Position numbers and translations under genes: made by a program. The notes under the pieces were generated by a model. That model was not told the DNA's origin, did not search any database, and saw nothing but the letters and a program-made list of their open reading frames with translations. From positions 248,001 to 312,000 of the IMG/VR virus record IMGVR_UViG_3300037882_003354: a stretch of 64,000 nt of DNA. One strand, 5' to 3'. Source of the stretch: a virus. Positions 1-64,000 of the stretch are shown here, in pieces. Position 1 is the first letter of the stretch; every line of letters begins with the position of its first letter.

Positions 1-1
1 C

Positions 2-250
2 CGACACTATATATTTAAAGCAGTTCCGTATAATACATACTACGCAGGCGATTATGAAATAAATGGGAACGCAAATTATGCTCCCGTGTCCATGGTTACT
101 AGAAGTGATAGGGACGAATCATACATCATTAGTGCTAATAGAAGATCCCAGGATGCAGGTAATGCCAATGTTGGTCTAACTTCCCCAGCGGGCAGTGGAA
201 GTGAAACCCGCCCAAGAAACCTTGCACTATATGCAATTATCAAATATTAA
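2..250 (+). CDS. Tail collar/fibre protein, C-terminal end (partial)
   Basis: The open frame enters from the left edge and ends at TAA 248-250, leaving 82 residues. The end reads G-S-x-S-E-T-R-P-R-N-x-A-L-Y-A-I-I-K-Y. That signature closes phage tail collar domains of short tail fibres and baseplate proteins (SETRPxN...IIKY). The start lies outside the window. The next tail gene follows 14 bases later on the same strand, so this is probably part of a tail-fibre operon. The exact fibre type cannot be told from the fragment. Confidence 0.7.
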   Translation, partial: RHYIFKAVPYNTYYAGDYEINGNANYAPVSMVTRSDRDESYIISANRRSQDAGNANVGLTSPAGSGSETRPRNLALYAIIKY

Positions 251-264
251 ACTGGTTAACAAAC

Positions 265-1476
265 ATGCCTTATATTTTAAATAAAACCAACGGTGCCAAA
301 CTGGCCACAGTGGATGATGGAGCCGCCAATGTCTCAACAAGCCTGACTTTCGTGGGTAGGAATTATTCAGGCTATGGTGAGATTGTAAACGAAAACTTTC
401 TTAAATTACTGGAAAGTTCGGCCAACACCACCGCGCCTGCAAAACCCATTCAAGGACAACTGTGGTTTGACACCAACAACACCAGCCAACGATTGAACGT
501 GTGCCATGACGGCAAGTCTTTCAAGACCCTGGCCAATCTGTTCATACAAAACACCACGCCCGTTACCACCATTCGAGGAGACCTCTGGTGGGATTCTCAA
601 AACAATCAACTCAGGGCGTATAACGGCACTATATTTCAATTAATTGGGCCACCCACCAGTCGTTCGTCAAAATCATCTTGGGATTTTACAGAAGAAGCCA
701 GCACAGCCGATGTCAATACATTTAACCCCATCATAGAGGGACGAATTTCAACCAATGTGGTGGTGGTGGTTTCGGATGACGAATTCAACCCCTTGCAAAC
801 CTCAGAATTACGCCGGTCATTCCCTGTGATCAAACGCGGTGTAACCCTGGCTGGCACAACCAGTACTGGGGTAAGTGCAACTTCAGCGTCAGACGGTTAC
901 ATACTCTGGGGCACGGCAGCCAACGCACTCACAGCCAATGCCAGCGCCACGGTTGATGTGTTGCCCGGTACCACTGGTACATATTATGTTCCCTTGCTAA
1001 ACTCTGTGTCTGGCACAGGATTACCAGTGTTCTCCAGCAGCAACCTCAGCTATGACTACAATACCCGTGTGCTGTCTGCCACAGCCCTGGCGGCCCGATA
1101 TGCCGACCTTGCCGAACGTTATGCGGCTGATGACACATACGAAGAGGGAACTGTGGTGGTGATTGGCGGCGACTTTGAAGTCACGGTCACAACCGAATGT
1201 GCCAGTACAGCGGTGGCAGGCATAGTGAGTAAAAACCCTGCGTATATGATGAATTCTGAGGCTGGAAGTGACCAAACACACCCATATATTGCTCTAAAAG
1301 GCCGAGTTCCATGTAAAATCGTGGGCCAAGTGAACATGGGTGACTTATTGGTTACCAGTGTACACCCAGGGTACGCTTGTGCCTGGCAACCGGGCGACAG
1401 TCCCAATGCAGTCATAGGAAAAGCCCTGAGATCGCAATCCGAGGGCTTTGGGGTAATTGAAGTTCTGGTGGTTTAA
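265..1476 (+). CDS. Tail fibre/virion structural protein with repeated QGxLWFD modules
   Basis: A 403-residue protein. Two related modules lie in the N-terminal third: GQLWFDTNN with a following K-x-L segment (about residues 63-90) and GDLWWDSQN...YNGTIFQLIGPP (about 105-128). These occur in tail-fibre-associated proteins of marine T4-like phages. The C-terminal half (from about residue 280, YADLAERY) has a compact beta-rich domain with VAGIVSKNPAYMMN and ALKGRVPCKIVG. This resembles the trimerising or self-processing end domains of phage fibres. It follows the collar fragment and is convergent with thyA, whose stop codon it overlaps by 4 bases. Likely a virion appendage; its precise position is unknown. 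Confidence 0.6.
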   Translation: MPYILNKTNGAKLATVDDGAANVSTSLTFVGRNYSGYGEIVNENFLKLLESSANTTAPAKPIQGQLWFDTNNTSQRLNVCHDGKSFKTLANLFIQNTTPVTTIRGDLWWDSQNNQLRAYNGTIFQLIGPPTSRSSKSSWDFTEEASTADVNTFNPIIEGRISTNVVVVVSDDEFNPLQTSELRRSFPVIKRGVTLAGTTSTGVSATSASDGYILWGTAANALTANASATVDVLPGTTGTYYVPLLNSVSGTGLPVFSSSNLSYDYNTRVLSATALAARYADLAERYAADDTYEEGTVVVIGGDFEVTVTTECASTAVAGIVSKNPAYMMNSEAGSDQTHPYIALKGRVPCKIVGQVNMGDLLVTSVHPGYACAWQPGDSPNAVIGKALRSQSEGFGVIEVLVV

Positions 1477-2360
1477 ACTGCCATGGGTGCCCGAATGGCA
1501 TCGTGACATTCATAGTCCACCAGTTCAACATCATCCATGCCGAAGTCGGTGATCACTTGAATATCGGCATTCAATTTAAGTGAAGGCAACTTTTTAGGTG
1601 TTCTGGACAGTTGCTCCTTCACCTGGTCCATGTGATTGTTGTAAATGTGTGCATCCCCTACTGACACAATCAAGTCCCCTACCCCCAGGTTACACACCTG
1701 TGCAATCATGTGAGTGAATAATGCGTATGACGCAATATTGAACGGAGCGCCTAATAGCATGTCCGCAGAACGCTGATACATGTGGCAACTGAGCCGCCCA
1801 TTGCTGACGTAAAATTGACTCATCATGTGACATGGTGGCAGGGCCATCAGATCAAGTTCTCCCGGATTCCATGCAGTGATGATGTGCCGTCTGCTGTACG
1901 GATCGTGCTTGATGCCCTCGATTAGTTCAATCAGTTGATCGTGATTCTGCAGAGCCACCTTGTTAATACAGATCAAGGGTTTACGCCACCGCCGCCACTG
2001 CACTCCATATATCCGTCCCAGGTCACCGGCGTGACGTTGTTTGCGTTGTTTGACCCAATAGTCGGCATTCGCGTTGTCGGTCCAGATGGTCTTTTTGTCA
2101 ATGTATCGATTGCCGTAGAGTATCTCTCTGAGTCGATTCTCATCTCCGCTGCCTTCAATGAACCAAAGTAGCTCACTGACCACCGAACGCCAGGCCAACT
2201 TCTTGGTGGTCACTGCGGGGAATCCCTGGTTGAGATCGAATCTCATTTGCAGACCAAAAATACCACGGGTTCCCACCCCCGTTCTATCAGGCCTGTCGTC
2301 ACCGTGCTCCAATATGGATTGCAGGGCATTGAGATATTCGTATTCTGGATGTGAGTTCAT
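1473..2360 (-). CDS. thyA: Thymidylate synthase
   Basis: A 295-residue ThyA-type thymidylate synthase. It methylates dUMP to dTMP using methylene-tetrahydrofolate and supplies phage DNA synthesis. Visible motifs are DRTGVGT near residue 25, the catalytic Cys in LPPCHMMSQFYV, the dUMP-binding YQRSADMLLGAPFN, and the C-terminal APMAV with the usual terminal Val. The length is slightly over E. coli ThyA (264). The start overlaps the stop of the upstream DHFR gene by 4 bases, so the two are translationally coupled. Its product dihydrofolate is recycled by that DHFR, the same pairing as T4 td/frd. Confidence 0.97.
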   Translation of the reverse strand: MNSHPEYEYLNALQSILEHGDDRPDRTGVGTRGIFGLQMRFDLNQGFPAVTTKKLAWRSVVSELLWFIEGSGDENRLREILYGNRYIDKKTIWTDNANADYWVKQRKQRHAGDLGRIYGVQWRRWRKPLICINKVALQNHDQLIELIEGIKHDPYSRRHIITAWNPGELDLMALPPCHMMSQFYVSNGRLSCHMYQRSADMLLGAPFNIASYALFTHMIAQVCNLGVGDLIVSVGDAHIYNNHMDQVKEQLSRTPKKLPSLKLNADIQVITDFGMDDVELVDYECHDAIRAPMAV

Positions 2361-2836
2361 TTGTTGTATTCTTTGATTGAATGGGTTACGGGATCAGTAT
2401 ATGCAGCATGCTCGACAACATTTGTAAAGTTTTGTTTGACATACTTAAAATTAAAATATTTGTCACATGGATAATCTTGATCAATCTCCGTGACATAAAA
2501 TCTGTCCACCAAGTGCATGCAACTATCATACAATGCTTGGCCACCTATAATGAAGACGTCTTTATCTGGGTATAGCCAGTGGCATGCGTCTAATGCATCC
2601 TCTGGAGTCAAGTATCGATGATCTGATCCCTGGCAGTCATGACGGCTGATCACCATGTTAATTCTATTGGGCAATTTTTTACCCAGGCCGTTCCATGTGG
2701 TTGATCCCATGATCACCACATGATGGGTGGTCAATGTTTTAAACCACCGCATGTCATGCACAAGATGAGGCCAGGGCATGGATCCATGAAACCCAATGCC
2801 CTGGCCACGTTCAACTGCTACCATGCAGTTGATCAT
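2357..2836 (-). CDS. folA: Dihydrofolate reductase
   Basis: A 159-residue DHFR, the normal bacterial length. Family motifs are INCMVAVERGQGIGFHGSMPWP (substrate and Met20-loop region), VIMGSTTWNGLGKKLPNR (NADPH binding), and DVFIIGGQALYDSCM (glycine pair before the adenine site). The catalytic acid that sits just after the Met20 loop in E. coli (Asp27) is matched by D28 in LVHDMRWFK. It regenerates tetrahydrofolate consumed by thymidylate synthase, whose gene overlaps the end of this one. The start ATG is directly next to the stop of the 194-residue upstream gene. Confidence 0.95.
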   Translation of the reverse strand: MINCMVAVERGQGIGFHGSMPWPHLVHDMRWFKTLTTHHVVIMGSTTWNGLGKKLPNRINMVISRHDCQGSDHRYLTPEDALDACHWLYPDKDVFIIGGQALYDSCMHLVDRFYVTEIDQDYPCDKYFNFKYVKQNFTNVVEHAAYTDPVTHSIKEYNK

Positions 2837-3420
2837 CAGGCTTGGACGGCAGCCCGCTTGGTTTTAGTCTTGGGCGGGTCCAGCGCATCTGCCTGCTTGC
2901 GAAGATCTTGCGCTTCCTGGAATAACCGATCTGCCTTGGCACGCATGTCCACCGCAGTGGTGGGCTGATCCTCCACCACAGGTTCAATGACGATTGCTTC
3001 AGTAATTGGCTGTTTGGCAGACTTGGTGGCAGGCTTACCATTTTCAGTAATGGCCAGATCCTCCAGGTTGACACCACGTTGTTCAGCAATGATCTTGTTC
3101 AGTTCATCTAATTGAACAGTGGCCTGCGTATTGGGAGTCATCAACACTAAATTAGTGGGAACCTTTTTCAAGTGTCCACGAGTGTGCAAATATTCCAACA
3201 TGTTGCTGCCGTCTGGGAATCGCCGAACGGATAGAATGTCTGCCAACTCGTTGGCGGATTGTGCACTCTCATCTTGAATCAGTGACATGAGTGAATCATG
3301 ATATGAATCAACAAGCCCTTGAGTTCCCACAACAAGTGCGCTCAGGTGGTCTCCGGGAAGTGTACGGTAGACCACCACAACCTTGGCGCTGTTGTTTTTC
3401 ATTTTTCCCACATGTTTCAT
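2836..3420 (-). CDS. Conserved phage protein, unknown function
   Basis: A 194-residue soluble protein with a good Shine-Dalgarno (AGGAG) 7 bases before ATG 3420. The N-terminal two-thirds looks globular (VVVVYRTLPGDHLSALVVGT, then LVLMTPNTQATVQLDELNKII). The C-terminal 60 residues are low-complexity and charged, ending in a predicted coiled segment and a Lys-rich tail (KTKTKRAAVQA). No catalytic motif is recognised. It is the first gene of a small cluster feeding into DHFR and thymidylate synthase, and the basic tail hints at nucleic-acid or protein binding (inference only). Confidence 0.7.
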   Translation of the reverse strand: MKHVGKMKNNSAKVVVVYRTLPGDHLSALVVGTQGLVDSYHDSLMSLIQDESAQSANELADILSVRRFPDGSNMLEYLHTRGHLKKVPTNLVLMTPNTQATVQLDELNKIIAEQRGVNLEDLAITENGKPATKSAKQPITEAIVIEPVVEDQPTTAVDMRAKADRLFQEAQDLRKQADALDPPKTKTKRAAVQA

Positions 3421-3432
3421 GTGAATCTCCTA

Positions 3433-3654
3433 TTAAGCTTCAGGTGCTTGATCTGCAGGCGGTGCCACTGCGTTTAAAAATGCATTGATACGATCAAATG
3501 TTGCGCCCACGGCGCTGACTTCGGCCGCACCAAATGCACCACGGCGAACGGCCATGTCCACAATAGTACGCAAATTTTTAAGATCGTTGATGCTGAGTTC
3601 TGGGGCAGCAGCGCCTTCGGCGGATTCGACTTGAGGTTGTTCTTGATTTTCCAT
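3433..3654 (-). CDS. Small conserved phage protein
   Basis: A 73-residue acidic protein. The central segment LSINDLKNLRTIVDMAVRRGAFGAAEVSAVG, followed by a helix ending in FLNAV, is one I recognise from many T4-like cyanophages and pelagic phages, always as hypothetical. The ends are Ala/Pro/Glu-rich and probably disordered. The spacing to both neighbours is only a few bases. Function unknown; a small helical adaptor is the most that can be inferred. Confidence 0.75.
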   Translation of the reverse strand: MENQEQPQVESAEGAAAPELSINDLKNLRTIVDMAVRRGAFGAAEVSAVGATFDRINAFLNAVAPPADQAPEA

Positions 3655-3655
3655 T

Positions 3656-3961
3656 TTAAAATAACTCCTTGGTGTTGTTGTTTATGTAAGGGCATCCCAG
3701 CAGCAACAGGGTGATCTCCCTGCCGTCTTCCAGGCCGATTTCAATAACTTCTTTAATTTTATTATCTTGATCGATCATAACAGATTGTTTGATGCCATAT
3801 CTACTATTTAAGTTGTAGTTAATCCACTGTGTTAGAAATTTGATATCTACCAGCGGTCCAATTCGGACTGTGGTAAAGTGCGCTGGAATAAATTTTAACC
3901 TTCTCAATTTCAGCACACCCAGTGGGTTAACTTCACCTTTATTTAGCGACATTATATACAC
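3656..3961 (-). CDS. Hypothetical protein
   Basis: 101 residues from ATG 3961; an in-frame ATG at 3952 (MSLNKGEV) would give 98 residues. Neither has a clear Shine-Dalgarno. The middle is basic and aromatic with a predicted alpha/beta mix (LRRLKFIPAHFTTVRIGPLVDIKFLTQWINYNL), and the end is acidic and hydrophobic (EIGLEDGREITLLLLG). No family is recognised. A TATAAATA box at 3965-3972 on this strand lies directly upstream but also codes the end of the VWA gene, so it may be chance. Confidence 0.6.
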   Translation of the reverse strand: MYIMSLNKGEVNPLGVLKLRRLKFIPAHFTTVRIGPLVDIKFLTQWINYNLNSRYGIKQSVMIDQDNKIKEVIEIGLEDGREITLLLLGCPYINNNTKELF

Positions 3962-3963
3962 AC

Positions 3964-5220
3964 TTATTTATAATAGGCCGTCTGTCCGAACGGCGAAACA
4001 ATGTTTTCATTACCGTGGATGACAAACAATGCTTCGCAGTAGTTTTCATCTCCCCAGCTACCGGACGGATATCCGTCAGTGAACATGATGAACCGCTTGG
4101 GCTCGATTCCCTGCTCCTTCATGAAGGTATAGTTGACATCAAAGTCAGTACCACCACCACCCATGCAGGTATAGTCGTCAATTTCGTCAGCATTGTCGCT
4201 GGTAAATTGCTTGTATCCATAAACTTGCGTGTCGAACGTCCACAAGTCCAACTTGAAGTCTGTGTATTCTTCCATGATGCCCTTGACCTCTGTCAGAAAG
4301 TCCTTGGCCATGGCATCCGAAATGCTTCCACTCATGTCGATTGACACCGACACGTCGATGGTTTCTTCGTTCATCAGGCCGGGCAGGATGGCACCACAAT
4401 GTTGACTCTTACGATTGGGGCGGCTGAAACTGAAGTTGCTCTTGACGATACTCTGGATGTTCATGCGCAGCATCTGGCGCCAATCCATCTTGGGCTCAGT
4501 AAAGTTTTGGATCATTCGAGCCACGCCTACTGGCACACGGCCAGCGCCCGCAGCCTGAGATGCAGCCACCATGGCCTCTTTGATCTCATCGCGGATCTTC
4601 TTCTTTTCTTCAGCAGTGAGCCGTGGGCGGCCCTTGCCTTTTCCGTTTTCGTCCTCACCGTCGTCACCTTCACTATCGCCTTCACCGTCCAGGTGCTCGT
4701 CCAACAATTCTCCCAGTGTGGACAGGTCAATCTTGTCAGCCTTGTCGTAGACGTCGTCGTAAATTTCTTCGTAGCTCTTGCCGCGATATTGGTTGTCCTG
4801 ATAGATCTTGATCCAATTGGGCACCAGTCCAATGCGTTCGTCCACCAGGATTTGGTTGGTTGCATAGTCAGCAGCAATATTACTCAGCACTGGATCACGT
4901 TCACCGCGGCGACCCATGTGATCGAATACATTGTGCAGGACTTCGTGTGCGAAGCCAAATTCAGCCTCCTTGGGCTTGAGTTTGTTGACAAAGTCGTTAT
5001 TGTAATAAAAATTACGGCCGTCCGTGGCCAGGGTGGCACACCAGTCGGATGCATCAACCAATTGCAGACGTGTGGCCAGGTTGCCGAAAAAGGGATGGCG
5101 CAACAGCAAACCCACTCGCGCAGTGATCAACTTTTCCACAATCTTGTTCTTTTCAGCCTGGCTGTATTCCTTGCTGATCGTCGCCTTTTTAACTTTTTCA
5201 GTCTTCATTACTGCTGACAT
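3964..5220 (-). CDS. VWA-domain metallopeptidase-like protein (DUF2201 type)
   Basis: A 418-residue two-domain protein. Residues 90-101 hold a zinc-protease-like HExxH (HEVLH at 92-96, another His at 101). Residues about 180-200 are an acidic Gly/Asp/Glu linker. Residues about 288-418 form a von Willebrand A domain with an intact MIDAS motif (D295-x-S297-x-S299) and a Gly-rich GGGGTDF loop. The family pairs with MoxR-type AAA+ ATPases, and a MoxR gene lies immediately upstream on the same strand. In MoxR/VWA pairs the ATPase is thought to remodel a target chosen by the VWA partner. Whether the HExxH site is active is unknown. It has its own sigma70 promoter. Confidence 0.85.
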   Translation of the reverse strand: MSAVMKTEKVKKATISKEYSQAEKNKIVEKLITARVGLLLRHPFFGNLATRLQLVDASDWCATLATDGRNFYYNNDFVNKLKPKEAEFGFAHEVLHNVFDHMGRRGERDPVLSNIAADYATNQILVDERIGLVPNWIKIYQDNQYRGKSYEEIYDDVYDKADKIDLSTLGELLDEHLDGEGDSEGDDGEDENGKGKGRPRLTAEEKKKIRDEIKEAMVAASQAAGAGRVPVGVARMIQNFTEPKMDWRQMLRMNIQSIVKSNFSFSRPNRKSQHCGAILPGLMNEETIDVSVSIDMSGSISDAMAKDFLTEVKGIMEEYTDFKLDLWTFDTQVYGYKQFTSDNADEIDDYTCMGGGGTDFDVNYTFMKEQGIEPKRFIMFTDGYPSGSWGDENYCEALFVIHGNENIVSPFGQTAYYK

Positions 5221-5248
5221 GGTGTCTCCTTGTTAGTTGCTATGCACT

Positions 5249-5277
5249 ATTATACACTGATTTATCGGAGTAGTCAA
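5249..5277 (-). promoter_or_regulatory. Sigma70-type promoter for the VWA gene
   Basis: On the minus strand TTGACT (5277-5272), a 17-base spacer and TATAAT (5254-5249). The -10 box is exact consensus and the -35 has one mismatch. It lies about 30 bases before ATG 5220, leaving room for the Shine-Dalgarno AAGGAG just before the start. It matches the pattern of the other early promoters in the window. Confidence 0.8.
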
Positions 5278-5282
5278 TGGAA

Positions 5283-5300
5283 ACGGGCATCACTGCCCGT
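5283..5300 (-). terminator. Possible intrinsic terminator after the MoxR gene
   Basis: A perfect 7-bp GC-rich stem (ACGGGCA / TGCCCGT) with a 4-base loop sits 6 bases past the MoxR stop codon. On the minus strand it is followed by TTTCC, a weak U-tract. The VWA promoter -35 box follows almost at once, so the element would insulate the two genes. Confidence 0.5.
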
Positions 5301-5305
5301 TAGGT

Positions 5306-6385
5306 TTATTCCATGGCCTGGATAATGTATTTTCCATACTTGTCATGGAAGCGATCGAAGTGCTTGAGCTTGGAAGCATCGAACGGCAACTGATAGTTGG
5401 TCAGTGCCACCTTGGCACCCATGACCACAAGTTCAGTGGGGAAGTTGTCCATCAGGAACTTGAAGAAATTGTCTGCCATGATGTCCCAACCCTTGACCTT
5501 CTTCTGATCTGCACTCTGCAGTTCGTAGCACAGGCTAATGGTCAATGAGTACATGGCGGAAATTTCCTTGATGACAATCTTGTCCACCTTGCCAGACAGA
5601 ATGTCTTCTGGATTGGGCATCTGCTTGGCCACCTTGCGGTGCGCCATGAACTTGACAGCCAGGCCTTCGCCAACTGCACCTGCCACCAGATCAGTCAGTG
5701 TGTTATCGTCAAGATCGTCGTCGTGCAGCAGGTCGCTGACGAAACTCCAGCTACGCGGAGTAGCGAATGCACGGCTGGAGCTCTTGGGATCGAAGTCGTA
5801 CAGATCTTGCTTGGCAAAACCCACATAGCCCACCACTTGATCGTGGATGGTGTTCTTGACGGCCCACTCTTGCCAGTCTTCAAAGTCGGTCTTGAGCTCC
5901 AAGTGGACGAAACGATTGGCCAGGGGAGCCGGCATGCGGTAGGTCACGCCCTTGTCGGCCTCTCGGTTGCCTGCTGCCACAATGCTCACGCCCTTGGGCA
6001 AACGGTAAGTGCCCACGCCACGGTTGAGAATCAACTGGAATGCTGCCGCCTGCGTGGCAGGAGCGGCGCTGTTCAACTCATCCAGGAACAGGATGGCGGT
6101 GGAATCCTCATCAGTAGGAAGTTCTGCCGGCGGCGCCCAGGTCATGGTGCCCGAATCGCTGTTGTAATAGGGGATGCCCTTGATGTCAGTGGGTTCCCAC
6201 AGGCTCAGACGAACGTCAATGACATCACGGCCTTGCTCGTCACCCAACTGCTTGACGATGTCGCTCTTGCCGATGCCAGGAGGCCCCCACATGAACACAG
6301 GACGCTGAATCTTCAGGCACTTGCGGATGCTCCGCTTGGCTTCGTTGGGAGTTACGGTGCGATTTGAGGAAATTTTCTCTGCCAT
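5306..6385 (-). CDS. MoxR-family AAA+ ATPase
   Basis: A 359-residue single-AAA+ protein. Walker A is GPPGIGKSD (about residues 35-43) and Walker B is ILFLDELNSA (about 99-108). Sensor 1 lies in VSIVAAGNRE, and an arginine-rich region (MPAPLANRFVHLEL) matches the MoxR/dynein-like subgroup. MoxR ATPases act as chaperones for assembly or metal insertion with VWA partners. The VWA-metallopeptidase gene lies downstream on the same strand. Adjacent MoxR and VWA genes also occur in T4-like cyanophages, always without a defined substrate. It has its own promoter. Confidence 0.88.
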   Translation of the reverse strand: MAEKISSNRTVTPNEAKRSIRKCLKIQRPVFMWGPPGIGKSDIVKQLGDEQGRDVIDVRLSLWEPTDIKGIPYYNSDSGTMTWAPPAELPTDEDSTAILFLDELNSAAPATQAAAFQLILNRGVGTYRLPKGVSIVAAGNREADKGVTYRMPAPLANRFVHLELKTDFEDWQEWAVKNTIHDQVVGYVGFAKQDLYDFDPKSSSRAFATPRSWSFVSDLLHDDDLDDNTLTDLVAGAVGEGLAVKFMAHRKVAKQMPNPEDILSGKVDKIVIKEISAMYSLTISLCYELQSADQKKVKGWDIMADNFFKFLMDNFPTELVVMGAKVALTNYQLPFDASKLKHFDRFHDKYGKYIIQAME

Positions 6386-6446
6386 GATAACTTTCTAAGT
6401 AGTGTGTTAGGGATATATTGAACACCATCTGCATCAATATGTATAT

Positions 6447-6475
6447 ATTGTACAGGAAAATCATCAGAATGTCAA
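6447..6475 (-). promoter_or_regulatory. Sigma70-type promoter for the MoxR gene
   Basis: On the minus strand TTGACA (6475-6470), a 17-base spacer and TACAAT (6452-6447), about 60 bases before ATG 6385. The -35 is exact consensus and the -10 has one mismatch. The -35 box overlaps the last codons of the upstream gene, which ends at 6472. Confidence 0.75.
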
Positions 6476-6849
6476 GCAGCCAGCCGTTCTGCCTTGGCTG
6501 AAATAAACTTTTTAAGATTGCCGGAGAACAGAATCAGTTGAACAGCCATCTTCTCTCCGAACACATATACTGACGTATTAGTGATGTAGAACGGGCAGTC
6601 CATGAGTCGATCCAGTTGGATGACAAAATGATTGTTCAAATCCAATGCACCCTCCAGATCGATTCGGTAAGATTTAACACCGGCCAGGGCCAGTGCATCA
6701 AAACCATCATCTGTCAGTCTCAGTCCACCACGTGGTTTTTTACGGCAACTGAACCACCATGCTCCTTGTGCCTGTCGAATGTCTTTCTCAGACGCGGTGG
6801 GATTTAATATTTCAAGAACCTTGCAGGTGAGTTCATCCTTGAGATTCAT
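6472..6849 (-). CDS. Hypothetical protein
   Basis: 125 residues, with a GGAGAA Shine-Dalgarno before ATG 6849. The N-terminus is helical (MNLKDELTCKVLEIL). The middle has a W-W-F-S-C-R-K-K segment and a beta-rich stretch (GALDLNNHFVIQLDRLMDCPFYI), with an Ala-rich basic C-terminus. No family is recognised. It is followed closely by two more small genes of the same kind, in the part of the genome where T4-like phages keep small RNase H-linked genes. Confidence 0.65.
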   Translation of the reverse strand: MNLKDELTCKVLEILNPTASEKDIRQAQGAWWFSCRKKPRGGLRLTDDGFDALALAGVKSYRIDLEGALDLNNHFVIQLDRLMDCPFYITNTSVYVFGEKMAVQLILFSGNLKKFISAKAERLAA

Positions 6850-7132
6850 TGCCCAGTTTTTCTCCGGTAGTTAATTTATAAACGGAAAAATCAGAGGAAT
6901 CATACATCTTGTTGAGTTTTTCGGCAAGATTTATTGCATGACCTTCATTGGAAAAACTGACTTTTTTATATTTTGGAGTTGCTTGATTGCCGATCAGACT
7001 GCCGGTTTTCAAATTAATGGGTCGGTTTTTATAAAATACTGCCCAGATGGCATCAGCTGCTAATACCTGTTCAGTTTTGTAATTTTTTTTATTGGTAATT
7101 TCCAATAAAATTTTCGGTTTGGGTCTTGGCAT
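6833..7132 (-). CDS. Hypothetical basic protein
   Basis: 99 residues from ATG 7132, chosen because GGAGAG lies 8 bases upstream. An upstream ATG at 7186 in the same frame would give 117 residues but overlaps the preceding gene. The protein is Lys-rich (PRPKPKILLEITNKKNYKTE) with a hydrophobic A-I-W-A-V-F-Y core and resembles small nucleic-acid-binding folds only in charge. Its end overlaps the next gene's start by 17 bases. Confidence 0.6.
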   Translation of the reverse strand: MPRPKPKILLEITNKKNYKTEQVLAADAIWAVFYKNRPINLKTGSLIGNQATPKYKKVSFSNEGHAINLAEKLNKMYDSSDFSVYKLTTGEKLGNESQG

Positions 7133-7169
7133 ATACGGCTCTCCGGCAGCTCGTATATTTAGCGGAATC

Positions 7170-7394
7170 TCAGAAATCGCCGCCATCCATCTTAATTTCC
7201 ACGGTATTTGACGATTGTGCAGCAGATAGCAGTTGTTCCAGCTCTCCGTTGAGACGGGTCATTACTACCGACAGACTGTTCTGTAGATCGGTGACTTCTT
7301 TTATGGAAAAAGCCACAGTTTTTTGATTGGTTTTGATGGCGACCCTGGCTTTGTCCAGGAAATCTTCGATGGGCACGGTGTTCAGTTGTTTCAT
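7170..7394 (-). CDS. Small hypothetical protein
   Basis: 74 residues, mostly predicted helix with heptad-like spacing (VTDLQNSLSVVMTRLNGELEQLLSAAQ), so a short coiled coil is likely. It ends with an acidic tail. The start overlaps the stop of the upstream gene by 4 bases. Function unknown. Confidence 0.6.
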   Translation of the reverse strand: MKQLNTVPIEDFLDKARVAIKTNQKTVAFSIKEVTDLQNSLSVVMTRLNGELEQLLSAAQSSNTVEIKMDGGDF

Positions 7395-7870
7395 GGTTTG
7401 TTGAGTAAGTTTAATTCTGACTTCATTTCGCCTTCATTTTTGAAGGGTCCATGGAATGGGTAGCGTTCCAGTGTGATTAATTTTGGACAGAAACTTTTCA
7501 GCCAGCCCTTTCTAAATTTGATCACATAGTATCCGGCACAATATTGACTCTTGCTTTTGGCGCTTTTGGTATATAGCGGCAGTTTCTTTTTTATACTGTA
7601 CACAGGATTATAGGGCTTGGAACCACATGGAAAGTCATATATCATGAGGAGAGTACCATCGTCGGGACAGGTGCTATCCATGTTGGCCTCAAAACTAGCA
7701 ATATCAAATTTAGTCTTGATTTCAGACAGTGTTGCAGCCCCTGTTACCTTTTGACCACGGCTCCAGAACACATAGCCTTTTTTAACCTTGGATATGGATC
7801 CAATCTTTTCTTGATTGGATTTAACCAACCATTCCTTGTTGGGAATCAATACTTTGGCATTTGAACTCAC
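7391..7870 (-). CDS. Hypothetical protein, GTG start
   Basis: 159 residues if translation begins at GTG 7870, which shares bases with the TGA stop of RNase H (a GTGA overlap). The frame is open further upstream to an ATG at 7948, but that would run 82 bases into RNase H, so the GTG is preferred. The protein is basic and aromatic (KKGYVFWSRGQKVTGAATLSEI near residue 40, then IMxxYDFPCGSKPYNPVYSIKKKLPLY). No family recognised. Confidence 0.65.
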   Translation of the reverse strand: MSSNAKVLIPNKEWLVKSNQEKIGSISKVKKGYVFWSRGQKVTGAATLSEIKTKFDIASFEANMDSTCPDDGTLLMIYDFPCGSKPYNPVYSIKKKLPLYTKSAKSKSQYCAGYYVIKFRKGWLKSFCPKLITLERYPFHGPFKNEGEMKSELNLLNKP

Positions 7871-8859
7871 TGTGTGTACCTTGCATTTAATGGTTCCGCA
7901 TAACTCTGCACTTGTTCGCTGATCTTGACCAAGTCGTATTCGGAACAAAGTTTCAACAATCGTACGCCCACCTGAGAGATGTTTTTACCCTTGCTGATTT
8001 CTTGTTCAATCGCTTGTTGGATGAGTAGTTTGATTTCTGCTGGCTGCGCCGACAGGTCGCATAGCAATCTATTTCGATTGTAGTCATCCAACACACGATG
8101 TTCAACACCTTCATGATCAGTCCATCGTTGCAGCATCATGTTATTCCAGTTGTAACCACGATGATCACGATCGGCAAATGCCTCGCGCAGGCCAATCTTG
8201 TTCTTGGTTCCCCGTTCGCGGACACCAGGATATGCACTAAAGATGTTGTCAGATGTGTCGCCACGCATGCACTTTTCAAACAACAGCCATTCCGGATCAG
8301 GTGCGGGTTTCACTTCCTTGGTCTTCTTGTCCACCACCCGCTTGCCCTTGTCGTCGAAGTAGCCTTCGTGAGTGGTTGTCACAGCGGTCACACCATTGTA
8401 CTGTTTTACATTGGTTGCAATCAGTTGTGCGAAGTCACCATCAGTACTGATGATCACATGTTGGTCGTCAGTGTGACTTTGAATCCAGCCGGCGATCAGG
8501 TCGTCGGCTTCCAGCTGTTGATGCTGTAGTGCAGTGGCATTGGTCTTTTCTGCGATAAAGTCTTTAAACTCGTCAAATGTTTCCCAGAACACTCGATCTT
8601 CTTCGGCTTCCCTGGGACTCTGCGCCGCACGAGCATCTGACCGCTGTCGCTTGTAGGGTGCGTAATAATCCTTGCGCCAGCTGCGGCCCTCGAGAAAAAA
8701 GATCACATGGTCACCATGGAAATCGCGCCAGGCTTTTCTCACACTGCTTAAAACGGTGTGCAGACTCATGCCAATTTTATCTTCAGTGTCGCCGCGAACG
8801 ACGTGCCTGGCGCGAAAAAACAGGTTGGCTAGATCGACCAATATGTAAGTTTTATTCAT
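7867..8859 (-). CDS. rnh: RNase H / 5'-3' FEN-like exonuclease
   Basis: A 330-residue T4 Rnh-like flap nuclease (T4 Rnh is 305). Acidic clusters of the FEN fold are visible: ILVDLANLFF at the N-terminus, FFLEGRSWRKDYYAPYKRQR around residue 55-75 (helical arch), LEADDLIAGWI near 117-127, and ISTDGDFAQL around 136-145. A helix-hairpin-helix-like C-terminal part follows (CMRGDTSDNIFSAYPGVRERG). In T4 it removes RNA primers from Okazaki fragments at the fork built by gp43, gp44 and gp45, which are also in this window. Confidence 0.9.
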   Translation of the reverse strand: MNKTYILVDLANLFFRARHVVRGDTEDKIGMSLHTVLSSVRKAWRDFHGDHVIFFLEGRSWRKDYYAPYKRQRSDARAAQSPREAEEDRVFWETFDEFKDFIAEKTNATALQHQQLEADDLIAGWIQSHTDDQHVIISTDGDFAQLIATNVKQYNGVTAVTTTHEGYFDDKGKRVVDKKTKEVKPAPDPEWLLFEKCMRGDTSDNIFSAYPGVRERGTKNKIGLREAFADRDHRGYNWNNMMLQRWTDHEGVEHRVLDDYNRNRLLCDLSAQPAEIKLLIQQAIEQEISKGKNISQVGVRLLKLCSEYDLVKISEQVQSYAEPLNARYTQ

Positions 8860-8862
8860 GAG

Positions 8863-9477
8863 TTACTTGACTTTTTTATAACTTACCTTGCGTCCTTCTA
8901 CTCCATACTCAATCACCTCAAAATTATTTTTAATTAAATCTTCGTGTATCAATGCATGTGGGTAATCAGCAATATCGTCAAATATAAAAATTGTACCTGT
9001 GGCAGACCTTGGGTAAAAAAATCTCAATTCCCTGAATAAGCTGACTATGTCATGTGGCCCATCAAAGAACACTAGACTGTACTGGTTTATAATTTGTTTG
9101 TAGTCTTGATAAACTGGCACCCCATCGGCGAATCTAGAAAAGAATTCGGTATCCTCTAGGCAAAAGAATACAACATTCACTGGCTTTCCTTGCGCGAAGT
9201 TGTATATACCTGGCAAGGCTTCGTCGCGCATGTGGTTGCTATAACCACATTTCCGCAATTCGCCCTCTCTAGGTGCATAATCAATATCGCCATACGGGTC
9301 AATGCATACGACGTTTCTATTAATATCACCGGCGCTCAGTAGCCCATTAATGATATGGGATAGACTGCCACCTTTCCTAGTGCCGATTTCACATACAATT
9401 CCTTGCACGTCTTTGATTGCTGCGGCGGCATTATACAATACATGATAATCTCCGCTGTCTGTTGGTAGTGTTTCCAT
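8863..9477 (-). CDS. Class I SAM-dependent methyltransferase-like protein
   Basis: 204 residues with a Rossmann methyltransferase layout. Motif I is IVCEIGTRKGGSLSHIINGLL (about residues 27-47), the acidic end of strand 2 is VVCIDPYGDI, and FFDGPHD and IFIFDDIADY follow at strands 4 and 5. It resembles the methyltransferase_24 group that often modifies sugars or small molecules. Substrate unknown. It lies between RNase H and small hypothetical genes, away from the glycosyltransferases. Confidence 0.7.
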   Translation of the reverse strand: METLPTDSGDYHVLYNAAAAIKDVQGIVCEIGTRKGGSLSHIINGLLSAGDINRNVVCIDPYGDIDYAPREGELRKCGYSNHMRDEALPGIYNFAQGKPVNVVFFCLEDTEFFSRFADGVPVYQDYKQIINQYSLVFFDGPHDIVSLFRELRFFYPRSATGTIFIFDDIADYPHALIHEDLIKNNFEVIEYGVEGRKVSYKKVK

Positions 9478-9485
9478 ATATTTCC

Positions 9486-9842
9486 TTAGTAAACTTCCGA
9501 TTTTCCGTCGCCCAGATCATTTATATTAACATAGCCTGCGCCTCGGCGGTCCATGTTAATTCCGGCTTCGGCCCCGATATTCCGGCATAGATCGCCGAAC
9601 CACTTGTCCACAGTTTCTTCGTCGGAACTGCCAGAATATCCGCTGTTACGTAATTGTAGCACAAAATACTCATTCCAGTCAAGTTCAAAAAATCCGTTGC
9701 GAATATTGTCCTTGTTTACATGAGTGTCCAATACAGCCACCCAGGGTTCTTTTTTCTCTGTGGCGATCTCTTTTGCAGTCTTTTCCACCACTACTGGTGC
9801 TGGTTGACTGCCCAGCATTTTTTTAAAAAACTCTTTAATCAT
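9486..9842 (-). CDS. Conserved T4-like phage protein, unknown function
   Basis: 118 residues. The segment from PWVAVLDTHV through NGFFELDWNEYFVLQLRNSGYSG to WFGDLCRNIG is one I recognise as widely conserved in T4-like cyanophages, where it is hypothetical. The N-terminus (MIKEFFKKMLG) is amphipathic, and a proline/lysine-rich linker precedes the conserved block. The start overlaps the next upstream gene's stop by 4 bases. Confidence 0.75.
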   Translation of the reverse strand: MIKEFFKKMLGSQPAPVVVEKTAKEIATEKKEPWVAVLDTHVNKDNIRNGFFELDWNEYFVLQLRNSGYSGSSDEETVDKWFGDLCRNIGAEAGINMDRRGAGYVNINDLGDGKSEVY

Positions 9843-10075
9843 GATCGTTCCTTTAATAATTGTAATAGATGTTCATGACTGTCCCTCCAACGCACTTCAG
9901 ACTTTCGACCAGCATCCGAGTTGGGAGATATAGCAAGCCCACGATATCCGTATTTCCAAAAAATAATTTTGTTGGTTATCTCACAACGGTGGGGTAGCCA
10001 GGCAAAGGACAATTGCCACGTGGCTCTGGAATAAAATGGGTCGTATGTTTGATAGTTTTCTGTGTAAAACATCAT
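9839..10075 (-). CDS. Hypothetical protein downstream of QueE
   Basis: 78 residues from ATG 10075, which overlaps the QueE TGA in an ATGA junction; an ATG at 10084 gives three more residues. The protein is aromatic and His/Trp-rich (FYSRATWQLSFAWLPHRCE, IIFWKYGYRG, EVRWRDSHEHLLQLL). Small phage proteins of this look occur beside queuosine-pathway genes, but no function is known. Confidence 0.65.
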   Translation of the reverse strand: MMFYTENYQTYDPFYSRATWQLSFAWLPHRCEITNKIIFWKYGYRGLAISPNSDAGRKSEVRWRDSHEHLLQLLKERS

Positions 10076-10923
10076 GTGCCCCATGCGTTGCGGAACAAAG
10101 GCACCTGCAATCGATCACTATATCGCAGTCCATGCTGCATGGCCAATTCGGCCACACGACGATTGTTCAGTGTGTATACACTTTCCACACCACCCACGGG
10201 CATGAGATAGATGGGTCCACGAAATCCAGCAGCACGATATTCAGCCGAGGCTTCCAAGGCATCAGCTACATCTGTTTCAGTGGCCACCACAAACTTCAGG
10301 TATGCATAACCCACCTGTTCATATTCGCAGACAACTTCCGGACGAATGGCATCCTCCCAGTTTTCACCACTGCATGGCAGTTTGGCACTGACTGAGAATG
10401 TGACCTCACCACCAGCGCCGTGTGGAAACTGCGCCTGATTCCAGGCTTGCAAGTACTCTTTAAATTCCTTGGTCAATCGCTGAGTGCCGTTGGTCTCAAA
10501 AGTAATCTCTTTTAGATTCTTCATCTTGGCATGCGCCAGCAAGTCAGGATAGGCCCGTTGCCAACCCAGCAAGGGCTCACCGCCTGTGATCACCAGGTGC
10601 TCATCACGCCATTCGCCGAACGGTAAAATTTCCATGATGCGGTCGGCGATGGCATCAGTGGTCAGCATGGGACTCAGATGTTTGAACTCCGGCATCCAGG
10701 AGGCGAAGGAGTCGCATCCTGACTTGACCAAGGGCAGGTCGTTGTATGTTTTATAATCTGCGATCTTGATCGCATGACGCTCTTGACTGGCTTCACCTGG
10801 CAGCATGCCAAATCCGTCACAGGTAAAATTACAACCAAATGTTCTCAAGAACACGGAGGGAACGCCCATATAACGTCCCTCTCCCTGGATTGAATAGAAT
10901 AATTCGCTTACTTTAATCTTCAT
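10072..10923 (-). CDS. queE: QueE-like radical SAM 7-carboxy-7-deazaguanine synthase
   Basis: 283 residues. The N-terminus SELFYSIQGEG is the QueE hallmark, and later motifs fit (LVITGGEPLLGWQ, TFETNGT, FSVSAKLPCSGE). QueE turns 6-carboxytetrahydropterin into CDG on the route to preQ0. The iron-sulfur cysteines are oddly spaced: C31 and C35 are present (GCNFTC), but the expected C-x2-C partner is Phe38. The next cysteine, C70, sits in GCDSFASW, which looks like the CDTxxSW box that normally follows at once. An insertion of about 35 residues therefore seems to split the motif. QueD and DpdA lie 4-7 kb upstream on the same strand. Confidence 0.88.
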   Translation of the reverse strand: MKIKVSELFYSIQGEGRYMGVPSVFLRTFGCNFTCDGFGMLPGEASQERHAIKIADYKTYNDLPLVKSGCDSFASWMPEFKHLSPMLTTDAIADRIMEILPFGEWRDEHLVITGGEPLLGWQRAYPDLLAHAKMKNLKEITFETNGTQRLTKEFKEYLQAWNQAQFPHGAGGEVTFSVSAKLPCSGENWEDAIRPEVVCEYEQVGYAYLKFVVATETDVADALEASAEYRAAGFRGPIYLMPVGGVESVYTLNNRRVAELAMQHGLRYSDRLQVPLFRNAWGT

Positions 10924-11248
10924 GTTTTAATCCGTCCATAATGACTTTACGTTCTCTATTGTACACTTCTCTATTTAGAAAAGCAAGAAACTCTTCGTAC
11001 TCCATGTGCTCTGCATGCTTTAGCAGATTCTTGCAGGCCAGGTAGTAGTATCTGCGACGAGCAGACTTGGTGACACCCTTGGCACTCTCCACGGTGATCT
11101 GGAATGTACGTACCAACACGTCAGCGGCCTCGCTGGGTTTGCCATGCCATTCAACATCACCGTCATTGGTAATAACTAACACTGGTTCGCTTTGAGCGTT
11201 GTTGAATGTAAATGCAGAAGTATGGATATTGGTATAGGTTGGAGTCAT
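10913..11248 (-). CDS. Hypothetical protein
   Basis: 111 residues from ATG 11248. The open frame extends to 11506 but would overlap the HIT gene by 230 bases, so the internal start is preferred; no strong Shine-Dalgarno is seen. Contents include EPVLVITNDGDVEWHGKPSEAADVL and a basic helix (SAKGVTKSARRRYYYLACKN). Its end overlaps the QueE start by 11 bases. The combination recurs in T4-like phages as an unnamed small protein. Confidence 0.6.
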   Translation of the reverse strand: MTPTYTNIHTSAFTFNNAQSEPVLVITNDGDVEWHGKPSEAADVLVRTFQITVESAKGVTKSARRRYYYLACKNLLKHAEHMEYEEFLAFLNREVYNRERKVIMDGLKHED

Positions 11249-11276
11249 GGTGCCAACCCAGTTGCCCTGTACATGA

Positions 11277-11672
11277 TTACAGTTTTTTATATTGTGGTGA
11301 TCGATAGTTGCCTTGGCCCGGTATCGTATTACGCACGCCGCCCACCGGATCCGAGACATCGCCTGTTCTACGTGGGATAAGATGTATATGGGGCCAACTA
11401 ACAGTTTGACCAGCAGCCTGGCCTTGATTAATTCCCACGTTAAATGCATGCCATTCTCCTGATTCCACTTGTTGTTTGCCATATCTGACTGCATCTTCAA
11501 ATGCATTGGTCAAGATTGCCATGGTGTTATATTTAGGTACAAATAATAGATGCCCAGGAGTCACTGGGTATCGATCTCGATACACGGCCACATGAAAATC
11601 TTCCCGTACTAGGTCGTCCCAGGGTGCATCGCTATCGGACAGATGTTCAGGACCATCAAAAACTTTAATCAT
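11277..11672 (-). CDS. HIT-family nucleotide hydrolase/transferase
   Basis: 131 residues, the normal length of a single HIT domain. Typical features are the DRYPVTPGHLLFVPK segment (about residues 33-47), FNVGINQGQAAGQTV, and the active-site loop WPHIHLIPRR. The usual His-x-His-x-His triad reads Trp-x-His-x-His here. The catalytic middle His and the last His remain, but the first is Trp. HIT enzymes cleave nucleotide-phosphoramidates or dinucleoside polyphosphates. The stop overlaps nothing; the start overlaps the PfkB kinase stop by 4 bases, so the two are coupled. Confidence 0.85.
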   Translation of the reverse strand: MIKVFDGPEHLSDSDAPWDDLVREDFHVAVYRDRYPVTPGHLLFVPKYNTMAILTNAFEDAVRYGKQQVESGEWHAFNVGINQGQAAGQTVSWPHIHLIPRRTGDVSDPVGGVRNTIPGQGNYRSPQYKKL

Positions 11673-12406
11673 ACAATTTCCTCTAAGGTTGGTGAATAGT
11701 TGCCACGATGTTGCACCGTGATGCTGGCCACACGAGTGGCAAATTTAATGGCACCGGTGATGTCGTGACCATTTTCCAGGTACTTGTAGGTCAGCGCAGA
11801 CAGGAAGGTGTCCCCTGCACCGCATACATCACTGACTTCTACCAGGGGTGCAGGATACGTTTCATTCTGGTATCGAGCACCTGATGCACCCAGGGTGACG
11901 ATCAGGTCATCACAATGGGATGTTGCCTGGTTGAACTCCTGATTATTAATTTTGACAAATGCTCCACTGAATCTGGCAAGATCCGTCTTCTTGGTATCAA
12001 TGAACACTGGTCCAGGGAAGTTGTGAATCACGTGTTCTATATGTTGGTAAGACAGGAAACCCTTGTTGTAGTCGGAAATCACCACAGCATCGTAATATTC
12101 CCAGGGCTTGCTCACAGAGCCTTTCCAGGCGTCAATGTTGCCCTCGTCATCCACACGCAACAGATGTTGGCCCGATCGATCATCAATGTATCTGGTCTTG
12201 GTGATGATGGTTTGGTTGCTGATGAATGTGACATCACAATCCAAATTCAGCAGGTTTTCAAGTACATTGGCTGCCATGCCCGGCACTGTGTAGTATTCTC
12301 GGATTTTCATCACAGGAACTGGTGCTTCTGGACTCAAACGATCGCATGACCCAATGTAGTATTCGTCAGTGCACTGATCCCCCAGGAGTAAAATTTTAAA
12401 TGACAT
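11669..12406 (-). CDS. PfkB-family sugar kinase, HldE N-domain-like
   Basis: 245 residues. The N-terminus KILLLGDQCTDEYYIGSCDRLSPEAPVPVMKI matches the heptose-7-phosphate kinase half of HldE/RfaE. The C-terminal anion-hole motif C-GAGDTF with its catalytic Asp is intact, as is IVTLGASGARY. It is shorter than the HldE kinase domain (about 315 residues): the section between PGMAANVLENL and TKTRYI is compressed. The matching cytidylyl/adenylyltransferase half is encoded separately at 39952-40425. Together they could make a nucleotide-activated heptose or similar sugar for the phage glycosyltransferases. Confidence 0.8.
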   Translation of the reverse strand: MSFKILLLGDQCTDEYYIGSCDRLSPEAPVPVMKIREYYTVPGMAANVLENLLNLDCDVTFISNQTIITKTRYIDDRSGQHLLRVDDEGNIDAWKGSVSKPWEYYDAVVISDYNKGFLSYQHIEHVIHNFPGPVFIDTKKTDLARFSGAFVKINNQEFNQATSHCDDLIVTLGASGARYQNETYPAPLVEVSDVCGAGDTFLSALTYKYLENGHDITGAIKFATRVASITVQHRGNYSPTLEEIV

Positions 12407-12412
12407 GATGCC

Positions 12413-12913
12413 TCACTTGGTCCACCAATTTTCCCAGGTGTATTCAATCCAGACGTCGTCTTCCATCTTGTTGATTTCCATGCCAGCGTAATACACGCCC
12501 ACCTGGCAGTCACTGGCCAAGTTGTCAACAACAGTGGCAAATCTAACATTTTCATTCCAGACTTTTTCCCAGCGATCACAATCGTTGGGGTGACAAAGAG
12601 TGGGCCAGTCTTTCATGATCCAGTTGAGAGTGGCACCGGTATCGTTGATGTCGTCGACGACTAGTATTCGTTTGCCATCGTATGCATCCTCGGCCATGCC
12701 ACAGTCACTGACGGTGTCACCGCCATCCCGTAGACTGACGTTCAACGCCTTCATGGGCACACCCAGATAGTGGCTGATCATCACAGCGGGCAGCAGTCCG
12801 CCACGAGTGATACCCACCACATAATCGGGCCGCCACTCAGACACCACAATTTGCCTGCAAATATTGGATATCAGCGACTGAAATTTTACATGATCAATAA
12901 TGAGTTTTTTCAT
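12413..12913 (-). CDS. Purine-type phosphoribosyltransferase
   Basis: 166 residues of type I PRTase fold. The PRPP loop is ILVVDDINDTGATL (about residues 82-95), with an upstream GITRGGLLPAVMISHYLGVP segment that matches xanthine/hypoxanthine/guanine PRTases such as Gpt. It salvages a purine base onto PRPP. With QueE, QueD and DpdA nearby, an alternative deazapurine substrate is conceivable but unproven. The start overlaps the stop of the next upstream gene by 4 bases. Confidence 0.85.
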   Translation of the reverse strand: MKKLIIDHVKFQSLISNICRQIVVSEWRPDYVVGITRGGLLPAVMISHYLGVPMKALNVSLRDGGDTVSDCGMAEDAYDGKRILVVDDINDTGATLNWIMKDWPTLCHPNDCDRWEKVWNENVRFATVVDNLASDCQVGVYYAGMEINKMEDDVWIEYTWENWWTK

Positions 12914-13245
12914 GATCGCTTGAGTGACTCCATGGTGATAATTTTATCCAGCTCTCGGCCAAAATCTTGATCACTGGTGATGACATACAGCCCAGTGGTA
13001 TTTCGATCGTGGTTATGATCGTAACGCTGCGTTTCCACGATCCTGCCACCAGTGGCCTGAAATACATGAAAACGCAGAGCACGTTCACGCTCCAGTGTAA
13101 TACTACCCGCTTCACTATCACGTGGAGGGCTACTCAGATACTTTGACTGTGACCTTTTGTTTGAGACTGAGATTATGTCTCGACGTTCGTCAGCATCGTA
13201 TGCTGATCGGCACTTGCGATTGAGCCAATTAAAAAACCAGTTCAT
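12910..13245 (-). CDS. Hypothetical protein
   Basis: 111 residues. The N-terminus MNWFFNWLNRKCRSAYDADERRD is aromatic then charged. The C-terminal half (LRFHVFQATGGRIVETQRYD to GLYVITSDQDFGRELDKIITMESL) is a small alpha/beta module I have seen in T4-like marine phages without a named function. It overlaps the PRTase start by 4 bases and follows the glycosyltransferase with 2 bases between. Confidence 0.65.
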   Translation of the reverse strand: MNWFFNWLNRKCRSAYDADERRDIISVSNKRSQSKYLSSPPRDSEAGSITLERERALRFHVFQATGGRIVETQRYDHNHDRNTTGLYVITSDQDFGRELDKIITMESLKRS

Positions 13246-13247
13246 GT

Positions 13248-14330
13248 TTATTCCTTTACAATATTATCGATCATAACACCGGCATTGAGATACTGTTCAA
13301 TTAGAATTTTACGCTGTTTGTCCAACGCATGCAAGTATTTTTCACGATTGTGAATACGCTCGCTGATAAACTCCACAACATCTGCGCGATGCAGTTCATA
13401 TGCTGCCACACTCTCGGTCCAGGCACTGGGATACTTGAATTCCGGCAGATACATTTCAGCATAACTGCATCGATCTGGCAACACGGGAATAACTCCAGCC
13501 AGCACACCTTCCATGATGCTGATGCCCAGATTTTCATGCAACGCACAACTGAAAATAATCTTGCTCCGACTCAACATCTGGTAATACTCGTCTTTGCTGA
13601 GATTCAACTTCTGCGTGATGACCATTCGGGACACCTGACACAGGTCAAATACCTGAGCTAGATCCTCAGCAATGTCAGGTTGCTTGTCGGCATTATACCT
13701 GTGCGGCCACATGACCAAATTGTCCGGATCTTTCTGCACATGGGCATATTGCGTCATAGCATCTACAATCATGCCATGCGGTTGTCCACTGCGCACAGCA
13801 CGATACTGTTCGCCAATGTCAATTTTTAGATTACGGAGGAACATGTCCTTGTGAAAGTCAGTGGCATAGTAATTGTACTTGCAACTATGGAACCAACTGC
13901 TCTCTGCCTGCCAGGGCCAGGGTTTTTGCATTTTGTATCCCAGGATGTCTGTGGGATCGTATGCTCCAGCATGCCAGATGGCATGTAGTTCCCAATCTTG
14001 TCCCATCAAGTCTCGCATGTATGCAATTTGCGTGATACACGGATTCCAAGCATCAGTAAACAGGATTTTGTCATTAGTGGTGACATTACCTGCATCCAAC
14101 TGGGTTATAAAGTTGCACAATTGAGTGCTTTTCCAAAAGTTTGTATCGGAAAAATTTAAAAATGCACCTGCTGTGACTTGCGTGGTACGTTGAACGCCAT
14201 CCAGCTGAATTACGGTAAACTTGTCGCCTGCTGCCTGAGCGAGTACTTGAGGAATGTTCTGATGCCATTGCATGGTATATCTGGAATCCAAGGGCTCCAG
14301 TGCAAAGATCCAAATGTTGGGTTTGTTCAT
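13248..14330 (-). CDS. GT-B fold glycosyltransferase (GT4-like)
   Basis: 360 residues. The N-terminal half is Rossmann-like (NIWIFALEPLDSRYTMQWHQNIPQVL). The C-terminal half holds the donor-binding signature E-x7-E as ENLGISIMEGVLAG, with YYQMLSRSKIIFSCAL before it, as in family GT4. The acceptor is unknown. It is the only glycosyltransferase on this strand and sits beside PfkB and PRTase genes. It may glycosylate phage DNA, virion proteins or host surface sugars. Confidence 0.75.
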   Translation of the reverse strand: MNKPNIWIFALEPLDSRYTMQWHQNIPQVLAQAAGDKFTVIQLDGVQRTTQVTAGAFLNFSDTNFWKSTQLCNFITQLDAGNVTTNDKILFTDAWNPCITQIAYMRDLMGQDWELHAIWHAGAYDPTDILGYKMQKPWPWQAESSWFHSCKYNYYATDFHKDMFLRNLKIDIGEQYRAVRSGQPHGMIVDAMTQYAHVQKDPDNLVMWPHRYNADKQPDIAEDLAQVFDLCQVSRMVITQKLNLSKDEYYQMLSRSKIIFSCALHENLGISIMEGVLAGVIPVLPDRCSYAEMYLPEFKYPSAWTESVAAYELHRADVVEFISERIHNREKYLHALDKQRKILIEQYLNAGVMIDNIVKE

Positions 14331-14349
14331 TTATTTGATAAATATTTAC

Positions 14350-14601
14350 ATGCGTATCAAAGAATTACTTGCCGAAAAAACCATTGCAGCACCCACTGCC
14401 AGTCAGTGTCAGGTCAAACGGCTGAGTAATGTTCGTTATTCTCAATGTGTGGCACGTGGGCTCAAAGCTCATGACAGTGAGCACACTGATGGCACTGGTA
14501 CACAAGGTGTTAAAGGCAGTGGCCGGCATCTTCGTGGACGCAAAGTCAAGAGCACCAAGTACGGTGGTAGTTTAAAATACTATCCGGGCAGTCGGGAATA
14601 A
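14350..14601 (+). CDS. Small basic head-internal protein candidate (tagged N-terminus)
   Basis: 83 residues from ATG 14350, the only plus-strand gene in a long minus-strand block. The N-terminus MRIKELLAEKT closely resembles the T4 capsid-targeting peptide of internal proteins (MKTYQEFIAEA, cut after Glu). The rest is rich in Arg, Lys, Gly and Ser (GRHLRGRKVKSTKYGGSLKYY), as in DNA-condensing internal proteins. A late-like GATAAATA (14337-14344) lies only 6 bases before the ATG, so the leader would be nearly absent. Injection with DNA is an inference. Confidence 0.6.
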   Translation: MRIKELLAEKTIAAPTASQCQVKRLSNVRYSQCVARGLKAHDSEHTDGTGTQGVKGSGRHLRGRKVKSTKYGGSLKYYPGSRE

Positions 14602-14604
14602 GAT

Positions 14605-14844
14605 TCAAAAATCGCTCGACTGTTGTGCCGATTGAGCAGCCCGCTGCTCCCTGCGTGCCTTGCGCTCGTGGTATTCTTGAGCACGTTGAAAATCCCGATA
14701 TGCATCGGACTTGTACATGTCCTTGGGTTCAAATGGCAGTAGATTGAACCTGCAGTGATCCAGCCAATTTTCCAGATCATCAAAGATCTTGGAAACTTCA
14801 GGCTTCATCTTGAGGGTCTTCTGAATGTAGTGTGGCAGTGCCAT
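14605..14844 (-). CDS. Small hypothetical protein
   Basis: 79 residues from ATG 14844, supported by AAGG 9 bases upstream. The frame is open to 14925 but would then overlap QueD. It is helical and strongly charged (KPEVSKIFDDLENWLDHCRFNLLPFEPKDMYKS, then YHERKARREQRAAQSAQQSS) and probably a DNA- or protein-binding helix bundle. Function unknown. It lies between the tagged basic protein and QueD. Confidence 0.65.
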   Translation of the reverse strand: MALPHYIQKTLKMKPEVSKIFDDLENWLDHCRFNLLPFEPKDMYKSDAYRDFQRAQEYHERKARREQRAAQSAQQSSDF

Positions 14845-14860
14845 GATTTTATTACCTTGA

Positions 14861-15325
14861 TTAAATTGTGATAGATTGAATTGGGCGAGAAGTGTTATAT
14901 CTAACGATGCATCCGTTCTCACCATCCTCGGACACCTCGATTTCTACCTCACGACGTGGATAGCGTGTGGCAATTTGCTCATAAAGATCGTCTGCGATCA
15001 TCTCGCAACTTTTATGATCCAATGACAATACTGCTTGGGAGTTTGAGTACAAATCTTCCAGCCAGCGTTTAAATTGAATAAATTCAATTTCCCGGTCATC
15101 ATGAAATACTTCAATAGCCACCCGGAAGTGAAAAATATGTCGATGCGGGGTTGCCAGGAATGACACATCATATCGGTCACCAGTGGCCAGTGCAGGATCT
15201 GTGGCAGCCGCTGGGTAGCAATGGATGCCTTCCTTGGCAAAAGTCACCCAAATTTTACGATTTGCCGAATTTCGAATTCGATTTCGTTGTTCTTGTAGCG
15301 CCAGGTTATGTTGTTCTTCAATCAT
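14861..15325 (-). CDS. queD: QueD-like 6-carboxytetrahydropterin synthase
   Basis: 154 residues, slightly longer than usual (about 120). QueD-type signatures are H61-x-H63 in PHRHIFHF, the REIEFIQFKRWLEDLY strand-helix following the zinc site, LDHKSCE (about 102-108), and a closing VSEDGENG. A possible catalytic Cys (C36, in GIHCYP) precedes the His pair. The reaction converts dihydroneopterin triphosphate to 6-carboxytetrahydropterin, the QueE substrate. It shares strand and region with DpdA. Because zinc-ligand spacing is divergent, the assignment is likely but not certain. It has its own sigma70 promoter, with no clear Shine-Dalgarno. Confidence 0.7.
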   Translation of the reverse strand: MIEEQHNLALQEQRNRIRNSANRKIWVTFAKEGIHCYPAAATDPALATGDRYDVSFLATPHRHIFHFRVAIEVFHDDREIEFIQFKRWLEDLYSNSQAVLSLDHKSCEMIADDLYEQIATRYPRREVEIEVSEDGENGCIVRYNTSRPIQSITI

Positions 15326-15352
15326 ATGTTAAACGTAGGTTAGTAAGTAATT

Positions 15353-15381
15353 AGTATACAGGAAAACAGGTGATCAGTCAA
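15353..15381 (-). promoter_or_regulatory. Sigma70-type promoter for queD
   Basis: On the minus strand TTGACT (15381-15376), 17 bases, TATACT (15358-15353). The predicted transcript would start about 20 bases before ATG 15325. The -35 box lies in the loop and stem of the DpdA terminator hairpin, so termination and re-initiation share bases. Confidence 0.75.
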
Positions 15382-15398
15382 GTTACTCCTGATCACCA
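15369..15398 (-). terminator. Hairpin terminator after dpdA
   Basis: A perfect 9-bp stem (GGTGATCAG / CTGATCACC, arms 15369-15377 and 15390-15398) begins 5 bases past the DpdA stop. On the minus strand it is followed by TGTTTTCC. It probably ends or attenuates the gp43-gp45-dpdA transcript before the queD promoter. Confidence 0.6.
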
Positions 15399-15402
15399 TG
15401 GT

Positions 15403-17040
15403 TCATTCGTCCAGGCTGTCTTCAAGACCCCTGAGTTTGTCGTCATCACGATTGGCAAAATCAATCTCATCTTGCGAAGTGTGTTCGAAATCAAACAAGT
15501 TGTTGAATGTGGTTGGCACTGGGCCAGTGGACCATGAACCGGCCAGATCGCACAAGAACGAATCTGCTTGTTCAATCATGTCAAATGCTTCCTGCTTGGT
15601 CTTGGTTTCAAAAAGTTCTGCAACAAACCGATTGAAATACAAAATATTACGTGGAACCCACACGCTGTATTCGTCCATGTTGGACTCTTTGGCGTTCAAC
15701 TTCCTCCAATGACGCCAATCGGGCAATTCGCGAGCGCATTCCATGTCCATGAGATGGTTTGCACGTTGTATTGCGGCAATATGTGAATAGACATTGTGTC
15801 CCATCATGAGTGCATATGCAAAACTATCCCAGGAAGTTCTGTTGGGAATCTTGTCCAGCTTGTTAAGCCGAGGGACAACCTTATAATGTTTTTTATTCAA
15901 GTGATCAAACTTTACCTGATTGTCCTGGTCATCTTTGCCCAGTTCCTTGTCTGTCTTGCGTACACCCAGGTCGTAATAACAGATGTCGCCCATGGTCAAC
16001 CGTCGACCGATTTCGCTTTCGAATGGGAATGGAATGTCGCTTCCTGCAAGTGCCTTGTTGTCAGGGGCTTTTTCCATAATAACACTCCAACGCTTTGCTG
16101 TATGTTGCGAGTTGGTGTAGACGAGTCCATATGCCGTGGCGACAAATGGGGATGCGCAGTCAAAAGAGATGGTAACGTCTTCATTAATGTGTTTCCTGAT
16201 TTGTCGTTGAATAGCAGTTAAGTAGCAGGCCCAATCCATCTGGGCAGTGCCCAGGAAGTGGATCCAGTTTTTGCCCTTGAGCAAACCATCTTCTCTCAGG
16301 GTCATCAAACGCTTGAGTGTGATGTCCATGTCACTCTTGGTACCGCTGCCAAATGCCCAGCCGTCAGCAGCACGATCACCCCATACCGCAGGATCACTAT
16401 ACTCCTTGACTCCGTTGTACCATTTTTCAGTCAGTTCCCAATCATCACCCTGCAAGACATTGAGTAACTTGGTCTTGCCCAGGCGGTTCTTGAGGAAATA
16501 CTCGTTGTTGAATCTGGTCTTTTCCAGACAGTCTTCAAACGTCTTCAATCCAGTCTTGGGACCGTGAGTTTCATCGCAAGCCCAGGTGGGAACGTCCAAC
16601 ATCATGGACCAATCTGCAGTTTCTTCCAACCAATACAAGATGTCATCTCGCATTTTATTGGCAGCCGCACCTTCAAAGTCTCTGAAGTCAAATTTAAGCA
16701 CACCCTTGCCGATCTGGAATCCACCGGAGTCACCCAGGATCAGCGTGTTGTTGCGATCTCGTTGTTGCACCATGGACTCCTGTGTGTAACTCTTCTTGAG
16801 ATCCAGTTGTGCGTGACCTGCCGAATACAGACCGTATTTGTAGGAAAAATATCCTTGTTCAGGATTCAGGAAGTTTAGTCCTTCAACTCCGCGATCAAAG
16901 CCGGCTGGCATGCGTGATGCAGGAACAAAATCTTCCAGGCGTTGTTTTGCTATGTAAGTTCCATAGAAGCCACTGATGGCCGGCAGGAAAATAGCGTAGT
17001 CTTTTTGCGACTCTGTTAGATTGATTGGTGGATTACTCAT
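15403..17040 (-). CDS. dpdA: DpdA: phage DNA 7-deazaguanine transglycosylase
   Basis: 545 residues related to tRNA-guanine transglycosylase. TGT-type motifs are the catalytic-site LGDSGGFQIGKG near residue 103, VLQGDDWE near 194, WAFGSGTKS, and the second aspartate in SFDCASPFVATAYG (about residue 293). DpdA proteins swap guanine in DNA for a 7-deazaguanine (preQ0 or derivative) and protect phage DNA from restriction. QueE and QueD in the same region make precursors; FolE and QueC are not in the window and would come from elsewhere or the host. The C-terminal tail is acidic. It lies directly downstream of the sliding clamp gene. Confidence 0.88.
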   Translation of the reverse strand: MSNPPINLTESQKDYAIFLPAISGFYGTYIAKQRLEDFVPASRMPAGFDRGVEGLNFLNPEQGYFSYKYGLYSAGHAQLDLKKSYTQESMVQQRDRNNTLILGDSGGFQIGKGVLKFDFRDFEGAAANKMRDDILYWLEETADWSMMLDVPTWACDETHGPKTGLKTFEDCLEKTRFNNEYFLKNRLGKTKLLNVLQGDDWELTEKWYNGVKEYSDPAVWGDRAADGWAFGSGTKSDMDITLKRLMTLREDGLLKGKNWIHFLGTAQMDWACYLTAIQRQIRKHINEDVTISFDCASPFVATAYGLVYTNSQHTAKRWSVIMEKAPDNKALAGSDIPFPFESEIGRRLTMGDICYYDLGVRKTDKELGKDDQDNQVKFDHLNKKHYKVVPRLNKLDKIPNRTSWDSFAYALMMGHNVYSHIAAIQRANHLMDMECARELPDWRHWRKLNAKESNMDEYSVWVPRNILYFNRFVAELFETKTKQEAFDMIEQADSFLCDLAGSWSTGPVPTTFNNLFDFEHTSQDEIDFANRDDDKLRGLEDSLDE

Positions 17041-17050
17041 GTTTTATCGA

Positions 17051-17785
17051 TTAAGCCTGTGCTGGGATGATGTACTTGTAGACTGCCAGTCCGCTGTCCA
17101 GTGTAATTTGCATGGCGCCTTCGTTGCTGAAACTCATCTTGGCATTATTGGCATCTGCAATTTTTAGAATGGCCAGAATGCTGGACACTGGCCAAGTCCA
17201 GGTCTTGTTGACCTTGCCAGTGACACCAGTGGCAAATACAAACTCACCACCATGTGAACTCACATCACCGAATGTAAAGATCAACTTGTCGCCATCTGTC
17301 TTGGCCAGGAATGTGGTGTGCTCAGTATTGGCACCAGCCTGGAATTGGAATCGCTGGATGGCAGCAACTGTGGGCTCAACTTCCACATCCCACTTGACGC
17401 CGCGAAACTTCACAGTCTTGAGCTTTTCGTTGATAATGTCCTGGTTCATGAAGCGATAGTCGTTCTTGAAGTCTCCATCTTTATTTTCAAAGTGCAGCCC
17501 CACCGGAATGGTATCGCCATTACGATCAGCCATGGTAACTTCAATCTTGGCATCCTCTTGATATTCCTTGCCGTCCAGCAAATAACGCAGTTTGTCCAAC
17601 TGCGGCATGCCAAACGTGCCAATCATGTCGGGATAGGGATTGGTTGTTTCACTGTACATGATTACCGATCGATCATCGGCCATGGAATCCACCAGCGTCT
17701 TGTCCTCTGTGCCTGTAATTTTTACAATGTTCAAGAACCCCAGTTTATTTGTATGTGCCACGATGTCTTGTAAGATGTCTTTCAT
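17051..17785 (-). CDS. 45: Sliding clamp, T4 gp45-like
   Basis: 244 residues, near T4 gp45 (228). The clamp fold shows as paired beta-sheet domains. Recognisable segments include MYSETTNPYPDMIGTFGMPQLDKLRYLLDG, with a C-terminal SNEGAMQITLDSGLAVYKYIIPA. It tethers the gp43 polymerase to DNA and, in T4, also activates late transcription. gp43 is directly upstream, and the loader ATPase gp44 is at 38698-39627. A strong promoter lies 23 bases upstream. Confidence 0.88.
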   Translation of the reverse strand: MKDILQDIVAHTNKLGFLNIVKITGTEDKTLVDSMADDRSVIMYSETTNPYPDMIGTFGMPQLDKLRYLLDGKEYQEDAKIEVTMADRNGDTIPVGLHFENKDGDFKNDYRFMNQDIINEKLKTVKFRGVKWDVEVEPTVAAIQRFQFQAGANTEHTTFLAKTDGDKLIFTFGDVSSHGGEFVFATGVTGKVNKTWTWPVSSILAILKIADANNAKMSFSNEGAMQITLDSGLAVYKYIIPAQA

Positions 17786-17807
17786 GTTAATTTCCTTTGA
17801 TTAAGTT

Positions 17808-17836
17808 AGTATAGATATTTTTGTTGACCATGTCAA
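17808..17836 (-). promoter_or_regulatory. Sigma70-type promoter for the sliding clamp
   Basis: On the minus strand TTGACA (17836-17831), 17 bases, TATACT (17813-17808). It lies in the 60-base gap between gp43 and gp45, so the clamp can be made independently of the polymerase. AAAGGAAA precedes ATG 17785. Confidence 0.8.
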
Positions 17837-17845
17837 TGTTTAATT

Positions 17846-20515
17846 TCAATCGAATGAGAATAGTTTGCCAAATGTATTTGTTTCTGTGGTACTATTTAGG
17901 TCCCAATCCAAGACACCAATTAAATTGTCGATCTTGTTGTTGATGATCACAGCCTCCATCTCAGCATGATCAAATGGCAGTTCCTGGAACCATTTGGGTA
18001 ATCTCAATTCATCCACAGGATATGCAATGGATGTGTAGCCCAGGGGATTTGCTTTGACCTTGCACACAATGACCTTCATGCCGTCCACGATGTTGGTGCT
18101 GTACTTGTCTCCATTCATGCGCTTGAGCGTGTTCCAATTGATGCTGGCTCTCACATGTCCTGGCATGTTGGCCCGGCCGGCCTTGAGTTCATCGGCCTGG
18201 TACTTGGCGATGTTGTTGGCTCGCTTGGGACTGCCCTTCTCCCAACCAGGACGCGACTTGAACTCAGTGCGGAATTCGCAGATGCGAGCCAGCACTTCCT
18301 TCTCCTGCCCACCATTCAGCACCGTGGTCAGGATCTCCTCCAGGAACTTTTGCATGAACTCAGGTGTATCACTACGCCTGAGATCCAGTCCCATGGCCTT
18401 GATCTTGCCCGGCCGGCCTTCAATATCACTACGCTTGCCATCCTTGTCATAGTACAGCACAGCATAACGCTTCTTGGTAATGAACAGCCCCTTGATGGCC
18501 ACAATTTCACGACCAGCCTTGATGACTTCTCCACGACTCTTGGGACAATGGAATGCATCCAACATCAACTGCGGAAAGGTGCTGTTGACCTCTTGAGCAA
18601 TGGTGTCATACAGTTGCACCACTGTGTCCTTGTCCCAGCGAATTTGACCCTTGTTAATTTCAGTCTTCAACGAACTGTATGCACTAAAGTAGGCACTATC
18701 AGTGTCACCGTAGATGATGGATTTGCCCATGTGATCATATTCTCCAGTGATCACCTCGTTGATCTTGCCGGCCATGTGCCGGGCAATGGCGCGTCCTGTG
18801 AGTGTGGTGCTCTGTCCAATGCGTTTGTCGAAGAACCTACAACCGGAATTTAAGATGGCGCCGTACAGACTGTTCAAGTTAATCTTCTTGACCAGTTGTC
18901 GTTTGTCCCAGTACTCTTCCTCGATCTTGTTCTCGGCCAGTATGGCATCTTTGAGTTTGGCCTGCATTTCTTTTCTCTCGGAATACCAACGCTTGAGCAG
19001 ACCAGGAATGATGCCTTCACGCTCGTATGTGAAGATGGTGCCATTGGCTGACAACATCCAGGGCTTGTTGCTCTCATAGATCAATTCGTAAATTTGAGCA
19101 CCGCTCATGACATCAGTTTCGCCATTTTCCCAGTCCACGATGATGTCATGGCTACGATCCTGACTCATGACATATTCGTACTCGTCACTGCCAAACTTGC
19201 CTTCCCAGGCTCCTGAGAAAGTTGCGCCCTTGGCCATCTTGGCGTCAATGTCTGCCCGGGTATAATCCTGCCGCAGTTGCCCCACGATGGTTTCTGGTCC
19301 CATGTTCAGTGCACGAATCACTGATGGATACAGACTGTTGATGTCCATGCTGCCAATCCAGTCATGCAAGCCCTTCTTGGGATATGCCACGTATGCACCG
19401 GCTGCCTGTGACCCTTCATCGTCGTCCTTCTTGGGACGGCTGGGCACGATCAATCCTCTATGATGTGCTTCGTTGACAATGGCCTGCTCAGTGACTGCCA
19501 CTGCGCCCATGGTGGTTTGCAGCAGCACGGTATTTTCGTGTGCCACAGTATTGGCCAGATCCAGGAATTTAAGTTTCTTGTCCAGTTTGTCCAAGAGTGC
19601 ACAGTCCTGACGATTGTATTCAATAAACTTTTTAAAGTCATTGTTATACAACTGATCCAGGGTGCCTTCATAGACTGTTTTAGTCTCGCCCAGTTCGTAT
19701 TCAGCAATGGCATCCAGTCGATAACTGTGTCGTTCTTCGTAGGTGTACTTGCGGTACAGTTCCAGGCTGTCCAGGTGCACTCGGCCCACTAGATCATAAG
19801 TGCTTGCTGCCTTGCCGTATTTTTCGTATTCTCGCTTCTTGGGGAAATGATTCCACAGACAAAATCTGCGAGTGTCCTCTTTGCTCAGGGCCTTGGTCAC
19901 ACGGTTCACGGTGTAGGGAATATCGAAACCCTCGCTGTTCCAACCACTCAGCACATCGGCATCTTCAATAAGATTCAGAAAGGCATCCAGCATTTCGGCT
20001 TCTGTGTCAAACAGAATGGTATTGGGAAATTCTTTCACCATGTCCCTGGCCTGCTCTATGGTCAAGGTTTTGGGAGGTATTGCCAGGCACACCAGAGTGT
20101 CCATCCATTGCAGATGTACTGCAATGGCAGTGATGGGCATGAATGCATCTTCTGGACTGGCATAGCCGCGTTCAGGATCAAAGTCTACCTCAATGTCGAA
20201 CCAGGCCACGTTGAGTCGGGGACCATCTCGCCCCAGGTAATTCTCTTCCAGGCATCTGAACACTGGATTCATATCGCTCTCATACAAGCGATGATCACTG
20301 TGCACTCGTTGTTCTTTGGTGTGTTCCTTGAAGCTACGTGAAGTCACCTTGCTTAGGTTTTCACCATGTATGCTCTTGTACTTGCCACGAGCATCGGGAT
20401 AATAGAACATGTACTTGGCAGGATAATCTTGATAGATTCTGCCTTTTTTCGGGTCTCGCTCCACGACATGGATGATATCCTTGTCGCGATCCCATACTGA
20501 ATCCACATATGACAT
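17846..20515 (-). CDS. 43: Family B DNA polymerase, T4 gp43-like
   Basis: 889 residues (T4 gp43 is 898). Exonuclease motifs are WFDIEVDFDPERG, VLSGWNSEGFDIPYTVNR and a YNRQDCALLDKLD motif. Polymerase motif A is DINSLYPSVIRALNMGPET, motif B is VKKINLNSLYGAILNSG, and motif C is YGDTDSAYF. All catalytic Asp residues are present. The end (TETNTFGKLFSFD) is a likely clamp-binding peptide, as in gp43 (inference from position). It starts with a strong AAGGAG site. It replicates phage DNA, and if DpdA works, its product is then modified. Confidence 0.97.
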   Translation of the reverse strand: MSYVDSVWDRDKDIIHVVERDPKKGRIYQDYPAKYMFYYPDARGKYKSIHGENLSKVTSRSFKEHTKEQRVHSDHRLYESDMNPVFRCLEENYLGRDGPRLNVAWFDIEVDFDPERGYASPEDAFMPITAIAVHLQWMDTLVCLAIPPKTLTIEQARDMVKEFPNTILFDTEAEMLDAFLNLIEDADVLSGWNSEGFDIPYTVNRVTKALSKEDTRRFCLWNHFPKKREYEKYGKAASTYDLVGRVHLDSLELYRKYTYEERHSYRLDAIAEYELGETKTVYEGTLDQLYNNDFKKFIEYNRQDCALLDKLDKKLKFLDLANTVAHENTVLLQTTMGAVAVTEQAIVNEAHHRGLIVPSRPKKDDDEGSQAAGAYVAYPKKGLHDWIGSMDINSLYPSVIRALNMGPETIVGQLRQDYTRADIDAKMAKGATFSGAWEGKFGSDEYEYVMSQDRSHDIIVDWENGETDVMSGAQIYELIYESNKPWMLSANGTIFTYEREGIIPGLLKRWYSERKEMQAKLKDAILAENKIEEEYWDKRQLVKKINLNSLYGAILNSGCRFFDKRIGQSTTLTGRAIARHMAGKINEVITGEYDHMGKSIIYGDTDSAYFSAYSSLKTEINKGQIRWDKDTVVQLYDTIAQEVNSTFPQLMLDAFHCPKSRGEVIKAGREIVAIKGLFITKKRYAVLYYDKDGKRSDIEGRPGKIKAMGLDLRRSDTPEFMQKFLEEILTTVLNGGQEKEVLARICEFRTEFKSRPGWEKGSPKRANNIAKYQADELKAGRANMPGHVRASINWNTLKRMNGDKYSTNIVDGMKVIVCKVKANPLGYTSIAYPVDELRLPKWFQELPFDHAEMEAVIINNKIDNLIGVLDWDLNSTTETNTFGKLFSFD

Positions 20516-20588
20516 AACTCGTTCTCCTTTTGTGATTTACGGCTCACAAATACCCTGTTGATCACTTATGGCCGATCTTGCCTTGCTC

Positions 20589-20879
20589 TTAATTAATCAG
20601 CATCCTGACTAACCCAACACTGTCAATTGTGACTAACAGCATATAGTTTAACAGCATGCCAAAACTTTGTCTAGTATATGCGGCCCAGGCATACATACTA
20701 CATCCTATGATCCAGATGGGATACAGCATGAGCAAGGGCGGTGTGGGCACAGTGATGGCCATGATGATAGCACATCCGATACTCATGGCCCAGGCCGCCA
20801 GTTCTACCCAAAACCGATAGGGATGTGATCGTCGGTCCAATGCGATCCAGGTCAGAGTGCCCTGGAAAATTTTAATCAT
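20589..20879 (-). CDS. Small membrane protein
   Basis: 96 residues from ATG 20879, overlapping the upstream gene by 8 bases. After a short N-terminal segment with basic residues, three hydrophobic spans are visible (about residues 23-43, 45-65 and 72-92; for example MSIGCAIIMAITVPTPPLLMLYPIWII). It is probably an inner-membrane protein. No holin or known family signature; function unknown. It lies between gp43 and the DsbA-like gene. Confidence 0.6.
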   Translation of the reverse strand: MIKIFQGTLTWIALDRRSHPYRFWVELAAWAMSIGCAIIMAITVPTPPLLMLYPIWIIGCSMYAWAAYTRQSFGMLLNYMLLVTIDSVGLVRMLIN

Positions 20880-21144
20880 CTTTACGGCGATTAGCGTGAC
20901 CGGAAATATCCACGATGGTCTCCAGATCATCAAATTCACGGAACACTTGGTCCCATTGATCCTTCTGTGCAATGCGAATTGCCTTGCGAATCACACTGGG
21001 TTTAACATCCAGTTCTTCTGCCACGGCCATGATGGTTTCTTTCAAACCCTCTGTGAGATCAGCGATCTCCTGCATGACTGTGATGCCCTCGGCAACGATT
21101 TGCTTGATTTTGGCCTGTTCCGGAGCACCGAATGATTTTCCCAT
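20872..21144 (-). CDS. dsbA: DsbA-like dsDNA-binding protein
   Basis: 90 residues, mainly helical and charged. The central stretch LTEGLKETIMAVAEELDVKPSVIRKAIRIAQKDQ resembles T4 DsbA (89 residues), a double-stranded DNA-binding protein that aids late transcription. T4 DsbA has a similar VAEELxxKP...NKAI core. AAGGAG precedes ATG 21144 and a sigma70 promoter lies upstream. Assignment is by core motif and length only. Confidence 0.6.
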   Translation of the reverse strand: MGKSFGAPEQAKIKQIVAEGITVMQEIADLTEGLKETIMAVAEELDVKPSVIRKAIRIAQKDQWDQVFREFDDLETIVDISGHANRRKDD

Positions 21145-21167
21145 GATTTTATATCTCCTTGTAAGCT

Positions 21168-21196
21168 AGTATACAACCTGACAAGGGATAAATCAA
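21168..21196 (-). promoter_or_regulatory. Sigma70-type promoter for the DsbA-like gene
   Basis: On the minus strand TTGATT (21196-21191), 17 bases, TATACT (21173-21168), leading to ATG 21144. The -35 is two mismatches from consensus. It lies in the 50-base gap after the previous gene. Confidence 0.65.
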
Positions 21197-21197
21197 G

Positions 21198-21410
21198 TTA
21201 TTCAATAGTTTTGCCAGCCTTTTTCACCCAATCGTCTGGAATTCGATTATGTTTTTCCACAAAAAGGTCATGCAATTTTTTAGGAGTGATGTTATATTTT
21301 TTAGCGATGGATTTCATCATGTGATCAATGGCATCATATCCCAGCGGATTTTTTAAATCTTTTTCCAGATCCTTGACAGCATCTTCTCTGATCAAATCTA
21401 AAATTTTCAT
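21198..21410 (-). CDS. Small tagged protein, head-internal candidate
   Basis: 70 residues. The N-terminus MKILDLIREDAVKD fits a shared tag (M-x3-[DE]-[LF]-[LIF]-x-E) found on several neighbours and similar to the T4 internal-protein targeting peptide. The remainder is basic and helical (MMKSIAKKYNITPKKLHDLFVEKHNRIPDDWVKKAG). The start overlaps the stop of the 719-residue protein by 4 bases. Function unknown; virion cargo is an inference from the tag. Confidence 0.65.
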   Translation of the reverse strand: MKILDLIREDAVKDLEKDLKNPLGYDAIDHMMKSIAKKYNITPKKLHDLFVEKHNRIPDDWVKKAGKTIE

Positions 21411-23566
21411 TTCTTCTTGCTGGGATTCTTGGCAGCATAACTAGCAGCCACTGCCATTTGACGACGCTTTTCCTTGGTCTTGCCACGGAATTGTGGAGCA
21501 TTGGATTTTTCAAAGTCTTTGATGTATACATCCACTGGCGCATTTGCTGGAATCTTCTCTGCCAGAACATTTTCTAGAGTGGCTTGCAACCTTTGGGCAT
21601 ACGCATCACTAGATTCGTTGGGCACACAATTGTTCACTCGGATGCCGCCCTTGATCTTGGTGCCCTCTTTGTGCTTGCCCTTCCAGCACTTGGCATCAAG
21701 TCGTTGTTTGATTTCCATCATGTTGTTGCCATGTGTTTCACACATGCCACAATCTGGACATGTCATTTCCATCATCAGGTCTTCATTGTGTTTTTTCTTA
21801 CCAGCACAATGTGCCTTTTGACTGAAGCCCTTGGGATGACTGCAATTGATGCTGCCCTTGTACTTTTGACTCCAGGCTTCATTATAGTTGTCGTGTTTGT
21901 CACGAATGGCATCCAACTTCTTTTCACTGGCACCATCACGCCCTGCCTTGGCCAATGATTGCATGCCTTTTTTACCATACTTCTCATAGCCTTTGGCAGC
22001 ACGACTCATTGTACGCTCGCCTTCTGCCACATCTTCTTCCTTGGCAGTCTTTGCTGCGTCTTTCCAGGCCTGGTCCGTGGGTGCTTTGGGGTTGGATGCA
22101 GATCTACTGGTGCCTGCCTGCTTGCGCTTGTTCACATAGTAGTAAAGACCTTTCTTCTCAGCCTCCGCTACACCTTGCTCGCCGATCTTGTCACCAGGAA
22201 CATTACCTTTCATTCGTATGACACTTTTAGCACTGTGACCGGCGGCAATGCGTCGGGCGTCGGCATCATCTTTGGCAACAAACTTCTTTACTTGACCATT
22301 ACGCAGCATCATTTCGTATTTTTGTGTTGATCCTTCTTCCACACCTTCGTCCTTGGCCCGTCCTGACTTCATGTTAGCCAACCAATGCGCCATGCGTTGC
22401 TTCTCACCAGAACTATGCCGGGCTGTGTCGCGCAATGAGCTGACACTGGCCCCGGTGTTGACTCCCGAACGTTTGGCCAGGCCCTTACGACCAGGGTTTT
22501 TGCCATCTTTGAAGTTTTCCGCCATGCCTGTGTCATGTTGCTCACCACTGATGCTTTGCAACACAGAATTTAGATAATCAGCGGCCTTGGTGATCTTGCT
22601 CTGTTGCCAGGCTTGCAATCCCTCACGTTCGCTGTACCGGCGCACCAGGTCCAACAAATTCACGGCATTTTTGGCAATGCTCTGCAACTCACTGCTGGCC
22701 ATCTGAATCTCGTGATCTTCCGACACACCTTCTTTTGGTTCAGGTAAGTCAGGTAAGCCTAATTTTTTAAGAAGTTCAGGATTTACTTTTTTTAGTTTTT
22801 GTAGTTGCGACTGTATTTCTTTTTTACGCTGGGCTATTGCTTCTGGGCTATAGGCGCGCTGTTCTCTACGATCACCGCTGGGAGTACGATTATCCATTTC
22901 GGTAACATCTTTACTTGCGGTCTTTTCGGACAATTTCTTGCCAATTTGTTCCGACCTGATCATTTTGATCAAACCGAGTTGTTCTCTGGCAATTTTATGT
23001 TCAGGATTCTTTTCCAGAGCACGATTCCAGAACTGTATTAAATCAGCCAATTCTTTGTCGCTCTTGCTTCTTAAATTTTGCTCTTGGTTGAAGGGGCTGG
23101 AATTAGAGCCCTCCGCCACATCTTTCTGGCCACGCAGGTCTTTCAACCGGGCCTTCAACTGGTTTAACTCGCCAGCATTACTGTCTGTTCCGGACAGTTT
23201 GCGGTCATACATTATTTGACGGATGCGAGTCTCAATTTGTTTTTCGGTGGTGTACTCATCTGCACTTTCAGCAAAAGGTTTTTTGTGTTTTTCGTTGCCC
23301 TGCTTCTGTGCTCGCTTTTTGTCCACGTGAGCGCCAGCACCTCCTGTGGTGGCATTCTTGGCTACAAAGTTTCTGGGCTTGCTAGTAGGAACCACTTCTT
23401 TTTTATCTGCTTCTTGTGCAATCAGATTGTCACCACGTTTGCGAACACCACCCATGGGGCTACTCACACTGGCAATACTTCCTGAACTGGTACCGCCGCC
23501 GGTTGCACTTTCCAGTGTATACACAGTTTCCGTTTTGTTTTGTTTTTTGCTGAATTCGGTTGTCAT
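21407..23566 (-). CDS. Large modular protein with repeated VAE|G-type sites
   Basis: 719 residues made of short conserved modules joined by low-complexity links. Repeated junctions read DVAEG, GVEEG, GVAEA, DVAEG and GVSED. T4 prohead protease gp21 cuts after Glu in (L/I)xE|(A/G), so these look like processing sites. Modules include a helical one (SSELQSIAKNAVNLLDLVRRY, then AWQQSKITKAADYLNSVL), a Cys/His module (SINCSHPKGFSQKAHCAGKKKH, then CPDCGMC), and a basic end (FEKSNAPQFRGKTKEKRRQM). These modules also appear in marine T4-like phages. A polyprotein of head-internal peptides is a plausible but unproven reading. Confidence 0.7.
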   Translation of the reverse strand: MTTEFSKKQNKTETVYTLESATGGGTSSGSIASVSSPMGGVRKRGDNLIAQEADKKEVVPTSKPRNFVAKNATTGGAGAHVDKKRAQKQGNEKHKKPFAESADEYTTEKQIETRIRQIMYDRKLSGTDSNAGELNQLKARLKDLRGQKDVAEGSNSSPFNQEQNLRSKSDKELADLIQFWNRALEKNPEHKIAREQLGLIKMIRSEQIGKKLSEKTASKDVTEMDNRTPSGDRREQRAYSPEAIAQRKKEIQSQLQKLKKVNPELLKKLGLPDLPEPKEGVSEDHEIQMASSELQSIAKNAVNLLDLVRRYSEREGLQAWQQSKITKAADYLNSVLQSISGEQHDTGMAENFKDGKNPGRKGLAKRSGVNTGASVSSLRDTARHSSGEKQRMAHWLANMKSGRAKDEGVEEGSTQKYEMMLRNGQVKKFVAKDDADARRIAAGHSAKSVIRMKGNVPGDKIGEQGVAEAEKKGLYYYVNKRKQAGTSRSASNPKAPTDQAWKDAAKTAKEEDVAEGERTMSRAAKGYEKYGKKGMQSLAKAGRDGASEKKLDAIRDKHDNYNEAWSQKYKGSINCSHPKGFSQKAHCAGKKKHNEDLMMEMTCPDCGMCETHGNNMMEIKQRLDAKCWKGKHKEGTKIKGGIRVNNCVPNESSDAYAQRLQATLENVLAEKIPANAPVDVYIKDFEKSNAPQFRGKTKEKRRQMAVAASYAAKNPSKKK

Positions 23567-23931
23567 TTTTTATTCATCCAATTGTTTATGGGACTCACAG
23601 TGTTGGTGGTCTTTAGTTCTTCACTGTCCATGTTACCATGATTGATGTCTTCGTAGTCGGCACCCATGGCCTCGGCTGCTTGCTTGAACATTTCTTGTTC
23701 TAGGGGTGTGTATGGATGCACAGTTTTCTTTTTGCCGTACCATGATTTATAATCCATATCCAGTGGATCAGATCCGTTGGCGCACGCCATGGCCAGGCCC
23801 ATTCGGTATGCTGTGTAAGTGCTATCCATACGCTCATGGTCGCCGTAGGTGTTGATGCCCACACTGGACTGTTGTGCTCTTTGGGAAATTTTTCCAACGG
23901 TTTTTTCCACAATGAATTCTTTGGATCTCAT
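23563..23931 (-). CDS. Conserved tagged phage protein
   Basis: 122 residues. The N-terminus MRSKEFIVEK carries the shared tag, with Ile-Val-Glu before a possible cut. The body (SSVGINTYGDHERMDSTYTAYRMGLAMACA, then SWYGKKKTVHPYTPLEQEMFKQA, ending MDSEELKTTNTVSPINNW) is a block I recognise from T4-like cyanophages, without known function. It overlaps the 719-residue gene by 4 bases and precedes the Dps-like gene. Confidence 0.75.
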   Translation of the reverse strand: MRSKEFIVEKTVGKISQRAQQSSVGINTYGDHERMDSTYTAYRMGLAMACANGSDPLDMDYKSWYGKKKTVHPYTPLEQEMFKQAAEAMGADYEDINHGNMDSEELKTTNTVSPINNWMNKK

Positions 23932-23935
23932 GGCA

Positions 23936-24373
23936 TTATACTTTTGAACTGGCTTTTAGGAACCAGGCATGCTTTTTATGTGAGTCCATGCGTTCTGCAA
24001 GAAAATTTGAAAGTCCATGTGCACCAGCAACCTCAGCAGCATCATAATTTTTCTTTAATACTATCTGTATACGCTCGCTGTCTTGCAACAGTTCTTGGAT
24101 CATGTCTTCCTTGCTGGGCACGCGATCTTCATCTTCAATGCGGGTCAACATGCTGAGATTGTGGTAACTGGTGGGCATGTAACCCCCCAGTTTACGTACA
24201 TTTTCTGCATAGGGGTCAATGGCACCGTAAACTTCAGTGTAGATTTCTTCAAACAATTTATGGTATTCGTAAAAGTCTGACCCCTCTATGTTCCAGTGCA
24301 TGGAATGCACCTTGACATAAAAACTAAAAGTGGTGGCAAAACCTATACGAGTCAGTTGAATTAATTTATCCAT
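23936..24373 (-). CDS. dps: Dps/ferritin-like protein
   Basis: 145 residues with the Dps helical layout. The ferroxidase signature is clear: KVHSMHWNIEGSDFYEYHKLFEEIY (residues about 22-46) followed by D-x3-E in AIDPYAENVRKLGG, with a second acidic-aromatic helix downstream. Bacterial Dps forms 12-mers that bind DNA, oxidise iron and protect against peroxide. The N-terminus lacks the long Lys-rich tail of E. coli Dps. It lies inside a block of tagged putative head proteins, so either virion packaging or protection of replicating DNA is possible. No such function has been shown here. Confidence 0.85.
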   Translation of the reverse strand: MDKLIQLTRIGFATTFSFYVKVHSMHWNIEGSDFYEYHKLFEEIYTEVYGAIDPYAENVRKLGGYMPTSYHNLSMLTRIEDEDRVPSKEDMIQELLQDSERIQIVLKKNYDAAEVAGAHGLSNFLAERMDSHKKHAWFLKASSKV

Positions 24374-24374
24374 T

Positions 24375-24683
24375 TTATTCCCCCACCGGCTTCTCGCCGG
24401 TCATGTATTGTCTGGCAAACCATAATCGAAACCATTCGGGAGTGCCAGGGCGAATGTCATTCTGCCGCATGATCTCTGCCTTCTCTGTTCCGGTTACACT
24501 GATATTACTACCTTTATTTATTTCTTCTTGGTGGCGTCGGTATTCTGCCAGCCGGGCTTGACCACCCAGCCCTGCCAGATACTGTACAATTTTTAACTCG
24601 TGTATGGGATCCGCTGGGTCAAGATGGCAGTCATCAGGGTCATCCCTGGGGATATTATCAGTGCTTATTCGGTACTGCTTCAT
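24375..24683 (-). CDS. Conserved small protein with GTPEWFR tail
   Basis: 102 residues. The N-terminus is Asp/Pro-rich (DNIPRDDPDDCHLDPADPIHEL). A helical middle is followed by a conserved end, RPGTPEWFRLWFARQYMTGEKP, familiar from T4-like marine phages. The neighbouring nucleotidyltransferase at 27597-28487 ends with a related EGTREWFRFI, suggesting a shared interaction peptide. It overlaps the next upstream gene by 4 bases. Function unknown. Confidence 0.7.
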   Translation of the reverse strand: MKQYRISTDNIPRDDPDDCHLDPADPIHELKIVQYLAGLGGQARLAEYRRHQEEINKGSNISVTGTEKAEIMRQNDIRPGTPEWFRLWFARQYMTGEKPVGE

Positions 24684-26575
24684 TTGACTGCACGTTCTAT
24701 CAATCGCAGCATGGCCTGGGCCATGGCCATCTCATATTCTTCACCCAGCGGAACCTGACGGCTTTCTGCGACCGGCGCTGGTGCAGCAGGCGCCGCTGGT
24801 GCAGGTTCATCAGTCAGTCCCATGCCTTCTCTGGTGGCTTGATACAAGGTCTTGCCAGCCACTTGGATCTTGGCTCCAACTCCAGTTGCTTGTTGGAATC
24901 CTGACTCATTGCCCTCAGCGGCATATTTACGAGCCAAGGATCCACTGATTCCAGTGACATTGGTAGTATCAGCATCTCTTTCACCGCTGCTGACAAAACT
25001 CAGGTGCACATATTCTCTGGCACCTGCGGGGTCAGTCGAACGGACTGGTCCGCTGTTCCAGCCGTTGAGTAATTTCTCAATGCTGCCAGCACCCTTGCCC
25101 AGACGATCACTGCCGCCAATGAATGTCATGTTGCGGAATCCCTTGGCATACAACCAATTGGCTGCATAGATGGGACCCAGTACATAGTCAGTGACGATGT
25201 GCTTGGCAAACTCAGGATAAATTTGTTTGATGAACGCAGCCTTGGTGGCGGGATCCAGAGGATCGTCCTTGGTGCCACTGCTGTTGCTCAGGAATATGAA
25301 ACTGTTGGCGCCGCCGGTCTCCACGGTCTTTGCCATGACCAACTGATGTCCCAGGGTGGGTGGATTCATGCGGCCGAAACAGAACGCAGCCATGGGGCCC
25401 TGTTTTTTAGCAGCAACTTCTTCATCAGGCACTCGGTGCTTGGCAAAGTTGGCACGACTGAATCCCAGACGATCAATCAACTTGAGTTTGTCCTTGCCAC
25501 CACCGAAAACATAACCTTCGTGTGCGTTAACACCATCTGTGATGGCAATGATTTCACTGCCCTGTTGCTGGGAGTCAATCTGTTGCTTGATGTGTGTCTT
25601 GAGTTCAGTCACTGCTGCCCACATGGTCCAGATGCCCAACAGTCCAGGACCACCACCATCTTCTTGATACAACCAACCGTCCCGGTTGGTGCCCAGCATT
25701 TTTTGTGCAGCACCTTCGCTCAGTCGGCCACGAACAAACTCCAGGAATCTGGGCACGATTTCGTTGCTGATGTCATTCTCTTCCAGCATGCTGGTGATAA
25801 ACGGACCCATGGCTGTGATCACACTCTTGCCCTTCATGGCAGTCAGCTCATCAATAAATTTGTCCACAGCCGGCCCATTGGCAGCAATGATGTTTTGAGT
25901 CTCTTTGATCAAGTTGGGATTAATTTTAACTATTGGCTTATCACGCATTTCACCAACCATGAAAGTGACACCTTGTTTTTCTTTGAGACCCTTCAATCCC
26001 ACCAGTGGTGTGTCTCCCTGACCCAGACCAGGAATATAAGTGTGCACAGCAATACCGCCCACGCTGGCACCAATGGTTTCACCAAGTTCGCCCTCAATCT
26101 TCACACGATATTCCACGGTGTTGGGCTTGAATACAAAATATCCATTGTCAGTGGGTGGCGTACCAGTCCACATGAGATCGCCCATGTAGAAGAAATCGGT
26201 GCCCTGTGGTACAATTCGCTCCAGGGCAGGGCGCAAGATACTCTCCTTCTCCCAGAGATCATTACGGTTGGCGCCACGACCTTCGTCATATGCCCTGATG
26301 GTCATGAATTCCATCTTGCCCTTGGCCACCTTGTCGTACATGTGTTTGTCTGCAAACACCAGTTGACCCTGATCATCTCGTCCAAACACCACGGCGGGAA
26401 ATCCATCCCACTTGACAGTCACTGTCTTGGGGTCTTTTTGCAAGGAAATCAGTTCCTGCACCACTCGCTGTGCGCCCTTGCTGCCACTTGTGATGATGAG
26501 ATCTTCAGGGTGGTCAATGCCTTCACGCAACACCGGCGCTGTACTTGAACGGTTGAACAGTTCTCTTAGTATCAT
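24680..26575 (-). CDS. Fusion: ligase-like (KWDG) domain plus HxGH nucleotidyltransferase
   Basis: 631 residues. After a tag-like N-terminus (MILRELFNR), residues 55-375 carry ligase/capping-type motifs: K55-W-D-G58 (motif I), HEGYVFGGG near 352 (motif IV) and KLKLIDR near 363 (motif V). Residues about 396-570 form a cytidylyl/adenylyltransferase domain, with PPTLGH405-410 (HxGH family, T-x-x-H form) and GISGSLARKY (ISxSxxR). The C-terminal tail is Ala/Pro-rich, then a helix. It resembles the DUF6267 type of marine phage proteins. It might covalently bind or activate a nucleotide; substrate unknown. Confidence 0.7.
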   Translation of the reverse strand: MILRELFNRSSTAPVLREGIDHPEDLIITSGSKGAQRVVQELISLQKDPKTVTVKWDGFPAVVFGRDDQGQLVFADKHMYDKVAKGKMEFMTIRAYDEGRGANRNDLWEKESILRPALERIVPQGTDFFYMGDLMWTGTPPTDNGYFVFKPNTVEYRVKIEGELGETIGASVGGIAVHTYIPGLGQGDTPLVGLKGLKEKQGVTFMVGEMRDKPIVKINPNLIKETQNIIAANGPAVDKFIDELTAMKGKSVITAMGPFITSMLEENDISNEIVPRFLEFVRGRLSEGAAQKMLGTNRDGWLYQEDGGGPGLLGIWTMWAAVTELKTHIKQQIDSQQQGSEIIAITDGVNAHEGYVFGGGKDKLKLIDRLGFSRANFAKHRVPDEEVAAKKQGPMAAFCFGRMNPPTLGHQLVMAKTVETGGANSFIFLSNSSGTKDDPLDPATKAAFIKQIYPEFAKHIVTDYVLGPIYAANWLYAKGFRNMTFIGGSDRLGKGAGSIEKLLNGWNSGPVRSTDPAGAREYVHLSFVSSGERDADTTNVTGISGSLARKYAAEGNESGFQQATGVGAKIQVAGKTLYQATREGMGLTDEPAPAAPAAPAPVAESRQVPLGEEYEMAMAQAMLRLIERAVK

Positions 26576-27600
26576 GATGCAAATAATCCTTTAACCATTT
26601 CCAATCCACTCAGGATCTTTTTCTTGTCTTCTTCTGCCCGTGCCATGGCCTGTGGGGTCTCTGCCTTGTCACGTTTTTTGCCCTGAACATCTATCATGGC
26701 CTTCTCTTCATAACGACGGACAAACTGAGACAAGAAGTCATCTGCTGATGTAAAATTGGCCAGGTTGCCCTGACCAAACATGTTGTTGATTTCAAAACTA
26801 CGTGCCAATCCTTTGACACCGTTGACCAGTATGGAAATCTTGATGTTGTTGATGTCTGATCCTGTGTTTTGTTTTAACAATGGATCTACCTTGACTCGGC
26901 CGAGGTCACCACCTGCCTGCTGTACTTCGTATTTGAAGATGTCCAACAGCCAGGTGTTGGGATTGGTGGTGACTGTGACGGTCTGAGTGTCTTTTTGCTT
27001 GGAGAACGACACACGCTGGTCGTCCACAACTTTTAACTGTACTCCAGCATGTTGTATGCTCATGTCCAAGAGTTCACCAGTCACGCTGTACATGTTGCCA
27101 GCCAGTAATCCCTTTTGTCCACGCTCGGGTGTCACACGAGTGGCTCCCCAGTCTCTCATCTTTTCCTCGTGCCACATGAAATCAATCTGTACAAAGTCCT
27201 TGGCACCGATCTTGAATATGGGATGCCCGGGCTTGCTTTCGGCTGTGTCCACATAGGGCACATGCCCTGCTTTGACAAACTCGTCTGCTAGTTTATTCCA
27301 ATGGGTAGTGAACTGACCGTAACTGGTGCCCTCCACTGGCGGGGCGATCATTTGCAGATCAATGTCTCCGTATATTTTATCTGGATTCTCTGCGGCATCT
27401 TGCTCGTGGTAGGCGCTGCTGCCTGTGGGACGACCGCGTTCTACGGGGCCTAAACCTTTTTGTTCTAGGAATCGGTTAAAGTCTGTAACGAAGTTGTCAA
27501 CCACCTTGAGGGCATGACCCACCACAGCGGGATGCAACACAGTTCCTTGTGTGATCTTGGTGTCCCATCCACCTTCTCTGAGTAATTCAAAGATTTTCAT
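26572..27600 (-). CDS. Pol-beta-fold nucleotidyltransferase-like protein
   Basis: 342 residues. The N-terminus MKIFELLREGGW carries the shared tag, with L-R-E|G matching a T4-type protease site. The signature RPTGSSAYHEQDA, then YGDIDLQM, fits G-S-x(n)-D-x-D of polymerase-beta nucleotidyltransferases, and FVQIDFMW may give the third Asp. The C-terminal part is alpha/beta with a Lys-rich end. It lies in tandem with another such protein and the ligase-like fusion. It may add nucleotides to RNA or protein; unproven. Confidence 0.7.
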   Translation of the reverse strand: MKIFELLREGGWDTKITQGTVLHPAVVGHALKVVDNFVTDFNRFLEQKGLGPVERGRPTGSSAYHEQDAAENPDKIYGDIDLQMIAPPVEGTSYGQFTTHWNKLADEFVKAGHVPYVDTAESKPGHPIFKIGAKDFVQIDFMWHEEKMRDWGATRVTPERGQKGLLAGNMYSVTGELLDMSIQHAGVQLKVVDDQRVSFSKQKDTQTVTVTTNPNTWLLDIFKYEVQQAGGDLGRVKVDPLLKQNTGSDINNIKISILVNGVKGLARSFEINNMFGQGNLANFTSADDFLSQFVRRYEEKAMIDVQGKKRDKAETPQAMARAEEDKKKILSGLEMVKGLFAS

Positions 27601-28487
27601 TGTAGGTGGTCCATGATAAATCTAAACCACTCACGAGTACCTTCTTGCACAGCAGGTGCAGGGTAGAATTTTTCAACAGCCTTCCACTTTTCGGGATATC
27701 GTTGCAGGGCTTTCTTGATACCAGACAGACTGGATATGTCTCGGGCCGATGCTTCAGGTCCAATCAGGAACTGGGCAATTTTATCCTTCTCAGCACCACT
27801 GGCCACCACTTGCCCAGTCTCACGGTCCACCAACCCGTGGTCCGGACTGAATTGAAAGTTGCCCTTGGTCTCACCAGTCTTGGGATCCACTATTTGTTTT
27901 TGGCTGCTGACCTTGGCCAGTGCAGGGTAGATCTCATTCCACAAATCACCGCCACGCATGCCTGCATCCTGGCTGAAATCATGTGTGTGCAGACTCCAGC
28001 CTGCGCGTGGTCGCACAATGAGGTCTATGGAATAACTTTTACCACCGGCTGTATAATGCACAGTGAGTGTGCCAGGGTCTGTATCCATGCCGTTTGTGGT
28101 CATGTAGTCAGCCAGGGCAGCCTTGCTGGCGCTCATTTGCAATTTGGCTTTTTTTGCAGGATCTGACAGGGCGTTGGCCATGGCCTTGGGACCCATGGGC
28201 TTGTCAGAGGCGGCATTCCATTGTTCTATGTCGGCTGGAAACTTTTGCAGCAGTTCCTGTGGGTCGATCATGATGTCGATGTCGCCAGAATCTGTGCGTA
28301 ATGTGCCTGGATAGGGATGCTCGGGATCAAAACTGCCAGCACCACCAGATGTCCACCCTGCCGCTATGCCGGCTTTTTGCAATATGGGATTTATTTTAGC
28401 CTTGGCTGCAAGGTATGCTGCCTTGTCCACACGACTTAGGTCAACTCCTGCTGAGGCAAGGCGCTTGCCGGCTTCTTGTATGGTCAT
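27597..28487 (-). CDS. Pol-beta-fold nucleotidyltransferase-like protein, second copy
   Basis: 296 residues. The nucleotidyltransferase signature is SGGAGSF, then RTDSGDIDIMIDPQELL (about residues 48-80), with SIDLIVRP as a candidate third acidic strand. It differs from its neighbour and lacks the N-terminal tag (MTIQEAGKRLASAGVDL). The C-terminus EGTREWFRFIMDHL echoes the 102-residue protein at 24375-24683. It is coupled to the next gene by a 4-base overlap. Function unknown; three nucleotidyltransferase-type proteins in a row is unusual. Confidence 0.7.
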   Translation of the reverse strand: MTIQEAGKRLASAGVDLSRVDKAAYLAAKAKINPILQKAGIAAGWTSGGAGSFDPEHPYPGTLRTDSGDIDIMIDPQELLQKFPADIEQWNAASDKPMGPKAMANALSDPAKKAKLQMSASKAALADYMTTNGMDTDPGTLTVHYTAGGKSYSIDLIVRPRAGWSLHTHDFSQDAGMRGGDLWNEIYPALAKVSSQKQIVDPKTGETKGNFQFSPDHGLVDRETGQVVASGAEKDKIAQFLIGPEASARDISSLSGIKKALQRYPEKWKAVEKFYPAPAVQEGTREWFRFIMDHLQ

Positions 28488-28488
28488 T

Positions 28489-28866
28489 TTATTGCCCCAG
28501 TTTGTACTTGTCCTTGATCACATCCTCTTGGAAGTGGTCAAACAGTTTTTCGCACATGTCTTTTTGTAATTCCTTGGTGAATATCTTTTCAGGATGGCCT
28601 GTCAAATCAGCATGCTTGTAATATTCCATGCATCCTTTCTTGACCATGGGCATGAACTCTTGTACCAGTGAGTCTTTGTCCAAGGTATCATGTTTTTTGT
28701 GTGCCTGTTGCATTTTCTTGGCCAGCGGCAGCAAGTAGTCTTTATGCAATCTGTCATGATCCACAATATACCAAAATAGGTCATCACCTATGTTTTTTTC
28801 TTTGTGATCCTTTTCCAACTTTTTGGTTGGATTCACGGCTTTTCCGAAGAATTCATTTAACAGCAT
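28489..28866 (-). CDS. Small tagged protein, unknown function
   Basis: 125 residues. The N-terminus MLLNEFFGKAV fits the positional tag (Glu at 5, aromatic pair at 6-7) but lacks Glu at 9. The body is helical and His/Lys-rich (FWYIVDHDRLHKDYLLPLAKKMQQAHKKHD, later CMEYYKHADLTGHPEKIF). The many His and acidic pairs suggest metal binding, but no known site is recognised. It precedes the nucleotidyltransferase genes. Confidence 0.65.
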   Translation of the reverse strand: MLLNEFFGKAVNPTKKLEKDHKEKNIGDDLFWYIVDHDRLHKDYLLPLAKKMQQAHKKHDTLDKDSLVQEFMPMVKKGCMEYYKHADLTGHPEKIFTKELQKDMCEKLFDHFQEDVIKDKYKLGQ

Positions 28867-28896
28867 ATTATATGCCCCTGTAAATTTTGTGGTGCA

Positions 28897-29313
28897 TCAC
28901 CATGATCTGCAACTCCAATAGTTGGCCTTGGTTCTGGGTCCAGGATTATCGCAATGATGCCTTGCTCGGTAACTTCGTCTACGAGCAGGGTTGGATTTCT
29001 TAATACGCATGGTTTTGTCGCCAAAATTTACTTTTTTAATGTTGCCAGTCTTGGGATCCTTGACAAAGACCTTAGACTTTTTAACATCGCCAGCCATTTT
29101 TTTGTTCAAGGTGACTTTACGCCCGTGATATTCGGCTTCAGTCAAGTCAGTGATGGGCAAGTAGGCCAGGGCAATGGCATCGATGCTGATGACGGGTCCG
29201 TCATCTCGCATGCCGATGACAATGGTTTCTAACACAATGTCATCCAGTTCTAATTCAAAGACATCGCCCTCTTGGAGGTCATCTGAATTGGTCAATAGGT
29301 CGCTAAAACGCAT
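28897..29313 (-). CDS. Conserved basic virion-type protein
   Basis: 138 residues. The N-terminus MRFSDLLTNSDDLQEG carries a tag-like start. The C-terminal 60 residues (VFVKDPKTGNIKKVNFGDK to RRRSYRARHHCDNPGPRTKANYWSCR) form a block I recognise in many marine T4-like phages: strongly basic with two conserved Cys and a His pair. It could be a DNA-binding or structural peptide released by proteolysis. A late-type promoter lies just upstream. Confidence 0.75.
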   Translation of the reverse strand: MRFSDLLTNSDDLQEGDVFELELDDIVLETIVIGMRDDGPVISIDAIALAYLPITDLTEAEYHGRKVTLNKKMAGDVKKSKVFVKDPKTGNIKKVNFGDKTMRIKKSNPARRRSYRARHHCDNPGPRTKANYWSCRSW

Positions 29314-29331
29314 AATACTCTCCGTGCAGAG

Positions 29332-29339
29332 TATTTATT
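29332..29339 (-). promoter_or_regulatory. T4-type late promoter box
   Basis: AATAAATA on the minus strand, one mismatch from TATAAATA, 18 bases before ATG 29313. In T4 this -10-like box is read by the gp55 late sigma factor. The gene it precedes is virion-type, consistent with late expression. Confidence 0.55.
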
Positions 29340-29360
29340 ACATTTTAATCAAATGAAAAT

Positions 29361-29756
29361 TTAGTGATTGTACAGTATGGACTCTACTGACCCAGCGTCG
29401 ATGGCAACATACCCACGCACCCAGACAAAGTTACCGGTGAAATTAAAGTAATCCACTGTGCTGGTGTTTCTAAAATTACCGAATGTATAGTTCACGGTGG
29501 TGTTGGTCACTGTGAACCAGTCAGATTCCACAGGGCTAGTGGCCAGGCTGGCCTGCATGGTCACAGTGCCAAAGAATTCAGGGCTGGCGGTGTACATGAC
29601 TGTGTGCAGTCCATCGCTGCTGCCGTAATACCCATCGCCCTGTACTGGCAGACTGGTATACACCAGGGTGGATGTTGCAGAATTGGGGTATACAACAGCC
29701 ACACTGCTGGTGCTGTTGTATATTGAGAATGTTAATCCTTGGCTTAGGGCTGGCAT
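29361..29756 (-). CDS. Putative virion structural protein
   Basis: 131 residues, almost entirely beta-strand and Ser/Thr/Tyr-rich (SIYNSTSSVAVVYP, GTVTMQASLATSPVESDWF, ending FVWVRGYVAID, then SILYNH). This pattern is common to small head-decoration or tail proteins of T4-like marine phages. A perfect late promoter lies upstream. Function inferred from composition and context only. Confidence 0.65.
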   Translation of the reverse strand: MPALSQGLTFSIYNSTSSVAVVYPNSATSTLVYTSLPVQGDGYYGSSDGLHTVMYTASPEFFGTVTMQASLATSPVESDWFTVTNTTVNYTFGNFRNTSTVDYFNFTGNFVWVRGYVAIDAGSVESILYNH

Positions 29757-30448
29757 GACATTTCCTGTTCTAGTTCAGTATTTATACTATCTCGCGTTAT
29801 AAACTTGGTCACAGACTGCACAGCATCTCCCATGAACATGCCCACCATGGTCAACAATTGACTGTCTTCCACGTACAAGAAGGGTGTTTGAACCCATCCA
29901 CGATTGCCGCGAAACCACTCGGTGTTATTTTTAGAAACGTTGAATCGGTCTCCATAATTGCGAGACCAATCGTAAAACTTCTGTCTGAGTTCTCTTGTTG
30001 TGGTGTGTTTAAAAATCACCTTGTACATATACCGACCGTGTGGCAAGTCATCGCACAGCACGGCCTTGTGTCCATTCTCCAGGATAAAATCCAATTCAGT
30101 GTCAGTGTCGGGAGAATGAATCTCGGTAATCCACGGATTCAATGCTGTGGTAATCTGATTTAGCAAACCCACATCACCGCAAAATATATTAAAATGACGC
30201 CCCTCCACACGAGATTTTACATCAGTTCTGTTCAAAAACGGCTGTATTGCATGGAAGAATGTCCGTAGTTCTTGAGGATTGGCATTGATATGATTCTTAC
30301 CGTAGGTGGCCCATGATCCACCCATCATCAACCGTGATTGAGAGGTGTTACTGGCCCGCATGAGCTGGCTGGCGCCGTTGATCACGCAGCACACCTTGTA
30401 GGGCCATTTTTTGTAAAACAGCCGATTAGTTTTCAACTGGCGTGGCAT
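29744..30448 (-). CDS. Conserved phage protein, unknown function
   Basis: 234 residues from ATG 30448; a TTG six codons upstream is the alternative. It overlaps the ClpA stop by 23 bases. The N-terminus is basic (RQLKTNRLFYKKWPYKV). Later segments include LMMGGSWATYGKNHINANP, HFNIFCGDVGLLNQI, GRYMYKVIFKH and GNRGWVQTPFLYVED. No motif assigns it. It ends inside the next virion gene by 13 bases. Confidence 0.65.
   Translation of the reverse strand: MPRQLKTNRLFYKKWPYKVCCVINGASQLMRASNTSQSRLMMGGSWATYGKNHINANPQELRTFFHAIQPFLNRTDVKSRVEGRHFNIFCGDVGLLNQITTALNPWITEIHSPDTDTELDFILENGHKAVLCDDLPHGRYMYKVIFKHTTTRELRQKFYDWSRNYGDRFNVSKNNTEWFRGNRGWVQTPFLYVEDSQLLTMVGMFMGDAVQSVTKFITRDSINTELEQEMSCQP
29779..29786 (-). 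promoter_or_regulatory. Perfect TATAAATA late promoter
   Basis: The exact T4 late consensus TATAAATA on the minus strand, 23 bases before ATG 29756 of a virion-type gene. It lies within the last codons of the upstream gene. It supports a gp55/gp33-like late transcription system, whose genes are outside the window. Confidence 0.75.
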
Positions 30449-32693
30449 CACTTTTAACCTTGACAACTGGTAAAATGTCTACAATATTGAGTTTTAACTT
30501 ATCGGCTTCTACCGACACCTCAACCATCCCGCCGTTGACCAGACGTCCGAACAGGATCTCCTTGCTCAATGGTTTCTTGATCATGTCATCAATGACACGC
30601 TGTAGCGGACGAGCTCCCATCTTGGGATCAAATCCGCGGCTGATCAGGTATTCCACGGCTGCGGCGTTGGGTTTGATATGAATGTTCTTTTCTTTGACCA
30701 GGGTGTTGAGATCATCAACAAACTTCTTGACGATCTTGGCCATGGTCACATGATCCAGCTTGCCGAATCTAATGACACCATCCAGTCGATTGCGGAACTC
30801 TGGTGCAAAGAACTTGTTGACAGCATCCTTGGGATCACTATCTCGTTCCAGGCTACCAAATCCCACACCGTTTTTGTCGGCATCAGCAGCACCCAGGTTG
30901 CTGGTCATGATGATGATAGCGTTGCGCCCATCGGCCCGCTTGCCATTGCTGCCCGTGATGAATCCGTTGTCCATCAACTGCAACATGATATTCAGCACAT
31001 CAGGGTGGGCCTTTTCCACTTCGTCCAGCAGCAGAATACAATTGGGATTTTCCTGGAGATTGGTGATCAGTTGTCCAGCATTGTCATCGAAACCCACGTA
31101 GCCCGGTGGGCTGCCGATAAACTTGGCCACTGAGTGCTTCTCTTGAAACTCACTCATATCAAATCGGATCAACTTGGTGTTCAGATTGGAGGCCAATTGT
31201 TTGGCTGCCTCAGTCTTGCCCACACCGGTGGGTCCCACGAACAGGAAACTGCCCACGGGTTTATTGGGAGACTTCAATCCAGCCTGTGCAATAAAGATTT
31301 TATCCAGCAACACTTCGATAGCTTTTTCCTGTCCGAACACCTTGGACTTCATGTTTTTCTCCAGGCCAGTTAGGTTGACGCTCTCTTTGTTTGAGATCTG
31401 ATCCACCGTCAAGTTGGCAATTTTGCTCACCTCGAACAAAATTTCATCGTGATCCACAATACCACCCACCTCGTCACGTACTTTGAACCTGGCACAAGCG
31501 CAGTCGATTAGATCGATGGCCTTGTCGGGCAATTTTTTATCTGCCATGTATTTCACGCTGTACTTGACAGCATCAGCAATGGCCTGACTGGTGATTTTGA
31601 CACCGTGGTGCTTTTCATAATACTTCTTGAGACCCTTGAGGATTTTGATGGCAGTGGCTTCATCAGGCTCGTCGATGGTCACACGCTGGAACCGGCGCAT
31701 GAGCGCACGATCCTTTTCAAAGTACTTGCGATACTCTTCCCAGGTGGTGCTGGCAATGACCTTGATGCCGCCCTTGCCCAGTGCAGACTTCAACATGTTG
31801 GCCATGTCGTTACTGCCACCATTGGATGCACCTGCACCATTCATCATGTGCGCTTCATCGATGAACACAATACAGTTGCCCTTCTTTTCCACGGCATTGA
31901 TCACTGACTTGAGTCTTTCCTCAAAATCACCACGGTACTTGCTGCCTGCCAGCATGGCTGAGATGTCCAGACTGTAAACTGTGTGATCCTTGATAAAGTT
32001 GGGCACATTGCCTTCATGAATTTTACGAGCAATGCCTTCTGCGATGGCTGTCTTGCCCACGCCTGGATCACCAATCAAGATGGCATTGGCCTTGGTACGC
32101 CGTGCCAACACCAGTTCGATTTCTTCAATCTCTCGATCGCGGCCAATCACAGGGTCAATCTTCTTGGCCTTGGCACGGGCACTAAGGTCTGTGCAAAATT
32201 GTGCCAACATTTTATCTGAATGCACTGATCCCCTGGTGGGGGCAACCTCATCCTCATCTTTAATTGATGTCTTACTGATGAACTCTACAAAACGATCTTT
32301 TTCAATGTTTGCTTTTTTTACAAAGAAGTTGGCATGGCTGGACTTTTCGGAGAACATGCTGATGAAGCAATCCATGGGTTCAACAGTGCGCCGGCCACTG
32401 AACAACACTTGTGTGAATGCTCGATTCAACATTCGATCCACAGTGGATGTTTTTCTAGGTTTCACGTTACCGTTGGTCACAATGTTCTGTAAATCAACAG
32501 CGATGTAAGACTCCAGGTCTCGTTTTAGGTCGTCTACATTTGCACCAAATGTGCCCAGAGTTTCTGCAAAGGTAGTGTTGCCCAGCATGCAGTATAAAAA
32601 ATGTTCAAGGGTAATGTATTCGTGATTATTATCACTGGCTAAAATTACAGCATCTTCAAAAATCTGTTCTAACTCTTTATTGGGTTCCAACAT
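30426..32693 (-). CDS. clpA: ClpA-like AAA+ unfoldase
   Basis: 755 residues (E. coli ClpA is 758). It has an N-domain (residues 1-145), AAA1 with Walker A GDPGVGKT (208-215) and Walker B CIVFIDEAHM, and AAA2 with Walker A GPTGVGKTE (487-495) and LLLDEVEKAHPD. At residues 608-613, aligned with ClpA's IGL loop, it reads NGVGFG, retaining a V-G-F tripeptide that may dock to host ClpP. No ClpP gene is in the window. Phage use could be proteolysis of host proteins or disaggregation. It overlaps peptide deformylase by one base and forms a proteostasis operon with it and DnaJ. Confidence 0.93.
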   Translation of the reverse strand: MLEPNKELEQIFEDAVILASDNNHEYITLEHFLYCMLGNTTFAETLGTFGANVDDLKRDLESYIAVDLQNIVTNGNVKPRKTSTVDRMLNRAFTQVLFSGRRTVEPMDCFISMFSEKSSHANFFVKKANIEKDRFVEFISKTSIKDEDEVAPTRGSVHSDKMLAQFCTDLSARAKAKKIDPVIGRDREIEEIELVLARRTKANAILIGDPGVGKTAIAEGIARKIHEGNVPNFIKDHTVYSLDISAMLAGSKYRGDFEERLKSVINAVEKKGNCIVFIDEAHMMNGAGASNGGSNDMANMLKSALGKGGIKVIASTTWEEYRKYFEKDRALMRRFQRVTIDEPDEATAIKILKGLKKYYEKHHGVKITSQAIADAVKYSVKYMADKKLPDKAIDLIDCACARFKVRDEVGGIVDHDEILFEVSKIANLTVDQISNKESVNLTGLEKNMKSKVFGQEKAIEVLLDKIFIAQAGLKSPNKPVGSFLFVGPTGVGKTEAAKQLASNLNTKLIRFDMSEFQEKHSVAKFIGSPPGYVGFDDNAGQLITNLQENPNCILLLDEVEKAHPDVLNIMLQLMDNGFITGSNGKRADGRNAIIIMTSNLGAADADKNGVGFGSLERDSDPKDAVNKFFAPEFRNRLDGVIRFGKLDHVTMAKIVKKFVDDLNTLVKEKNIHIKPNAAAVEYLISRGFDPKMGARPLQRVIDDMIKKPLSKEILFGRLVNGGMVEVSVEADKLKLNIVDILPVVKVKSDATPVEN

Positions 32694-33193
32694 TATCTAT
32701 AATTCCTTTTTTTGGTTTTTTTAACAGCCAATGCCCACTTGAGCACACTGACACGATCTTGATAAACAATACCTTCCAAATGATCTAATTCATGTAGGAA
32801 GCATTTGCAGTTGTATCCGTCGAACTCTGATTCTTGTAGTTCCCCTTGGGAGTTTTGCCATCTTGCAATTATTTTCTTTGGACGTTTGATGTTAACATAA
32901 ACATTGGGAAAACTCAAACATCCTTCTTCCAAATCGTCAGTCTCATCCACAGTGGCCACCACCATGGGATTGAAGAACGCTTGCACCGTGTCAGGATTGT
33001 CTCGGTGGCCCATGACAAACATTCGAGCACGGATGCCCACTTGGTTGGCAGCCAGTCCAATGCCATCATGTGTCAACATGGTGTCCGCCAGGTCTTTTTC
33101 CAGTTGCACAGGATTCAGGCTGGGATTTGCAAAATCAAATTCGGGCACACGCTCCCGCAAGATATCATTGGGAAATTTAATTATTTTCAACAT
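32693..33193 (-). CDS. def: Peptide deformylase
   Basis: 166 residues. All three PDF motifs are present: GIGLAANQVGI (about residues 44-54), EEGCLSFP with the metal-binding Cys (about 93-100), and HELDHLEG (HExxH-type). It removes formyl groups from new peptides. The C-terminus is Lys/Arg-rich (KKTKKRNYR). The gene lies between ClpA and DnaJ, so chaperone, protease and nascent-chain processing genes are clustered. Phage PDFs elsewhere are thought to help process viral or photosystem proteins. Confidence 0.95.
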   Translation of the reverse strand: MLKIIKFPNDILRERVPEFDFANPSLNPVQLEKDLADTMLTHDGIGLAANQVGIRARMFVMGHRDNPDTVQAFFNPMVVATVDETDDLEEGCLSFPNVYVNIKRPKKIIARWQNSQGELQESEFDGYNCKCFLHELDHLEGIVYQDRVSVLKWALAVKKTKKRNYR

Positions 33194-33201
33194 GCTGATA
33201 T

Positions 33202-34044
33202 TTAATTAATGAATTGACGCAGTAATTCTTTTTGTCGATCAGACAGACCCACGGGCACAGTTATGTTGACACTGAGCAACATGCGACCTTTAAATCGGTT
33301 GTCCGATGCCTTGGGCATGCCATACCCTGCGGCCGCCAACACTTGACCGTGCTGTGTCCCGGGATTGATTTTAATTTCCAAGGTGCGCTGATCCAGAGTG
33401 GTCACGTTGATTGTGGTGCCCAGCATGGCGTCAACACAATTTAAACTTAGATTGGTCATCAGATCATCGCCCTGACGTTGAAATACAGCATGTGGCTGTA
33501 CATGTATAGTAAGGTGTAAATCTCCTCTGGGCAGGTTTACGTGGGCGTCATCTCCCAGCCCCTGCAATCGCAGCGTGACCCCATCGTGGACACCAGCGGG
33601 TATCCTGACCTCCACCACTTGATCCCTACCACTGGGCAATCGCAATGTGGCAATCAAATCCTTGCCATGAAACGCTTCCTCCAGAGTTATTGAGGTTTGA
33701 ATATTCAGTGTTCTGTTGCGCGGGGGCGGCTGTGGCGCACGCTGTCCAAAAATATCACCAAATGGATTACCATGCCCAAAGGCATGCGACATGAAATCTG
33801 ACATTGGATCCCGCCCCTGCTGGAATCCTGGAGGAAATCCCTGTGGTTGTGGGTTGTCGTATTGTTGCCGTTTGCCAGGATCACTCAGCGTGGCATATGC
33901 CTCTTGAATTTTTTTAAATTCGGTGTCGTCCCCACCTGTGCGGTCAGGGTGATGTCGCATGGCCAGTTTGCGATAGGATCGTTTGATGTCTTCTTCAGAA
34001 GCATTTCGCTCGACACCTAGTATTTGATAGTAATCTGTGGTCAT
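33202..34044 (-). CDS. dnaJ: DnaJ/CbpA-like J-domain cochaperone
   Basis: 280 residues. The J-domain (residues 1-70) has the HPD motif in MRHHPDRTGG. A Gly/Phe/Pro-rich linker follows (PQGFPPGFQQGRDPM), then two C-terminal client-binding domains. There is no CxxCxGxG zinc-finger, so it is the CbpA class. It would recruit host DnaK. The ATG has no visible Shine-Dalgarno: the bases before it are TTTTTTC, directly after a perfect palindrome. Start choice is still clear because the J-domain begins here. Confidence 0.92.
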   Translation of the reverse strand: MTTDYYQILGVERNASEEDIKRSYRKLAMRHHPDRTGGDDTEFKKIQEAYATLSDPGKRQQYDNPQPQGFPPGFQQGRDPMSDFMSHAFGHGNPFGDIFGQRAPQPPPRNRTLNIQTSITLEEAFHGKDLIATLRLPSGRDQVVEVRIPAGVHDGVTLRLQGLGDDAHVNLPRGDLHLTIHVQPHAVFQRQGDDLMTNLSLNCVDAMLGTTINVTTLDQRTLEIKINPGTQHGQVLAAAGYGMPKASDNRFKGRMLLSVNITVPVGLSDRQKELLRQFIN

Positions 34045-34049
34045 GAAAA

Positions 34050-34080
34050 AAGGTATAGTAAACTTAATATACTATACCTT
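34050..34080. repeat. Palindrome overlapping the dnaJ promoter
   Basis: Perfect 11-bp arms (34050-34060 AAGGTATAGTA and 34070-34080 TACTATACCTT) with a 9-base loop. It covers the -10 region of the dnaJ promoter and, read on the minus strand, is followed by six T and then the dnaJ ATG. It could be an operator, a terminator for the lysis genes upstream, or both. Confidence 0.7.
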
Positions 34081-34094
34081 CCCGTGGGAGTCAA
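34066..34094 (-). promoter_or_regulatory. Sigma70-type promoter for the dnaJ-def-clpA operon
   Basis: On the minus strand TTGACT (34094-34089), 17 bases, TATATT (34071-34066), 22-50 bases before ATG 34044. The -10 differs from TATAAT at one base. The palindrome at 34050-34080 straddles the -10 and start region, so the operon may be repressed or attenuated there. Confidence 0.6.
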
Positions 34095-34103
34095 ATGATT
34101 ATA

Positions 34104-34421
34104 TCATGGTTCACCCAGTGGGGTATTTCCATTATTGGCACCAATCATTTTTTCTTTAGTACGTCCATATGCACTGATGCCCAGTATGGTTCCCATGGCC
34201 AGGTGGAACAATCCTGCGCCCTGCAGGGTCAATGGTTGCCATTGATTGGTGATCACACCATGCAGTAAACTTTGCATGGCGCTCCATAACACTGGCGCCA
34301 CTACAAAATCAAATACACACACCACCAGGTACATCCAACCCATGGAAGGTCGCCACTTGGACTGTATCCAATGTTCTGATTTGTGTTCTTCTGATAGCGT
34401 ATGTTCCACATGGTCTGTCAT
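34104..34421 (-). CDS. Holin-like membrane protein
   Basis: 105 residues. An N-terminal charged segment ends in QSKWRPSMGW. Hydrophobic spans lie at about residues 29-50 (WMYLVVCVFDFVVAPVLW) and 68-87 (LQGAGLFHLAMGTILGI), with a weaker central one. W-R-P before the first span is typical of three-TM phage holins. It lies directly after a GH19 endolysin gene with spanins further upstream, forming a lysis cassette. The C-terminus is cytoplasmic-looking and acidic. Confidence 0.75.
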   Translation of the reverse strand: MTDHVEHTLSEEHKSEHWIQSKWRPSMGWMYLVVCVFDFVVAPVLWSAMQSLLHGVITNQWQPLTLQGAGLFHLAMGTILGISAYGRTKEKMIGANNGNTPLGEP

Positions 34422-34422
34422 G

Positions 34423-35046
34423 TCAGGCTCCTAGAATTTTTAGTGCACGGGCATAATTAGTCTTGCGTTCTTCAAGACCCAGTGTGCCACCATTGATGCG
34501 TTTGGTCATGGTCAGGATGTCGCCGGTGTCAGCATATTGGTTGAGTTTGTTCTCTTTCCAGAACCAGCAAGCAGATTGAACTGCGCCTTCGATGGTGGTC
34601 AAAAACTCAGGCATGAGATTGATGTCGCGTTTGATGCTAGCGGCAAATGCTTGTTGATTTGCTCGGCCAGTCAGTTGAATCAATCCACGACCACAAAATT
34701 TTGCTCCATCACCGCTGGCCTCGTCGCCATTGCCCATGCGGTTTGCATATGCACGATTGGCTATCATTTCTGGTTTGTGAGCATACTTGTTGGCAGTCAC
34801 CAGGTCTGGGAAATGCTTGGGCCACACACGCATGAGGCTTTCTGCCCGATAGTTCAAGTTCTCTTTAAGAAATTTAAATCCACCGCTTTCATGTCCACAC
34901 TGAGCAACAAATGCAGCCACGCGTTGCTTGCTGTTGATGTCATATTGTGGCAACAACTTGGCCATGGCCTCGTGCCACTTGTCTATGTTGGCGTTGCCAG
35001 GTATAAGTTGAGCCAACTGTTCTTTGCTTGGTATAAAATCTGACAT
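34423..35046 (-). CDS. GH19 chitinase-like endolysin
   Basis: 207 residues. The GH19 catalytic helix is AQCGHESGGFKFLKENLNY with the general-acid Glu in HESGG (about residue 54). Later signatures are NRMGNGDEASGDGAKFCGRGLIQLTGRANQQAF (second acid and substrate loop) and the C-terminal ACWFWKENKLN. Such enzymes cut peptidoglycan or chitin-like glycans in Gram-negative phages. No signal peptide is seen, so release depends on the adjacent holin. An AAAGGGG site precedes ATG 35046. Confidence 0.93.
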   Translation of the reverse strand: MSDFIPSKEQLAQLIPGNANIDKWHEAMAKLLPQYDINSKQRVAAFVAQCGHESGGFKFLKENLNYRAESLMRVWPKHFPDLVTANKYAHKPEMIANRAYANRMGNGDEASGDGAKFCGRGLIQLTGRANQQAFAASIKRDINLMPEFLTTIEGAVQSACWFWKENKLNQYADTGDILTMTKRINGGTLGLEERKTNYARALKILGA

Positions 35047-35066
35047 TATGTACCCCTTTAACTTAT

Positions 35067-35321
35067 TTACGCCAAACTTGCCAAAGTTATCAACCCAGTT
35101 AATGCAACATTTATAAGTTCAGTAACCTCCATGTTGTCCATGTTTTTGTTGATATCGTTGGTTTTTACAATGTCATCAATCAATTGTACATACTCAGCCT
35201 GTGTAAGTAGTCCACATTTGAGCAATTCAGTGTATTGATTGGCAGTCTGTGCCGCACTTTGCAAAGCAGCATCCTGCGATCCATGCGATAGTAACGATTG
35301 TTGAAGTTGATCCATGTTCAT
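35067..35321 (-). CDS. Small hypothetical protein, lysis region
   Basis: 84 residues, Gln/Ala-rich and helical, with a hydrophobic C-terminal stretch (INVALTGLITLASLA) that could be a membrane helix. It lies between the lipoprotein and the endolysin. It might be an antiholin or accessory lysis factor, but nothing confirms this. The start overlaps the next gene's end by 4 bases. Confidence 0.6.
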   Translation of the reverse strand: MNMDQLQQSLLSHGSQDAALQSAAQTANQYTELLKCGLLTQAEYVQLIDDIVKTNDINKNMDNMEVTELINVALTGLITLASLA

Positions 35322-35725
35322 CTTGGTCTAGCTCCTATAATGGTTTGCATTCTGTCTGCAGATGTTTCCATGCTTTCAAATTTGATCTTGCAAAATGCCG
35401 GGCTGACCTTGGCGGCATTGGCATACTGATTGTCTAACCCTTGTGCAATTTCCTGCAAGTTCTTGGAAGATTTGATTAATGCATCATTTCTTGGTATATG
35501 TTCGCTGTACAACGCGAACATCGTGATGTCCAGTGACAACTTGCTGGCATGCATCTTGCTGACCACTGGGTCATTGCATTGTTCTTTATAATGCCTGGCT
35601 TGCGCCCGAATGCCAGTTATTAGTTCGTACTCGTTGGAATCGTAGGGTGCCATTTGATATGCATCTACCACTGCGCAACCGGACAGCGCCAACAAGACTG
35701 AAGCAGCCAGCATGAACTTTTTCAT
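35318..35725 (-). CDS. Lipoprotein of the lysis region
   Basis: 135 residues from ATG 35725. A lipoprotein signal is clear: MKKFMLAASVLLALSGC with lipobox LSGC, Cys at residue 17. The mature part is helical (YELITGIRAQARHYKEQCND, then LDITMFALYSEHIPRN). It would be anchored in the outer or inner membrane facing the periplasm. It is longer than Rz1 proteins. Its role in lysis or superinfection exclusion is not known. Confidence 0.75.
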   Translation of the reverse strand: MKKFMLAASVLLALSGCAVVDAYQMAPYDSNEYELITGIRAQARHYKEQCNDPVVSKMHASKLSLDITMFALYSEHIPRNDALIKSSKNLQEIAQGLDNQYANAAKVSPAFCKIKFESMETSADRMQTIIGARPR

Positions 35726-35736
35726 ATGAACCATCC

Positions 35737-36009
35737 TTATTTGATGTTAGTGTGTATATTTTTCTGTGCGTTGTACCATTCTATCCAGGTGTCAACTTTT
35801 ACCTTGCACTGGTGGTATTGACCATAATTTTCAGTGACCACTGTGATCACACTGCTCAATTTGGCACCATCTGGGTTTACTTTTTTTAAATCCGGACATG
35901 TTTCCAGGAGTTCCTTGGGAGCATCAGGAAACTTGACCGCCACTGGCACAGTGGCTTGCATGCATCCTGTCAATAGGATCACAGGAAGTAGTATGGATAG
36001 TCTGTTCAT
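35737..36009 (-). CDS. Putative o-spanin (Rz1-like lipoprotein)
   Basis: 90 residues with signal MNRLSILLPVILLTGC, lipobox LTGC, Cys at residue 16. The mature part includes a Pro-rich start (VPVAVKFPDAPKE) and a helical WYNAQKN end. It overlaps the upstream i-spanin-like gene by 4 bases, the order and coupling seen for separate Rz/Rz1 spanins. Together they would link inner and outer membranes and complete Gram-negative lysis. Confidence 0.7.
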   Translation of the reverse strand: MNRLSILLPVILLTGCMQATVPVAVKFPDAPKELLETCPDLKKVNPDGAKLSSVITVVTENYGQYHQCKVKVDTWIEWYNAQKNIHTNIK

Positions 36010-36491
36010 TGTGTGTTTTCCTCTGCAGGTGTGGCTGGTGGAGTGAACGGATTTGTTGCAGCATCATTGAGTATCCGGGGCACTTCGGGATCCAGCACAC
36101 ATGCTTGATCTATTCTCTTTTCTATTTCTTTGATACGTTCGCGGTACACTATTTGTCTGTTGATGATCACCTGCTGTTTCTTTTGTCGTTCAATTGAGAG
36201 TTTTTGGTTGAGGTCTTGCGATTCTGTTGCAGCCTGGTCCAGTTTGACCTGCAGGTCCGCCACACGTTGACGCCACACTTTCTCAGTGTCGTAACTGCCA
36301 TAAAAGTATACCCCGGCTATGATGGCTATCAGCCCTATTGCTTGTAACGGTGCTTTATAAAATACCAGGGTGGGAATGAATCTGCACGCTGTACCAATCA
36401 CATACACTGCAATGCCGCCAAATAATATGGATAATACTGCTGTGTACAACCAAGTGTCTGGAATAAACGACAGCATCCACATGGCTACCAC
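36006..36491 (-). CDS. Putative i-spanin (Rz-like)
   Basis: 161 residues. It has N-terminal hydrophobic spans (LYTAVLSILFGGIAVYVIG and PLQAIGLIAIIAGVYFYG), then a long periplasmic coiled coil (WRQRVADLQVKLDQAATESQDLNQKL to IKEIEKRIDQA) and a Pro-rich tail. Classical Rz has one TM; two spans here are unusual. Context with the lipoprotein directly downstream supports the spanin role. Confidence 0.65.
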   Translation of the reverse strand: MVAMWMLSFIPDTWLYTAVLSILFGGIAVYVIGTACRFIPTLVFYKAPLQAIGLIAIIAGVYFYGSYDTEKVWRQRVADLQVKLDQAATESQDLNQKLSIERQKKQQVIINRQIVYRERIKEIEKRIDQACVLDPEVPRILNDAATNPFTPPATPAEENTQ

Positions 36492-37240
36492 CGGTCCTTT
36501 TCTATGACCACTGCTTGGTCACCGTTTCTAATAAGAAACTTGTTGCCTATTTTGTTGATGTCGTAATTGCCCAGATATTTGTTTAAGAATGTCACTTGTC
36601 CGTGACTGCTCTCGTCCAGGGCCAGGTGCCCGGGCACAGTGGCCTTCACTGCATCATAATCACCAATGGACACCAACTTGGCAGTGACATCACCTGCATA
36701 CGGCTTGCTGAATGTGATGGTACTGTCTGATTCCAGCGCCACAGAGGTCGCGCCTTGGTTAAAAAATTCCTGTATGTCCTGGGTTTTGTCTTCCAGTACT
36801 ACCTGCTGGTAGTCCTGTGGTGTCATGGGCACATGTTGTGATACAGATTCCGGGCTGAAGTCCACAGTTTTGGCTGATTTATAATACTTGAATTTCCAAT
36901 CGTAGCAGTCGCACAGCTGGCTGATACCGCTCATCAGATGTTTCAGTTGTCCGGGCAATCTGGGAGTTCTTGCTATTTCTACAAACACCTGATATTGGCC
37001 ATCCATTTCCTCACCGGCACTCATGTCAGCGTCCAGGATAAATGTGTATCCTTTTTCCATGAACTCCATGAGATCAGTGGCGGGGTATTTTTCCTTGACG
37101 CGAAAACCCAATACCACCACATCCTGGTCGTCGCCCATTTTGCTCTTGTATTGATCCACTGTGAATATGTCACTGACATATTCTTTTAGATCTTTTGCTC
37201 TCAGGCCTTCTGTGAGATTATGCTGGTGTTTCTTGAGCAT
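36485..37240 (-). CDS. Conserved T4-like phage protein
   Basis: 251 residues, acidic, with alpha/beta content. The N-terminal two-thirds (VVVLGFRVKEKYPATDLMEFMEKGYTFILDADMSAGEE, then LKHLMSGISQLCDCYDWKFKYY) is conserved in marine T4-like phages, as I recall, always as hypothetical. The C-terminus (VTFLNKYLGNYDINKIGNKFLIRNGD) looks like a small separate domain. It overlaps the next upstream gene by 23 bases. Confidence 0.7.
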   Translation of the reverse strand: MLKKHQHNLTEGLRAKDLKEYVSDIFTVDQYKSKMGDDQDVVVLGFRVKEKYPATDLMEFMEKGYTFILDADMSAGEEMDGQYQVFVEIARTPRLPGQLKHLMSGISQLCDCYDWKFKYYKSAKTVDFSPESVSQHVPMTPQDYQQVVLEDKTQDIQEFFNQGATSVALESDSTITFSKPYAGDVTAKLVSIGDYDAVKATVPGHLALDESSHGQVTFLNKYLGNYDINKIGNKFLIRNGDQAVVIEKDRW

Positions 37241-37745
37241 TGTTGGGGTTCTCCTGGGCTGCTTCGTCAGCGTTCATGGTCGCACTGGGATTGTAACGCA
37301 TCAATTCGGCCATTTGAATATGATCTTTATTTTCCTTGCCAACGTAGACATCTCGCATCAATGTCTTGGGCATGATCACGGTCACTGTCCATATGGGGTG
37401 TGCATCAATCTTGCCTTTCTTGGTACCTGGGCGGTAGTCGTCAGGATCTTTGATTTTTCTGGGAATCAGCACATTCTCTTTTTTATAGATCACCTGGCAC
37501 CCGTATTCGTAGAGTCGCCGGCCACCTTCAGGATCAGGCATCTCTTTTTCAGGCCACATGAATGTGCATGACACGCTGTATCTAGAAATGTTGGGCCCGG
37601 ACACCAACTCACCCTCCTCCCAGTTTTTAAACACGTAGATATCCAGTTCGTCAAACACTCTCTCATATTCCTTGAGTGTGTTAAACGCACTATTATTTTC
37701 GCTAAGTGTTTGGAGGTTTCGAATTACGTCAAGTATATCGTGCAT
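37218..37745 (-). CDS. Conserved T4-like phage protein
   Basis: 175 residues. Conserved-looking core: LYEYGCQVIYKKENVLIPRKIKDPDDYRPGTKKGKIDAHPIWTVTVIMPKTLMRD. The N-terminus is helical and acidic; the C-terminus is low-complexity (NADEAAQENPNNAQETPA). It lies next to the 251-residue protein, the same pairing I recall from T4-like cyanophages. A late-like box lies upstream. Function unknown. Confidence 0.7.
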   Translation of the reverse strand: MHDILDVIRNLQTLSENNSAFNTLKEYERVFDELDIYVFKNWEEGELVSGPNISRYSVSCTFMWPEKEMPDPEGGRRLYEYGCQVIYKKENVLIPRKIKDPDDYRPGTKKGKIDAHPIWTVTVIMPKTLMRDVYVGKENKDHIQMAELMRYNPSATMNADEAAQENPNNAQETPA

Positions 37746-37764
37746 GATTGGTCTCTTTACTGGT

Positions 37765-37772
37765 TATTTATG
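37765..37772 (-). promoter_or_regulatory. T4-type late promoter box
   Basis: CATAAATA on the minus strand, one mismatch from the late consensus, 19 bases before ATG 37745. It lies in the divergent gap between the 175-residue gene and phoH. Confidence 0.55.
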
Positions 37773-37891
37773 ATTTTTTACTAGTAAAATTCTAAAATCC
37801 CACAGGGCGATTATTGGGCTGTTTCCCATACTTTTTAATTTGATGCCGTAAATACTCGTGCAGGTCGATGTTCACCAACTGGGAGGTAAAA

Positions 37892-38629
37892 TTGCCAAGA
37901 GCCAGAAGACACGAAAAATTTCAAGATCAACGAAAAGATCGAGAAGCTAGCCATACTTCGAATCAACCTGATTCGAACATCAAGAAGCAGCGTCAAGTGA
38001 TGATTGTTCCTCGGAACACGTCACAAGAGAATTATCTCGAGATGCTAAAAAACCCTAAAAAATACATTGTTTTTGCCATCGGCCCTGCCGGTACAGGTAA
38101 AACCATGATGGCTGTGCAAATGGCCATCAAATTGTACAAAGAAGGAGCGATTAAAAAAATAATCATCACACGGCCAGCTGTGTCGGTGGATGAAGAGCAT
38201 GGGTTCTTACCAGGCACCCTGAATCAAAAAATGGAGCCCTGGACACGACCCATCATGGATGTGTTTGAGGAATACTATCATCCCAAGGAAATTTCAGACA
38301 TGCTGGATGACGGCGTTATTGAAATAAGCCCCCTGGCCATGATGCGTGGCAGGACATTTAAAAATGCCTTTATCATAGCCGACGAAATTCAGAACACCAC
38401 GCCCAGTCAGATGAAAATGCTACTGACCAGAATAGGTGAAGGATCTAGGATGGCCGTGACGGGCGATTTAAATCAAGCAGATCGACCCAGAGAAAATGGA
38501 TTGCTTGACTTTACTTCCAAACTGGGAGACCATGCGTGTAAAATGATTGCTTTTGCGTATTTTACCACCAACGATATTGAAAGACACCCCGTGGTCAAGG
38601 AGATATTATCAATATACAAAGATGAATAA
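37892..38629 (+). CDS. phoH: PhoH-like ATPase
   Basis: 245 residues from TTG 37892, preferred because GGGAGG sits 5 bases upstream; an in-frame ATG at 37868 gives 253 residues with no good ribosome site. Walker A is GPAGTGKTMMA (about residues 65-75) and Walker B is AFIIADEIQNTTP. VTGDLNQADRPRENGL is the PhoH sensor-type region. The N-terminus is very basic. PhoH is widespread in marine T4-like phages and is a candidate RNA-linked ATPase, but its phage role is unsettled. It is the lone plus-strand gene in this region and convergent with gp44. Confidence 0.92.
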   Translation: MPRARRHEKFQDQRKDREASHTSNQPDSNIKKQRQVMIVPRNTSQENYLEMLKNPKKYIVFAIGPAGTGKTMMAVQMAIKLYKEGAIKKIIITRPAVSVDEEHGFLPGTLNQKMEPWTRPIMDVFEEYYHPKEISDMLDDGVIEISPLAMMRGRTFKNAFIIADEIQNTTPSQMKMLLTRIGEGSRMAVTGDLNQADRPRENGLLDFTSKLGDHACKMIAFAYFTTNDIERHPVVKEILSIYKDE

Positions 38630-38652
38630 CATTTAACTCACACACTGAAAAC

Positions 38653-38693
38653 AAACCGCATGAACACTCGACCTGCAATCGATCATGCGGTTT
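38653..38693. terminator. Bidirectional terminator between phoH and gp44
   Basis: A perfect 11-bp stem (AAACCGCATGA / TCATGCGGTTT) with a 19-base loop. It is flanked by A and T tracts suited to termination in both directions. It lies in the 68-base gap between convergent genes (phoH ends at 38629, gp44 ends at 38698). Confidence 0.75.
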
Positions 38694-38697
38694 CCCA

Positions 38698-39627
38698 TCA
38701 CTGGTCCTGCAATCTGGCCAGTTTTACCAAGACTGCTGCTAGATTTATTTCAGCGTCAGCCACCAGTGTGTGGTCCACTAATCCCTGCTTGATGATCAAC
38801 AACGCAGAGTCTTTTTTCTCTTCAGTATCACCGAATAATTCCAGATTTTCGTAGAGCCAGCGAAATATACTTTCCATTTCTTCCGCCTGTGCCCTTGAGC
38901 ACAGTAATTCGCGAGCAGCCCGTATCTTGCCGGCCTTGAACAACTCCACCATTTCAATCTTGTAATCGCTGCTGTCTGAACCACCGATCGTTGGAGACAG
39001 CAACACGCCATCAGACACATTTTGTTGCACCAGGTTGATGCACTTGCGCAGATCGGGATACGCCACCTTGACGTAGGTGTCCAGGGTGTCCAGGTCAAAT
39101 TCCACGTTCTCGGTAACCAGGATGGTGGCCACTCGAGCAGTATATTCTGTCTGATCAGTCTTCTCTACATGGAACCCCTGGCACCTGCTGTGCAGTGCGG
39201 GAATAATCTTGTTGGGATAGTTACAGGTCAAGATGAATCTGCTGGTGCTGGAATATGTTTCCATGACTCCGCGCAGGATGGCCTGCGCATTGGGCGTCAT
39301 ATAATCCGCCTCGTCCAGCAGCACCACCTTGAAGGGTCCGAATGGAATCATCTGTACAAAGTTGATGATCTTGTCGCGCACCGTTTCCACATTGTTTTCA
39401 CGACTGGCATTGATCTCTAAAACATCATATTCTTCGATGCCCAGTTCATGTAGTAGAACCTTGGCCAGTGTGGTCTTGCCAATGCCTGCAGCACCAGAAA
39501 ACAACAGATGCGGTATGGACCGTTCCTTGACCCAGGACTTGACCTGTCGCTTTTGTGCTTCATCTTTGAACACATATTCTTCGATAGTATTGGGCCTATA
39601 CAACTCTGTCCAGAGTTTCTTATTCAT
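38698..39627 (-). CDS. 44: Clamp-loader ATPase, T4 gp44-like
   Basis: 309 residues (T4 gp44 is 319). N-terminal LWTELYRPNTIEEYV is the RFC box. Walker A is SGAAGIGKTTLAK (about 44-56), Walker B is VVLLDEADYM, SFILTCNYPNKI-like sensor 1 follows, and SRC precedes an Arg finger. With gp62 it loads gp45 onto primed DNA. gp62 is not seen next to it. The gene is followed by the phoH terminator. Confidence 0.93.
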   Translation of the reverse strand: MNKKLWTELYRPNTIEEYVFKDEAQKRQVKSWVKERSIPHLLFSGAAGIGKTTLAKVLLHELGIEEYDVLEINASRENNVETVRDKIINFVQMIPFGPFKVVLLDEADYMTPNAQAILRGVMETYSSTSRFILTCNYPNKIIPALHSRCQGFHVEKTDQTEYTARVATILVTENVEFDLDTLDTYVKVAYPDLRKCINLVQQNVSDGVLLSPTIGGSDSSDYKIEMVELFKAGKIRAARELLCSRAQAEEMESIFRWLYENLELFGDTEEKKDSALLIIKQGLVDHTLVADAEINLAAVLVKLARLQDQ

Positions 39628-39775
39628 TTTTACCTTTAATTAAAATGTTGATCATTCTTGTTCTCCACAGTCTGGCATCCGACTCGGAATCAAATCCCGG
39701 ACTGAGCTCAGTGTCGTGGTCGTTGGTTTCCACCCAGACCCAGACTTCATTCCACTCATCATGAATGAGTGTCAT
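39620..39775 (-). CDS. Small acidic protein upstream of gp44
   Basis: 51 residues from ATG 39775, supported by GGAG 6 bases before. The longer open frame to 39886 has no such site and would overlap the next gene more. Sequence is acidic and Trp-rich (DEWNEVWVWVETNDHDTEL, then DARLWRTRMINIL). It overlaps the gp44 start by 8 bases, suggesting coupling. Function unknown. Confidence 0.6.
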   Translation of the reverse strand: MTLIHDEWNEVWVWVETNDHDTELSPGFDSESDARLWRTRMINILIKGKNE

Positions 39776-39965
39776 GTTTGAACTCCATGTGAGGTAGGAT
39801 GCAGTTGTCGAAAATTTGTGCCATGTTATTGTAGATGTGCTCTCTTTCTGAGTGCGTGGTCCCACATGCCATGACATTGCAACCAAAACCCACTGCCCTT
39901 TCTAGGCCGTAGTCGTGTCTGTAAGTATAGCACATGGACAGAATGATGTCTTCACGAGTTTTCAT
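39759..39965 (-). CDS. Small hypothetical protein
   Basis: 68 residues from ATG 39965; an upstream ATG at 40043 would give 94 residues but overlap the nucleotidyltransferase by 92 bases. The protein has REDIILSMCYTYRHDYGLERAVGFGCNVMACGTTHSE, with several Cys and His residues. It ends within the next gene's start. No recognised family. Confidence 0.6.
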   Translation of the reverse strand: MKTREDIILSMCYTYRHDYGLERAVGFGCNVMACGTTHSEREHIYNNMAQIFDNCILPHMEFKHDTHS

Positions 39966-40425
39966 GTTTGGATCGTTCTGCCGCTGCCACTCTTTTACGC
40001 AGGCTGCTGCTGGAGAAGCTATGGTCTCTTCCATTGAAGACAATTTCTATGCCACGTTTCTTACAGATATCTTTGCCTGTAAATTCCTGATCAGCGTATT
40101 CCACACCTAATACTCTAACATCAACTGGTAAAATTAGCAATAGATCTTCAAGATCTTTTTCAGTCTGATAGACCACCACTTCGTCCACATTACGATTGGT
40201 GGCCAACTGAATTTGTCGCTCCACTATGCTCTGTATGGGAGCATTTTTAGTTGTGGGCCTGTCTATGGTGGGGTCTGTTTGTAGCGCAGCAATCAGGTAA
40301 TCGCAGTGGTTTCTCGCTTCGGCCAGCATGGCTATGTGACCAGAGTGAAAAAGATCAAATGCAGAAAACACGATGCCAATTTTAAACCCTTCTTGTTTGA
40401 GTTGTTTGACCTTGTTGAATATCAC
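39952..40425 (-). CDS. HldE C-domain/TagD-like sugar nucleotidyltransferase
   Basis: 157 residues. The HxGH motif is FDLFHSGHIAML (about residues 24-35), with GIVFSAF before it and SSSSLRKRV (ISxSxxR type) near residue 142. It fits the cytidylyltransferase-like family of RfaE/HldE C-domain, TagD and Gct. Together with the PfkB kinase at 11669-12406 it would make a nucleotide-activated sugar such as ADP-heptose. The two halves of HldE are 28 kb apart here, which is unusual. Confidence 0.82.
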   Translation of the reverse strand: MIFNKVKQLKQEGFKIGIVFSAFDLFHSGHIAMLAEARNHCDYLIAALQTDPTIDRPTTKNAPIQSIVERQIQLATNRNVDEVVVYQTEKDLEDLLLILPVDVRVLGVEYADQEFTGKDICKKRGIEIVFNGRDHSFSSSSLRKRVAAAERSKHENS

Positions 40426-40455
40426 AGTTGTATGTCCTTACATCTTTTCACCGCA

Positions 40456-40788
40456 TCAGGCACGATACAGCATGTGTGGTTTTGCGTCGGCACTCATCAG
40501 GACTGCCTGGTTGTCCACCATACGAACTTCCATGCAGTCACCAGATGCAGTCTCCACTTGGATGGTGCGAGTCCAGCGCCCATGTTCGATCAAAATCCAT
40601 TGACCCACGGTGACGTCTTGTTGCTCAGGACCCACGGCCCACACCTGCGCCCATCTGGGAACAATGCCTTCAGCCTTGCCATCAGAGCTGGCAATAAAAA
40701 TACCACCTGAGGTTTTTTGCTCACCAAAGTCCATGTCACTGACCAGCACCTTGTCTCCCAGCGGTCGTACCGTACCTTGAACTTTCAT
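40456..40788 (-). CDS. GroES/gp31-like cochaperonin
   Basis: 110 residues. It starts VRPLGDKVLVSDMDFGEQKTSGGIFIA, the GroES beta-barrel start plus mobile loop; AQVWAVGPEQQDVTVGQWILIEHGRWT matches the second GroES strand set. The protein would cap host GroEL so the phage capsid protein can fold, as T4 gp31 does. The mobile loop end GGIFIA is close to the canonical GGIVLT/GGIIIP. It is adjacent to the conserved 90-residue gene. Confidence 0.85.
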   Translation of the reverse strand: MKVQGTVRPLGDKVLVSDMDFGEQKTSGGIFIASSDGKAEGIVPRWAQVWAVGPEQQDVTVGQWILIEHGRWTRTIQVETASGDCMEVRMVDNQAVLMSADAKPHMLYRA

Positions 40789-41061
40789 TTATTCTCCTGC
40801 CTGGGAGGATTTTTTAGGCTTGTTGACTTCTGCCTGTTCTGTGGACTTGATCACTGGGGTGGATCGCATGACCTGTGCTTGCGGATTGTCTTCGTAGTAA
40901 TCTGACACCACGTCTTCTCGCTTGCGAATGATCTTACCGCCAGGGCCCAGCTCGTCCCCCCTCGCATTAACTTTCATATTTCCAATCGCCGGCATTAACT
41001 CATTCTTCTTGATTAATTTTTCTAGATCGATTTCTTTACCTTGCATTGTTCTGTATACCAT
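40789..41061 (-). CDS. Conserved phage protein with MNARGD-like motif
   Basis: 90 residues. MVYRTMQGKEIDLEKLIKKNELMPAIGN, then MKVNARGDELGPGGKI is a recurrent block in marine T4-like phages. It is probably a disordered structural or assembly protein. The C-terminus is Lys/Glu/Pro-rich. It is directly next to the GroES-like gene, with no gap between them. Confidence 0.7.
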   Translation of the reverse strand: MVYRTMQGKEIDLEKLIKKNELMPAIGNMKVNARGDELGPGGKIIRKREDVVSDYYEDNPQAQVMRSTPVIKSTEQAEVNKPKKSSQAGE

Positions 41062-41071
41062 GATGGTCTCC

Positions 41072-41593
41072 TTATTTTAAAAACTCTTTGATATCAAGTT
41101 CGTACTTGATACTGTCCACTTTGTGCACGCCCATGAGGTATAGACAGTAGCTGGCCACTGAACTGCCACGGCCCACACCCCACACGATACCATGTGCTCG
41201 CATGGTATCCACTAGATATTTAAGATATACCAACAGGTCGTACATGCCATACTGAACAAACATTTCCAATTCTTGGTTGACTCGTGCGCGTTGTTGATCG
41301 GTGGTGCACTGATCGTACAACCATTCCACCAGAGGGAATTCTCCATAGTGTTGGGGCATGAACCAGTGTGCTTGGTTGGTCTGATCAAACTCCCGCTGAC
41401 TGATCATGATGTCGGACAGCGTGTGCAATCTGGGCATTCGATCAGCATTGATCTCGCATGCTTGATTGTATTGATCGATCACAGGCAGGTCATCCACATA
41501 TACCCCCCGCAGATCATGGATCTTGCTGTGGTATAATGCCGTAAATGCTTCTGACTCTGTTATGGATACGCGACTGTAATCGTCAATTTTCAC
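41072..41593 (-). CDS. PolIII-alpha-like fragment protein
   Basis: 173 residues. The C-terminal half (VWGVGRGSSVASYCLYLMGVHKVDSIKYELDIKEFLK) closely matches the palm-domain GRGSAAGSLVAY and LRYNLLFERFL motif of bacterial DNA polymerase III alpha. The remaining polymerase (catalytic Asp residues, finger and thumb) is absent. Similar short phage proteins are annotated as hypothetical. It may be an accessory factor or a relic; activity as a polymerase is not expected. Confidence 0.6.
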   Translation of the reverse strand: MKIDDYSRVSITESEAFTALYHSKIHDLRGVYVDDLPVIDQYNQACEINADRMPRLHTLSDIMISQREFDQTNQAHWFMPQHYGEFPLVEWLYDQCTTDQQRARVNQELEMFVQYGMYDLLVYLKYLVDTMRAHGIVWGVGRGSSVASYCLYLMGVHKVDSIKYELDIKEFLK

Positions 41594-42140
41594 TCAATCC
41601 GCCTCTGATGACTCGTGGTTCGAATCCAGTGCTGTCGCTGATGTCCAGTTCGGCCCAGGATTTGTTGGTGCTGCCGGATCCTGTGTCGGTGGAATCTGAG
41701 TTCCACCAATGATCGCCTGCGAGTTCCAAATCAGCATCTTCAGGATCCACAATAGCATATTGTATGCGGTCGCCTATTGGGCTGTCAATGACCAGTTGAA
41801 TTATTTCAAAATACTTTTCAGCCAACACTGAAAACTTTCTGAGCAGTATGGAACCCAGGTAGAAATCGTAGGGATCCGTGGGCATGTGCACTATATTGGT
41901 GTCCAGCGATTTCAAGGTTTCAATCATGGCGCTGTCCTGATTGACAATCACGCTGTTGTGCAGATGATTTTCCACAAAATACCTGATCTTCTTGAAGCCA
42001 GTGACTATGTTGCTCTGCGCGTCACCGTTGGGTTCGATGCTGATACGAATGTTATAATGGTTGGGCAACATGCAATTTTCTATCACCAGGGTGCAACTGA
42101 AATCCACGGGCCATACCACGTCTTCTGAGTTAATTGACAT
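41583..42140 (-). CDS. Conserved hypothetical protein
   Basis: 185 residues, alpha/beta, acidic and Asp/Ser-rich at the C-terminus (DADLELAGDHWWNSDSTDTGSGSTNKSWAELDISDSTG). Central FSVLAEKYFEIIQLVIDSPIGDRIQYAIVD looks structured. It overlaps the PolIII-like gene by 11 bases and the next upstream gene by 11. No family is recognised. Confidence 0.65.
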   Translation of the reverse strand: MSINSEDVVWPVDFSCTLVIENCMLPNHYNIRISIEPNGDAQSNIVTGFKKIRYFVENHLHNSVIVNQDSAMIETLKSLDTNIVHMPTDPYDFYLGSILLRKFSVLAEKYFEIIQLVIDSPIGDRIQYAIVDPEDADLELAGDHWWNSDSTDTGSGSTNKSWAELDISDSTGFEPRVIRGGLSEN

Positions 42141-42372
42141 TGATTAAATCGTCCAATCCTTTTTCTTGTTTGTTGACCATGACTTTGTTGGTTTGCTTGT
42201 ATCGTTGCTGTTGTTCGGTCTTGTAGACTTCCAGAGCCATGATGATCTGTTGACACATGCCACCCTGTCCCAACCGGGCAGCCATGTGATACTTTTTACT
42301 CAGATCCTGGATCTTCTCCTCCAGATCTTTGTCTTTTAACTTGCCGGGATTGGCTAACAATGGGTGAAACAT
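42130..42372 (-). CDS. Small conserved phage protein
   Basis: 80 residues, helical and charged (KLKDKDLEEKIQDLSKKYHMAARLGQGGMCQQIIMALEVYKTEQQQRYKQ). This block is familiar from T4-like phages as a hypothetical protein and probably forms a coiled-coil. It lies between the collar protein and the 185-residue gene. Confidence 0.7.
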   Translation of the reverse strand: MFHPLLANPGKLKDKDLEEKIQDLSKKYHMAARLGQGGMCQQIIMALEVYKTEQQQRYKQTNKVMVNKQEKGLDDLINVN

Positions 42373-42378
42373 TGATGG

Positions 42379-44145
42379 TCAACCGGTGGTTTTCATTATG
42401 TAGAGCAGGGCATAGTACTGCGGCACAGTGGCCACGCTGTGCGTGTGTGCTATGGTATGATTGTGCGGTTGCCCGCCGCCAGTGCCACCGATCTGCTGCC
42501 CATCAAGCGACCCTGCGCTGCCGGTATATCCCGCATAACTGATGATCTGACTTGCATCCCTTACAAATCCCCCAACTCCATCGGTGGCAGTAACACCTGT
42601 ATCGCCAGAAAGATACGGATGGCTGTGCAGCGGCATCTGATCGATGGTCAGTGTGGTATCGCCGGTGTTGCTTGCACTGGAGGCACCGGTCGAGGTGGAT
42701 GCATGACCACCTATACTGGTTGCTGCATATATACCGCTGGTGACAGTGGTGGCAGCGACTATGAATTTCCCCCTCAGGTCCGGGGTATCGTTCAGGCCAT
42801 CGCACACAGCCCAGCCCGGGGGAATTGACGCCTTGGTGGCCCCAGACCACATGATGATGGTTCCACGGGGTAAAATGTCATGCACAAATTCTGTGGTGGC
42901 CAGGGAGAGGCTGTTATTTTCCACTGGCAGCGTCTGTGTGGCCACAGGGGATCCTGAACCATCAAGTGCATTGAATTTGGCCCAGGTGTTTCCACCTGCA
43001 GCAAAGTCAGCAACTGCTATGTATAGAGCAGTTGAATCGGCTGCCACTTGGCCCCTAAGGTCCCCCGGTCGACCCCTGGGCACATTTGTAGGAACCCCTG
43101 TCACCAGGTTGAGCAATTCCGGTTGGCCTGGAAATCTGGGGTTGGTAAAAATCATGTTGGGCTGGGTGGAATACGGAGTTGTTAATAGATTTGAATCAAA
43201 CTCTGTGGTGGTCACCTTGTCACCATCCAGGTCCAGGCTCAGCACTGTAAATGTTGCGGTAAGTGAGGTAGAATTGAACAGAAACTTGGCGTTCAGCCGG
43301 ATGCCCTCAATGCTGGTCACTGCGAATTGGGTGGATGTGCTGCTGTTAACATCAGACTGCAGATCGTTGACAACACCCAAAAATTTGGTAGACACCTGAT
43401 TGGGCAACAACGCCAGGTTTCCAGCCGACGATGTGGATATGTTGGTCACCACAGTGAAATACGTGGTAGTTGACTGTTCTGTGGTGAATATGTTGGAACC
43501 CAATTGCAGACTGGTGGTGGCAGTCACACGGTTGCCCTTGACCAAATCAGAATTAACGTTGGTGGTGCTAGTGATGGAATCAAGTATTTGTCCATTGACC
43601 TTCCTGACAAACAGGTTTTCACTGGTGCCATCACTGTGGATTTCGAACAGCACAGGCACACCTGTGATGAGTTTGATGGGCAAGGGCTCTGAGCTCAAAT
43701 TCACCACGTTGACTCCCAGGAAGTCCACGTCTGTGTCATACGGAGTGCTCTTGGATATGGCCAGCGTGAGGTTGCCTGATTTGTTGTCTCCGGGCCAGTT
43801 GCTCACGGTGATGCGGTGTGTGCCCTGACCCACGCTGATTTTCTGATAGCTGCCATTGCGGTAGTCCACAGTCAGGTCGCCAGCACTGCTCACTGATTCA
43901 TTATCATACACAAATGTCGAGCAATTCTTAAATTGAGCCTGCGTGACCAGACTTTGTCCAAAATCGTTGTCTTGGTTCAATCGCACCAGGTTGGTTTGCA
44001 GGTCGGTGATTTCGTCATTGGCCGTGTTCAGTGCCAGGGCAATGTTTTTATAGTTGTCCCTGAATCCCTGGCTGTCATTGTCCACCCCGGGCAAGGGGTA
44101 GTTCTGATTGATTTTGTTGATGTAATTACTGGTTGTACTGGACAA
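42379..44145 (-). CDS. Tail collar-domain fibre protein
   Basis: 588 residues. The N-terminus (SNYINKINQNYPLPGVDNDSQGFRDNYKNI) is a T4-like short-tail-fibre start. The C-terminus carries a tail collar domain: IIMWSGATKASIPPGWAVCDG with DLRGKFIVAA (residues about 420-450), and the His-rich MPLHSHPYLSG and GQPHNHTIAHTHS that bind metal in gp12-type receptor fibres. The end PQYYALLYIMKT is typical. It would form the receptor-binding tip or the whisker-type collar. A late-type box lies 28 bases upstream. Confidence 0.85.
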   Translation of the reverse strand: MSSTTSNYINKINQNYPLPGVDNDSQGFRDNYKNIALALNTANDEITDLQTNLVRLNQDNDFGQSLVTQAQFKNCSTFVYDNESVSSAGDLTVDYRNGSYQKISVGQGTHRITVSNWPGDNKSGNLTLAISKSTPYDTDVDFLGVNVVNLSSEPLPIKLITGVPVLFEIHSDGTSENLFVRKVNGQILDSITSTTNVNSDLVKGNRVTATTSLQLGSNIFTTEQSTTTYFTVVTNISTSSAGNLALLPNQVSTKFLGVVNDLQSDVNSSTSTQFAVTSIEGIRLNAKFLFNSTSLTATFTVLSLDLDGDKVTTTEFDSNLLTTPYSTQPNMIFTNPRFPGQPELLNLVTGVPTNVPRGRPGDLRGQVAADSTALYIAVADFAAGGNTWAKFNALDGSGSPVATQTLPVENNSLSLATTEFVHDILPRGTIIMWSGATKASIPPGWAVCDGLNDTPDLRGKFIVAATTVTSGIYAATSIGGHASTSTGASSASNTGDTTLTIDQMPLHSHPYLSGDTGVTATDGVGGFVRDASQIISYAGYTGSAGSLDGQQIGGTGGGQPHNHTIAHTHSVATVPQYYALLYIMKTTG

Positions 44146-44172
44146 TTTCTGGCTCCGTGATCGTTATATGAC

Positions 44173-44180
44173 TATTTATT
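44173..44180 (-). promoter_or_regulatory. T4-type late promoter box
   Basis: AATAAATA on the minus strand, one mismatch from TATAAATA, 28 bases before ATG 44145 of the collar-fibre gene and in the gap after the large fibre gene. Consistent with separate late expression of the fibre. Confidence 0.55.
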
Positions 44181-44189
44181 GATGGAATT

Positions 44190-47100
44190 TCAGGAGAACT
44201 TTTTCTTAAACTCTTCAAATTCTTTGCTGAGTTCCTTGATGGCCTCCACCAACAAAGGCACCACCTTCTCGTACTGAATGGTCCGGTAGTTCTCACCTGA
44301 CTTGCTGTCACCGTTTTCATCACTATCAAACGGAGCCAACTTGACTGCCTCCGGCAATACAGCTTCCAATTCGTCGGCAAATAATCCAACTATGGATTCA
44401 TCAGTGGAGAACCCCAGCTGTTCAGCCAATTGATTGGGAGTGTACCGGATGCCAGTCAGGGCCCTGACCTTGGTCACAGCATCAGTAATCACACAAACAT
44501 TGGTTTTCAATCTACGATCTGAAAAGAATGCTGTGATGTCACCCGTAGTTGTCAAAGCACCACTAAATTCATGACATTTTGCAACATACGGAATAGTACC
44601 TTCATCGATTGTGGCTGCGTTAGTTCCGACAAATCCAATGTAGCCCTGTCTTACTCCACCGCTGTGCGGGAAAAATTCAACATATCCAGACTTTGCACTA
44701 GTGCCAGTGCGTAGAGTTAAGAATCCGTTAGTTGTGCCAACCTGCGTGGTCAGCAATGTGGCATTTAGTGTGCCAGCAGTGCCAGACGCAGCAGCACCAA
44801 TTCCCACGCTGGTAAATTGCAGGCTGCTGGTGCTGTTGATGCACAATATGCCAGTGCTGTCCACCCGGATGCGCTCTGCAGTACCAGCGCCAATCAACAC
44901 AGTGCTTGACAATCCATTCGAACCAATTAATGCACCAATGACAGTGTTATTGATACCAGTGGTTATTGCACAACCAGCACAGTATCCAATGCCAATATTG
45001 CGGGATCCGATGGTATTACTCACGAGCGCATTCCATCCAACGGCAGTGTTGTCAACCCCACTGGTGTTGGCGTTCAAGGCACAGGCACCTATTGCTGTGT
45101 TTGTAATACCAGTGATGTTGCACTGGAGTGCATAACTACCCACTGCGGTGTTTAAGCCACCATTTGTGTTTCTAAAGAGCGTATCGTTGCCAACGGCTGT
45201 GTTGCATCCGCCACCGGTATTCTGCACAAGCGCACCAACTCCCAGGCCTGTATTGTAGCAGCCGACAATGTTGCATTTGAGTGTACCATACCCAATGGCC
45301 ACGTTATTAACACCGCCAGAGTTGCAGTAGAGTGCACCGACACCTTGTGCGGTGTTTCCACAGCCGTTAATGTTGAAGTATAGTGCACAAGCGCCAATAG
45401 CTGTATTGTTGTTGCCATATCCAGAGGGGCCAGGGCTGTTGTTGGAGAAAAGCGCATTATGACCCACGGCAGTGTTGTAGCTGTTTTCTATGGCGTTTGA
45501 TAGCGCACCAGTGCCCACAGCCAAGTTGCCCCAGCCGGTGGTGTTGGCAGCCATGGCAAGGGCACCTATGGCCACATTGCCGTCGGTAGTGTTTTGCCTA
45601 AGCGCAAAACAACCTATTGCGATATTACTGCAACCGATAATATTGTTAGAAAGTGCATTATATCCCACTGCAAAGTTGTTGTTGCCAATAGTATTTTTAC
45701 CCAGTGAACTGGTGCCCTGTGCAAAGTTATTGCAACCAGTGGTGTTGTTGACCAGTGCATGGCATCCAGCTGCAAAATTATAGCAACCAGTCTGTGTCTT
45801 GTTACCGGCACAGCAACCTATGCCCACGTTGCCCAGTCCAGTGGTGTAGCCGAACACTGATCCCAGGCTGGTGGGAGTGGCCAGGGTGCTGGCGGCACTA
45901 CTACCCACATATCCTGCCGCTGACGAACCAGTGTAACCTGTACTTCCGATGTATCCAGGATCACCCCTGGAGCCCACCCATCCCACCGATCCAGTGTATC
46001 CCTGACTGCCCACATAGCCACTACTGCCGGTGTAACCAATGCTGCCAGTGTATCCACGACTGCCAGTATATCCATTACTGCCGTTATAACCAACGTCACC
46101 CCGACTGCCGGTGTAACCCAGAACTCCCGATCCCGCATATCCAGTGGACGCTGATCCGGTGTAGCCAATGAGGCCACGACTGCCTGTGTATCCCAGCACA
46201 CCCGATCCCACATATCCCGTGGCAGCTGAGCCGGTGTAACCCACGCTGCCCTGGTATCCCACTCCTATGGAACCAGTGTATCCCAGTACAGCCGATCCCA
46301 CATATCCAGCACCGGCGGAGCCAGTATAACCCAGGCTACCACTATATCCAAATCCTGTGGAACCAGTGTAACCCAGACTGCCGGTGTATCCCTGTGTTCC
46401 TGAACCAGTGTAGCCAATGCCCTGCGAACCAGCATAACCCGCGCTGCCGCTGTATCCTATGCCCGACGAACCAGCATAACCGCGACTGCCAATGTAGCCA
46501 ATGCTGCCAGTGTAACCAATTGATCCAGTGAAGCCAACACCCTGTGAACCAGCGTATCCTGAACTGCCAGTGTAACCTTGAGCGCCCGATCCTGTGTAGC
46601 CAACACCTTGTGAACCAGTGTAACCCTGGCTACCAGTGTAACCTTGGGCGCCCGATCCTGTGTACCCAAGCAGACCGCGACTGCCCACGTAGCCCACGCT
46701 GCCGGTGTAGCCCAGCACACTGGAACCGGAATATCCAATGCCCTGTGAACCGGTATATCCTGAACTGCCAGTGTAACCCTGTGGGCCCTGTACATTGCTT
46801 GCCGAGCCGGTGTATCCTATGCTGCCCACGTACCCTCGGCTGCCCGAGTAACCAGATGGTCCCACAATTTTACCAACATCAGAAAATCCTGACACATTAC
46901 CCGGAGCAGTGGCATTGGAGTAGACCCATAAATTACCCGAATTCGCAGCAATATATCCATCGCCAATATTGATGGGACCAACGATGCTGGCGAACTGGCT
47001 GGTGGTGGCTTCAGTCACACTGCCCTTGATGTTGAGGCCAGAGCCCAGGGAACCAGTGTACCCAAAATCACCTCTAGAGCCACGACTGCCCACATATCCC

Positions 47101-50100
47101 GTGTCTCCCAGACTGCCAGTATAACCAATGGATCCAGTATAACCTCGACTGCCGGTGTATCCCAGACTGCCGTCGTATCCTCTGCTGCCGGTATAACCCA
47201 GGGACCCAGTGTATCCCTGTGGGCCTGACACTGTGCTGTTTGCACCTGAACTGCCAGCATACCCAATGCTGCCAACGTAACCAACTGATCCAGTATAGCC
47301 CAGGCTGCCGGTATAGCCCAGGCTACCGGCATATCCTGAATCTCCGCGACTGCCAGTATAACCAATGGATCCGGTATAACCAATGCTACCGGTGTATCCT
47401 TGACTGCCCACATACCCTCGACTGCCAGTGTATCCTTGACTGCCGGTATAACCAATTGACCCAGTGTAACCAGATGGTCCTACAATTACACCAACATCGA
47501 TAAATCCTGACACGTTACCTGGGGCACTGGAATTGGCATACACCCACAAGCGGCCAGTGTCTATTGCAATATATCCATCCCCCAGGGCAGGAGTACTTAT
47601 GCTTGAAAGGTCTGACGACGTGAGCACGCTGCCCTTGATGTTAAGTCCAGTGCCAGCACTTCCGGTGTATCCAATACTACCGGTGTATCCTTGACTGCCA
47701 GTGTATCCTTGACTGCCAGTATAGCCACGACTGCCAGTGTAGCCTATACTTCCAGTATACCCAATTGATCCTGTGTAACCAGTTGATCCCTGATATCCAT
47801 TAACGCCCTGTGATCCATCGTAACCAGCAGAACCAGTATAACCGCGGGATCCTGCATAGCCTGTGGATCCAACATAGCCAACAACGCCGGCGGTGTATGG
47901 TACTCCGTTGATGCACAGGCCGTTGGCATCCACCTTGATACGCTCGCAAGTGCCAGCACCTATTAACACTGTGCATACACAGCCTGCACCAGCCTGCAAC
48001 TGACCGATCACTGTGTTGCTGTGTCCAGTGGTTATGGCACATCCTGCACAAAACCCAATGCCAATGTTGTCGCTGGAAGTTGCACTGGCCAAGGAGTTGA
48101 CACCGATGGCAATATTGCAGTTGCCTGTACTGGAAACACCCAGACTGCCGAATCCCATGCTGATGTTGTCACAACCAGTGATGTTATAAATCAGCGCATT
48201 GCAACCCAGGGCAATATTGCTGTTGCCGAATTCGTTAAAAAATAATGAATTATATCCCATGGCAATATTATTATTGCCAGTGGTGTTACTGTTCAAGGAT
48301 TGGTAACCCACTGCAAAGTTATCACAGCCAGTGGTGTTGCCTTGAAGTGCGCTGCCCCCAACGGCCGTGTTGCGTGTGCCCAGCGTGTTTCCGTAGAGAG
48401 CTCTGTGTCCAATGGCTGTGTTATAACAACCATTGGTGTTGCTATAGAGTGCATATGCACCCTGAGCTGTGTTATTGCAACCAGTGGTATTGTTGTGAAG
48501 TGCACTGTAACCTTGTGCCACGTTATAACAACCGGTGGTATTGCTGAGGAGTGCACTACTGCCCTGAGCAGTATTATAACCACCAAGGGTGTTGTTTTGT
48601 AGTGAATTGGCACCCTGGGCTGTGTTGAAGCAGCCAGTGGTGTTAGTAATCAGTGCAGCAGCACCTTGAGCTGTATTGTAGCAGCCAGAGGTATTACTAT
48701 AGAGTACATTGTTACCCTGACCTGTGTTACCGCAGCCAGTGGTATTACTGTAAAGCGCAGAATAACCCTGGGCTGAGTTGTTACAACCGGTGGTATTACT
48801 ATAGAGTGCATTAAAACCCAGAGCTGTGTTGCTGCTGCCCAGTGTGCTGCTGCGTAGTGCTTGGTGTCCGATGGCCGTGTTGTTGATGCCAGAGGTGCTG
48901 GATTTTAATGCTTCTGATCCAATGGCTATATTATAGCCGCCCACAGTATTGGTCACCAGTGCACACAGACCAATGGCTATGTTGTCAGTTCCTGTCTGTG
49001 TGGTATTACCCGAGCAGTAGCCCACGCTGATGTTGCCCAGGTTTGACGTGGTATAAGCATACACTGTGCCCAGTGATGTTGGCGTTGCAGGGCTAGTACT
49101 ACCGGCACTGAATAATGCACCGTTTTGATAAAGGTTGCCATTAAAATGTATGTCACAGCCAACCCCCAGGCCACCCACAATGGTCACGGCACCAGTGATG
49201 GTGGAAATGGCATTGGCAGTAGACAGCACATTGACATTGGTGGCTGTGGCCGTGAATATGGGAGTACCCAGCGACCTTACAGCCAGGGTTCCTTCAGAGT
49301 TGATCAGGTCCACACTCTGGCTGGTGCTGTTTTGTATGCTGATGCCCGCAGTATTTGATCCCTTGTTCTTGAAAAGTGCACTGGCAGTAAAACTGGGGAA
49401 TGTCTGTGCGCTGTTGATTTCAAAGGTGGATTGATTGCCTGCATATACACCGCCACCCAGCCCCAGCCCGCCAACAACGATCACAGCACCAGTGGTTGTT
49501 GATGTGGCAATAGTGGAACTGGTGACTGCAATTTTGGGCATGGTCAGTATGCCACTGCTGGCCACGTAACTTAGGCCACTGTTGGCACCCAGGCTGAGAT
49601 AATCTCCCACAGCCGAAGCCATGGTGGGATAATATACTGTGGAACTGGTATTGGTTATATTATTGACAAAAATCCTGTCGGCCTGGCCGGAAGTAACTGA
49701 TCCAAAGATGCTGGAAGTACTAACCCAGGTGGCAGTGGTGCCCTGTGATTGCAACAAATAACCAGCTGTGCCTATGGGAATGAACGCAGTGGTGCTGTTT
49801 CCAGTCTGTATGGGTATGGAGCCAGTGGCGCCGCCCACCAGATTGACTGCAGAATTCACCTGCGCGGGTGCTGACCCGGTGTACCCAATGAGTCCGCGAC
49901 TGCCTGCATAACCAATGCTTCCAGTATAACCCTGAGAACCCACATAACCACGGCTGCCAGTGTACCCAATGCTGCCTGAGTAACCCAGGCCGCTTGAGCC
50001 GGTGTAGCCAGTGCTGCCCAGATATCCACGACTGCCAGTATAGCCTATGCTGCCGGTGTAGCCCAGACTGCCGGCACTGCCATTATATCCTGTGTCTCCT

Positions 50101-50309
50101 CGACTGCCTGTATACCCGATTAATCCTCGAGATCCAATGTATCCCCTGGGGCCCTGGGGGCCCTGGGCGCCTTCAGTGCCCAGTATTGCTGCGGCTCTCG
50201 CCACAGTCAGTGTCAATTCAGTGCCGCCCTCCGTGACAATAAACAGCGTTTCCCCAACAGTGGGGCTGGTCAGTGGTATTAGAGATTCGAGTTCTTGACG
50301 GATGGGCAT
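44190..50309 (-). CDS. Giant tail fibre with collagen-like repeats and S74 chaperone
   Basis: 2039 residues. Collagen-like Gly-X-Y blocks (G-Y-T-G-S-x units) at residues 47-146 and in a long central part surround beta modules. Two long arrays of 17-residue units N-T-A-x-G-x-x-A-L-x-x-N-T-T-G-C lie in the middle and before the end, so Cys recurs at near-regular intervals. A paired GLNIKGSV, then GDGYIA...LWVYxNxxAPGNVSGF module is duplicated. The final 110 residues form an intramolecular chaperone, peptidase S74: FSDRRLKTNV with the Ser/Lys-type cleavage site, then LGFSTDESIVGLFADEL. It probably forms a trimeric host-recognition fibre that trims its own end. Confidence 0.92.
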   Translation of the reverse strand: MPIRQELESLIPLTSPTVGETLFIVTEGGTELTLTVARAAAILGTEGAQGPQGPRGYIGSRGLIGYTGSRGDTGYNGSAGSLGYTGSIGYTGSRGYLGSTGYTGSSGLGYSGSIGYTGSRGYVGSQGYTGSIGYAGSRGLIGYTGSAPAQVNSAVNLVGGATGSIPIQTGNSTTAFIPIGTAGYLLQSQGTTATWVSTSSIFGSVTSGQADRIFVNNITNTSSTVYYPTMASAVGDYLSLGANSGLSYVASSGILTMPKIAVTSSTIATSTTTGAVIVVGGLGLGGGVYAGNQSTFEINSAQTFPSFTASALFKNKGSNTAGISIQNSTSQSVDLINSEGTLAVRSLGTPIFTATATNVNVLSTANAISTITGAVTIVGGLGVGCDIHFNGNLYQNGALFSAGSTSPATPTSLGTVYAYTTSNLGNISVGYCSGNTTQTGTDNIAIGLCALVTNTVGGYNIAIGSEALKSSTSGINNTAIGHQALRSSTLGSSNTALGFNALYSNTTGCNNSAQGYSALYSNTTGCGNTGQGNNVLYSNTSGCYNTAQGAAALITNTTGCFNTAQGANSLQNNTLGGYNTAQGSSALLSNTTGCYNVAQGYSALHNNTTGCNNTAQGAYALYSNTNGCYNTAIGHRALYGNTLGTRNTAVGGSALQGNTTGCDNFAVGYQSLNSNTTGNNNIAMGYNSLFFNEFGNSNIALGCNALIYNITGCDNISMGFGSLGVSSTGNCNIAIGVNSLASATSSDNIGIGFCAGCAITTGHSNTVIGQLQAGAGCVCTVLIGAGTCERIKVDANGLCINGVPYTAGVVGYVGSTGYAGSRGYTGSAGYDGSQGVNGYQGSTGYTGSIGYTGSIGYTGSRGYTGSQGYTGSQGYTGSIGYTGSAGTGLNIKGSVLTSSDLSSISTPALGDGYIAIDTGRLWVYANSSAPGNVSGFIDVGVIVGPSGYTGSIGYTGSQGYTGSRGYVGSQGYTGSIGYTGSIGYTGSRGDSGYAGSLGYTGSLGYTGSVGYVGSIGYAGSSGANSTVSGPQGYTGSLGYTGSRGYDGSLGYTGSRGYTGSIGYTGSLGDTGYVGSRGSRGDFGYTGSLGSGLNIKGSVTEATTSQFASIVGPINIGDGYIAANSGNLWVYSNATAPGNVSGFSDVGKIVGPSGYSGSRGYVGSIGYTGSASNVQGPQGYTGSSGYTGSQGIGYSGSSVLGYTGSVGYVGSRGLLGYTGSGAQGYTGSQGYTGSQGVGYTGSGAQGYTGSSGYAGSQGVGFTGSIGYTGSIGYIGSRGYAGSSGIGYSGSAGYAGSQGIGYTGSGTQGYTGSLGYTGSTGFGYSGSLGYTGSAGAGYVGSAVLGYTGSIGVGYQGSVGYTGSAATGYVGSGVLGYTGSRGLIGYTGSASTGYAGSGVLGYTGSRGDVGYNGSNGYTGSRGYTGSIGYTGSSGYVGSQGYTGSVGWVGSRGDPGYIGSTGYTGSSAAGYVGSSAASTLATPTSLGSVFGYTTGLGNVGIGCCAGNKTQTGCYNFAAGCHALVNNTTGCNNFAQGTSSLGKNTIGNNNFAVGYNALSNNIIGCSNIAIGCFALRQNTTDGNVAIGALAMAANTTGWGNLAVGTGALSNAIENSYNTAVGHNALFSNNSPGPSGYGNNNTAIGACALYFNINGCGNTAQGVGALYCNSGGVNNVAIGYGTLKCNIVGCYNTGLGVGALVQNTGGGCNTAVGNDTLFRNTNGGLNTAVGSYALQCNITGITNTAIGACALNANTSGVDNTAVGWNALVSNTIGSRNIGIGYCAGCAITTGINNTVIGALIGSNGLSSTVLIGAGTAERIRVDSTGILCINSTSSLQFTSVGIGAAASGTAGTLNATLLTTQVGTTNGFLTLRTGTSAKSGYVEFFPHSGGVRQGYIGFVGTNAATIDEGTIPYVAKCHEFSGALTTTGDITAFFSDRRLKTNVCVITDAVTKVRALTGIRYTPNQLAEQLGFSTDESIVGLFADELEAVLPEAVKLAPFDSDENGDSKSGENYRTIQYEKVVPLLVEAIKELSKEFEEFKKKFS
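44900..45840 (-). repeat. 17-residue Cys-bearing repeat array (second)
   Basis: Approximate bounds. A tandem array of 51-base units inside the giant fibre gene, each coding roughly N-x-A-x-G-x-x-A-L-x-x-N-T-x-G-C-x. Units differ from each other but keep Gly, Asn-Thr and often Cys. It lies just before the S74 domain. Confidence 0.75.
45905..47890 (-). repeat. Collagen-like repeat region of the giant fibre
   Basis: Approximate bounds. A near-continuous array of 18-base units coding G-Y-T-G-S-x (Gly-X-Y triplets), interrupted by two copies of a GLNIKGSV, then GDGYIAxxxGxLWVY module at about 47463-47640 and 46852-47040. Some units carry two base forms (TAYCC- and CCxGTRTAxCC-type), suggesting expansion and recombination. 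Confidence 0.85.
47960..49030 (-). repeat. 17-residue Cys-bearing repeat array (first)
   Basis: Approximate bounds. The first tandem array of 51-base units in the giant fibre gene, with consensus N-T-A-x-G-x-x-A-L-x-x-N-T-T-G-C-x. It ends in a short Cys-rich tail (VIGQLQAGAGCVCTVLIG). It lies between a beta domain and the long collagen region. Confidence 0.8.
49872..50171 (-). repeat. First collagen-like stretch of the giant fibre
   Basis: Residues 47-146 of the fibre: Gly-X-Y triplets (GAQGPQGPRG, then G-Y-T-G-S-x units) directly after a short N-terminal attachment domain. The exact triplet spacing holds through the stretch. Confidence 0.8.
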
Positions 50310-50334
50310 TATGTTAATTACCTGTTATAAAAGA

Positions 50335-50342
50335 TATTTATC
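50335..50342 (-). promoter_or_regulatory. T4-type late promoter box
   Basis: GATAAATA on the minus strand, 26 bases before ATG 50309 of the giant fibre; one mismatch from TATAAATA. It is in the intergenic region that also carries a plus-strand sigma70 promoter. Confidence 0.6.
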
Positions 50343-50418
50343 CGGGTGGACATGTGGCTGTATCACCAACATATTTAACATTTTCCAGTGTAAAATTTCA
50401 CATTTATTGACGAATAGT

Positions 50419-50447
50419 TTGACTGCACTGGAATTTCGCCGTATAAT
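50419..50447 (+). promoter_or_regulatory. Sigma70 promoter upstream of the tRNA-Arg-like gene
   Basis: TTGACT (50419-50424), 17 bases, TATAAT (50442-50447), one mismatch in total. It would transcribe the tRNA-like element at 50488 and perhaps the glycosyltransferase genes that follow. Confidence 0.8.
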
Positions 50448-50477
50448 ATGCGTATCATACCAGGACAGCAGGGACAG

Positions 50478-50573
50478 AGTATTTTGCACGGCCATACCGG
50501 AACGCTCTTCTAAAGCGTAGTACCGTAATTGGAGTCAATGTGGGTTCGAGTCCCGCTGGCCGTACAAAATACT
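50478..50573 (+). repeat. Inverted repeat extending a tRNA-like acceptor stem
   Basis: Arms 50478-50494 and 50557-50573 pair over 17 positions with one C/A mismatch. The inner 7 bp are the acceptor stem of the tRNA-like element; the outer 9 bp lie outside it (AGTATTTTG / CAAAATACT). It is one of three such extended tRNA stems in the window. Confidence 0.85.
50488..50564 (+). tRNA. tRNA-Arg(UCU)-like gene without a normal D-arm
   Basis: Acceptor ACGGCCA/TGGCCGT, anticodon stem ACGCT/AGCGT with loop CTTCTAA (anticodon UCU), T-stem GTGGG/CCCGC and loop TTCGAGT are all clear. However, only 7 bases (TACCGGA) sit where the D-arm should be, and the variable region is 21 bases. Discriminator A; no encoded CCA. 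It may be a degenerate tRNA, a D-armless tRNA or a tRNA-like regulator. Confidence 0.6.
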
Positions 50574-50609
50574 TTCGAACAGCTGAATCAACACAATAAC
50601 CAACAAATC

Positions 50610-51389
50610 ATGAGTAGAAAACTAACCATCATAACTAGAACATGCGGCAGAGTATTTGCCATTCACGGAAGCCGATACATTGACCGAACCAAGGCCGAAA
50701 TTATCAACACCTGCCTCAGCAGTCTGGTCCACAGCATCAACCGGGTGCAAGGACATGAGATTGAGTTGTATGTGCTGGACGATCACAGTGACGATGCTGT
50801 GACGGCAGACATCAAGACCATATTGTCCAAGTGCAAATTTCCCACAGAGTTCATACCAGTTGTGGACGGCACTGGCGCCAGCCACACCTGTTTCAAGGTG
50901 TACGACCTGGTGGAAAAACACGCCACTGACCTCTGGTTGCACGTGGAGGATGATTATCTGCACGTGCCCGAATCCATTCAGGACATGATTGACACGGTGG
51001 ATCACTTGGAGGTCAATACTGGACGAATGATTGCCATCAATCCACACGATGATCCGCACCGCTACTCCAGCCAAATTTATGAAAGCATCCTGCTGTACGG
51101 CCCCGAGCGGCATTATCGCACGGTCAAACACAGCACATACACCTGCCTGGCCAGTCGTGCCATTTACGACACCTATCGAGATCTCTTCCAGGAATCGGCA
51201 GAGTGGATACTCAGACGTGGTGAAGACGAGCACATCAATCGGGTGTGGAGCAAGCCTGATGTCATGATGTTCAGCCCCATACCCAGTGTGGCCCTGCATT
51301 TGGCAGACGAAATGAGTCGAGATCCTTACCTGGACATTGACCAACTATGGAACAGTGTGCCTGAACTCTGGAGGACGGATCATGAGTAA
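50610..51389 (+). CDS. GT-A-type glycosyltransferase-like protein
   Basis: 259 residues from ATG 50610. The frame is open from 50529, but that would begin inside the tRNA-like element. The core has IELYVLDDHSDDAV and WLHVEDDYLHVPESI, the second a DxD-type metal and sugar-nucleotide site. Later HVxL-like RGEDEHINRVW may be the acceptor side. It opens a run of sugar genes. The substrate is unknown. Confidence 0.7.
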   Translation: MSRKLTIITRTCGRVFAIHGSRYIDRTKAEIINTCLSSLVHSINRVQGHEIELYVLDDHSDDAVTADIKTILSKCKFPTEFIPVVDGTGASHTCFKVYDLVEKHATDLWLHVEDDYLHVPESIQDMIDTVDHLEVNTGRMIAINPHDDPHRYSSQIYESILLYGPERHYRTVKHSTYTCLASRAIYDTYRDLFQESAEWILRRGEDEHINRVWSKPDVMMFSPIPSVALHLADEMSRDPYLDIDQLWNSVPELWRTDHE

Positions 51390-52206
51390 TCGAACATTTC
51401 TTCATGCTGGCACTTTTGGCGACACCATTTATGCCCTGAATGTCATCAAGTTACTGGGCGGCGGCGATCTTTACATCGAATTAAATGGCATGGATGCTCT
51501 GGCACGGAAAATGTGGGGCGGTGGTGATGCAGGGGATCACAGAGGCAGATACACTCAACAAGACATTGATTTTATCCTGCCCTTGCTTGAAAAACAAAGT
51601 TACATCAACCAGGTGAAGATCTGGAACGGGGAACACATAGACCATGATCTCAGGGATCACTATAAATTTTGGGCCAAGAGGGAGGGAAAAATAGAAAACT
51701 GGATGGGCAACCAAACAGAAACCTATGCAATCGCCTGCGGCTTGGACATACACCAGCACAGACAGGACCTCTTGATCAATCCCTGGTTGGACAACATTGA
51801 TCCGGTGTCAATTCCAGGTAAACCCATCATTCTCAATCGCACACATCGACACATCAGACGCGACACTTTCAACATGCAGTTGACTAATGATCAATGTGAT
51901 CACTGGATCAAGGAAGACAGTTTGCTGGACATGGCGGTGTTTGTGGGCGCTCCACAGGAGCATGCAGAATTTTGTGAACAATATGCATGTGATATCCAAT
52001 ACCGACCAGTGACTGACATGCTGGAAATGGCGCAGCTGATAAAAGGATCCGAACAGTTTATCGGAAACCAGAGCATGGCATTGAGCCTGGCCATAGCACT
52101 GGGTAAAACTTTTTGGTGTGAAATTCGGGTGGATTACGAAGATATAAAAACACCACACGGATATGGCGACGTCTGGTTCCCCAGGGCCAATGGTCATTAT
52201 TTTTAA
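51382..52206 (+). CDS. GT-B glycosyltransferase, heptosyltransferase-like
   Basis: 274 residues from ATG 51382, preceded by GGAGGACGG and overlapping the previous stop by 8 bases. HAGTFGDTIYALNVIKLLGG at the N-terminus resembles the GDTI-type phosphate loop of GT9 heptosyltransferases, and the C-terminal LIKGSEQFIGNQSMALSLAIALGK resembles their donor site. It could use ADP-heptose from the phage kinase/nucleotidyltransferase pair (inference). Confidence 0.65.
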   Translation: MSNRTFLHAGTFGDTIYALNVIKLLGGGDLYIELNGMDALARKMWGGGDAGDHRGRYTQQDIDFILPLLEKQSYINQVKIWNGEHIDHDLRDHYKFWAKREGKIENWMGNQTETYAIACGLDIHQHRQDLLINPWLDNIDPVSIPGKPIILNRTHRHIRRDTFNMQLTNDQCDHWIKEDSLLDMAVFVGAPQEHAEFCEQYACDIQYRPVTDMLEMAQLIKGSEQFIGNQSMALSLAIALGKTFWCEIRVDYEDIKTPHGYGDVWFPRANGHYF

Positions 52207-52229
52207 CAGTGATTGATAAAAGGATTAAC

Positions 52230-53072
52230 ATGAGCAAGAATTTAGTTTTAGGAGCCGCTTTCGGCTATGGCGTGGAAAAAGTCAAACCATTCGTTCTGTC
52301 ACTGCGCAGACACTATGATGGTATCATTGTGTTTGTGGTTGAGCATGTGACTGATGAATTGGCTGAATTTTATCAGGAGCATGACATTTACACCTGTGTG
52401 CCCGAAGGTCCAGTCAATCGCGGATATGCCAATGTTGATAGATTCAGGTATTATCTGGACTGCCTGGAAAACTTTGACGACATTGACAACGTCATGCTGA
52501 CCGACATTCGTGATGTGGTGTTTCAAAGCAATCCATTTGATCACTATCCCAAACACGATATTGAATTATTTGCTGAACCGGAAGTGTTTGGCAAGTGCAA
52601 TCATAATGGTCCTTGGTATTCAGGATTATACGGTGCACAGCAGCTGGACAAGATCAAAGATGAATACGTGCTGTGTGCTGGCACCACCCTGGGCAAGTTT
52701 GACACCATGGTGCAATACATCACAGTTTTGATTGAAGAAATTGCCAAGTTGGAACAGGCAGGCCTGGCACATGGCACCTGCGATCAGGCTGTGCACAATC
52801 ACATTGTTTATACCGGAAGGTTTTCTGATTACCGAATCAATCATAACGGTCAAGGCCTGGTGGCCACCATGCACCATAGCAAGACACTGACATTCGATCG
52901 ACAGGGACGCATGTTAAATCATGACGGCTCGCCCACACCAGTGGTGCATCAATATGATCGGTGTGGTGCCATGAGTGTGGTTTTTCTTAAAAACGCGCTG
53001 GGGCTGACAGGCAAGGGCATTCGAACAGCCGCGGAGTATGCCGCAAATAATTTTTTCGAACATGATTTGTAA
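52230..53072 (+). CDS. Glycosyltransferase-like protein
   Basis: 280 residues from ATG 52230, preceded by AAAGGA. The pattern KNLVLGAAFGYGVEKVKPFVLSLRRHYDG, then VMLTDIRDVVFQSNPFDHYP is shared with the C-terminal half of the 550-residue protein at 56369-58021 (KNLVLGIALGYGVDEIKNF, STDIRDVIFQKDPF). The LTDIRDVVF segment may carry the metal-binding acids of a GT-A fold. Family unassigned. It is coupled to the next gene by one base. Confidence 0.7.
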   Translation: MSKNLVLGAAFGYGVEKVKPFVLSLRRHYDGIIVFVVEHVTDELAEFYQEHDIYTCVPEGPVNRGYANVDRFRYYLDCLENFDDIDNVMLTDIRDVVFQSNPFDHYPKHDIELFAEPEVFGKCNHNGPWYSGLYGAQQLDKIKDEYVLCAGTTLGKFDTMVQYITVLIEEIAKLEQAGLAHGTCDQAVHNHIVYTGRFSDYRINHNGQGLVATMHHSKTLTFDRQGRMLNHDGSPTPVVHQYDRCGAMSVVFLKNALGLTGKGIRTAAEYAANNFFEHDL

Positions 53073-53650
53073 TGATACATGTTATCGCCACATCAGCCAA
53101 CATAGAAAATAATTATGCTGTCAGGAAGCAGCAGTATCTAACCGGACTGTGTAGTATTATTTCAAATTATAAAATCAATCCTTACATCATAGAAACTTGC
53201 AGTCCAACAAACTACCTAGCTGAACATTTTGTTGGACATAGCAATTACTCGGAAAACAAAGGAATTAGTGAATTTATCAATATCGATAACTTTTTTAAGA
53301 ACACTGATTTAAAATTGGAAGATGACGATGTTATTATTAAAACTTCTCTGAGATACGAGATCGTCTCTCCACATTTACTAGATGTAATCAAATCTAATGA
53401 TCACGAAGTATACTGTAAATCTTCATCGGACATTTATGGACCTCAAGACACCGGTGTGCATTGTTTTTTATTTGCCATGAAATATAAATGTTGGAAAAAC
53501 TTTTTAAATACATTCGATAGACATGTGCACCGTGATCAACCCATAGAGGGTCAATTGGCAGATTACTTCAAAAAAACAGATACTAAATATCTGGATAAAC
53601 TGGGCATACTAGCAAATCCAGCCAATCATAACAAAATTTACACAGTATAA
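53072..53650 (+). CDS. Putative sugar-processing protein, unknown family
   Basis: 192 residues. The start ATG overlaps the previous stop. Content is alpha/beta (HVIATSANIENNYAVRKQQYLTGLCSII) with acidic LKLEDDDVIIKTSLRYEI and YGPQDTGVHCFLFAMKY. It resembles capsular or lipid-A type glycosyltransferases only loosely. Base composition is more AT-rich than the neighbours. Position in the sugar cluster suggests a related role. Confidence 0.55.
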   Translation: MIHVIATSANIENNYAVRKQQYLTGLCSIISNYKINPYIIETCSPTNYLAEHFVGHSNYSENKGISEFINIDNFFKNTDLKLEDDDVIIKTSLRYEIVSPHLLDVIKSNDHEVYCKSSSDIYGPQDTGVHCFLFAMKYKCWKNFLNTFDRHVHRDQPIEGQLADYFKKTDTKYLDKLGILANPANHNKIYTV

Positions 53651-53658
53651 AGGCAAAC

Positions 53659-54198
53659 ATGTCACATCAAGCACAAATAGATTATTGTCTCTGGGTAAAG
53701 AACAAATTCCCAGAATTTTTTAAAAACACACGAGTGGTTGATTTCGGGTCCTTGGACATCAACGGCAGCAACCGGCGTTTCTTTGACAATTGTGAGTACA
53801 CTGGTTTAGACATTGGTGCTGGCAACAATGTGGACATTGTCACCAGGGCACACGAATATCATGCCCCGGATGCACACTACGATGTGGTGGTTTCTACAGA
53901 AATGTTTGAACATGACAAATACCTGCATCTCAGTCTGCCCAACATGGTCAGGGTACTGAGACCCGGCGGCCTGTTTTTCTGGACATGTGCAACCACAGGC
54001 AGGCATGAGCATGGGACTAGGAGAACAGAACCTTCTGCATCTCCGTTCACATCGCAAGCAGACGATGGCTGGGATGACTTCTACGAAAATGTAGACCAAG
54101 CCAAGGTCAGACAAATATTAGACATCGATGCTCTGTTCAGCGAGTATGCATTTGATGTTCTGGGATATGACATCAGATTTTATGGAATAAAAAAATAA
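53659..54198 (+). CDS. SAM-dependent methyltransferase
   Basis: 179 residues. Motif I is VVDFGSLDINGSNRR (about residue 26-40), motif II is TGLDIGAGNNVDIV, and motif IV-V are YDVVVSTEMFEHD and VLRPGGLFFWTCATTG. This matches methyltransferase_11-type enzymes. Substrate unknown; it closes the first sugar cluster, so a sugar O-methyltransferase is plausible. AAAGG precedes the ATG. Confidence 0.8.
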   Translation: MSHQAQIDYCLWVKNKFPEFFKNTRVVDFGSLDINGSNRRFFDNCEYTGLDIGAGNNVDIVTRAHEYHAPDAHYDVVVSTEMFEHDKYLHLSLPNMVRVLRPGGLFFWTCATTGRHEHGTRRTEPSASPFTSQADDGWDDFYENVDQAKVRQILDIDALFSEYAFDVLGYDIRFYGIKK

Positions 54199-54209
54199 TC
54201 AAAAAGCAG

Positions 54210-54238
54210 TCGACAGCGGCAGCAGCCGACTGTATACT
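54210..54238 (+). promoter_or_regulatory. Sigma70-like promoter of the tRNA cluster
   Basis: TCGACA (54210-54215), 17 bases, TATACT (54233-54238). The -35 has one mismatch. A hairpin (CAGTCG/CGACTG, 54208-54231) spans the spacer. It precedes the tRNA-Asn gene by about 38 bases. Confidence 0.55.
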
Positions 54239-54259
54239 ATACGTCATAGTATTGAAACA

Positions 54260-54363
54260 AATTAGTGTGTTATACTCTCCAGTAGCTCAGCGGTAGTAGC
54301 ATTTGACTGTTAATCAAAGGGTCCGTGGTTCGATCCCACGCTGGAGAGCATAACACATTAATT
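54260..54363 (+). repeat. Inverted repeat extending the tRNA-Asn acceptor stem
   Basis: Arms 54260-54282 and 54341-54363 pair over 23 positions with one A/C mismatch and one G-T pair. The inner 8 bp include the acceptor stem; the outer 14 bp lie outside the mature tRNA. The 3' arm ends 3 bases before tRNA-Ala. Confidence 0.85.
54276..54348 (+). tRNA. tRNA-Asn(GUU)
   Basis: Acceptor TCTCCAG/CTGGAGA, anticodon stem TTTGA/TCAAA, loop CTGTTAA (anticodon GUU), T-stem CGTGG/CCACG with TTCGATC. Discriminator G fits Asn. No encoded CCA: CATAAC follows. The acceptor stem continues outward as part of a long inverted repeat. Confidence 0.9.
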
Positions 54364-54366
54364 CAT

Positions 54367-54442
54367 GGGCTGTGATTGAGCTGGGGTTCTTGGCTGCTTT
54401 GCAAGCAGTTATCGGTGGGTTCGATTCCCACACGGTCCACCA
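54367..54442 (+). tRNA. tRNA-Ala(UGC)
   Basis: Acceptor GGGCTGT/ACGGTCC with the G3-U70 pair that marks Ala, anticodon loop TTTGCAA (UGC), T-stem GTGGG/CCCAC, discriminator A and encoded CCA. The D-arm is poorly paired. Confidence 0.85.
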
Positions 54443-54452
54443 AAATGATAAA

Positions 54453-54540
54453 GGAAGATTGGCAGAGTGGCCGATTGCGTCAGTCTTGAAAACTGAAGAC
54501 CCCAACGGGTCCGTGAGTTCGAATCTCACATCTTCCTCCA
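54453..54540 (+). tRNA. tRNA-Ser(UGA)
   Basis: Acceptor GGAAGAT/ATCTTCC, anticodon stem TCAGT/ACTGA, loop CTTGAAA (UGA), long variable arm (GACCCCAACGGGTC) typical of Ser, T-stem GTGAG/CTCAC, encoded CCA. Discriminator is U rather than G. Confidence 0.88.
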
Positions 54541-54542
54541 AG

Positions 54543-54571
54543 TTGACATGAGCAGCGACCGGCTGTACAAT
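54543..54571 (+). promoter_or_regulatory. Sigma70 promoter for tRNA-Lys
   Basis: TTGACA (54543-54548), 17 bases, TACAAT (54566-54571). The -35 is exact. The mature tRNA-Lys would begin only 8 bases after the -10 box. Confidence 0.65.
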
Positions 54572-54579
54572 CAGATCAT

Positions 54580-54655
54580 GGGACGATAGCTCAGTTGGTA
54601 GAGCAGTAGACTTTTAATTTATTGGCCGTGGGATCGTGCCCCACTCGTCCCACCA
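54580..54655 (+). tRNA. tRNA-Lys(UUU)
   Basis: Acceptor GGGACGA/TCGTCCC, D-arm GCTC/GAGC, anticodon loop CTTTTAA (UUU), T-stem GTGGG/CCCAC and encoded CCA. The T-loop reads ATCGTGC rather than TTCGANN, and the anticodon stem has two G-U pairs. A structured RNA follows 5 bases later. Confidence 0.82.
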
Positions 54656-54660
54656 TATTA

Positions 54661-55010
54661 AAACACATTCAACGGCAACCGGGATACCTAGCAACTGGAC
54701 GCAGGGGCTATCCAAATAGTAGGGCACTACAGCCGAAAGCTAGGACTAGAGTGTGTTTCCATATGGTGGATTAATTGTGTTGTCATGGAAAATGGCTGTG
54801 TTCACCAGCCCAGTGTTAAGAGATCAATTGGGGGAGTGCCGGCTTCGATCATGATCATAGATCATGGTTCAACCCAATCTCAACGGAGACGACGAATCCT
54901 GGACCACACAGTCCGGGCAATAAGCGTCCGGGGAAAGAAAAAATATTTCCATCCCACAAACGACAGCAGGGCGATTGCTGTTCATAATATGACAACACAA
55001 TTAATCCACC
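54661..55010 (+). ncRNA. Candidate structured RNA between tRNA-Lys and tRNA-Ser
   Basis: No credible protein gene lies here. Domain I (54661-54758) closes with a 10-bp stem (54661-54670 / 54749-54758). It contains CCTAGC/GCTAGG, GTAG/CTAC and GGCT/AGCC helices. Domain II (54765-55010) closes with a perfect 22-bp stem (54765-54786 / 54989-55010). Inside are five hairpins: 54794-54810, 54820-54881 with a nested 54850-54866, 54898-54917, 54932-54950 and 54963-54981. It resembles no RNA I can name with certainty; motifs of tmRNA or RNase P appear only in fragments. It could be an unknown phage RNA of the kind often found near tRNAs. Confidence 0.65.
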
Positions 55011-55025
55011 TGGCAAGATACACGT

Positions 55026-55033
55026 TATAAATA
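55026..55033 (+). promoter_or_regulatory. TATAAATA late-type box
   Basis: Exact TATAAATA on the plus strand, 21 bases before tRNA-Ser(GCU). It is just after the large stem of the structured RNA. Whether late sigma reads tRNAs here is unknown. Confidence 0.5.
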
Positions 55034-55053
55034 CACGTGAAGAACAATGAACT

Positions 55054-55141
55054 GGATAGTTGGCCGAGTGGTTAAGGCAACGGTTTGCTAAACCGTCGCT
55101 CCGAAAGGGGCGCATAGGTTCGAATCCTATACTATCCGCCA
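55054..55141 (+). tRNA. tRNA-Ser(GCU)
   Basis: Acceptor GGATAGT/ACTATCC, anticodon stem ACGGT/ACCGT, loop TTGCTAA (GCU), long variable arm (CGCTCCGAAAGGGGCG), T-stem ATAGG/CCTAT, discriminator G, encoded CCA. Confidence 0.92.
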
Positions 55142-55151
55142 AATTTATCCT

Positions 55152-55227
55152 GGGTCCTTAACTCAGCCGGTAGAGTGTCTGCCTTAAAGGCAGAATGTCG
55201 TCAGTTCGAACCTGGCAGGACCCACCA
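55152..55227 (+). tRNA. tRNA with UAA anticodon on a class I body
   Basis: Acceptor GGGTCCT/AGGACCC, D-stem ACTC/GAGT, anticodon stem TCTGC/GCAGA, loop CTTAAAG (anticodon UAA, reads UUA-Leu), T-stem GTCAG/CTGGC, A73, CCA. The variable loop is short (ATGTC), whereas Leu tRNAs have a long arm. The body resembles tRNA-Lys. Charging identity is therefore unclear. Confidence 0.85.
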
Positions 55228-55233
55228 ACACAT

Positions 55234-55315
55234 GCATCAGTGTCAGATTGGGAATGAAGCGGTCTGCAAAACCGCTCCGAAAGGGAAGTAGGTTCGATTC
55301 CTACCTGATGCTCCA
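55234..55315 (+). tRNA. tRNA-Cys(GCA)
   Basis: Acceptor GCATCAG/CTGATGC, anticodon stem GCGGT/ACCGC, loop CTGCAAA (GCA), T-stem GTAGG/CCTAC, discriminator U as expected for Cys, encoded CCA. The variable region is longer than usual (TCCGAAAGGGAA). Confidence 0.85.
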
Positions 55316-55338
55316 ATTAATTTTACCACTTGCCACTG

Positions 55339-55367
55339 TTGACGCATAACTAAGATATGTATACACT
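55339..55367 (+). promoter_or_regulatory. Sigma70-like promoter for the odd tRNA
   Basis: TTGACG (55339-55344), 17 bases, TACACT (55362-55367), a weaker match. It precedes the unusual tRNA at 55374 and could also read into the GT17 genes. Confidence 0.5.
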
Positions 55368-55373
55368 TTATTC

Positions 55374-55484
55374 ACGGTTGTGAGTGGAATTGGCAGACCT
55401 CCAAAAGAATCGTTGTATGATTTGAGGGATGGGGCAGAGTTATAAACATCGCCTTTGTAGGTTCGAGACCTACCAACCGTACCA
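55374..55484 (+). tRNA. Aberrant 111-nt tRNA-like gene
   Basis: Acceptor ACGGTTG/CAACCGT, T-stem GTAGG/CCTAC with TTCGAGA, A73 and CCA are canonical. The D-arm (AGTGGAATTGGCAGACC) looks Leu-like. The middle is not: a GAATC/GATTT stem with loop GTTGTAT suggests anticodon UGU, an extra bulged helix (CTC/GAG) flanks it, and the variable region is about 33 bases with its own stem. It could be a degenerate tRNA or one with a small insertion. Confidence 0.55.
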
Positions 55485-55527
55485 AAAATAAAAATAATAA
55501 TAATAACAATAACAACATATATCATTT

Positions 55528-56349
55528 ATGATCATAGATTGCTTTACATTTTTTAACGAGCTGGATGTGCTGGAGGGTAGATTGGAATATCTGTATGACA
55601 CAGTGGATTATTTTGTCATTGTGGAAGCCGATATAACACACAGTGGTGCTGCCAAGCCCATGCAATATGCAGAAAACATGCGTCGGTACCACAAGTATTC
55701 AAAGAAAATATTGTACATGCCCGTGTCCATTGATCCCAGTCAGTACAATCTTGATTACCGGCCTGCGACATTTGAACCCACTGCACCACAATGGAGTGTG
55801 GAAAATCTGCAAAGGAATCACATAGCCAAGGCCTTGGCGCTGTTTCCTGATGATGCCATGGTGGGCATAAGTGATGCGGATGAAATCCCCAGCAAATCAG
55901 CCATTGAACTGGCCAAGTACATCCTGGGTTCTGAAACAGAGGCCTGCTGTCTGGAGCAAGAGATGTTTTATTATAATTTCCGCCAGCAGGCCACCATTGG
56001 ATGGATACCTGGTGCCCTGGTCACCAACCGATTTGCCAAGCAAGTGTCTCCGCAGGGAGTTAGAAATCAAGCCATGTGGGGTCAGTTAACTCGAATTCCA
56101 CAGGGTGGCTGGCACCTGAGCTATTGGGGATCGCCTGAAGACATTTCGTATAAAATTAAAAATTTTGCACATCAAGAACTAAACAATGCTGAATTCACTA
56201 ACATTGATAACATTCAACAACGTATAGCAACAGGGCGAGACCCGTTCGACCGTGCACCTATGGTGCATGTGGATCCCATGAGTTTGCCCAAATTGCCACA
56301 CGAAGTGGTTGGTATTTTTGGCAAAGATTTTAAAAATTTTACACGCTGA
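55528..56349 (+). CDS. GT17-family glycosyltransferase
   Basis: 273 residues. MIIDCFTFFNELDVLEGRLEYLYDTVDYFVIVEADITHSG and ENLQRNHIAKAL, then GISDADEIPS are GT17 hallmarks (beta-1,4-mannosyl-glycoprotein GlcNAc transferase type). DADE is the likely metal and nucleotide site. The next gene begins with a near copy of its first 35 codons, so this is a recent tandem duplicate. No strong ribosome site precedes the ATG; AT-rich microsatellite-like sequence does. Confidence 0.85.
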   Translation: MIIDCFTFFNELDVLEGRLEYLYDTVDYFVIVEADITHSGAAKPMQYAENMRRYHKYSKKILYMPVSIDPSQYNLDYRPATFEPTAPQWSVENLQRNHIAKALALFPDDAMVGISDADEIPSKSAIELAKYILGSETEACCLEQEMFYYNFRQQATIGWIPGALVTNRFAKQVSPQGVRNQAMWGQLTRIPQGGWHLSYWGSPEDISYKIKNFAHQELNNAEFTNIDNIQQRIATGRDPFDRAPMVHVDPMSLPKLPHEVVGIFGKDFKNFTR

Positions 56350-56368
56350 CACCTGGAGTAATTAACAC

Positions 56369-58021
56369 ATGATCATAGATTGCTTTACATTTTTTAACGA
56401 ACTTGATCTGCTGGAAGGCAGGTTGGAATATCTGTATGATACAGTGGATTATTTTGTCATTGTGGAAGCTGATGTAACACACAGTGGCCAACCTAAACCA
56501 CTCAACTATCTGGAAAATATTGCAAGGTATCACAAATTTTCTGATAAAATTCTGTACTTTCCAGTGCACATTGATGTCAGCGCATACGATTGGAGTGTCA
56601 AACATGCTGCAGATGACCTAACATCACCACACTGGCAAGTGGAAAACCTGCAGCGCAATCACATAGCCACAGCGTTGAAATTATTTGATCCACAAGCATG
56701 GATCATGATTGGAGATCTGGATGAAATACCCAACCGTGATGTGATCCAGTATGCAATATCATGTGTAAATGACACCCAGCCCATGTGTACTTTCAGGCAG
56801 GACATGTTCTATTATAATTTCAATCAAAAGCAAATTGGCTCCTGGCCGGGCACAGTGGTGACCACCAATCAATACGTGATTAATCATGGCCCACAACAGA
56901 TCAGAATGTGGCGATGGGGCTTTGGAGTCACGTGCGGCTGGCACCTGAGCTACTGGGGTTCACCAGAAAAGATTAAACTTAAACTGGAAAATTTTGCACA
57001 TCATGAATATAACACAAGTGAGTTTACTGATGTGGATAAAATAGCAGAACGAATTAAAGCAGGCAAGGATATATTTGATCGTGGTGATCACTGCCGATGT
57101 ATTCCAGTGGATCGATCTTCACTGCCTGCAGATTTATTGAGAGTATTCGGAAAATACGAAATTATAAATGTTGATAACACAGTCCACCAACCTAAGAATT
57201 TAGTGCTGGGAATTGCACTGGGCTACGGTGTGGACGAAATAAAGAATTTTATTTTAAGTTTTAGGGCGTACAACCAACGGGATTGCATCAACCTGATCAT
57301 GGACCAGTCCACACTGGATAAAACCCAGAATTTTTTAAAGTCACAAAATGTGGACATCACGTTGTTTGATCTGCATGATGCAATGGGCACCACACCAGTG
57401 AACAATCTCAGATTTGAACAATATGGAAAGATTATCACTCAGGGAACATATAAAAATATTTTATCAACTGACATTCGGGATGTGATATTCCAGAAAGATC
57501 CCTTTGTAAACCTGCCCGACCATCCCTACCTGTACTTGTTTCAAGAAGACAGTGGTGTCCCCATTGGTGAAGAAGTATACAATTCATTGTGGATAAAAAA
57601 TGCATATGGTGATCAAATACTAGATCAAATAAAAGATCAATTGGTCATCTGCGTGGGCACAGTCATGGCCAGCGCACCAAAGATGTTGGAGTATGTGGAT
57701 TTCGTCACTGCTGAATTAAAAAAATTCAAGGAAAGATCCCCGGATGTCTGGAGAGCCCATGCGTTTGAACAGGCGCCGGGCATGTATTTGGGTTATGCAA
57801 AAGAACAAAAGATTCAGGGCCTGGAAATAAAACCCAGCGGACACATTGTGGGCACCATAGGACTGTCCCTGACACACCACCTGGCCCGTGATCAAATAGA
57901 AGGTCGAGGGGACGGATTCGTCTACGTGAACGGTCTAGTGCCGGAGATAATCCACCAATATGACCGACACAAAGAGCTGGTGGCATTCTTCAATCAGAAA
58001 TACAGCATGCCTGAGTCCTAA
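56369..58021 (+). CDS. Two-domain glycosyltransferase (GT17 fused to a second GT)
   Basis: 550 residues. The N-terminal 270 residues duplicate the previous GT17 (NELDLLEGRLEYLYDTVDYFVIVEAD, IGDLDEIPN). The C-terminal 280 residues (from KNLVLGIALGYGVDEI, STDIRDVIFQKDPF) are homologous to the separate protein at 52230-53072. The fusion therefore joins two activities that occur as single proteins nearby. GGAG precedes the ATG. Its target could be virion, DNA or host glycan. Confidence 0.85.
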   Translation: MIIDCFTFFNELDLLEGRLEYLYDTVDYFVIVEADVTHSGQPKPLNYLENIARYHKFSDKILYFPVHIDVSAYDWSVKHAADDLTSPHWQVENLQRNHIATALKLFDPQAWIMIGDLDEIPNRDVIQYAISCVNDTQPMCTFRQDMFYYNFNQKQIGSWPGTVVTTNQYVINHGPQQIRMWRWGFGVTCGWHLSYWGSPEKIKLKLENFAHHEYNTSEFTDVDKIAERIKAGKDIFDRGDHCRCIPVDRSSLPADLLRVFGKYEIINVDNTVHQPKNLVLGIALGYGVDEIKNFILSFRAYNQRDCINLIMDQSTLDKTQNFLKSQNVDITLFDLHDAMGTTPVNNLRFEQYGKIITQGTYKNILSTDIRDVIFQKDPFVNLPDHPYLYLFQEDSGVPIGEEVYNSLWIKNAYGDQILDQIKDQLVICVGTVMASAPKMLEYVDFVTAELKKFKERSPDVWRAHAFEQAPGMYLGYAKEQKIQGLEIKPSGHIVGTIGLSLTHHLARDQIEGRGDGFVYVNGLVPEIIHQYDRHKELVAFFNQKYSMPES

Positions 58022-58028
58022 CATGCAG

Positions 58029-58058
58029 TTGACTGTTCAGTTGACCATGTAGTATACT
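58029..58058 (+). promoter_or_regulatory. Sigma70-type promoter for the omega-like gene
   Basis: TTGACT (58029-58034), an 18-base spacer, TATACT (58053-58058). ATG 58080 follows with AAAGGA between. Confidence 0.65.
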
Positions 58059-58079
58059 ATCATTTACAAAGGAAAAACC

Positions 58080-58286
58080 ATGCCCAGACACTCATCACAA
58101 CAAGCAGTAGAAGCCGTTGGCAATCGCTATGACCTGGTGCACATTGCCAGCATCCGAGCACGAGAATTGTCTCGTGGTGCCGCGCCCTTGATCCCCACCA
58201 CCAACGGATTTCTAGTAACTGCACTAGCAGAAATCCAGGCTGGCGAGGTGGGTCGCGAATACCTGGATAAATTAAAACAACGGTAA
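58080..58286 (+). CDS. rpoZ: RNA polymerase omega subunit homologue
   Basis: 68 residues. The alignment to bacterial RpoZ is direct: QQAVEAVGNRYDLVHIASIRARELSRG matches the [24 protein letters not shown] core, and VTALAEIQAGEVGREYL matches the VIALREIEEG part. The poorly conserved C-terminal tail of bacterial omega is absent. Omega latches RNA polymerase beta-prime and supports assembly; it also forms part of a ppGpp site. A phage copy could replace host omega or adjust promoter choice. It is immediately followed by tRNA-Leu. Confidence 0.85.
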   Translation: MPRHSSQQAVEAVGNRYDLVHIASIRARELSRGAAPLIPTTNGFLVTALAEIQAGEVGREYLDKLKQR

Positions 58287-58296
58287 AAAAATAATT

Positions 58297-58381
58297 GGGA
58301 ATGTGGCGTAATTGGTAGCCGCACCAGATTTAGGTTCTGGCGCCGAAAGGTGTGTGAGTTCGAGTCTCACCATTCCCACCA
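58297..58381 (+). tRNA. tRNA-Leu(UAG)
   Basis: Acceptor GGGAATG/CATTCCC, anticodon stem CCAGA/TCTGG, loop TTTAGGT (UAG), variable arm CGCCGAAAGGTGT, T-stem GTGAG/CTCAC, A73, encoded CCA. A normal class II Leu tRNA. Confidence 0.92.
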
Positions 58382-58404
58382 AAAATAACAAAAGGCGATA
58401 CAAC

Positions 58405-58647
58405 ATGGAAATAACACAACTAGAAATGGCATACACAGATCTGATCACAGATGCCAGTCCCGCCACCTTGCACATGGCAAATCGCGTGCGTGATATACTC
58501 ATGCAGCATGCGCCAGGCAACATGGACTCACTGGGCATGTTGACTGCACTGGATCCAGTGAGCCAGATTGAATTTCTGCCCAAAAGAGAACAAATGAAAA
58601 AATATATGAATTTGGTTTCTATTGCCATCAGGGACACAGCACCATGA
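58405..58647 (+). CDS. Small hypothetical protein
   Basis: 80 residues from ATG 58405, helical (ATLHMANRVRDILMQHAPGNMDSLGML, then REQMKKYMNLVSIAIRD). It follows tRNA-Leu closely and overlaps the next gene by 4 bases. No family recognised. Confidence 0.65.
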   Translation: MEITQLEMAYTDLITDASPATLHMANRVRDILMQHAPGNMDSLGMLTALDPVSQIEFLPKREQMKKYMNLVSIAIRDTAP

Positions 58648-58901
58648 CCAACCTGATAAAAGAAACACTGGAAAACGGCGACGTCTACGAATTTGATCTG
58701 GACGTATGCAACGCAGCGGCTGATCAGGCGCTGGAAGAACTCTTGGAAAAAGAGGGCGAGGTGGAAAACTTTGACTTTGTGGCCAGCGTCTTCAGCTTGT
58801 TTGTGGCCAGCATCAGCATCCTGACTCAGTCGGGTTGGACCACGGATGAGTTGATCAACGAAGTCATGGCCAGCACAGAACATACGGACACACAACATTA
58901 A
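58644..58901 (+). CDS. Small acidic hypothetical protein
   Basis: 85 residues, very acidic (CNAAADQALEELLEKEGEVENFDF), with a hydrophobic helix (VFSLFVASISILTQSG). It could be a membrane-associated or protein-binding factor. The 4-base overlap with the previous gene indicates coupling. Confidence 0.65.
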   Translation: MTNLIKETLENGDVYEFDLDVCNAAADQALEELLEKEGEVENFDFVASVFSLFVASISILTQSGWTTDELINEVMASTEHTDTQH

Positions 58902-58915
58902 CACAAGGAAATCAA

Positions 58916-59098
58916 ATGAGCCACGGTGGAAAAGGCAGTAGAGCAAGACCCTACAGCGTGACCAATGACGAGTATTCTCGACGGTGGGACGCCATCTTTG
59001 GTCGCGACCTGGATAAAAAGACCCCGCCTGAAGAACCCACGCCGCCTGAAGTCGCTCCTGTGGAAAATGACACACACCCAATGCCCGCTGATAAGTAA
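58916..59098 (+). CDS. Small conserved phage protein
   Basis: 60 residues. The first half SHGGKGSRARPYSVTNDEYSRRWDAIFG is a motif I recognise from many phages (short 'GKGSxPRPYSV' proteins). The second half is Pro/Glu-rich and disordered. Function unknown. Confidence 0.75.
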   Translation: MSHGGKGSRARPYSVTNDEYSRRWDAIFGRDLDKKTPPEEPTPPEVAPVENDTHPMPADK

Positions 59099-59101
59099 TC
59101 A

Positions 59102-59130
59102 TTGACACTGTATAAGAAATTTGTTATAAT
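59102..59130 (+). promoter_or_regulatory. Exact consensus sigma70 promoter
   Basis: TTGACA (59102-59107), 17 bases, TATAAT (59125-59130), a perfect match at every consensus position. It lies 11 bases before tRNA-Thr and would also read tRNA-Gly and the methyltransferase behind it. Confidence 0.88.
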
Positions 59131-59140
59131 AATAAAATAC

Positions 59141-59223
59141 GCTGGAGTCGCATAGTGGCAATTGCAACGGTTTTGTAAGCCGTCGGGAAACCTCCGTGAG
59201 TTCGAGTCTCACCTTCAGCACCA
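59141..59223 (+). tRNA. tRNA-Thr(UGU)
   Basis: Acceptor GCTGGAG/CTTCAGC, anticodon stem ACGGT/GCCGT, loop TTTGTAA (UGU), T-stem GTGAG/CTCAC, A73, CCA. The variable region (CGGGAAACCTCC) is longer than normal for Thr. A Tyr reading (GUA) would need a shifted loop and is less likely. Confidence 0.82.
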
Positions 59224-59234
59224 ATCGACATATA

Positions 59235-59328
59235 AAGTACATGGAGCGGCGTTAGCTCAGTTGGTAGAGCGCGATCCTTCCACGTTCGAGGTCATCGGTT
59301 CGAGCCCGATACGCCGCTCCATGTACTT
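59235..59328 (+). repeat. Inverted repeat extending the tRNA-Gly acceptor stem
   Basis: Arms 59235-59252 and 59311-59328 pair perfectly over 18 bases. The inner 7 bp are the acceptor stem; the outer 11 bp (AAGTACATGGA / TCCATGTACTT) include the discriminator and apparent CCA, which would be base-paired in the precursor. Confidence 0.9.
59246..59321 (+). tRNA. tRNA-Gly(UCC)
   Basis: Acceptor GCGGCGT/ACGCCGC, D-arm GCTC/GAGC, anticodon loop CTTCCAC (UCC), T-stem ATCGG/CCGAT, discriminator U as in Gly. The anticodon stem has one T-T mismatch. The apparent CCA is part of the flanking inverted repeat and may not be a true encoded CCA. Confidence 0.87.
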
Positions 59329-59349
59329 CAACCTTTCAACCTCTTAATC

Positions 59350-59910
59350 ATGTCATTAACTGAATTTGCAAAAAACCATCATCCCAGAACCGACAAATAC
59401 GACCTGGGATACATTGACGAATTTTACCATGAGTTGTTTGCACCCAGGGTGCATGCTGTAAAAAATTTACTCGAGATTGGAGTTTATCAGGGCAATTCCA
59501 TTCTACTGTGGCGAGACTTCTTCCCCCATGCATCCATCACTGGAGTGGACATCAATCAATGTCCGCGATTGCACTCGGAACCCAGGGTAAATGTTTTTTA
59601 CGAAAACGCTTATGCCCAAAGTTTTGTTGACAAATTTCCCAAGAACTTGTTTGACGTCATTATTGACGATGGTCCGCACACATTTGAAAGCATGGAGTTC
59701 TTCTTAAAGAATTATCTAGCCTTGGTCAAGCCTGGTGGATTGTTGATTTTAGAGGACATCATTAATCCTGCATGGACTCCTGAGTTATTGAAATTGATTG
59801 ATCCTGGGGTCAGCAAGGTCACAGTGGTGGACATGCGAGGCAAGCAACTTAATGCTAATTTGTTGCAAGATTGGAAAAACGGTCTCGATGTAATTATTGT
59901 GGAAAAGTGA
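59350..59910 (+). CDS. SAM methyltransferase-like protein
   Basis: 186 residues. It resembles the MycE/cephalosporin-hydroxylase methyltransferase group: NLLEIGVYQGNSILLWRDFF (motif I), ITGVDINQCPRL (motif II), and DVIIDDGPHTFESMEFFLKN with LVKPGGLLILEDI (motifs IV-V). These often methylate sugar hydroxyls. It lies after two tRNAs and before a small kinase gene. Confidence 0.78.
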   Translation: MSLTEFAKNHHPRTDKYDLGYIDEFYHELFAPRVHAVKNLLEIGVYQGNSILLWRDFFPHASITGVDINQCPRLHSEPRVNVFYENAYAQSFVDKFPKNLFDVIIDDGPHTFESMEFFLKNYLALVKPGGLLILEDIINPAWTPELLKLIDPGVSKVTVVDMRGKQLNANLLQDWKNGLDVIIVEK

Positions 59911-59926
59911 TCAAGCGAGGTATCGC

Positions 59927-60391
59927 ATGCCTACATTGTATGTATTAGTGGGTGTTCCGGGCAGTGGAAAAAGCACCTGGGCACTGAGTCAAGAATGGGC
60001 ACTATCCTGTGCTTATATCAACACTGATAAATTTGTCCAAGCATATGCTAGGACCCGGGGCCAGACCTATTCAGAAGTATTTGAGTTCATCATGCCCCGG
60101 GCTGTGCGTATGATGACAGATGAGGTCATTGCTGCCCGAGAACAAGGTCAAGATATCATCTGGGATCAGACATCCACCACCAGGCACAGCCGTGAGAAGA
60201 AGTTGGTCATGTTGCCAGATCATCGCAAGATTGCAGTGGTGTTTGCCACACCTGATGCCGCTGAATTATCCCGGCGATTGAACAGCCGTCCGGGAAAAAT
60301 CATTCCTGATCATGTGGTAAATGACATGATTGAAAATTTTGAACAACCCACACTGGCAGAAGGATTTGATCAAATCTGGATGGTCAGTTGA
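59927..60391 (+). CDS. P-loop kinase, Pnk N-domain-like
   Basis: 154 residues from ATG 59927, supported by GAGG; it overlaps nothing. Walker A GVPGSGKST (about residues 8-16), with NTDKF and WDQTSTTRHSREKK typical of polynucleotide-kinase-like AAA_33 kinases. Without the phosphatase half of T4 Pnk, it may phosphorylate RNA or DNA 5' ends or a small substrate. It is followed by a phosphoesterase, so end-healing is one possibility. Confidence 0.78.
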   Translation: MPTLYVLVGVPGSGKSTWALSQEWALSCAYINTDKFVQAYARTRGQTYSEVFEFIMPRAVRMMTDEVIAAREQGQDIIWDQTSTTRHSREKKLVMLPDHRKIAVVFATPDAAELSRRLNSRPGKIIPDHVVNDMIENFEQPTLAEGFDQIWMVS

Positions 60392-60403
60392 CTAGAGAGT
60401 ATC

Positions 60404-60970
60404 ATGCCATCAGTATTTTTAGTATCAGACACACATTTTTCACACCTGGGAGTCTGCCGATTTCTTCGTAGCGACGGCATAACCAAACTGCGTCCCTGGG
60501 ACTCGGCCGAAGAAATGGACGAGGAAATGGTACGACGGTGGAATGATCGTGTGCGACCCAACGATAAGGTATATCACTTGGGCGATGTGGTCATGAAACG
60601 CAAGGACCTGAGCATCATGAGTCGGCTGAACGGCGACAAGGTGCTGATCCGTGGCAATCACGACATCTACAAGATGTCTGATTACGCTGAATATTTCCGC
60701 GACATTCGAGGTTACCATGTGATGAATGGACTCATACTGAGCCACATTCCCATTCATGAGGAGAGCCTGGGCAGGTTTGGCACCAATGTGCATGGACATA
60801 CTCATGCCAACCGTGTGATGAAAGACGGTGCTATTGATGTTCGATATCACTGCGTCTGTGTTGAGCAAATTGACTACACTCCCATACTGTTTGAACATGT
60901 ACTCGAGCGAATTGAAGCAGAAGGCGGACATGTGGGGTTTCGTAATGGCAATGGTCCTGTGGCTGATTGA
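60404..60970 (+). CDS. Calcineurin-like metallophosphoesterase
   Basis: 188 residues with all five motifs: SDTHFSH, HLGDVV, RGNHD, LSHIPIH and HGHTH. The family hydrolyses phosphomono- or diesters with a di-metal centre. With the upstream kinase it could repair RNA or DNA ends, or it may act on nucleotides. It overlaps nothing. The C-terminus (GGHVGFRNGNGPVAD) is short. Confidence 0.9.
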   Translation: MPSVFLVSDTHFSHLGVCRFLRSDGITKLRPWDSAEEMDEEMVRRWNDRVRPNDKVYHLGDVVMKRKDLSIMSRLNGDKVLIRGNHDIYKMSDYAEYFRDIRGYHVMNGLILSHIPIHEESLGRFGTNVHGHTHANRVMKDGAIDVRYHCVCVEQIDYTPILFEHVLERIEAEGGHVGFRNGNGPVAD

Positions 60971-60971
60971 C

Positions 60972-61355
60972 ATGTCAGTTGTCCAATTTTTCAATAAAAG
61001 AAAACTATTAGCCATCTGCGGGTTATTGGTCTGCGGTGCAACTCATGCTCAATGGACACATGTCATGGACGATATATATCTTGACTTTCCAAAAATAAGG
61101 CAAATTAATAACAACACTTTCCAGGCTTGGATGCTTGCAAATACAAAAACTCCCGGTAGCTCGATGTTTTTAGCAGAATTTGACTGCCAAAAGAAACGTG
61201 TGAGCATGATACGAGTTGTAATTTTTGCTAAACCCATGGGAACGGGGGATGTGCTTCGTTCAGGAACATACTCTGATTGGGGCTCCATTATATCCGACAG
61301 CCCGCTGGATGCCGTGTCTACGGCACTTTGTCGTAAAACTAGAATAACTCATTGA
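60972..61355 (+). CDS. Secreted/periplasmic small protein
   Basis: 127 residues from ATG 60972. A signal peptide is visible (FFNKRKLLAICGLLVCGATHA, cleavage after THA). The mature part (QWTHVMDDIYLDFPKIRQINNNTFQAWM, later FAKPMGTGDVLRSGTYSDWG) resembles the surface-adhesin protein E domain of Gram-negative bacteria. It may act in the periplasm or membrane. Probably host-derived. Confidence 0.65.
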   Translation: MSVVQFFNKRKLLAICGLLVCGATHAQWTHVMDDIYLDFPKIRQINNNTFQAWMLANTKTPGSSMFLAEFDCQKKRVSMIRVVIFAKPMGTGDVLRSGTYSDWGSIISDSPLDAVSTALCRKTRITH

Positions 61356-61380
61356 CAATATGACAGTAATACGTTATACT
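61352..61380 (+). promoter_or_regulatory. Sigma70 promoter for the tRNA(CAU)-TilS unit
   Basis: TTGACA (61352-61357), 17 bases, TATACT (61375-61380), one mismatch. The -35 overlaps the stop of the previous gene. It lies 31 bases before tRNA(CAU). Confidence 0.82.
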
Positions 61381-61411
61381 ATATACATAAGTTAACATAA
61401 AAGTTTATCAT

Positions 61412-61488
61412 GGGACGGCAGCTTGAGCATGAGGAGCACGGGTCTCATAAACCCGAGGTAATGGGTGCGAATCCCATACGTCCTACCA
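61412..61488 (+). tRNA. tRNA with CAU anticodon, probable tRNA-Ile2
   Basis: Acceptor GGGACGG/ACGTCCT (6 of 7 pair, one G-U), anticodon stem CGGGT/ACCCG, loop CTCATAA (CAU), T-stem ATGGG/CCCAT, loop TGCGAAT, A73, CCA. CAU could be Met or Ile2. Because a TilS gene follows 60 bases later, lysidine-modified tRNA-Ile2 (reads AUA) is favoured. Initiator-type C1-A72 features are absent. Confidence 0.8.
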
Positions 61489-61494
61489 GTACCC

Positions 61495-61526
61495 TGCCCG
61501 GCTATTGACAAGTAGCCGGGCATTTT
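61495..61526 (+). terminator. Intrinsic terminator after tRNA(CAU)
   Basis: A perfect 10-bp GC-rich stem (TGCCCGGCTA / TAGCCGGGCA), an 8-base loop, then TTTT. It ends the tRNA transcript 22 bases before the TilS start, so TilS may be expressed by read-through. Confidence 0.88.
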
Positions 61527-61547
61527 GGTCAACAGATAACCCTTATC

Positions 61548-62150
61548 ATGCATGTGTTAAGAACTTTACCCAGTCATGTGGCAGTTGCAGTGTCTGGCGG
61601 TGTGGACAGCCTGGTGCTGTTGCACTGGTTGAATCAACGTCGCCAGGTCACGGCAGTACACTACCGTCATGACAGTGATTTTGCACAGGAAGAATATTCA
61701 TTTGTCAGCGACTTCTGTCAAGAACGCGGCATCAACCTAATCACACAAACGCAGACACCCAGCGGCCAACATGGACTGAGTCAGGAAGAATATTGGAGGA
61801 GAGCACGATATGATTTTTTTAAAAACATTACACTACCGGTATGCACTGGTCATACACTGGATGATGCAGTGGAGTGGTATCTATTTTCCTGTCTTAATGG
61901 TCAAGGCCATTACATGGAATACAGTCACGCCAATGTGATCCGACCCTTCCTGGCCACTAGAAAATCTCAATTGATTGAGTATGCTCAGACCCATCAAATC
62001 GTCTGGTTGGAAGACCCCAGCAACCAAGATGTGGAGTTTGCCGCAAGAAACCGAATTCGTCATGACATTCTGCCCACCGCGCTCCTGATCAACCCAGGGC
62101 TACACAACATGGTGAGGAAACGAATTATTGAAAAATTAGGTCGGGTGTAA
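61548..62150 (+). CDS. tilS: TilS-like tRNA(Ile)-lysidine synthase
   Basis: 200 residues, the N-terminal catalytic domain only (bacterial TilS is 300-430). PP-loop motif AVSGGVDSLVLLHW (about 14-27), EEYWRRARYDFF (about 83-94), TGHTLDDAVEWYL (about 103-115), RPFLATRK and WLEDPSNQDVEFAARNRIRHDILP (about 150-174) match TilS throughout. It converts C34 of tRNA-Ile2(CAU) to lysidine. The missing C-terminal domain usually aids tRNA binding, so the phage enzyme is minimal. It follows tRNA(CAU) directly. Confidence 0.9.
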   Translation: MHVLRTLPSHVAVAVSGGVDSLVLLHWLNQRRQVTAVHYRHDSDFAQEEYSFVSDFCQERGINLITQTQTPSGQHGLSQEEYWRRARYDFFKNITLPVCTGHTLDDAVEWYLFSCLNGQGHYMEYSHANVIRPFLATRKSQLIEYAQTHQIVWLEDPSNQDVEFAARNRIRHDILPTALLINPGLHNMVRKRIIEKLGRV

Positions 62151-62156
62151 TATACT
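62128..62156 (+). promoter_or_regulatory. Possible sigma70 promoter for the GT4 gene
   Basis: TTGAAA (62128-62133), 17 bases, TATACT (62151-62156), at the end of TilS. The GT4 ATG is only 13 bases past the -10 box, so transcripts would be nearly leaderless. Confidence 0.5.
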
Positions 62157-62168
62157 AATAACTACACG

Positions 62169-63194
62169 ATGAAACCCATTCTACACATCCTATCCAACCC
62201 CTACGGCACAGTCAACACCAACAACAGAATTGATCCATTTTCCATGCTCACATGGAAATTCATCCATCACATGACGGCCAGGGGTTGGCCATGCATTCAT
62301 TATAGCACACCGGGTTCCCAGGTGGATTGCATGCAGGTGCCGTGCCTGGACGAAATTGTGCCTGATCAGGAAACCAACGTCATCAGGTACAATGAACGTG
62401 CCGCTCATGAAATCGCTCTGAGAAAGCAGCCTGGGGACATGATTCTGTGTTTTTATGGTGCTGGCAACGGCCAGGCGGCCCTGGCTCATCCAGACTGCAA
62501 AATCATTGAACCTGTGGTGTGTTATAATACCAAGGCAGTGTTTGCAGAATTCCGAGTGTTTGGCAGTTACGCACACATGCACATGTTCTACGGTGAACGA
62601 GGCATGCTCATGAACCCCAGTAGTTTTGATGCCATGATTCCCAATGCCATTACCGCCAGTGAATTTGATTTCTCTGAGCACAAGGATGATTATTTCTTGT
62701 ATTTCGGTCGTGTGATCGAACACAAGGGGGTGCAGGTGGCCATTCAAGCCACTGAGGCCGCCGGCAAAAAATTAATCATTGCTGGCCCTGGCACATTGCA
62801 GAGCATGGGATATCTGGAAACGCCCAGTCATGTGACCATGATGGGGCTGTGTGATGCTGATCAACGCAGGCAGTTGATGAGCGGGGCCCGAGCAATTTTA
62901 GGACCCACAATATATGTGGAACCGTTTGGCAACATGGTGGCTGAAGGGTACATGAGTGGCACACCAGCCATCACCACCGACTGGGGTGGTTTTACTGACA
63001 CAGTGGTTCAAGGTGTCACAGGATTCCGATGCAGAGAATTCCGCGAGTTCGTACAGGCAATTGATCAGATCGACAGGATCGACCCACATGCCTGCCGCAA
63101 ATGGGCACTGGACAATTACGAAGATTCAGTGGTGCATGACAAGTTTGATGCCTACCTGGAAAAAATTATAACCAAGGATTTTTACCGATCATGA
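62169..63194 (+). CDS. GT4 glycosyltransferase
   Basis: 341 residues, GT-B fold. The C-terminal half has YFLYFGRVIEHKGVQVAIQATEAAGKKLIIAGPG and PFGNMVAEGYMSGTPAITTDWGGFTDTV, the classic GT4 donor site with E-x7-E replaced by GNMVAEG. The N-terminal half has LHILSNPYGTVN. Substrate unknown. It overlaps the next gene by 4 bases. Confidence 0.87.
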   Translation: MKPILHILSNPYGTVNTNNRIDPFSMLTWKFIHHMTARGWPCIHYSTPGSQVDCMQVPCLDEIVPDQETNVIRYNERAAHEIALRKQPGDMILCFYGAGNGQAALAHPDCKIIEPVVCYNTKAVFAEFRVFGSYAHMHMFYGERGMLMNPSSFDAMIPNAITASEFDFSEHKDDYFLYFGRVIEHKGVQVAIQATEAAGKKLIIAGPGTLQSMGYLETPSHVTMMGLCDADQRRQLMSGARAILGPTIYVEPFGNMVAEGYMSGTPAITTDWGGFTDTVVQGVTGFRCREFREFVQAIDQIDRIDPHACRKWALDNYEDSVVHDKFDAYLEKIITKDFYRS

Positions 63195-63739
63195 ATGTAC
63201 ATTTGATAATTGTGGATGATTTCTATCAGGATCCTGACAGCATACGAAATTATGCATTGAGTCAGGAATTCTCTGTCAAAGGCAATTTTCCCGGCGCACG
63301 AACTGTGCCATATCTGCCCGACGATGTCAAGACGGCCATCTCCCATCACATGCAATTTGCAGGTGGCGTGACCGATTGGTTGGTGGAGAGCGGATACACT
63401 GGAGCCTTCCAACTGGCCACCGCCGGTGACAGGACCTGGATACACGCTGATCACTACAACATGTGGGCCGCTGTATGCTATTTGACTCCCAATGCACCGC
63501 ACACCGGTGGCACTGGATTTTTCAGGCACCGTGCCAGTGGTGATTACAACCGTGTGGATTCAGATCATGAAGGTCAGGATTATACCAAGTGGGATTTATT
63601 CGATGTGGTGGGCAACAAATACAACCGATTGGTCATCTATCGTTCAGATCTGTTTCACACCAGCCTGGATTATTTTGGCAGCACACCTGAAGATGGCAGA
63701 TTGTTTCAAACATTCTTTTTTAACACCAGACGGTATTAA
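63191..63739 (+). CDS. 2OG-Fe(II) oxygenase-like protein (DUF6445 type)
   Basis: 182 residues. An iron-site pattern is visible: WIHADHYNMWAAVCYLTP (H-x-D near residue 79), then GGTGFFRHR, and the distal YRSDLFHTSLDYFG His (about 157) with an Arg after it. It fits 2-oxoglutarate dioxygenases that hydroxylate amino acids, sugars or bases. Neighbouring sugar genes suggest hydroxylated glycans, but a DNA role is also possible. Confidence 0.7.
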   Translation: MNVHLIIVDDFYQDPDSIRNYALSQEFSVKGNFPGARTVPYLPDDVKTAISHHMQFAGGVTDWLVESGYTGAFQLATAGDRTWIHADHYNMWAAVCYLTPNAPHTGGTGFFRHRASGDYNRVDSDHEGQDYTKWDLFDVVGNKYNRLVIYRSDLFHTSLDYFGSTPEDGRLFQTFFFNTRRY

Positions 63740-63740
63740 C

Positions 63741-64000
63741 ATGAAGGAACGGTTCAAACAATTTTATATGGATGTGGCTGAACGAACAGCCCAATTGTCG
63801 CGAGCCAAACGATTGCAAGTGGGAAGTTTGGTGGTCAAAGATGACAGCATCATCAGTTACGGATATAATGGAACTCCCGCAGGCTGGGATAATGTGTGCG
63901 AAAATGTCATTGGATATGGCACTGATGGTATGCCAGTGTTGAAAACCCGACCAGAAGTGCTGCATGCAGAAATGAATTGTCTGATGAAGCTGGCCAAAGG
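63741..64000 (+). CDS. cd: dCMP deaminase (partial, N-terminal)
   Basis: 86 residues in the window; the gene continues past the right edge. The zinc site starts with EVLHAEMN (H-A-E). VGSLVVKDDSIISYGYNGTPAGWDN and the acidic segment before it match T4 dCMP deaminase, with the PCxxC part outside the window. It makes dUMP for thymidylate synthase, whose gene is also present here. It follows the oxygenase with 1 base between. Confidence 0.9.
   Translation, partial: MKERFKQFYMDVAERTAQLSRAKRLQVGSLVVKDDSIISYGYNGTPAGWDNVCENVIGYGTDGMPVLKTRPEVLHAEMNCLMKLAK

Follow-up and report, generated by a model that had tools for sequence, protein, structure and literature searches.

The closest described parallel to the locus analysed here comes from phage T4, in which the cut rule is L/I-x-E and the first ten residues of IPIII have a targeting role (PMC9026906). 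MKTYQEFIAE opens both IPII and IPIII on the T4 record, so that the statement of an initial annotation of the locus, that T4 internal proteins share MKTYQEFIAEA, holds for these two; gp24 begins MAKINELLRE and Alt begins MELITELFDE, and within the T4 regions that were fetched gp22 begins with the same sequence class. In phages of the phiKZ/SPN3US type, cutting of head propeptides is also after Glu, as is proposed here; the protease is a distant relative of gp21, and the packaged proteins are ejected into the cell. The propeptides of SPN3US are mostly 111-254 residues long, with two of 20 and 24, whereas those considered here would span ~8-20.

Polyvalent proteins (Iyer et al., 2017; PMC5512222) are likewise multidomain, packaged in the head and in some cases processed, and their cargo types overlap with those described below, for example in ParB-like and peptidoglycan-active domains. 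They differ in that the modules here are small and occur also as separate tagged genes, and a term search of that paper found no description of S77-type joints between modules. Finally, NMNAT/cytidylyltransferases have been detected by mass spectrometry in virions of the cyanophages S-CREM2, S-SZBM1, S-SCSM1 and S-CBWM1; the related protein of the present locus (24680-26575) differs by its DUF6267 fusion. The sections of the cyanophage virion papers bearing on these enzymes name no packaging signal. A search of open-access literature on prohead protease, gp21 or internal proteins together with cyanophages, polyproteins or cargo returned only PMC9026906; subscription papers and supplements were mostly outside its scope, and novelty is not established.

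A shared N-terminus in a block of minus-strand genes

The window, a 64,000-nucleotide stretch, comprises positions 248001-312000 of the 322,512-base T4-like virus record IMGVR_UViG_3300037882_003354; coordinates are those of the window unless assigned to the record. The interval 21198-29313 holds 11 genes, of which six, all on the minus strand, begin with a strict tag motif, M-x3-[DE][LF][LIF] (chance rate ~0.3%, P ~3e-13). The starts listed in the initial annotation (MKILDLIRE, MRSKEFIVE, MILRELFNR, MKIFELLRE, MLLNEFFGK and MRFSDLLTN) are all present at the genes to which it assigned them. Among 318 genes predicted by a heuristic caller over the whole record, ten carry the strict motif against 0.9 expected, a number matched by none of 2000 column shuffles, and none of 20,000 gene-order permutations reached the density of six in 11 neighbouring genes. 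Outside the block the motif is rare in this genome, and the genes that carry it either lie near head genes (record positions 204846, MFLREFIYF, and 210325, MRIHDLIIE) or are single. When Glu was required soon after the tag, this wider motif was again seen ten times, with a shuffle mean of 3.8 and 5 of 2000 shuffles reaching ten; enrichment of this form is less clear-cut than that of the strict motif. Chance as the source of the tags was set aside on the block clustering and the column shuffles, and the tag shared by unrelated window genes is a real feature.

These tags resemble the capsid targeting sequence (CTS) of T4 IPII, IPIII and Alt and the propeptide of gp24 in being short and N-terminal with a hydrophobic patch, in having Glu at position 9 or 10, and in the presence of a gp21-family protease in the same genome. 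The gp24 and Alt starts are closer to them than is the IPII/IPIII start, and MAKINELLRE of gp24 is nearly identical to MKIFELLRE of the window. The parallel with T4 cutting after Glu, as the annotation drew it, required correction: the Glu of the predicted cut (arrows) is the last residue of the tag in just three genes (LIRE↓D, FIVE↓K and LLRE↓G). It lies beyond a spacer in two others (MILRELFNRSSTAPVLRE↓G and MRFSDLLTNSDDLQE↓G), and the start MLLNEFFGK has no hydrophobic-x-Glu close by, so that five of the six have an L/I-x-E-type cut motif at the tag or a short distance beyond it.

The carriers are varied. A 70-aa protein (21198..21410, minus; phrog_10346, E=1.1e-11) reads MKILDLIRE↓DAVKDLEKDLKNPLGY..., a tag with a predicted cut after Glu9 followed by a small module, which locus L051 has in fusion upstream of a second module. 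A 122-aa protein (23563..23931, minus), MRSKEFIVE↓KTVGK..., also with a predicted cut after Glu9, gave no match in family searches. Two untagged minus-strand genes follow within the block, encoding a ferritin/Dps-like protein (23936..24373; PF00210, E=1.5e-19; phrog_3636, E=1.1e-28) and a 102-aa protein (24375..24683). The 631-aa protein at 24680..26575 (minus), MILRELFNRSSTAPVLRE↓GIDHPEDL, combines DUF6267 with an NMN/cytidylyl-transferase-like domain (NMNAT/cytidylyltransferase-like) that gives NadM/NadD-like fold matches; its structure model is of low confidence. The 342-aa protein at 26572..27600 (minus), MKIFELLRE↓GGWDT, is predicted from its model to be a nucleotidyltransferase of the DNA polymerase beta superfamily, the best PDB matches being cGAS, CD-NTase, TUTase and CCA-adding enzymes with weak E-values, and residues 1-21 are modelled with low confidence. 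In the 296-aa protein at 27597..28487 (minus) the tag is shortened to MTIQE↓AGKRL; family searches found no match, and the string GDIDIMID, read from sequence alone, is a possible hint of a further nucleotidyltransferase. The claim that nucleotidyltransferases are among the carriers held in part. The remaining tagged genes, both minus, encode a 125-aa protein (28489..28866) whose homologs begin MLLKEFFGK, MKLMEFFGK or MLLNEFFGH, and a 138-aa protein (28897..29313; phrog_7595, E=4.2e-11), MRFSDLLTNSDDLQE↓GDVFEL, with a putative cut after Glu15. The plus-strand start MRIKELLAE, which the annotation had also listed, is readable as a possible 83-aa gene (14350..14601; MRIKELLAE↓KTIAAPT), but that start lacks a clear ribosome-binding site, and the gene had no family match and no homolog among the related loci that were fetched.

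The prohead protease and the joints of a modular protein

A gp21-family prohead protease gene, which the annotation had left to be located, lies at 203110-203739 of the same record, with matches to PF03420 (E=6.8e-27, spanning record positions 203239-203670) and phrog_207 (head maturation protease, E=1.1e-54). The gp21-family (S77) protease was matched also in T4, Melnitz, S-SZBM1, S-CREM2 and P-HM2. A phrog_207 search of 20 large related contigs, many of them fragments, gave a gp21-family match in nine, and two contigs of more than 250 kb were without one. T4-type portal, scaffold, MCP and protease genes are all present in the record; only the protease was identified by family match, and the other three were assigned by visual inspection of sequence and gene order. 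The MCP contains RRSLAE↓SATAGATSAGNV, the cut position being a prediction, and cargo proteins of relatives begin MKIKELLE↓TATAGATSAGNI and MKIKEIFE↓SATAGATSAGNV, so that in two relatives the ~12 residues after the tag are those that follow the predicted cut in the MCP. In relatives this string is preceded either by a tag or by an internal Glu. Its occurrence both after the predicted MCP cut and after cargo tags is what would be expected if one protease cuts both.

The 719-aa protein encoded at 21407..23566 (minus) is modular and may be a polyprotein. An MCP-like site near its N-terminus, VYTLE↓SATGGGTSSG, is followed by the hydrophobic-x-Glu joints DVAE↓G, GMAE↓N, GVEE↓G, QGVAE↓A and DVAE↓G. 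Its modules are small and are found also as separate tagged genes, and pieces of it recur in other proteins behind a tag or an internal joint; packaging of the 719-aa protein itself has not been shown. The clearest recurrent module is the basic module GRKGLAKRSGVN, for which 51 distinct upstream sequences all have Glu directly before it. Because Glu belonged to the search pattern, the test depends on P3, which is V, L, I or M in 46 of the 51 against a background of 19.5%. The same module occurs as a complete small protein, MRINELLE↓NFADGK (L055). The other recurrent modules (KPRNFVAK, SRAAKGYEKYG, SINCSHPKGFSQ and DAKCWKG) behave similarly but less cleanly, and 14 of 19 KPRNFVAK copies have neither tag nor joint within 14 residues. 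N-terminal tags and internal hydrophobic-x-Glu sites can stand in for one another.

One joint is also unusual at the level of DNA. The linker CAAGGTGTAGCGGAG, which encodes QGVAE between two modules of the 719-aa protein (22163..22177, minus), is near-constant across 83 unrelated contexts and uses codons that are otherwise rare, GCG accounting for 92% of Ala codons in the linker and 8% generally; EGVSE, at 22718-22732, is a degenerate copy. Judged by the longest open frame, 168 of 170 occurrences of the 16-mer are in frame to encode QGVAE. This DNA-level conservation is not accounted for by protease recognition alone. No phage link was seen for the QGVAE string in the part of the open-access literature that was inspected.

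Tagged proteins in relatives and in virions

Related IMG/VR loci were fetched with three proteins of this genome and are therefore not an unbiased sample. Within them 128 of 879 called genes carry the strict tag, against 2.6 expected, commonly in the form M[RK][IAL]x[ED][LF][ILF]xE; the first Glu after residue 7 falls at position 8 or 9 in 91 of the tagged genes. A hydrophobic-x-Glu is present in residues 5-24 of 77% of tagged genes and 30% of others (P=4e-23), and the predicted cut has mostly Leu or Ile at P3 and Ser, Gly, Ala, Asp or Asn at P1'. The mature parts of the tagged proteins fall into 26 single-linkage clusters, with matches to deaminase, GNAT, chitinase/endolysin, transglycosylase and ParB-like families, and the short motif at the extreme N-terminus is common to non-homologous proteins. 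Comparison of starts across related phages shows that the Glu-Gly preceding the folded part never changes in the 24680-26575 family, whereas tag and spacer differ between members. Members of the 27597-28487 family begin with a full tag (MKIRELLE↓SGKRL, L011), a short start or an untagged start (IAE↓AGKRL, L015), each leading to Glu before a conserved (A/S)GKRL, except for one distant member that lacks the pattern. A scan of viral contigs with a 1061-aa protein recovered a single relative.

In contrast to the T4 CTS, the tag is borne here by many more and more varied proteins, often in gene blocks. Its carriers extend to NMNAT-like and nucleotidyltransferase types and, in relatives, to GNAT, deaminase, endolysin-like and ParB-like proteins, and it is interchangeable with internal polyprotein sites.

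All virion evidence derives from cultured relatives, no proteome or N-terminal data being available for this phage or its freshwater relatives. The S-SZBM1 cytidylyltransferase, a relative of the 24680-26575 protein, begins MRFRQFIIE↓A and is present in virions by published mass spectrometry, and the tagged S-CREM2 relative is likewise in a published virion proteome. The isolate Methylophilales phage Melnitz also has a tagged NMNAT-like protein, MKKFSEIIE↓A. All four non-structural genes of S-CREM2 that bear the motif (SAM hydrolase, gp13, kinase and cytidylyltransferase) were detected, compared with 9 of 135 others (P=4.8e-5); Cas9, also detected, has a related string near its start and would be a fifth case. 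This count covers 139 non-structural genes translated from two fetched regions, with a motif derived from T4, Melnitz and S-SZBM1 starts and widened at two positions (V start, L at position 4) after the sequences had been seen; by inspection, the narrower motif selects two genes, both detected. A loose rule, any hydrophobic-x-Glu in the first 13 residues, was rejected as too permissive (27 genes, P=0.01). S-SZBM1_191 (MKSFKSFLSE) bears the motif but is absent from the published virion list, and may be either a counter-example or a small protein that escaped detection. The phAPEC6 homolog is untagged and begins directly in the enzyme domain; a term search of the text and protein table of the phAPEC6 paper found neither 'cytitidyl' nor gp39x and so did not place this homolog among the virion proteins, and because phAPEC6 is distant the contrast with the tagged relatives can be no more than suggestive. 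Virion protein lists for S-CREM1 and S-SCSM1 were not found in the main texts of the papers, and one of the virion papers cautions that preparations can contain abundant non-virion proteins. In two cultured relatives, most proteins with this kind of label have been found in purified particles by published mass spectrometry.

Proposed packaging role and rival explanations

The shared N-terminus is likely a T4-type capsid-targeting propeptide, extended to enzymes and to polyproteins joined by cut sites. The analysis establishes the tag, its clustering, the protease gene and the interchange of tags with internal sites, and published virion proteomes contain tagged relatives of one cargo protein; that proteins of this phage are targeted and cut, and that they are released into the cell, is inferred. 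In this model a tag of 8-20 residues, M-[KR]-x-x-[DE]-[LF]-[LIF]-x-Glu or the same hydrophobic stretch with a spacer and hydrophobic-x-Glu, would bind the scaffold core during prohead assembly and draw its protein into the head, where cleavage after Glu by the gp21-family protease would release the mature protein. The cargo would comprise the DUF6267/NMN-adenylyltransferase-like protein, one or two nucleotidyltransferases, small unknown proteins and the 719-aa polyprotein, whose basic modules would be separated by the same kind of cut site. The initial proposal of a capsid-targeting signal is supported by the T4 match, the protease gene, the non-homologous carriers, the site exchange and the virion relatives. 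Its suggestion of injection with the DNA remains an inference, by analogy with the T4 IPs and Alt, and the virion of this phage has not been analysed.

Three alternatives were considered. The tags and QGVAE-like joints might be mainly recombination joints or copied sequence for swapping gene pieces, without a packaging role; the near-constant QGVAE DNA in 83 unrelated contexts and its rare codons favour this view. It is nevertheless unlikely, leaving unexplained the hydrophobic-x-Glu constraint on the protein where the DNA differs (V, L, I or M at P3), the replacement of joint by tag and the presence of tagged proteins in virions, and the near-uniform frame of the 16-mer also speaks against it; the two roles of the joint may coexist. 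Less plausible still is a translation-start or codon bias common among phage genes. Lys/Arg and AT-rich second codons are indeed favoured in bacterial and phage genes, but the motif is limited to a gene block, fixes a series of acidic-hydrophobic-hydrophobic-x-Glu positions and occurs also at internal module joints, and elsewhere in this genome, in T4 and in Melnitz it is seldom found; the clustering in a block and the column shuffles led to the rejection of this alternative too. There is similarly little to recommend the idea that the tag directs proteins elsewhere (to the membrane, a replication compartment or a partner complex) with Glu incidental. The tag is short and partly hydrophobic and localisation data are lacking for this phage, but it belongs to the same sequence class as T4 gp21 substrates, residues after the cut match the phage's own capsid protein, and tagged relatives have been detected in virions.

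A bolder form of the packaging hypothesis, which as a whole could equally well prove right or wrong, is that many uncultured T4-like phages run a modular head-cargo system. Small basic modules and enzymes would enter the head either one by one, each behind a tag, or within polyproteins joined at prohead-protease sites (QGVAE↓, GMAE↓ and DVAE↓). The joint would also be a conserved 18-base DNA string and possible recombination seam, allowing cargo to be reshuffled with packaging and release intact.

With a readable packaging signal, virion cargo could be predicted from the sequences of abundant environmental phages, most of whose proteins have no known function. Such a signal may explain the presence of NMNAT-like proteins, SAM hydrolase, a kinase and possibly Cas9 in cyanophage particles. 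It also turns the question of which proteins a phage carries with it into one that can be tested, and it offers a natural tag set with which to load proteins into T4-like capsids.

DNA conservation of the QGVAE linker and further joint-bearing proteins

The QGVAE linker of the putative polyprotein (window 22163-22177, minus strand), found also in related loci L036-L116 and L138-L216, is conserved as DNA in the sharp-edged form AG-CAAGGTGTGGCGGAA-G across 83 distinct contexts from the window and these loci, and is written in codons that are rare elsewhere. An IMG/VR scan returned at least 170 distinct occurrences of its 16-mer. In the whole virus record (G000; locus L030), the joints QGMSE, QGVSE, QDMAE and QGVAE were found in a pair of proteins of 1061 aa (152997-156182) and 330 aa (157845-158837) flanking a terminase-like gene; the adjoining gene (158840-159430) encodes the N-terminus MKTFLDYLSES.

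Cargo proteins and Cas9

In cargo proteins of four loci (L107, L111, L113 and L114), the predicted cut site is directly followed by ATAGATSAGN, the stretch with which the mature capsid protein is predicted to start. Virions of cyanophage S-CREM2 are reported to contain the CRISPR-associated Cas9 endonuclease (L125 7704-10313), whose first 40 residues include tag-like RFASFMAE, with a predicted cut before the following A; its annotated start codon is possibly wrong.

Other genes of the window

By eye only, KWDG (residues 55-58, DUF6267 part of the 24680-26575 protein) could be a ligase/nucleotidyltransferase-like motif, and the 2039-aa protein at 44190-50309, with collagen-like GYTGS repeats close to its start, is likely a tail fibre. 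Genes at 10072-10923 and 15403-17040 resemble, again only by eye, QueE and a transglycosylase-like protein, and thus suggest that the phage DNA may carry 7-deazaguanine modification.
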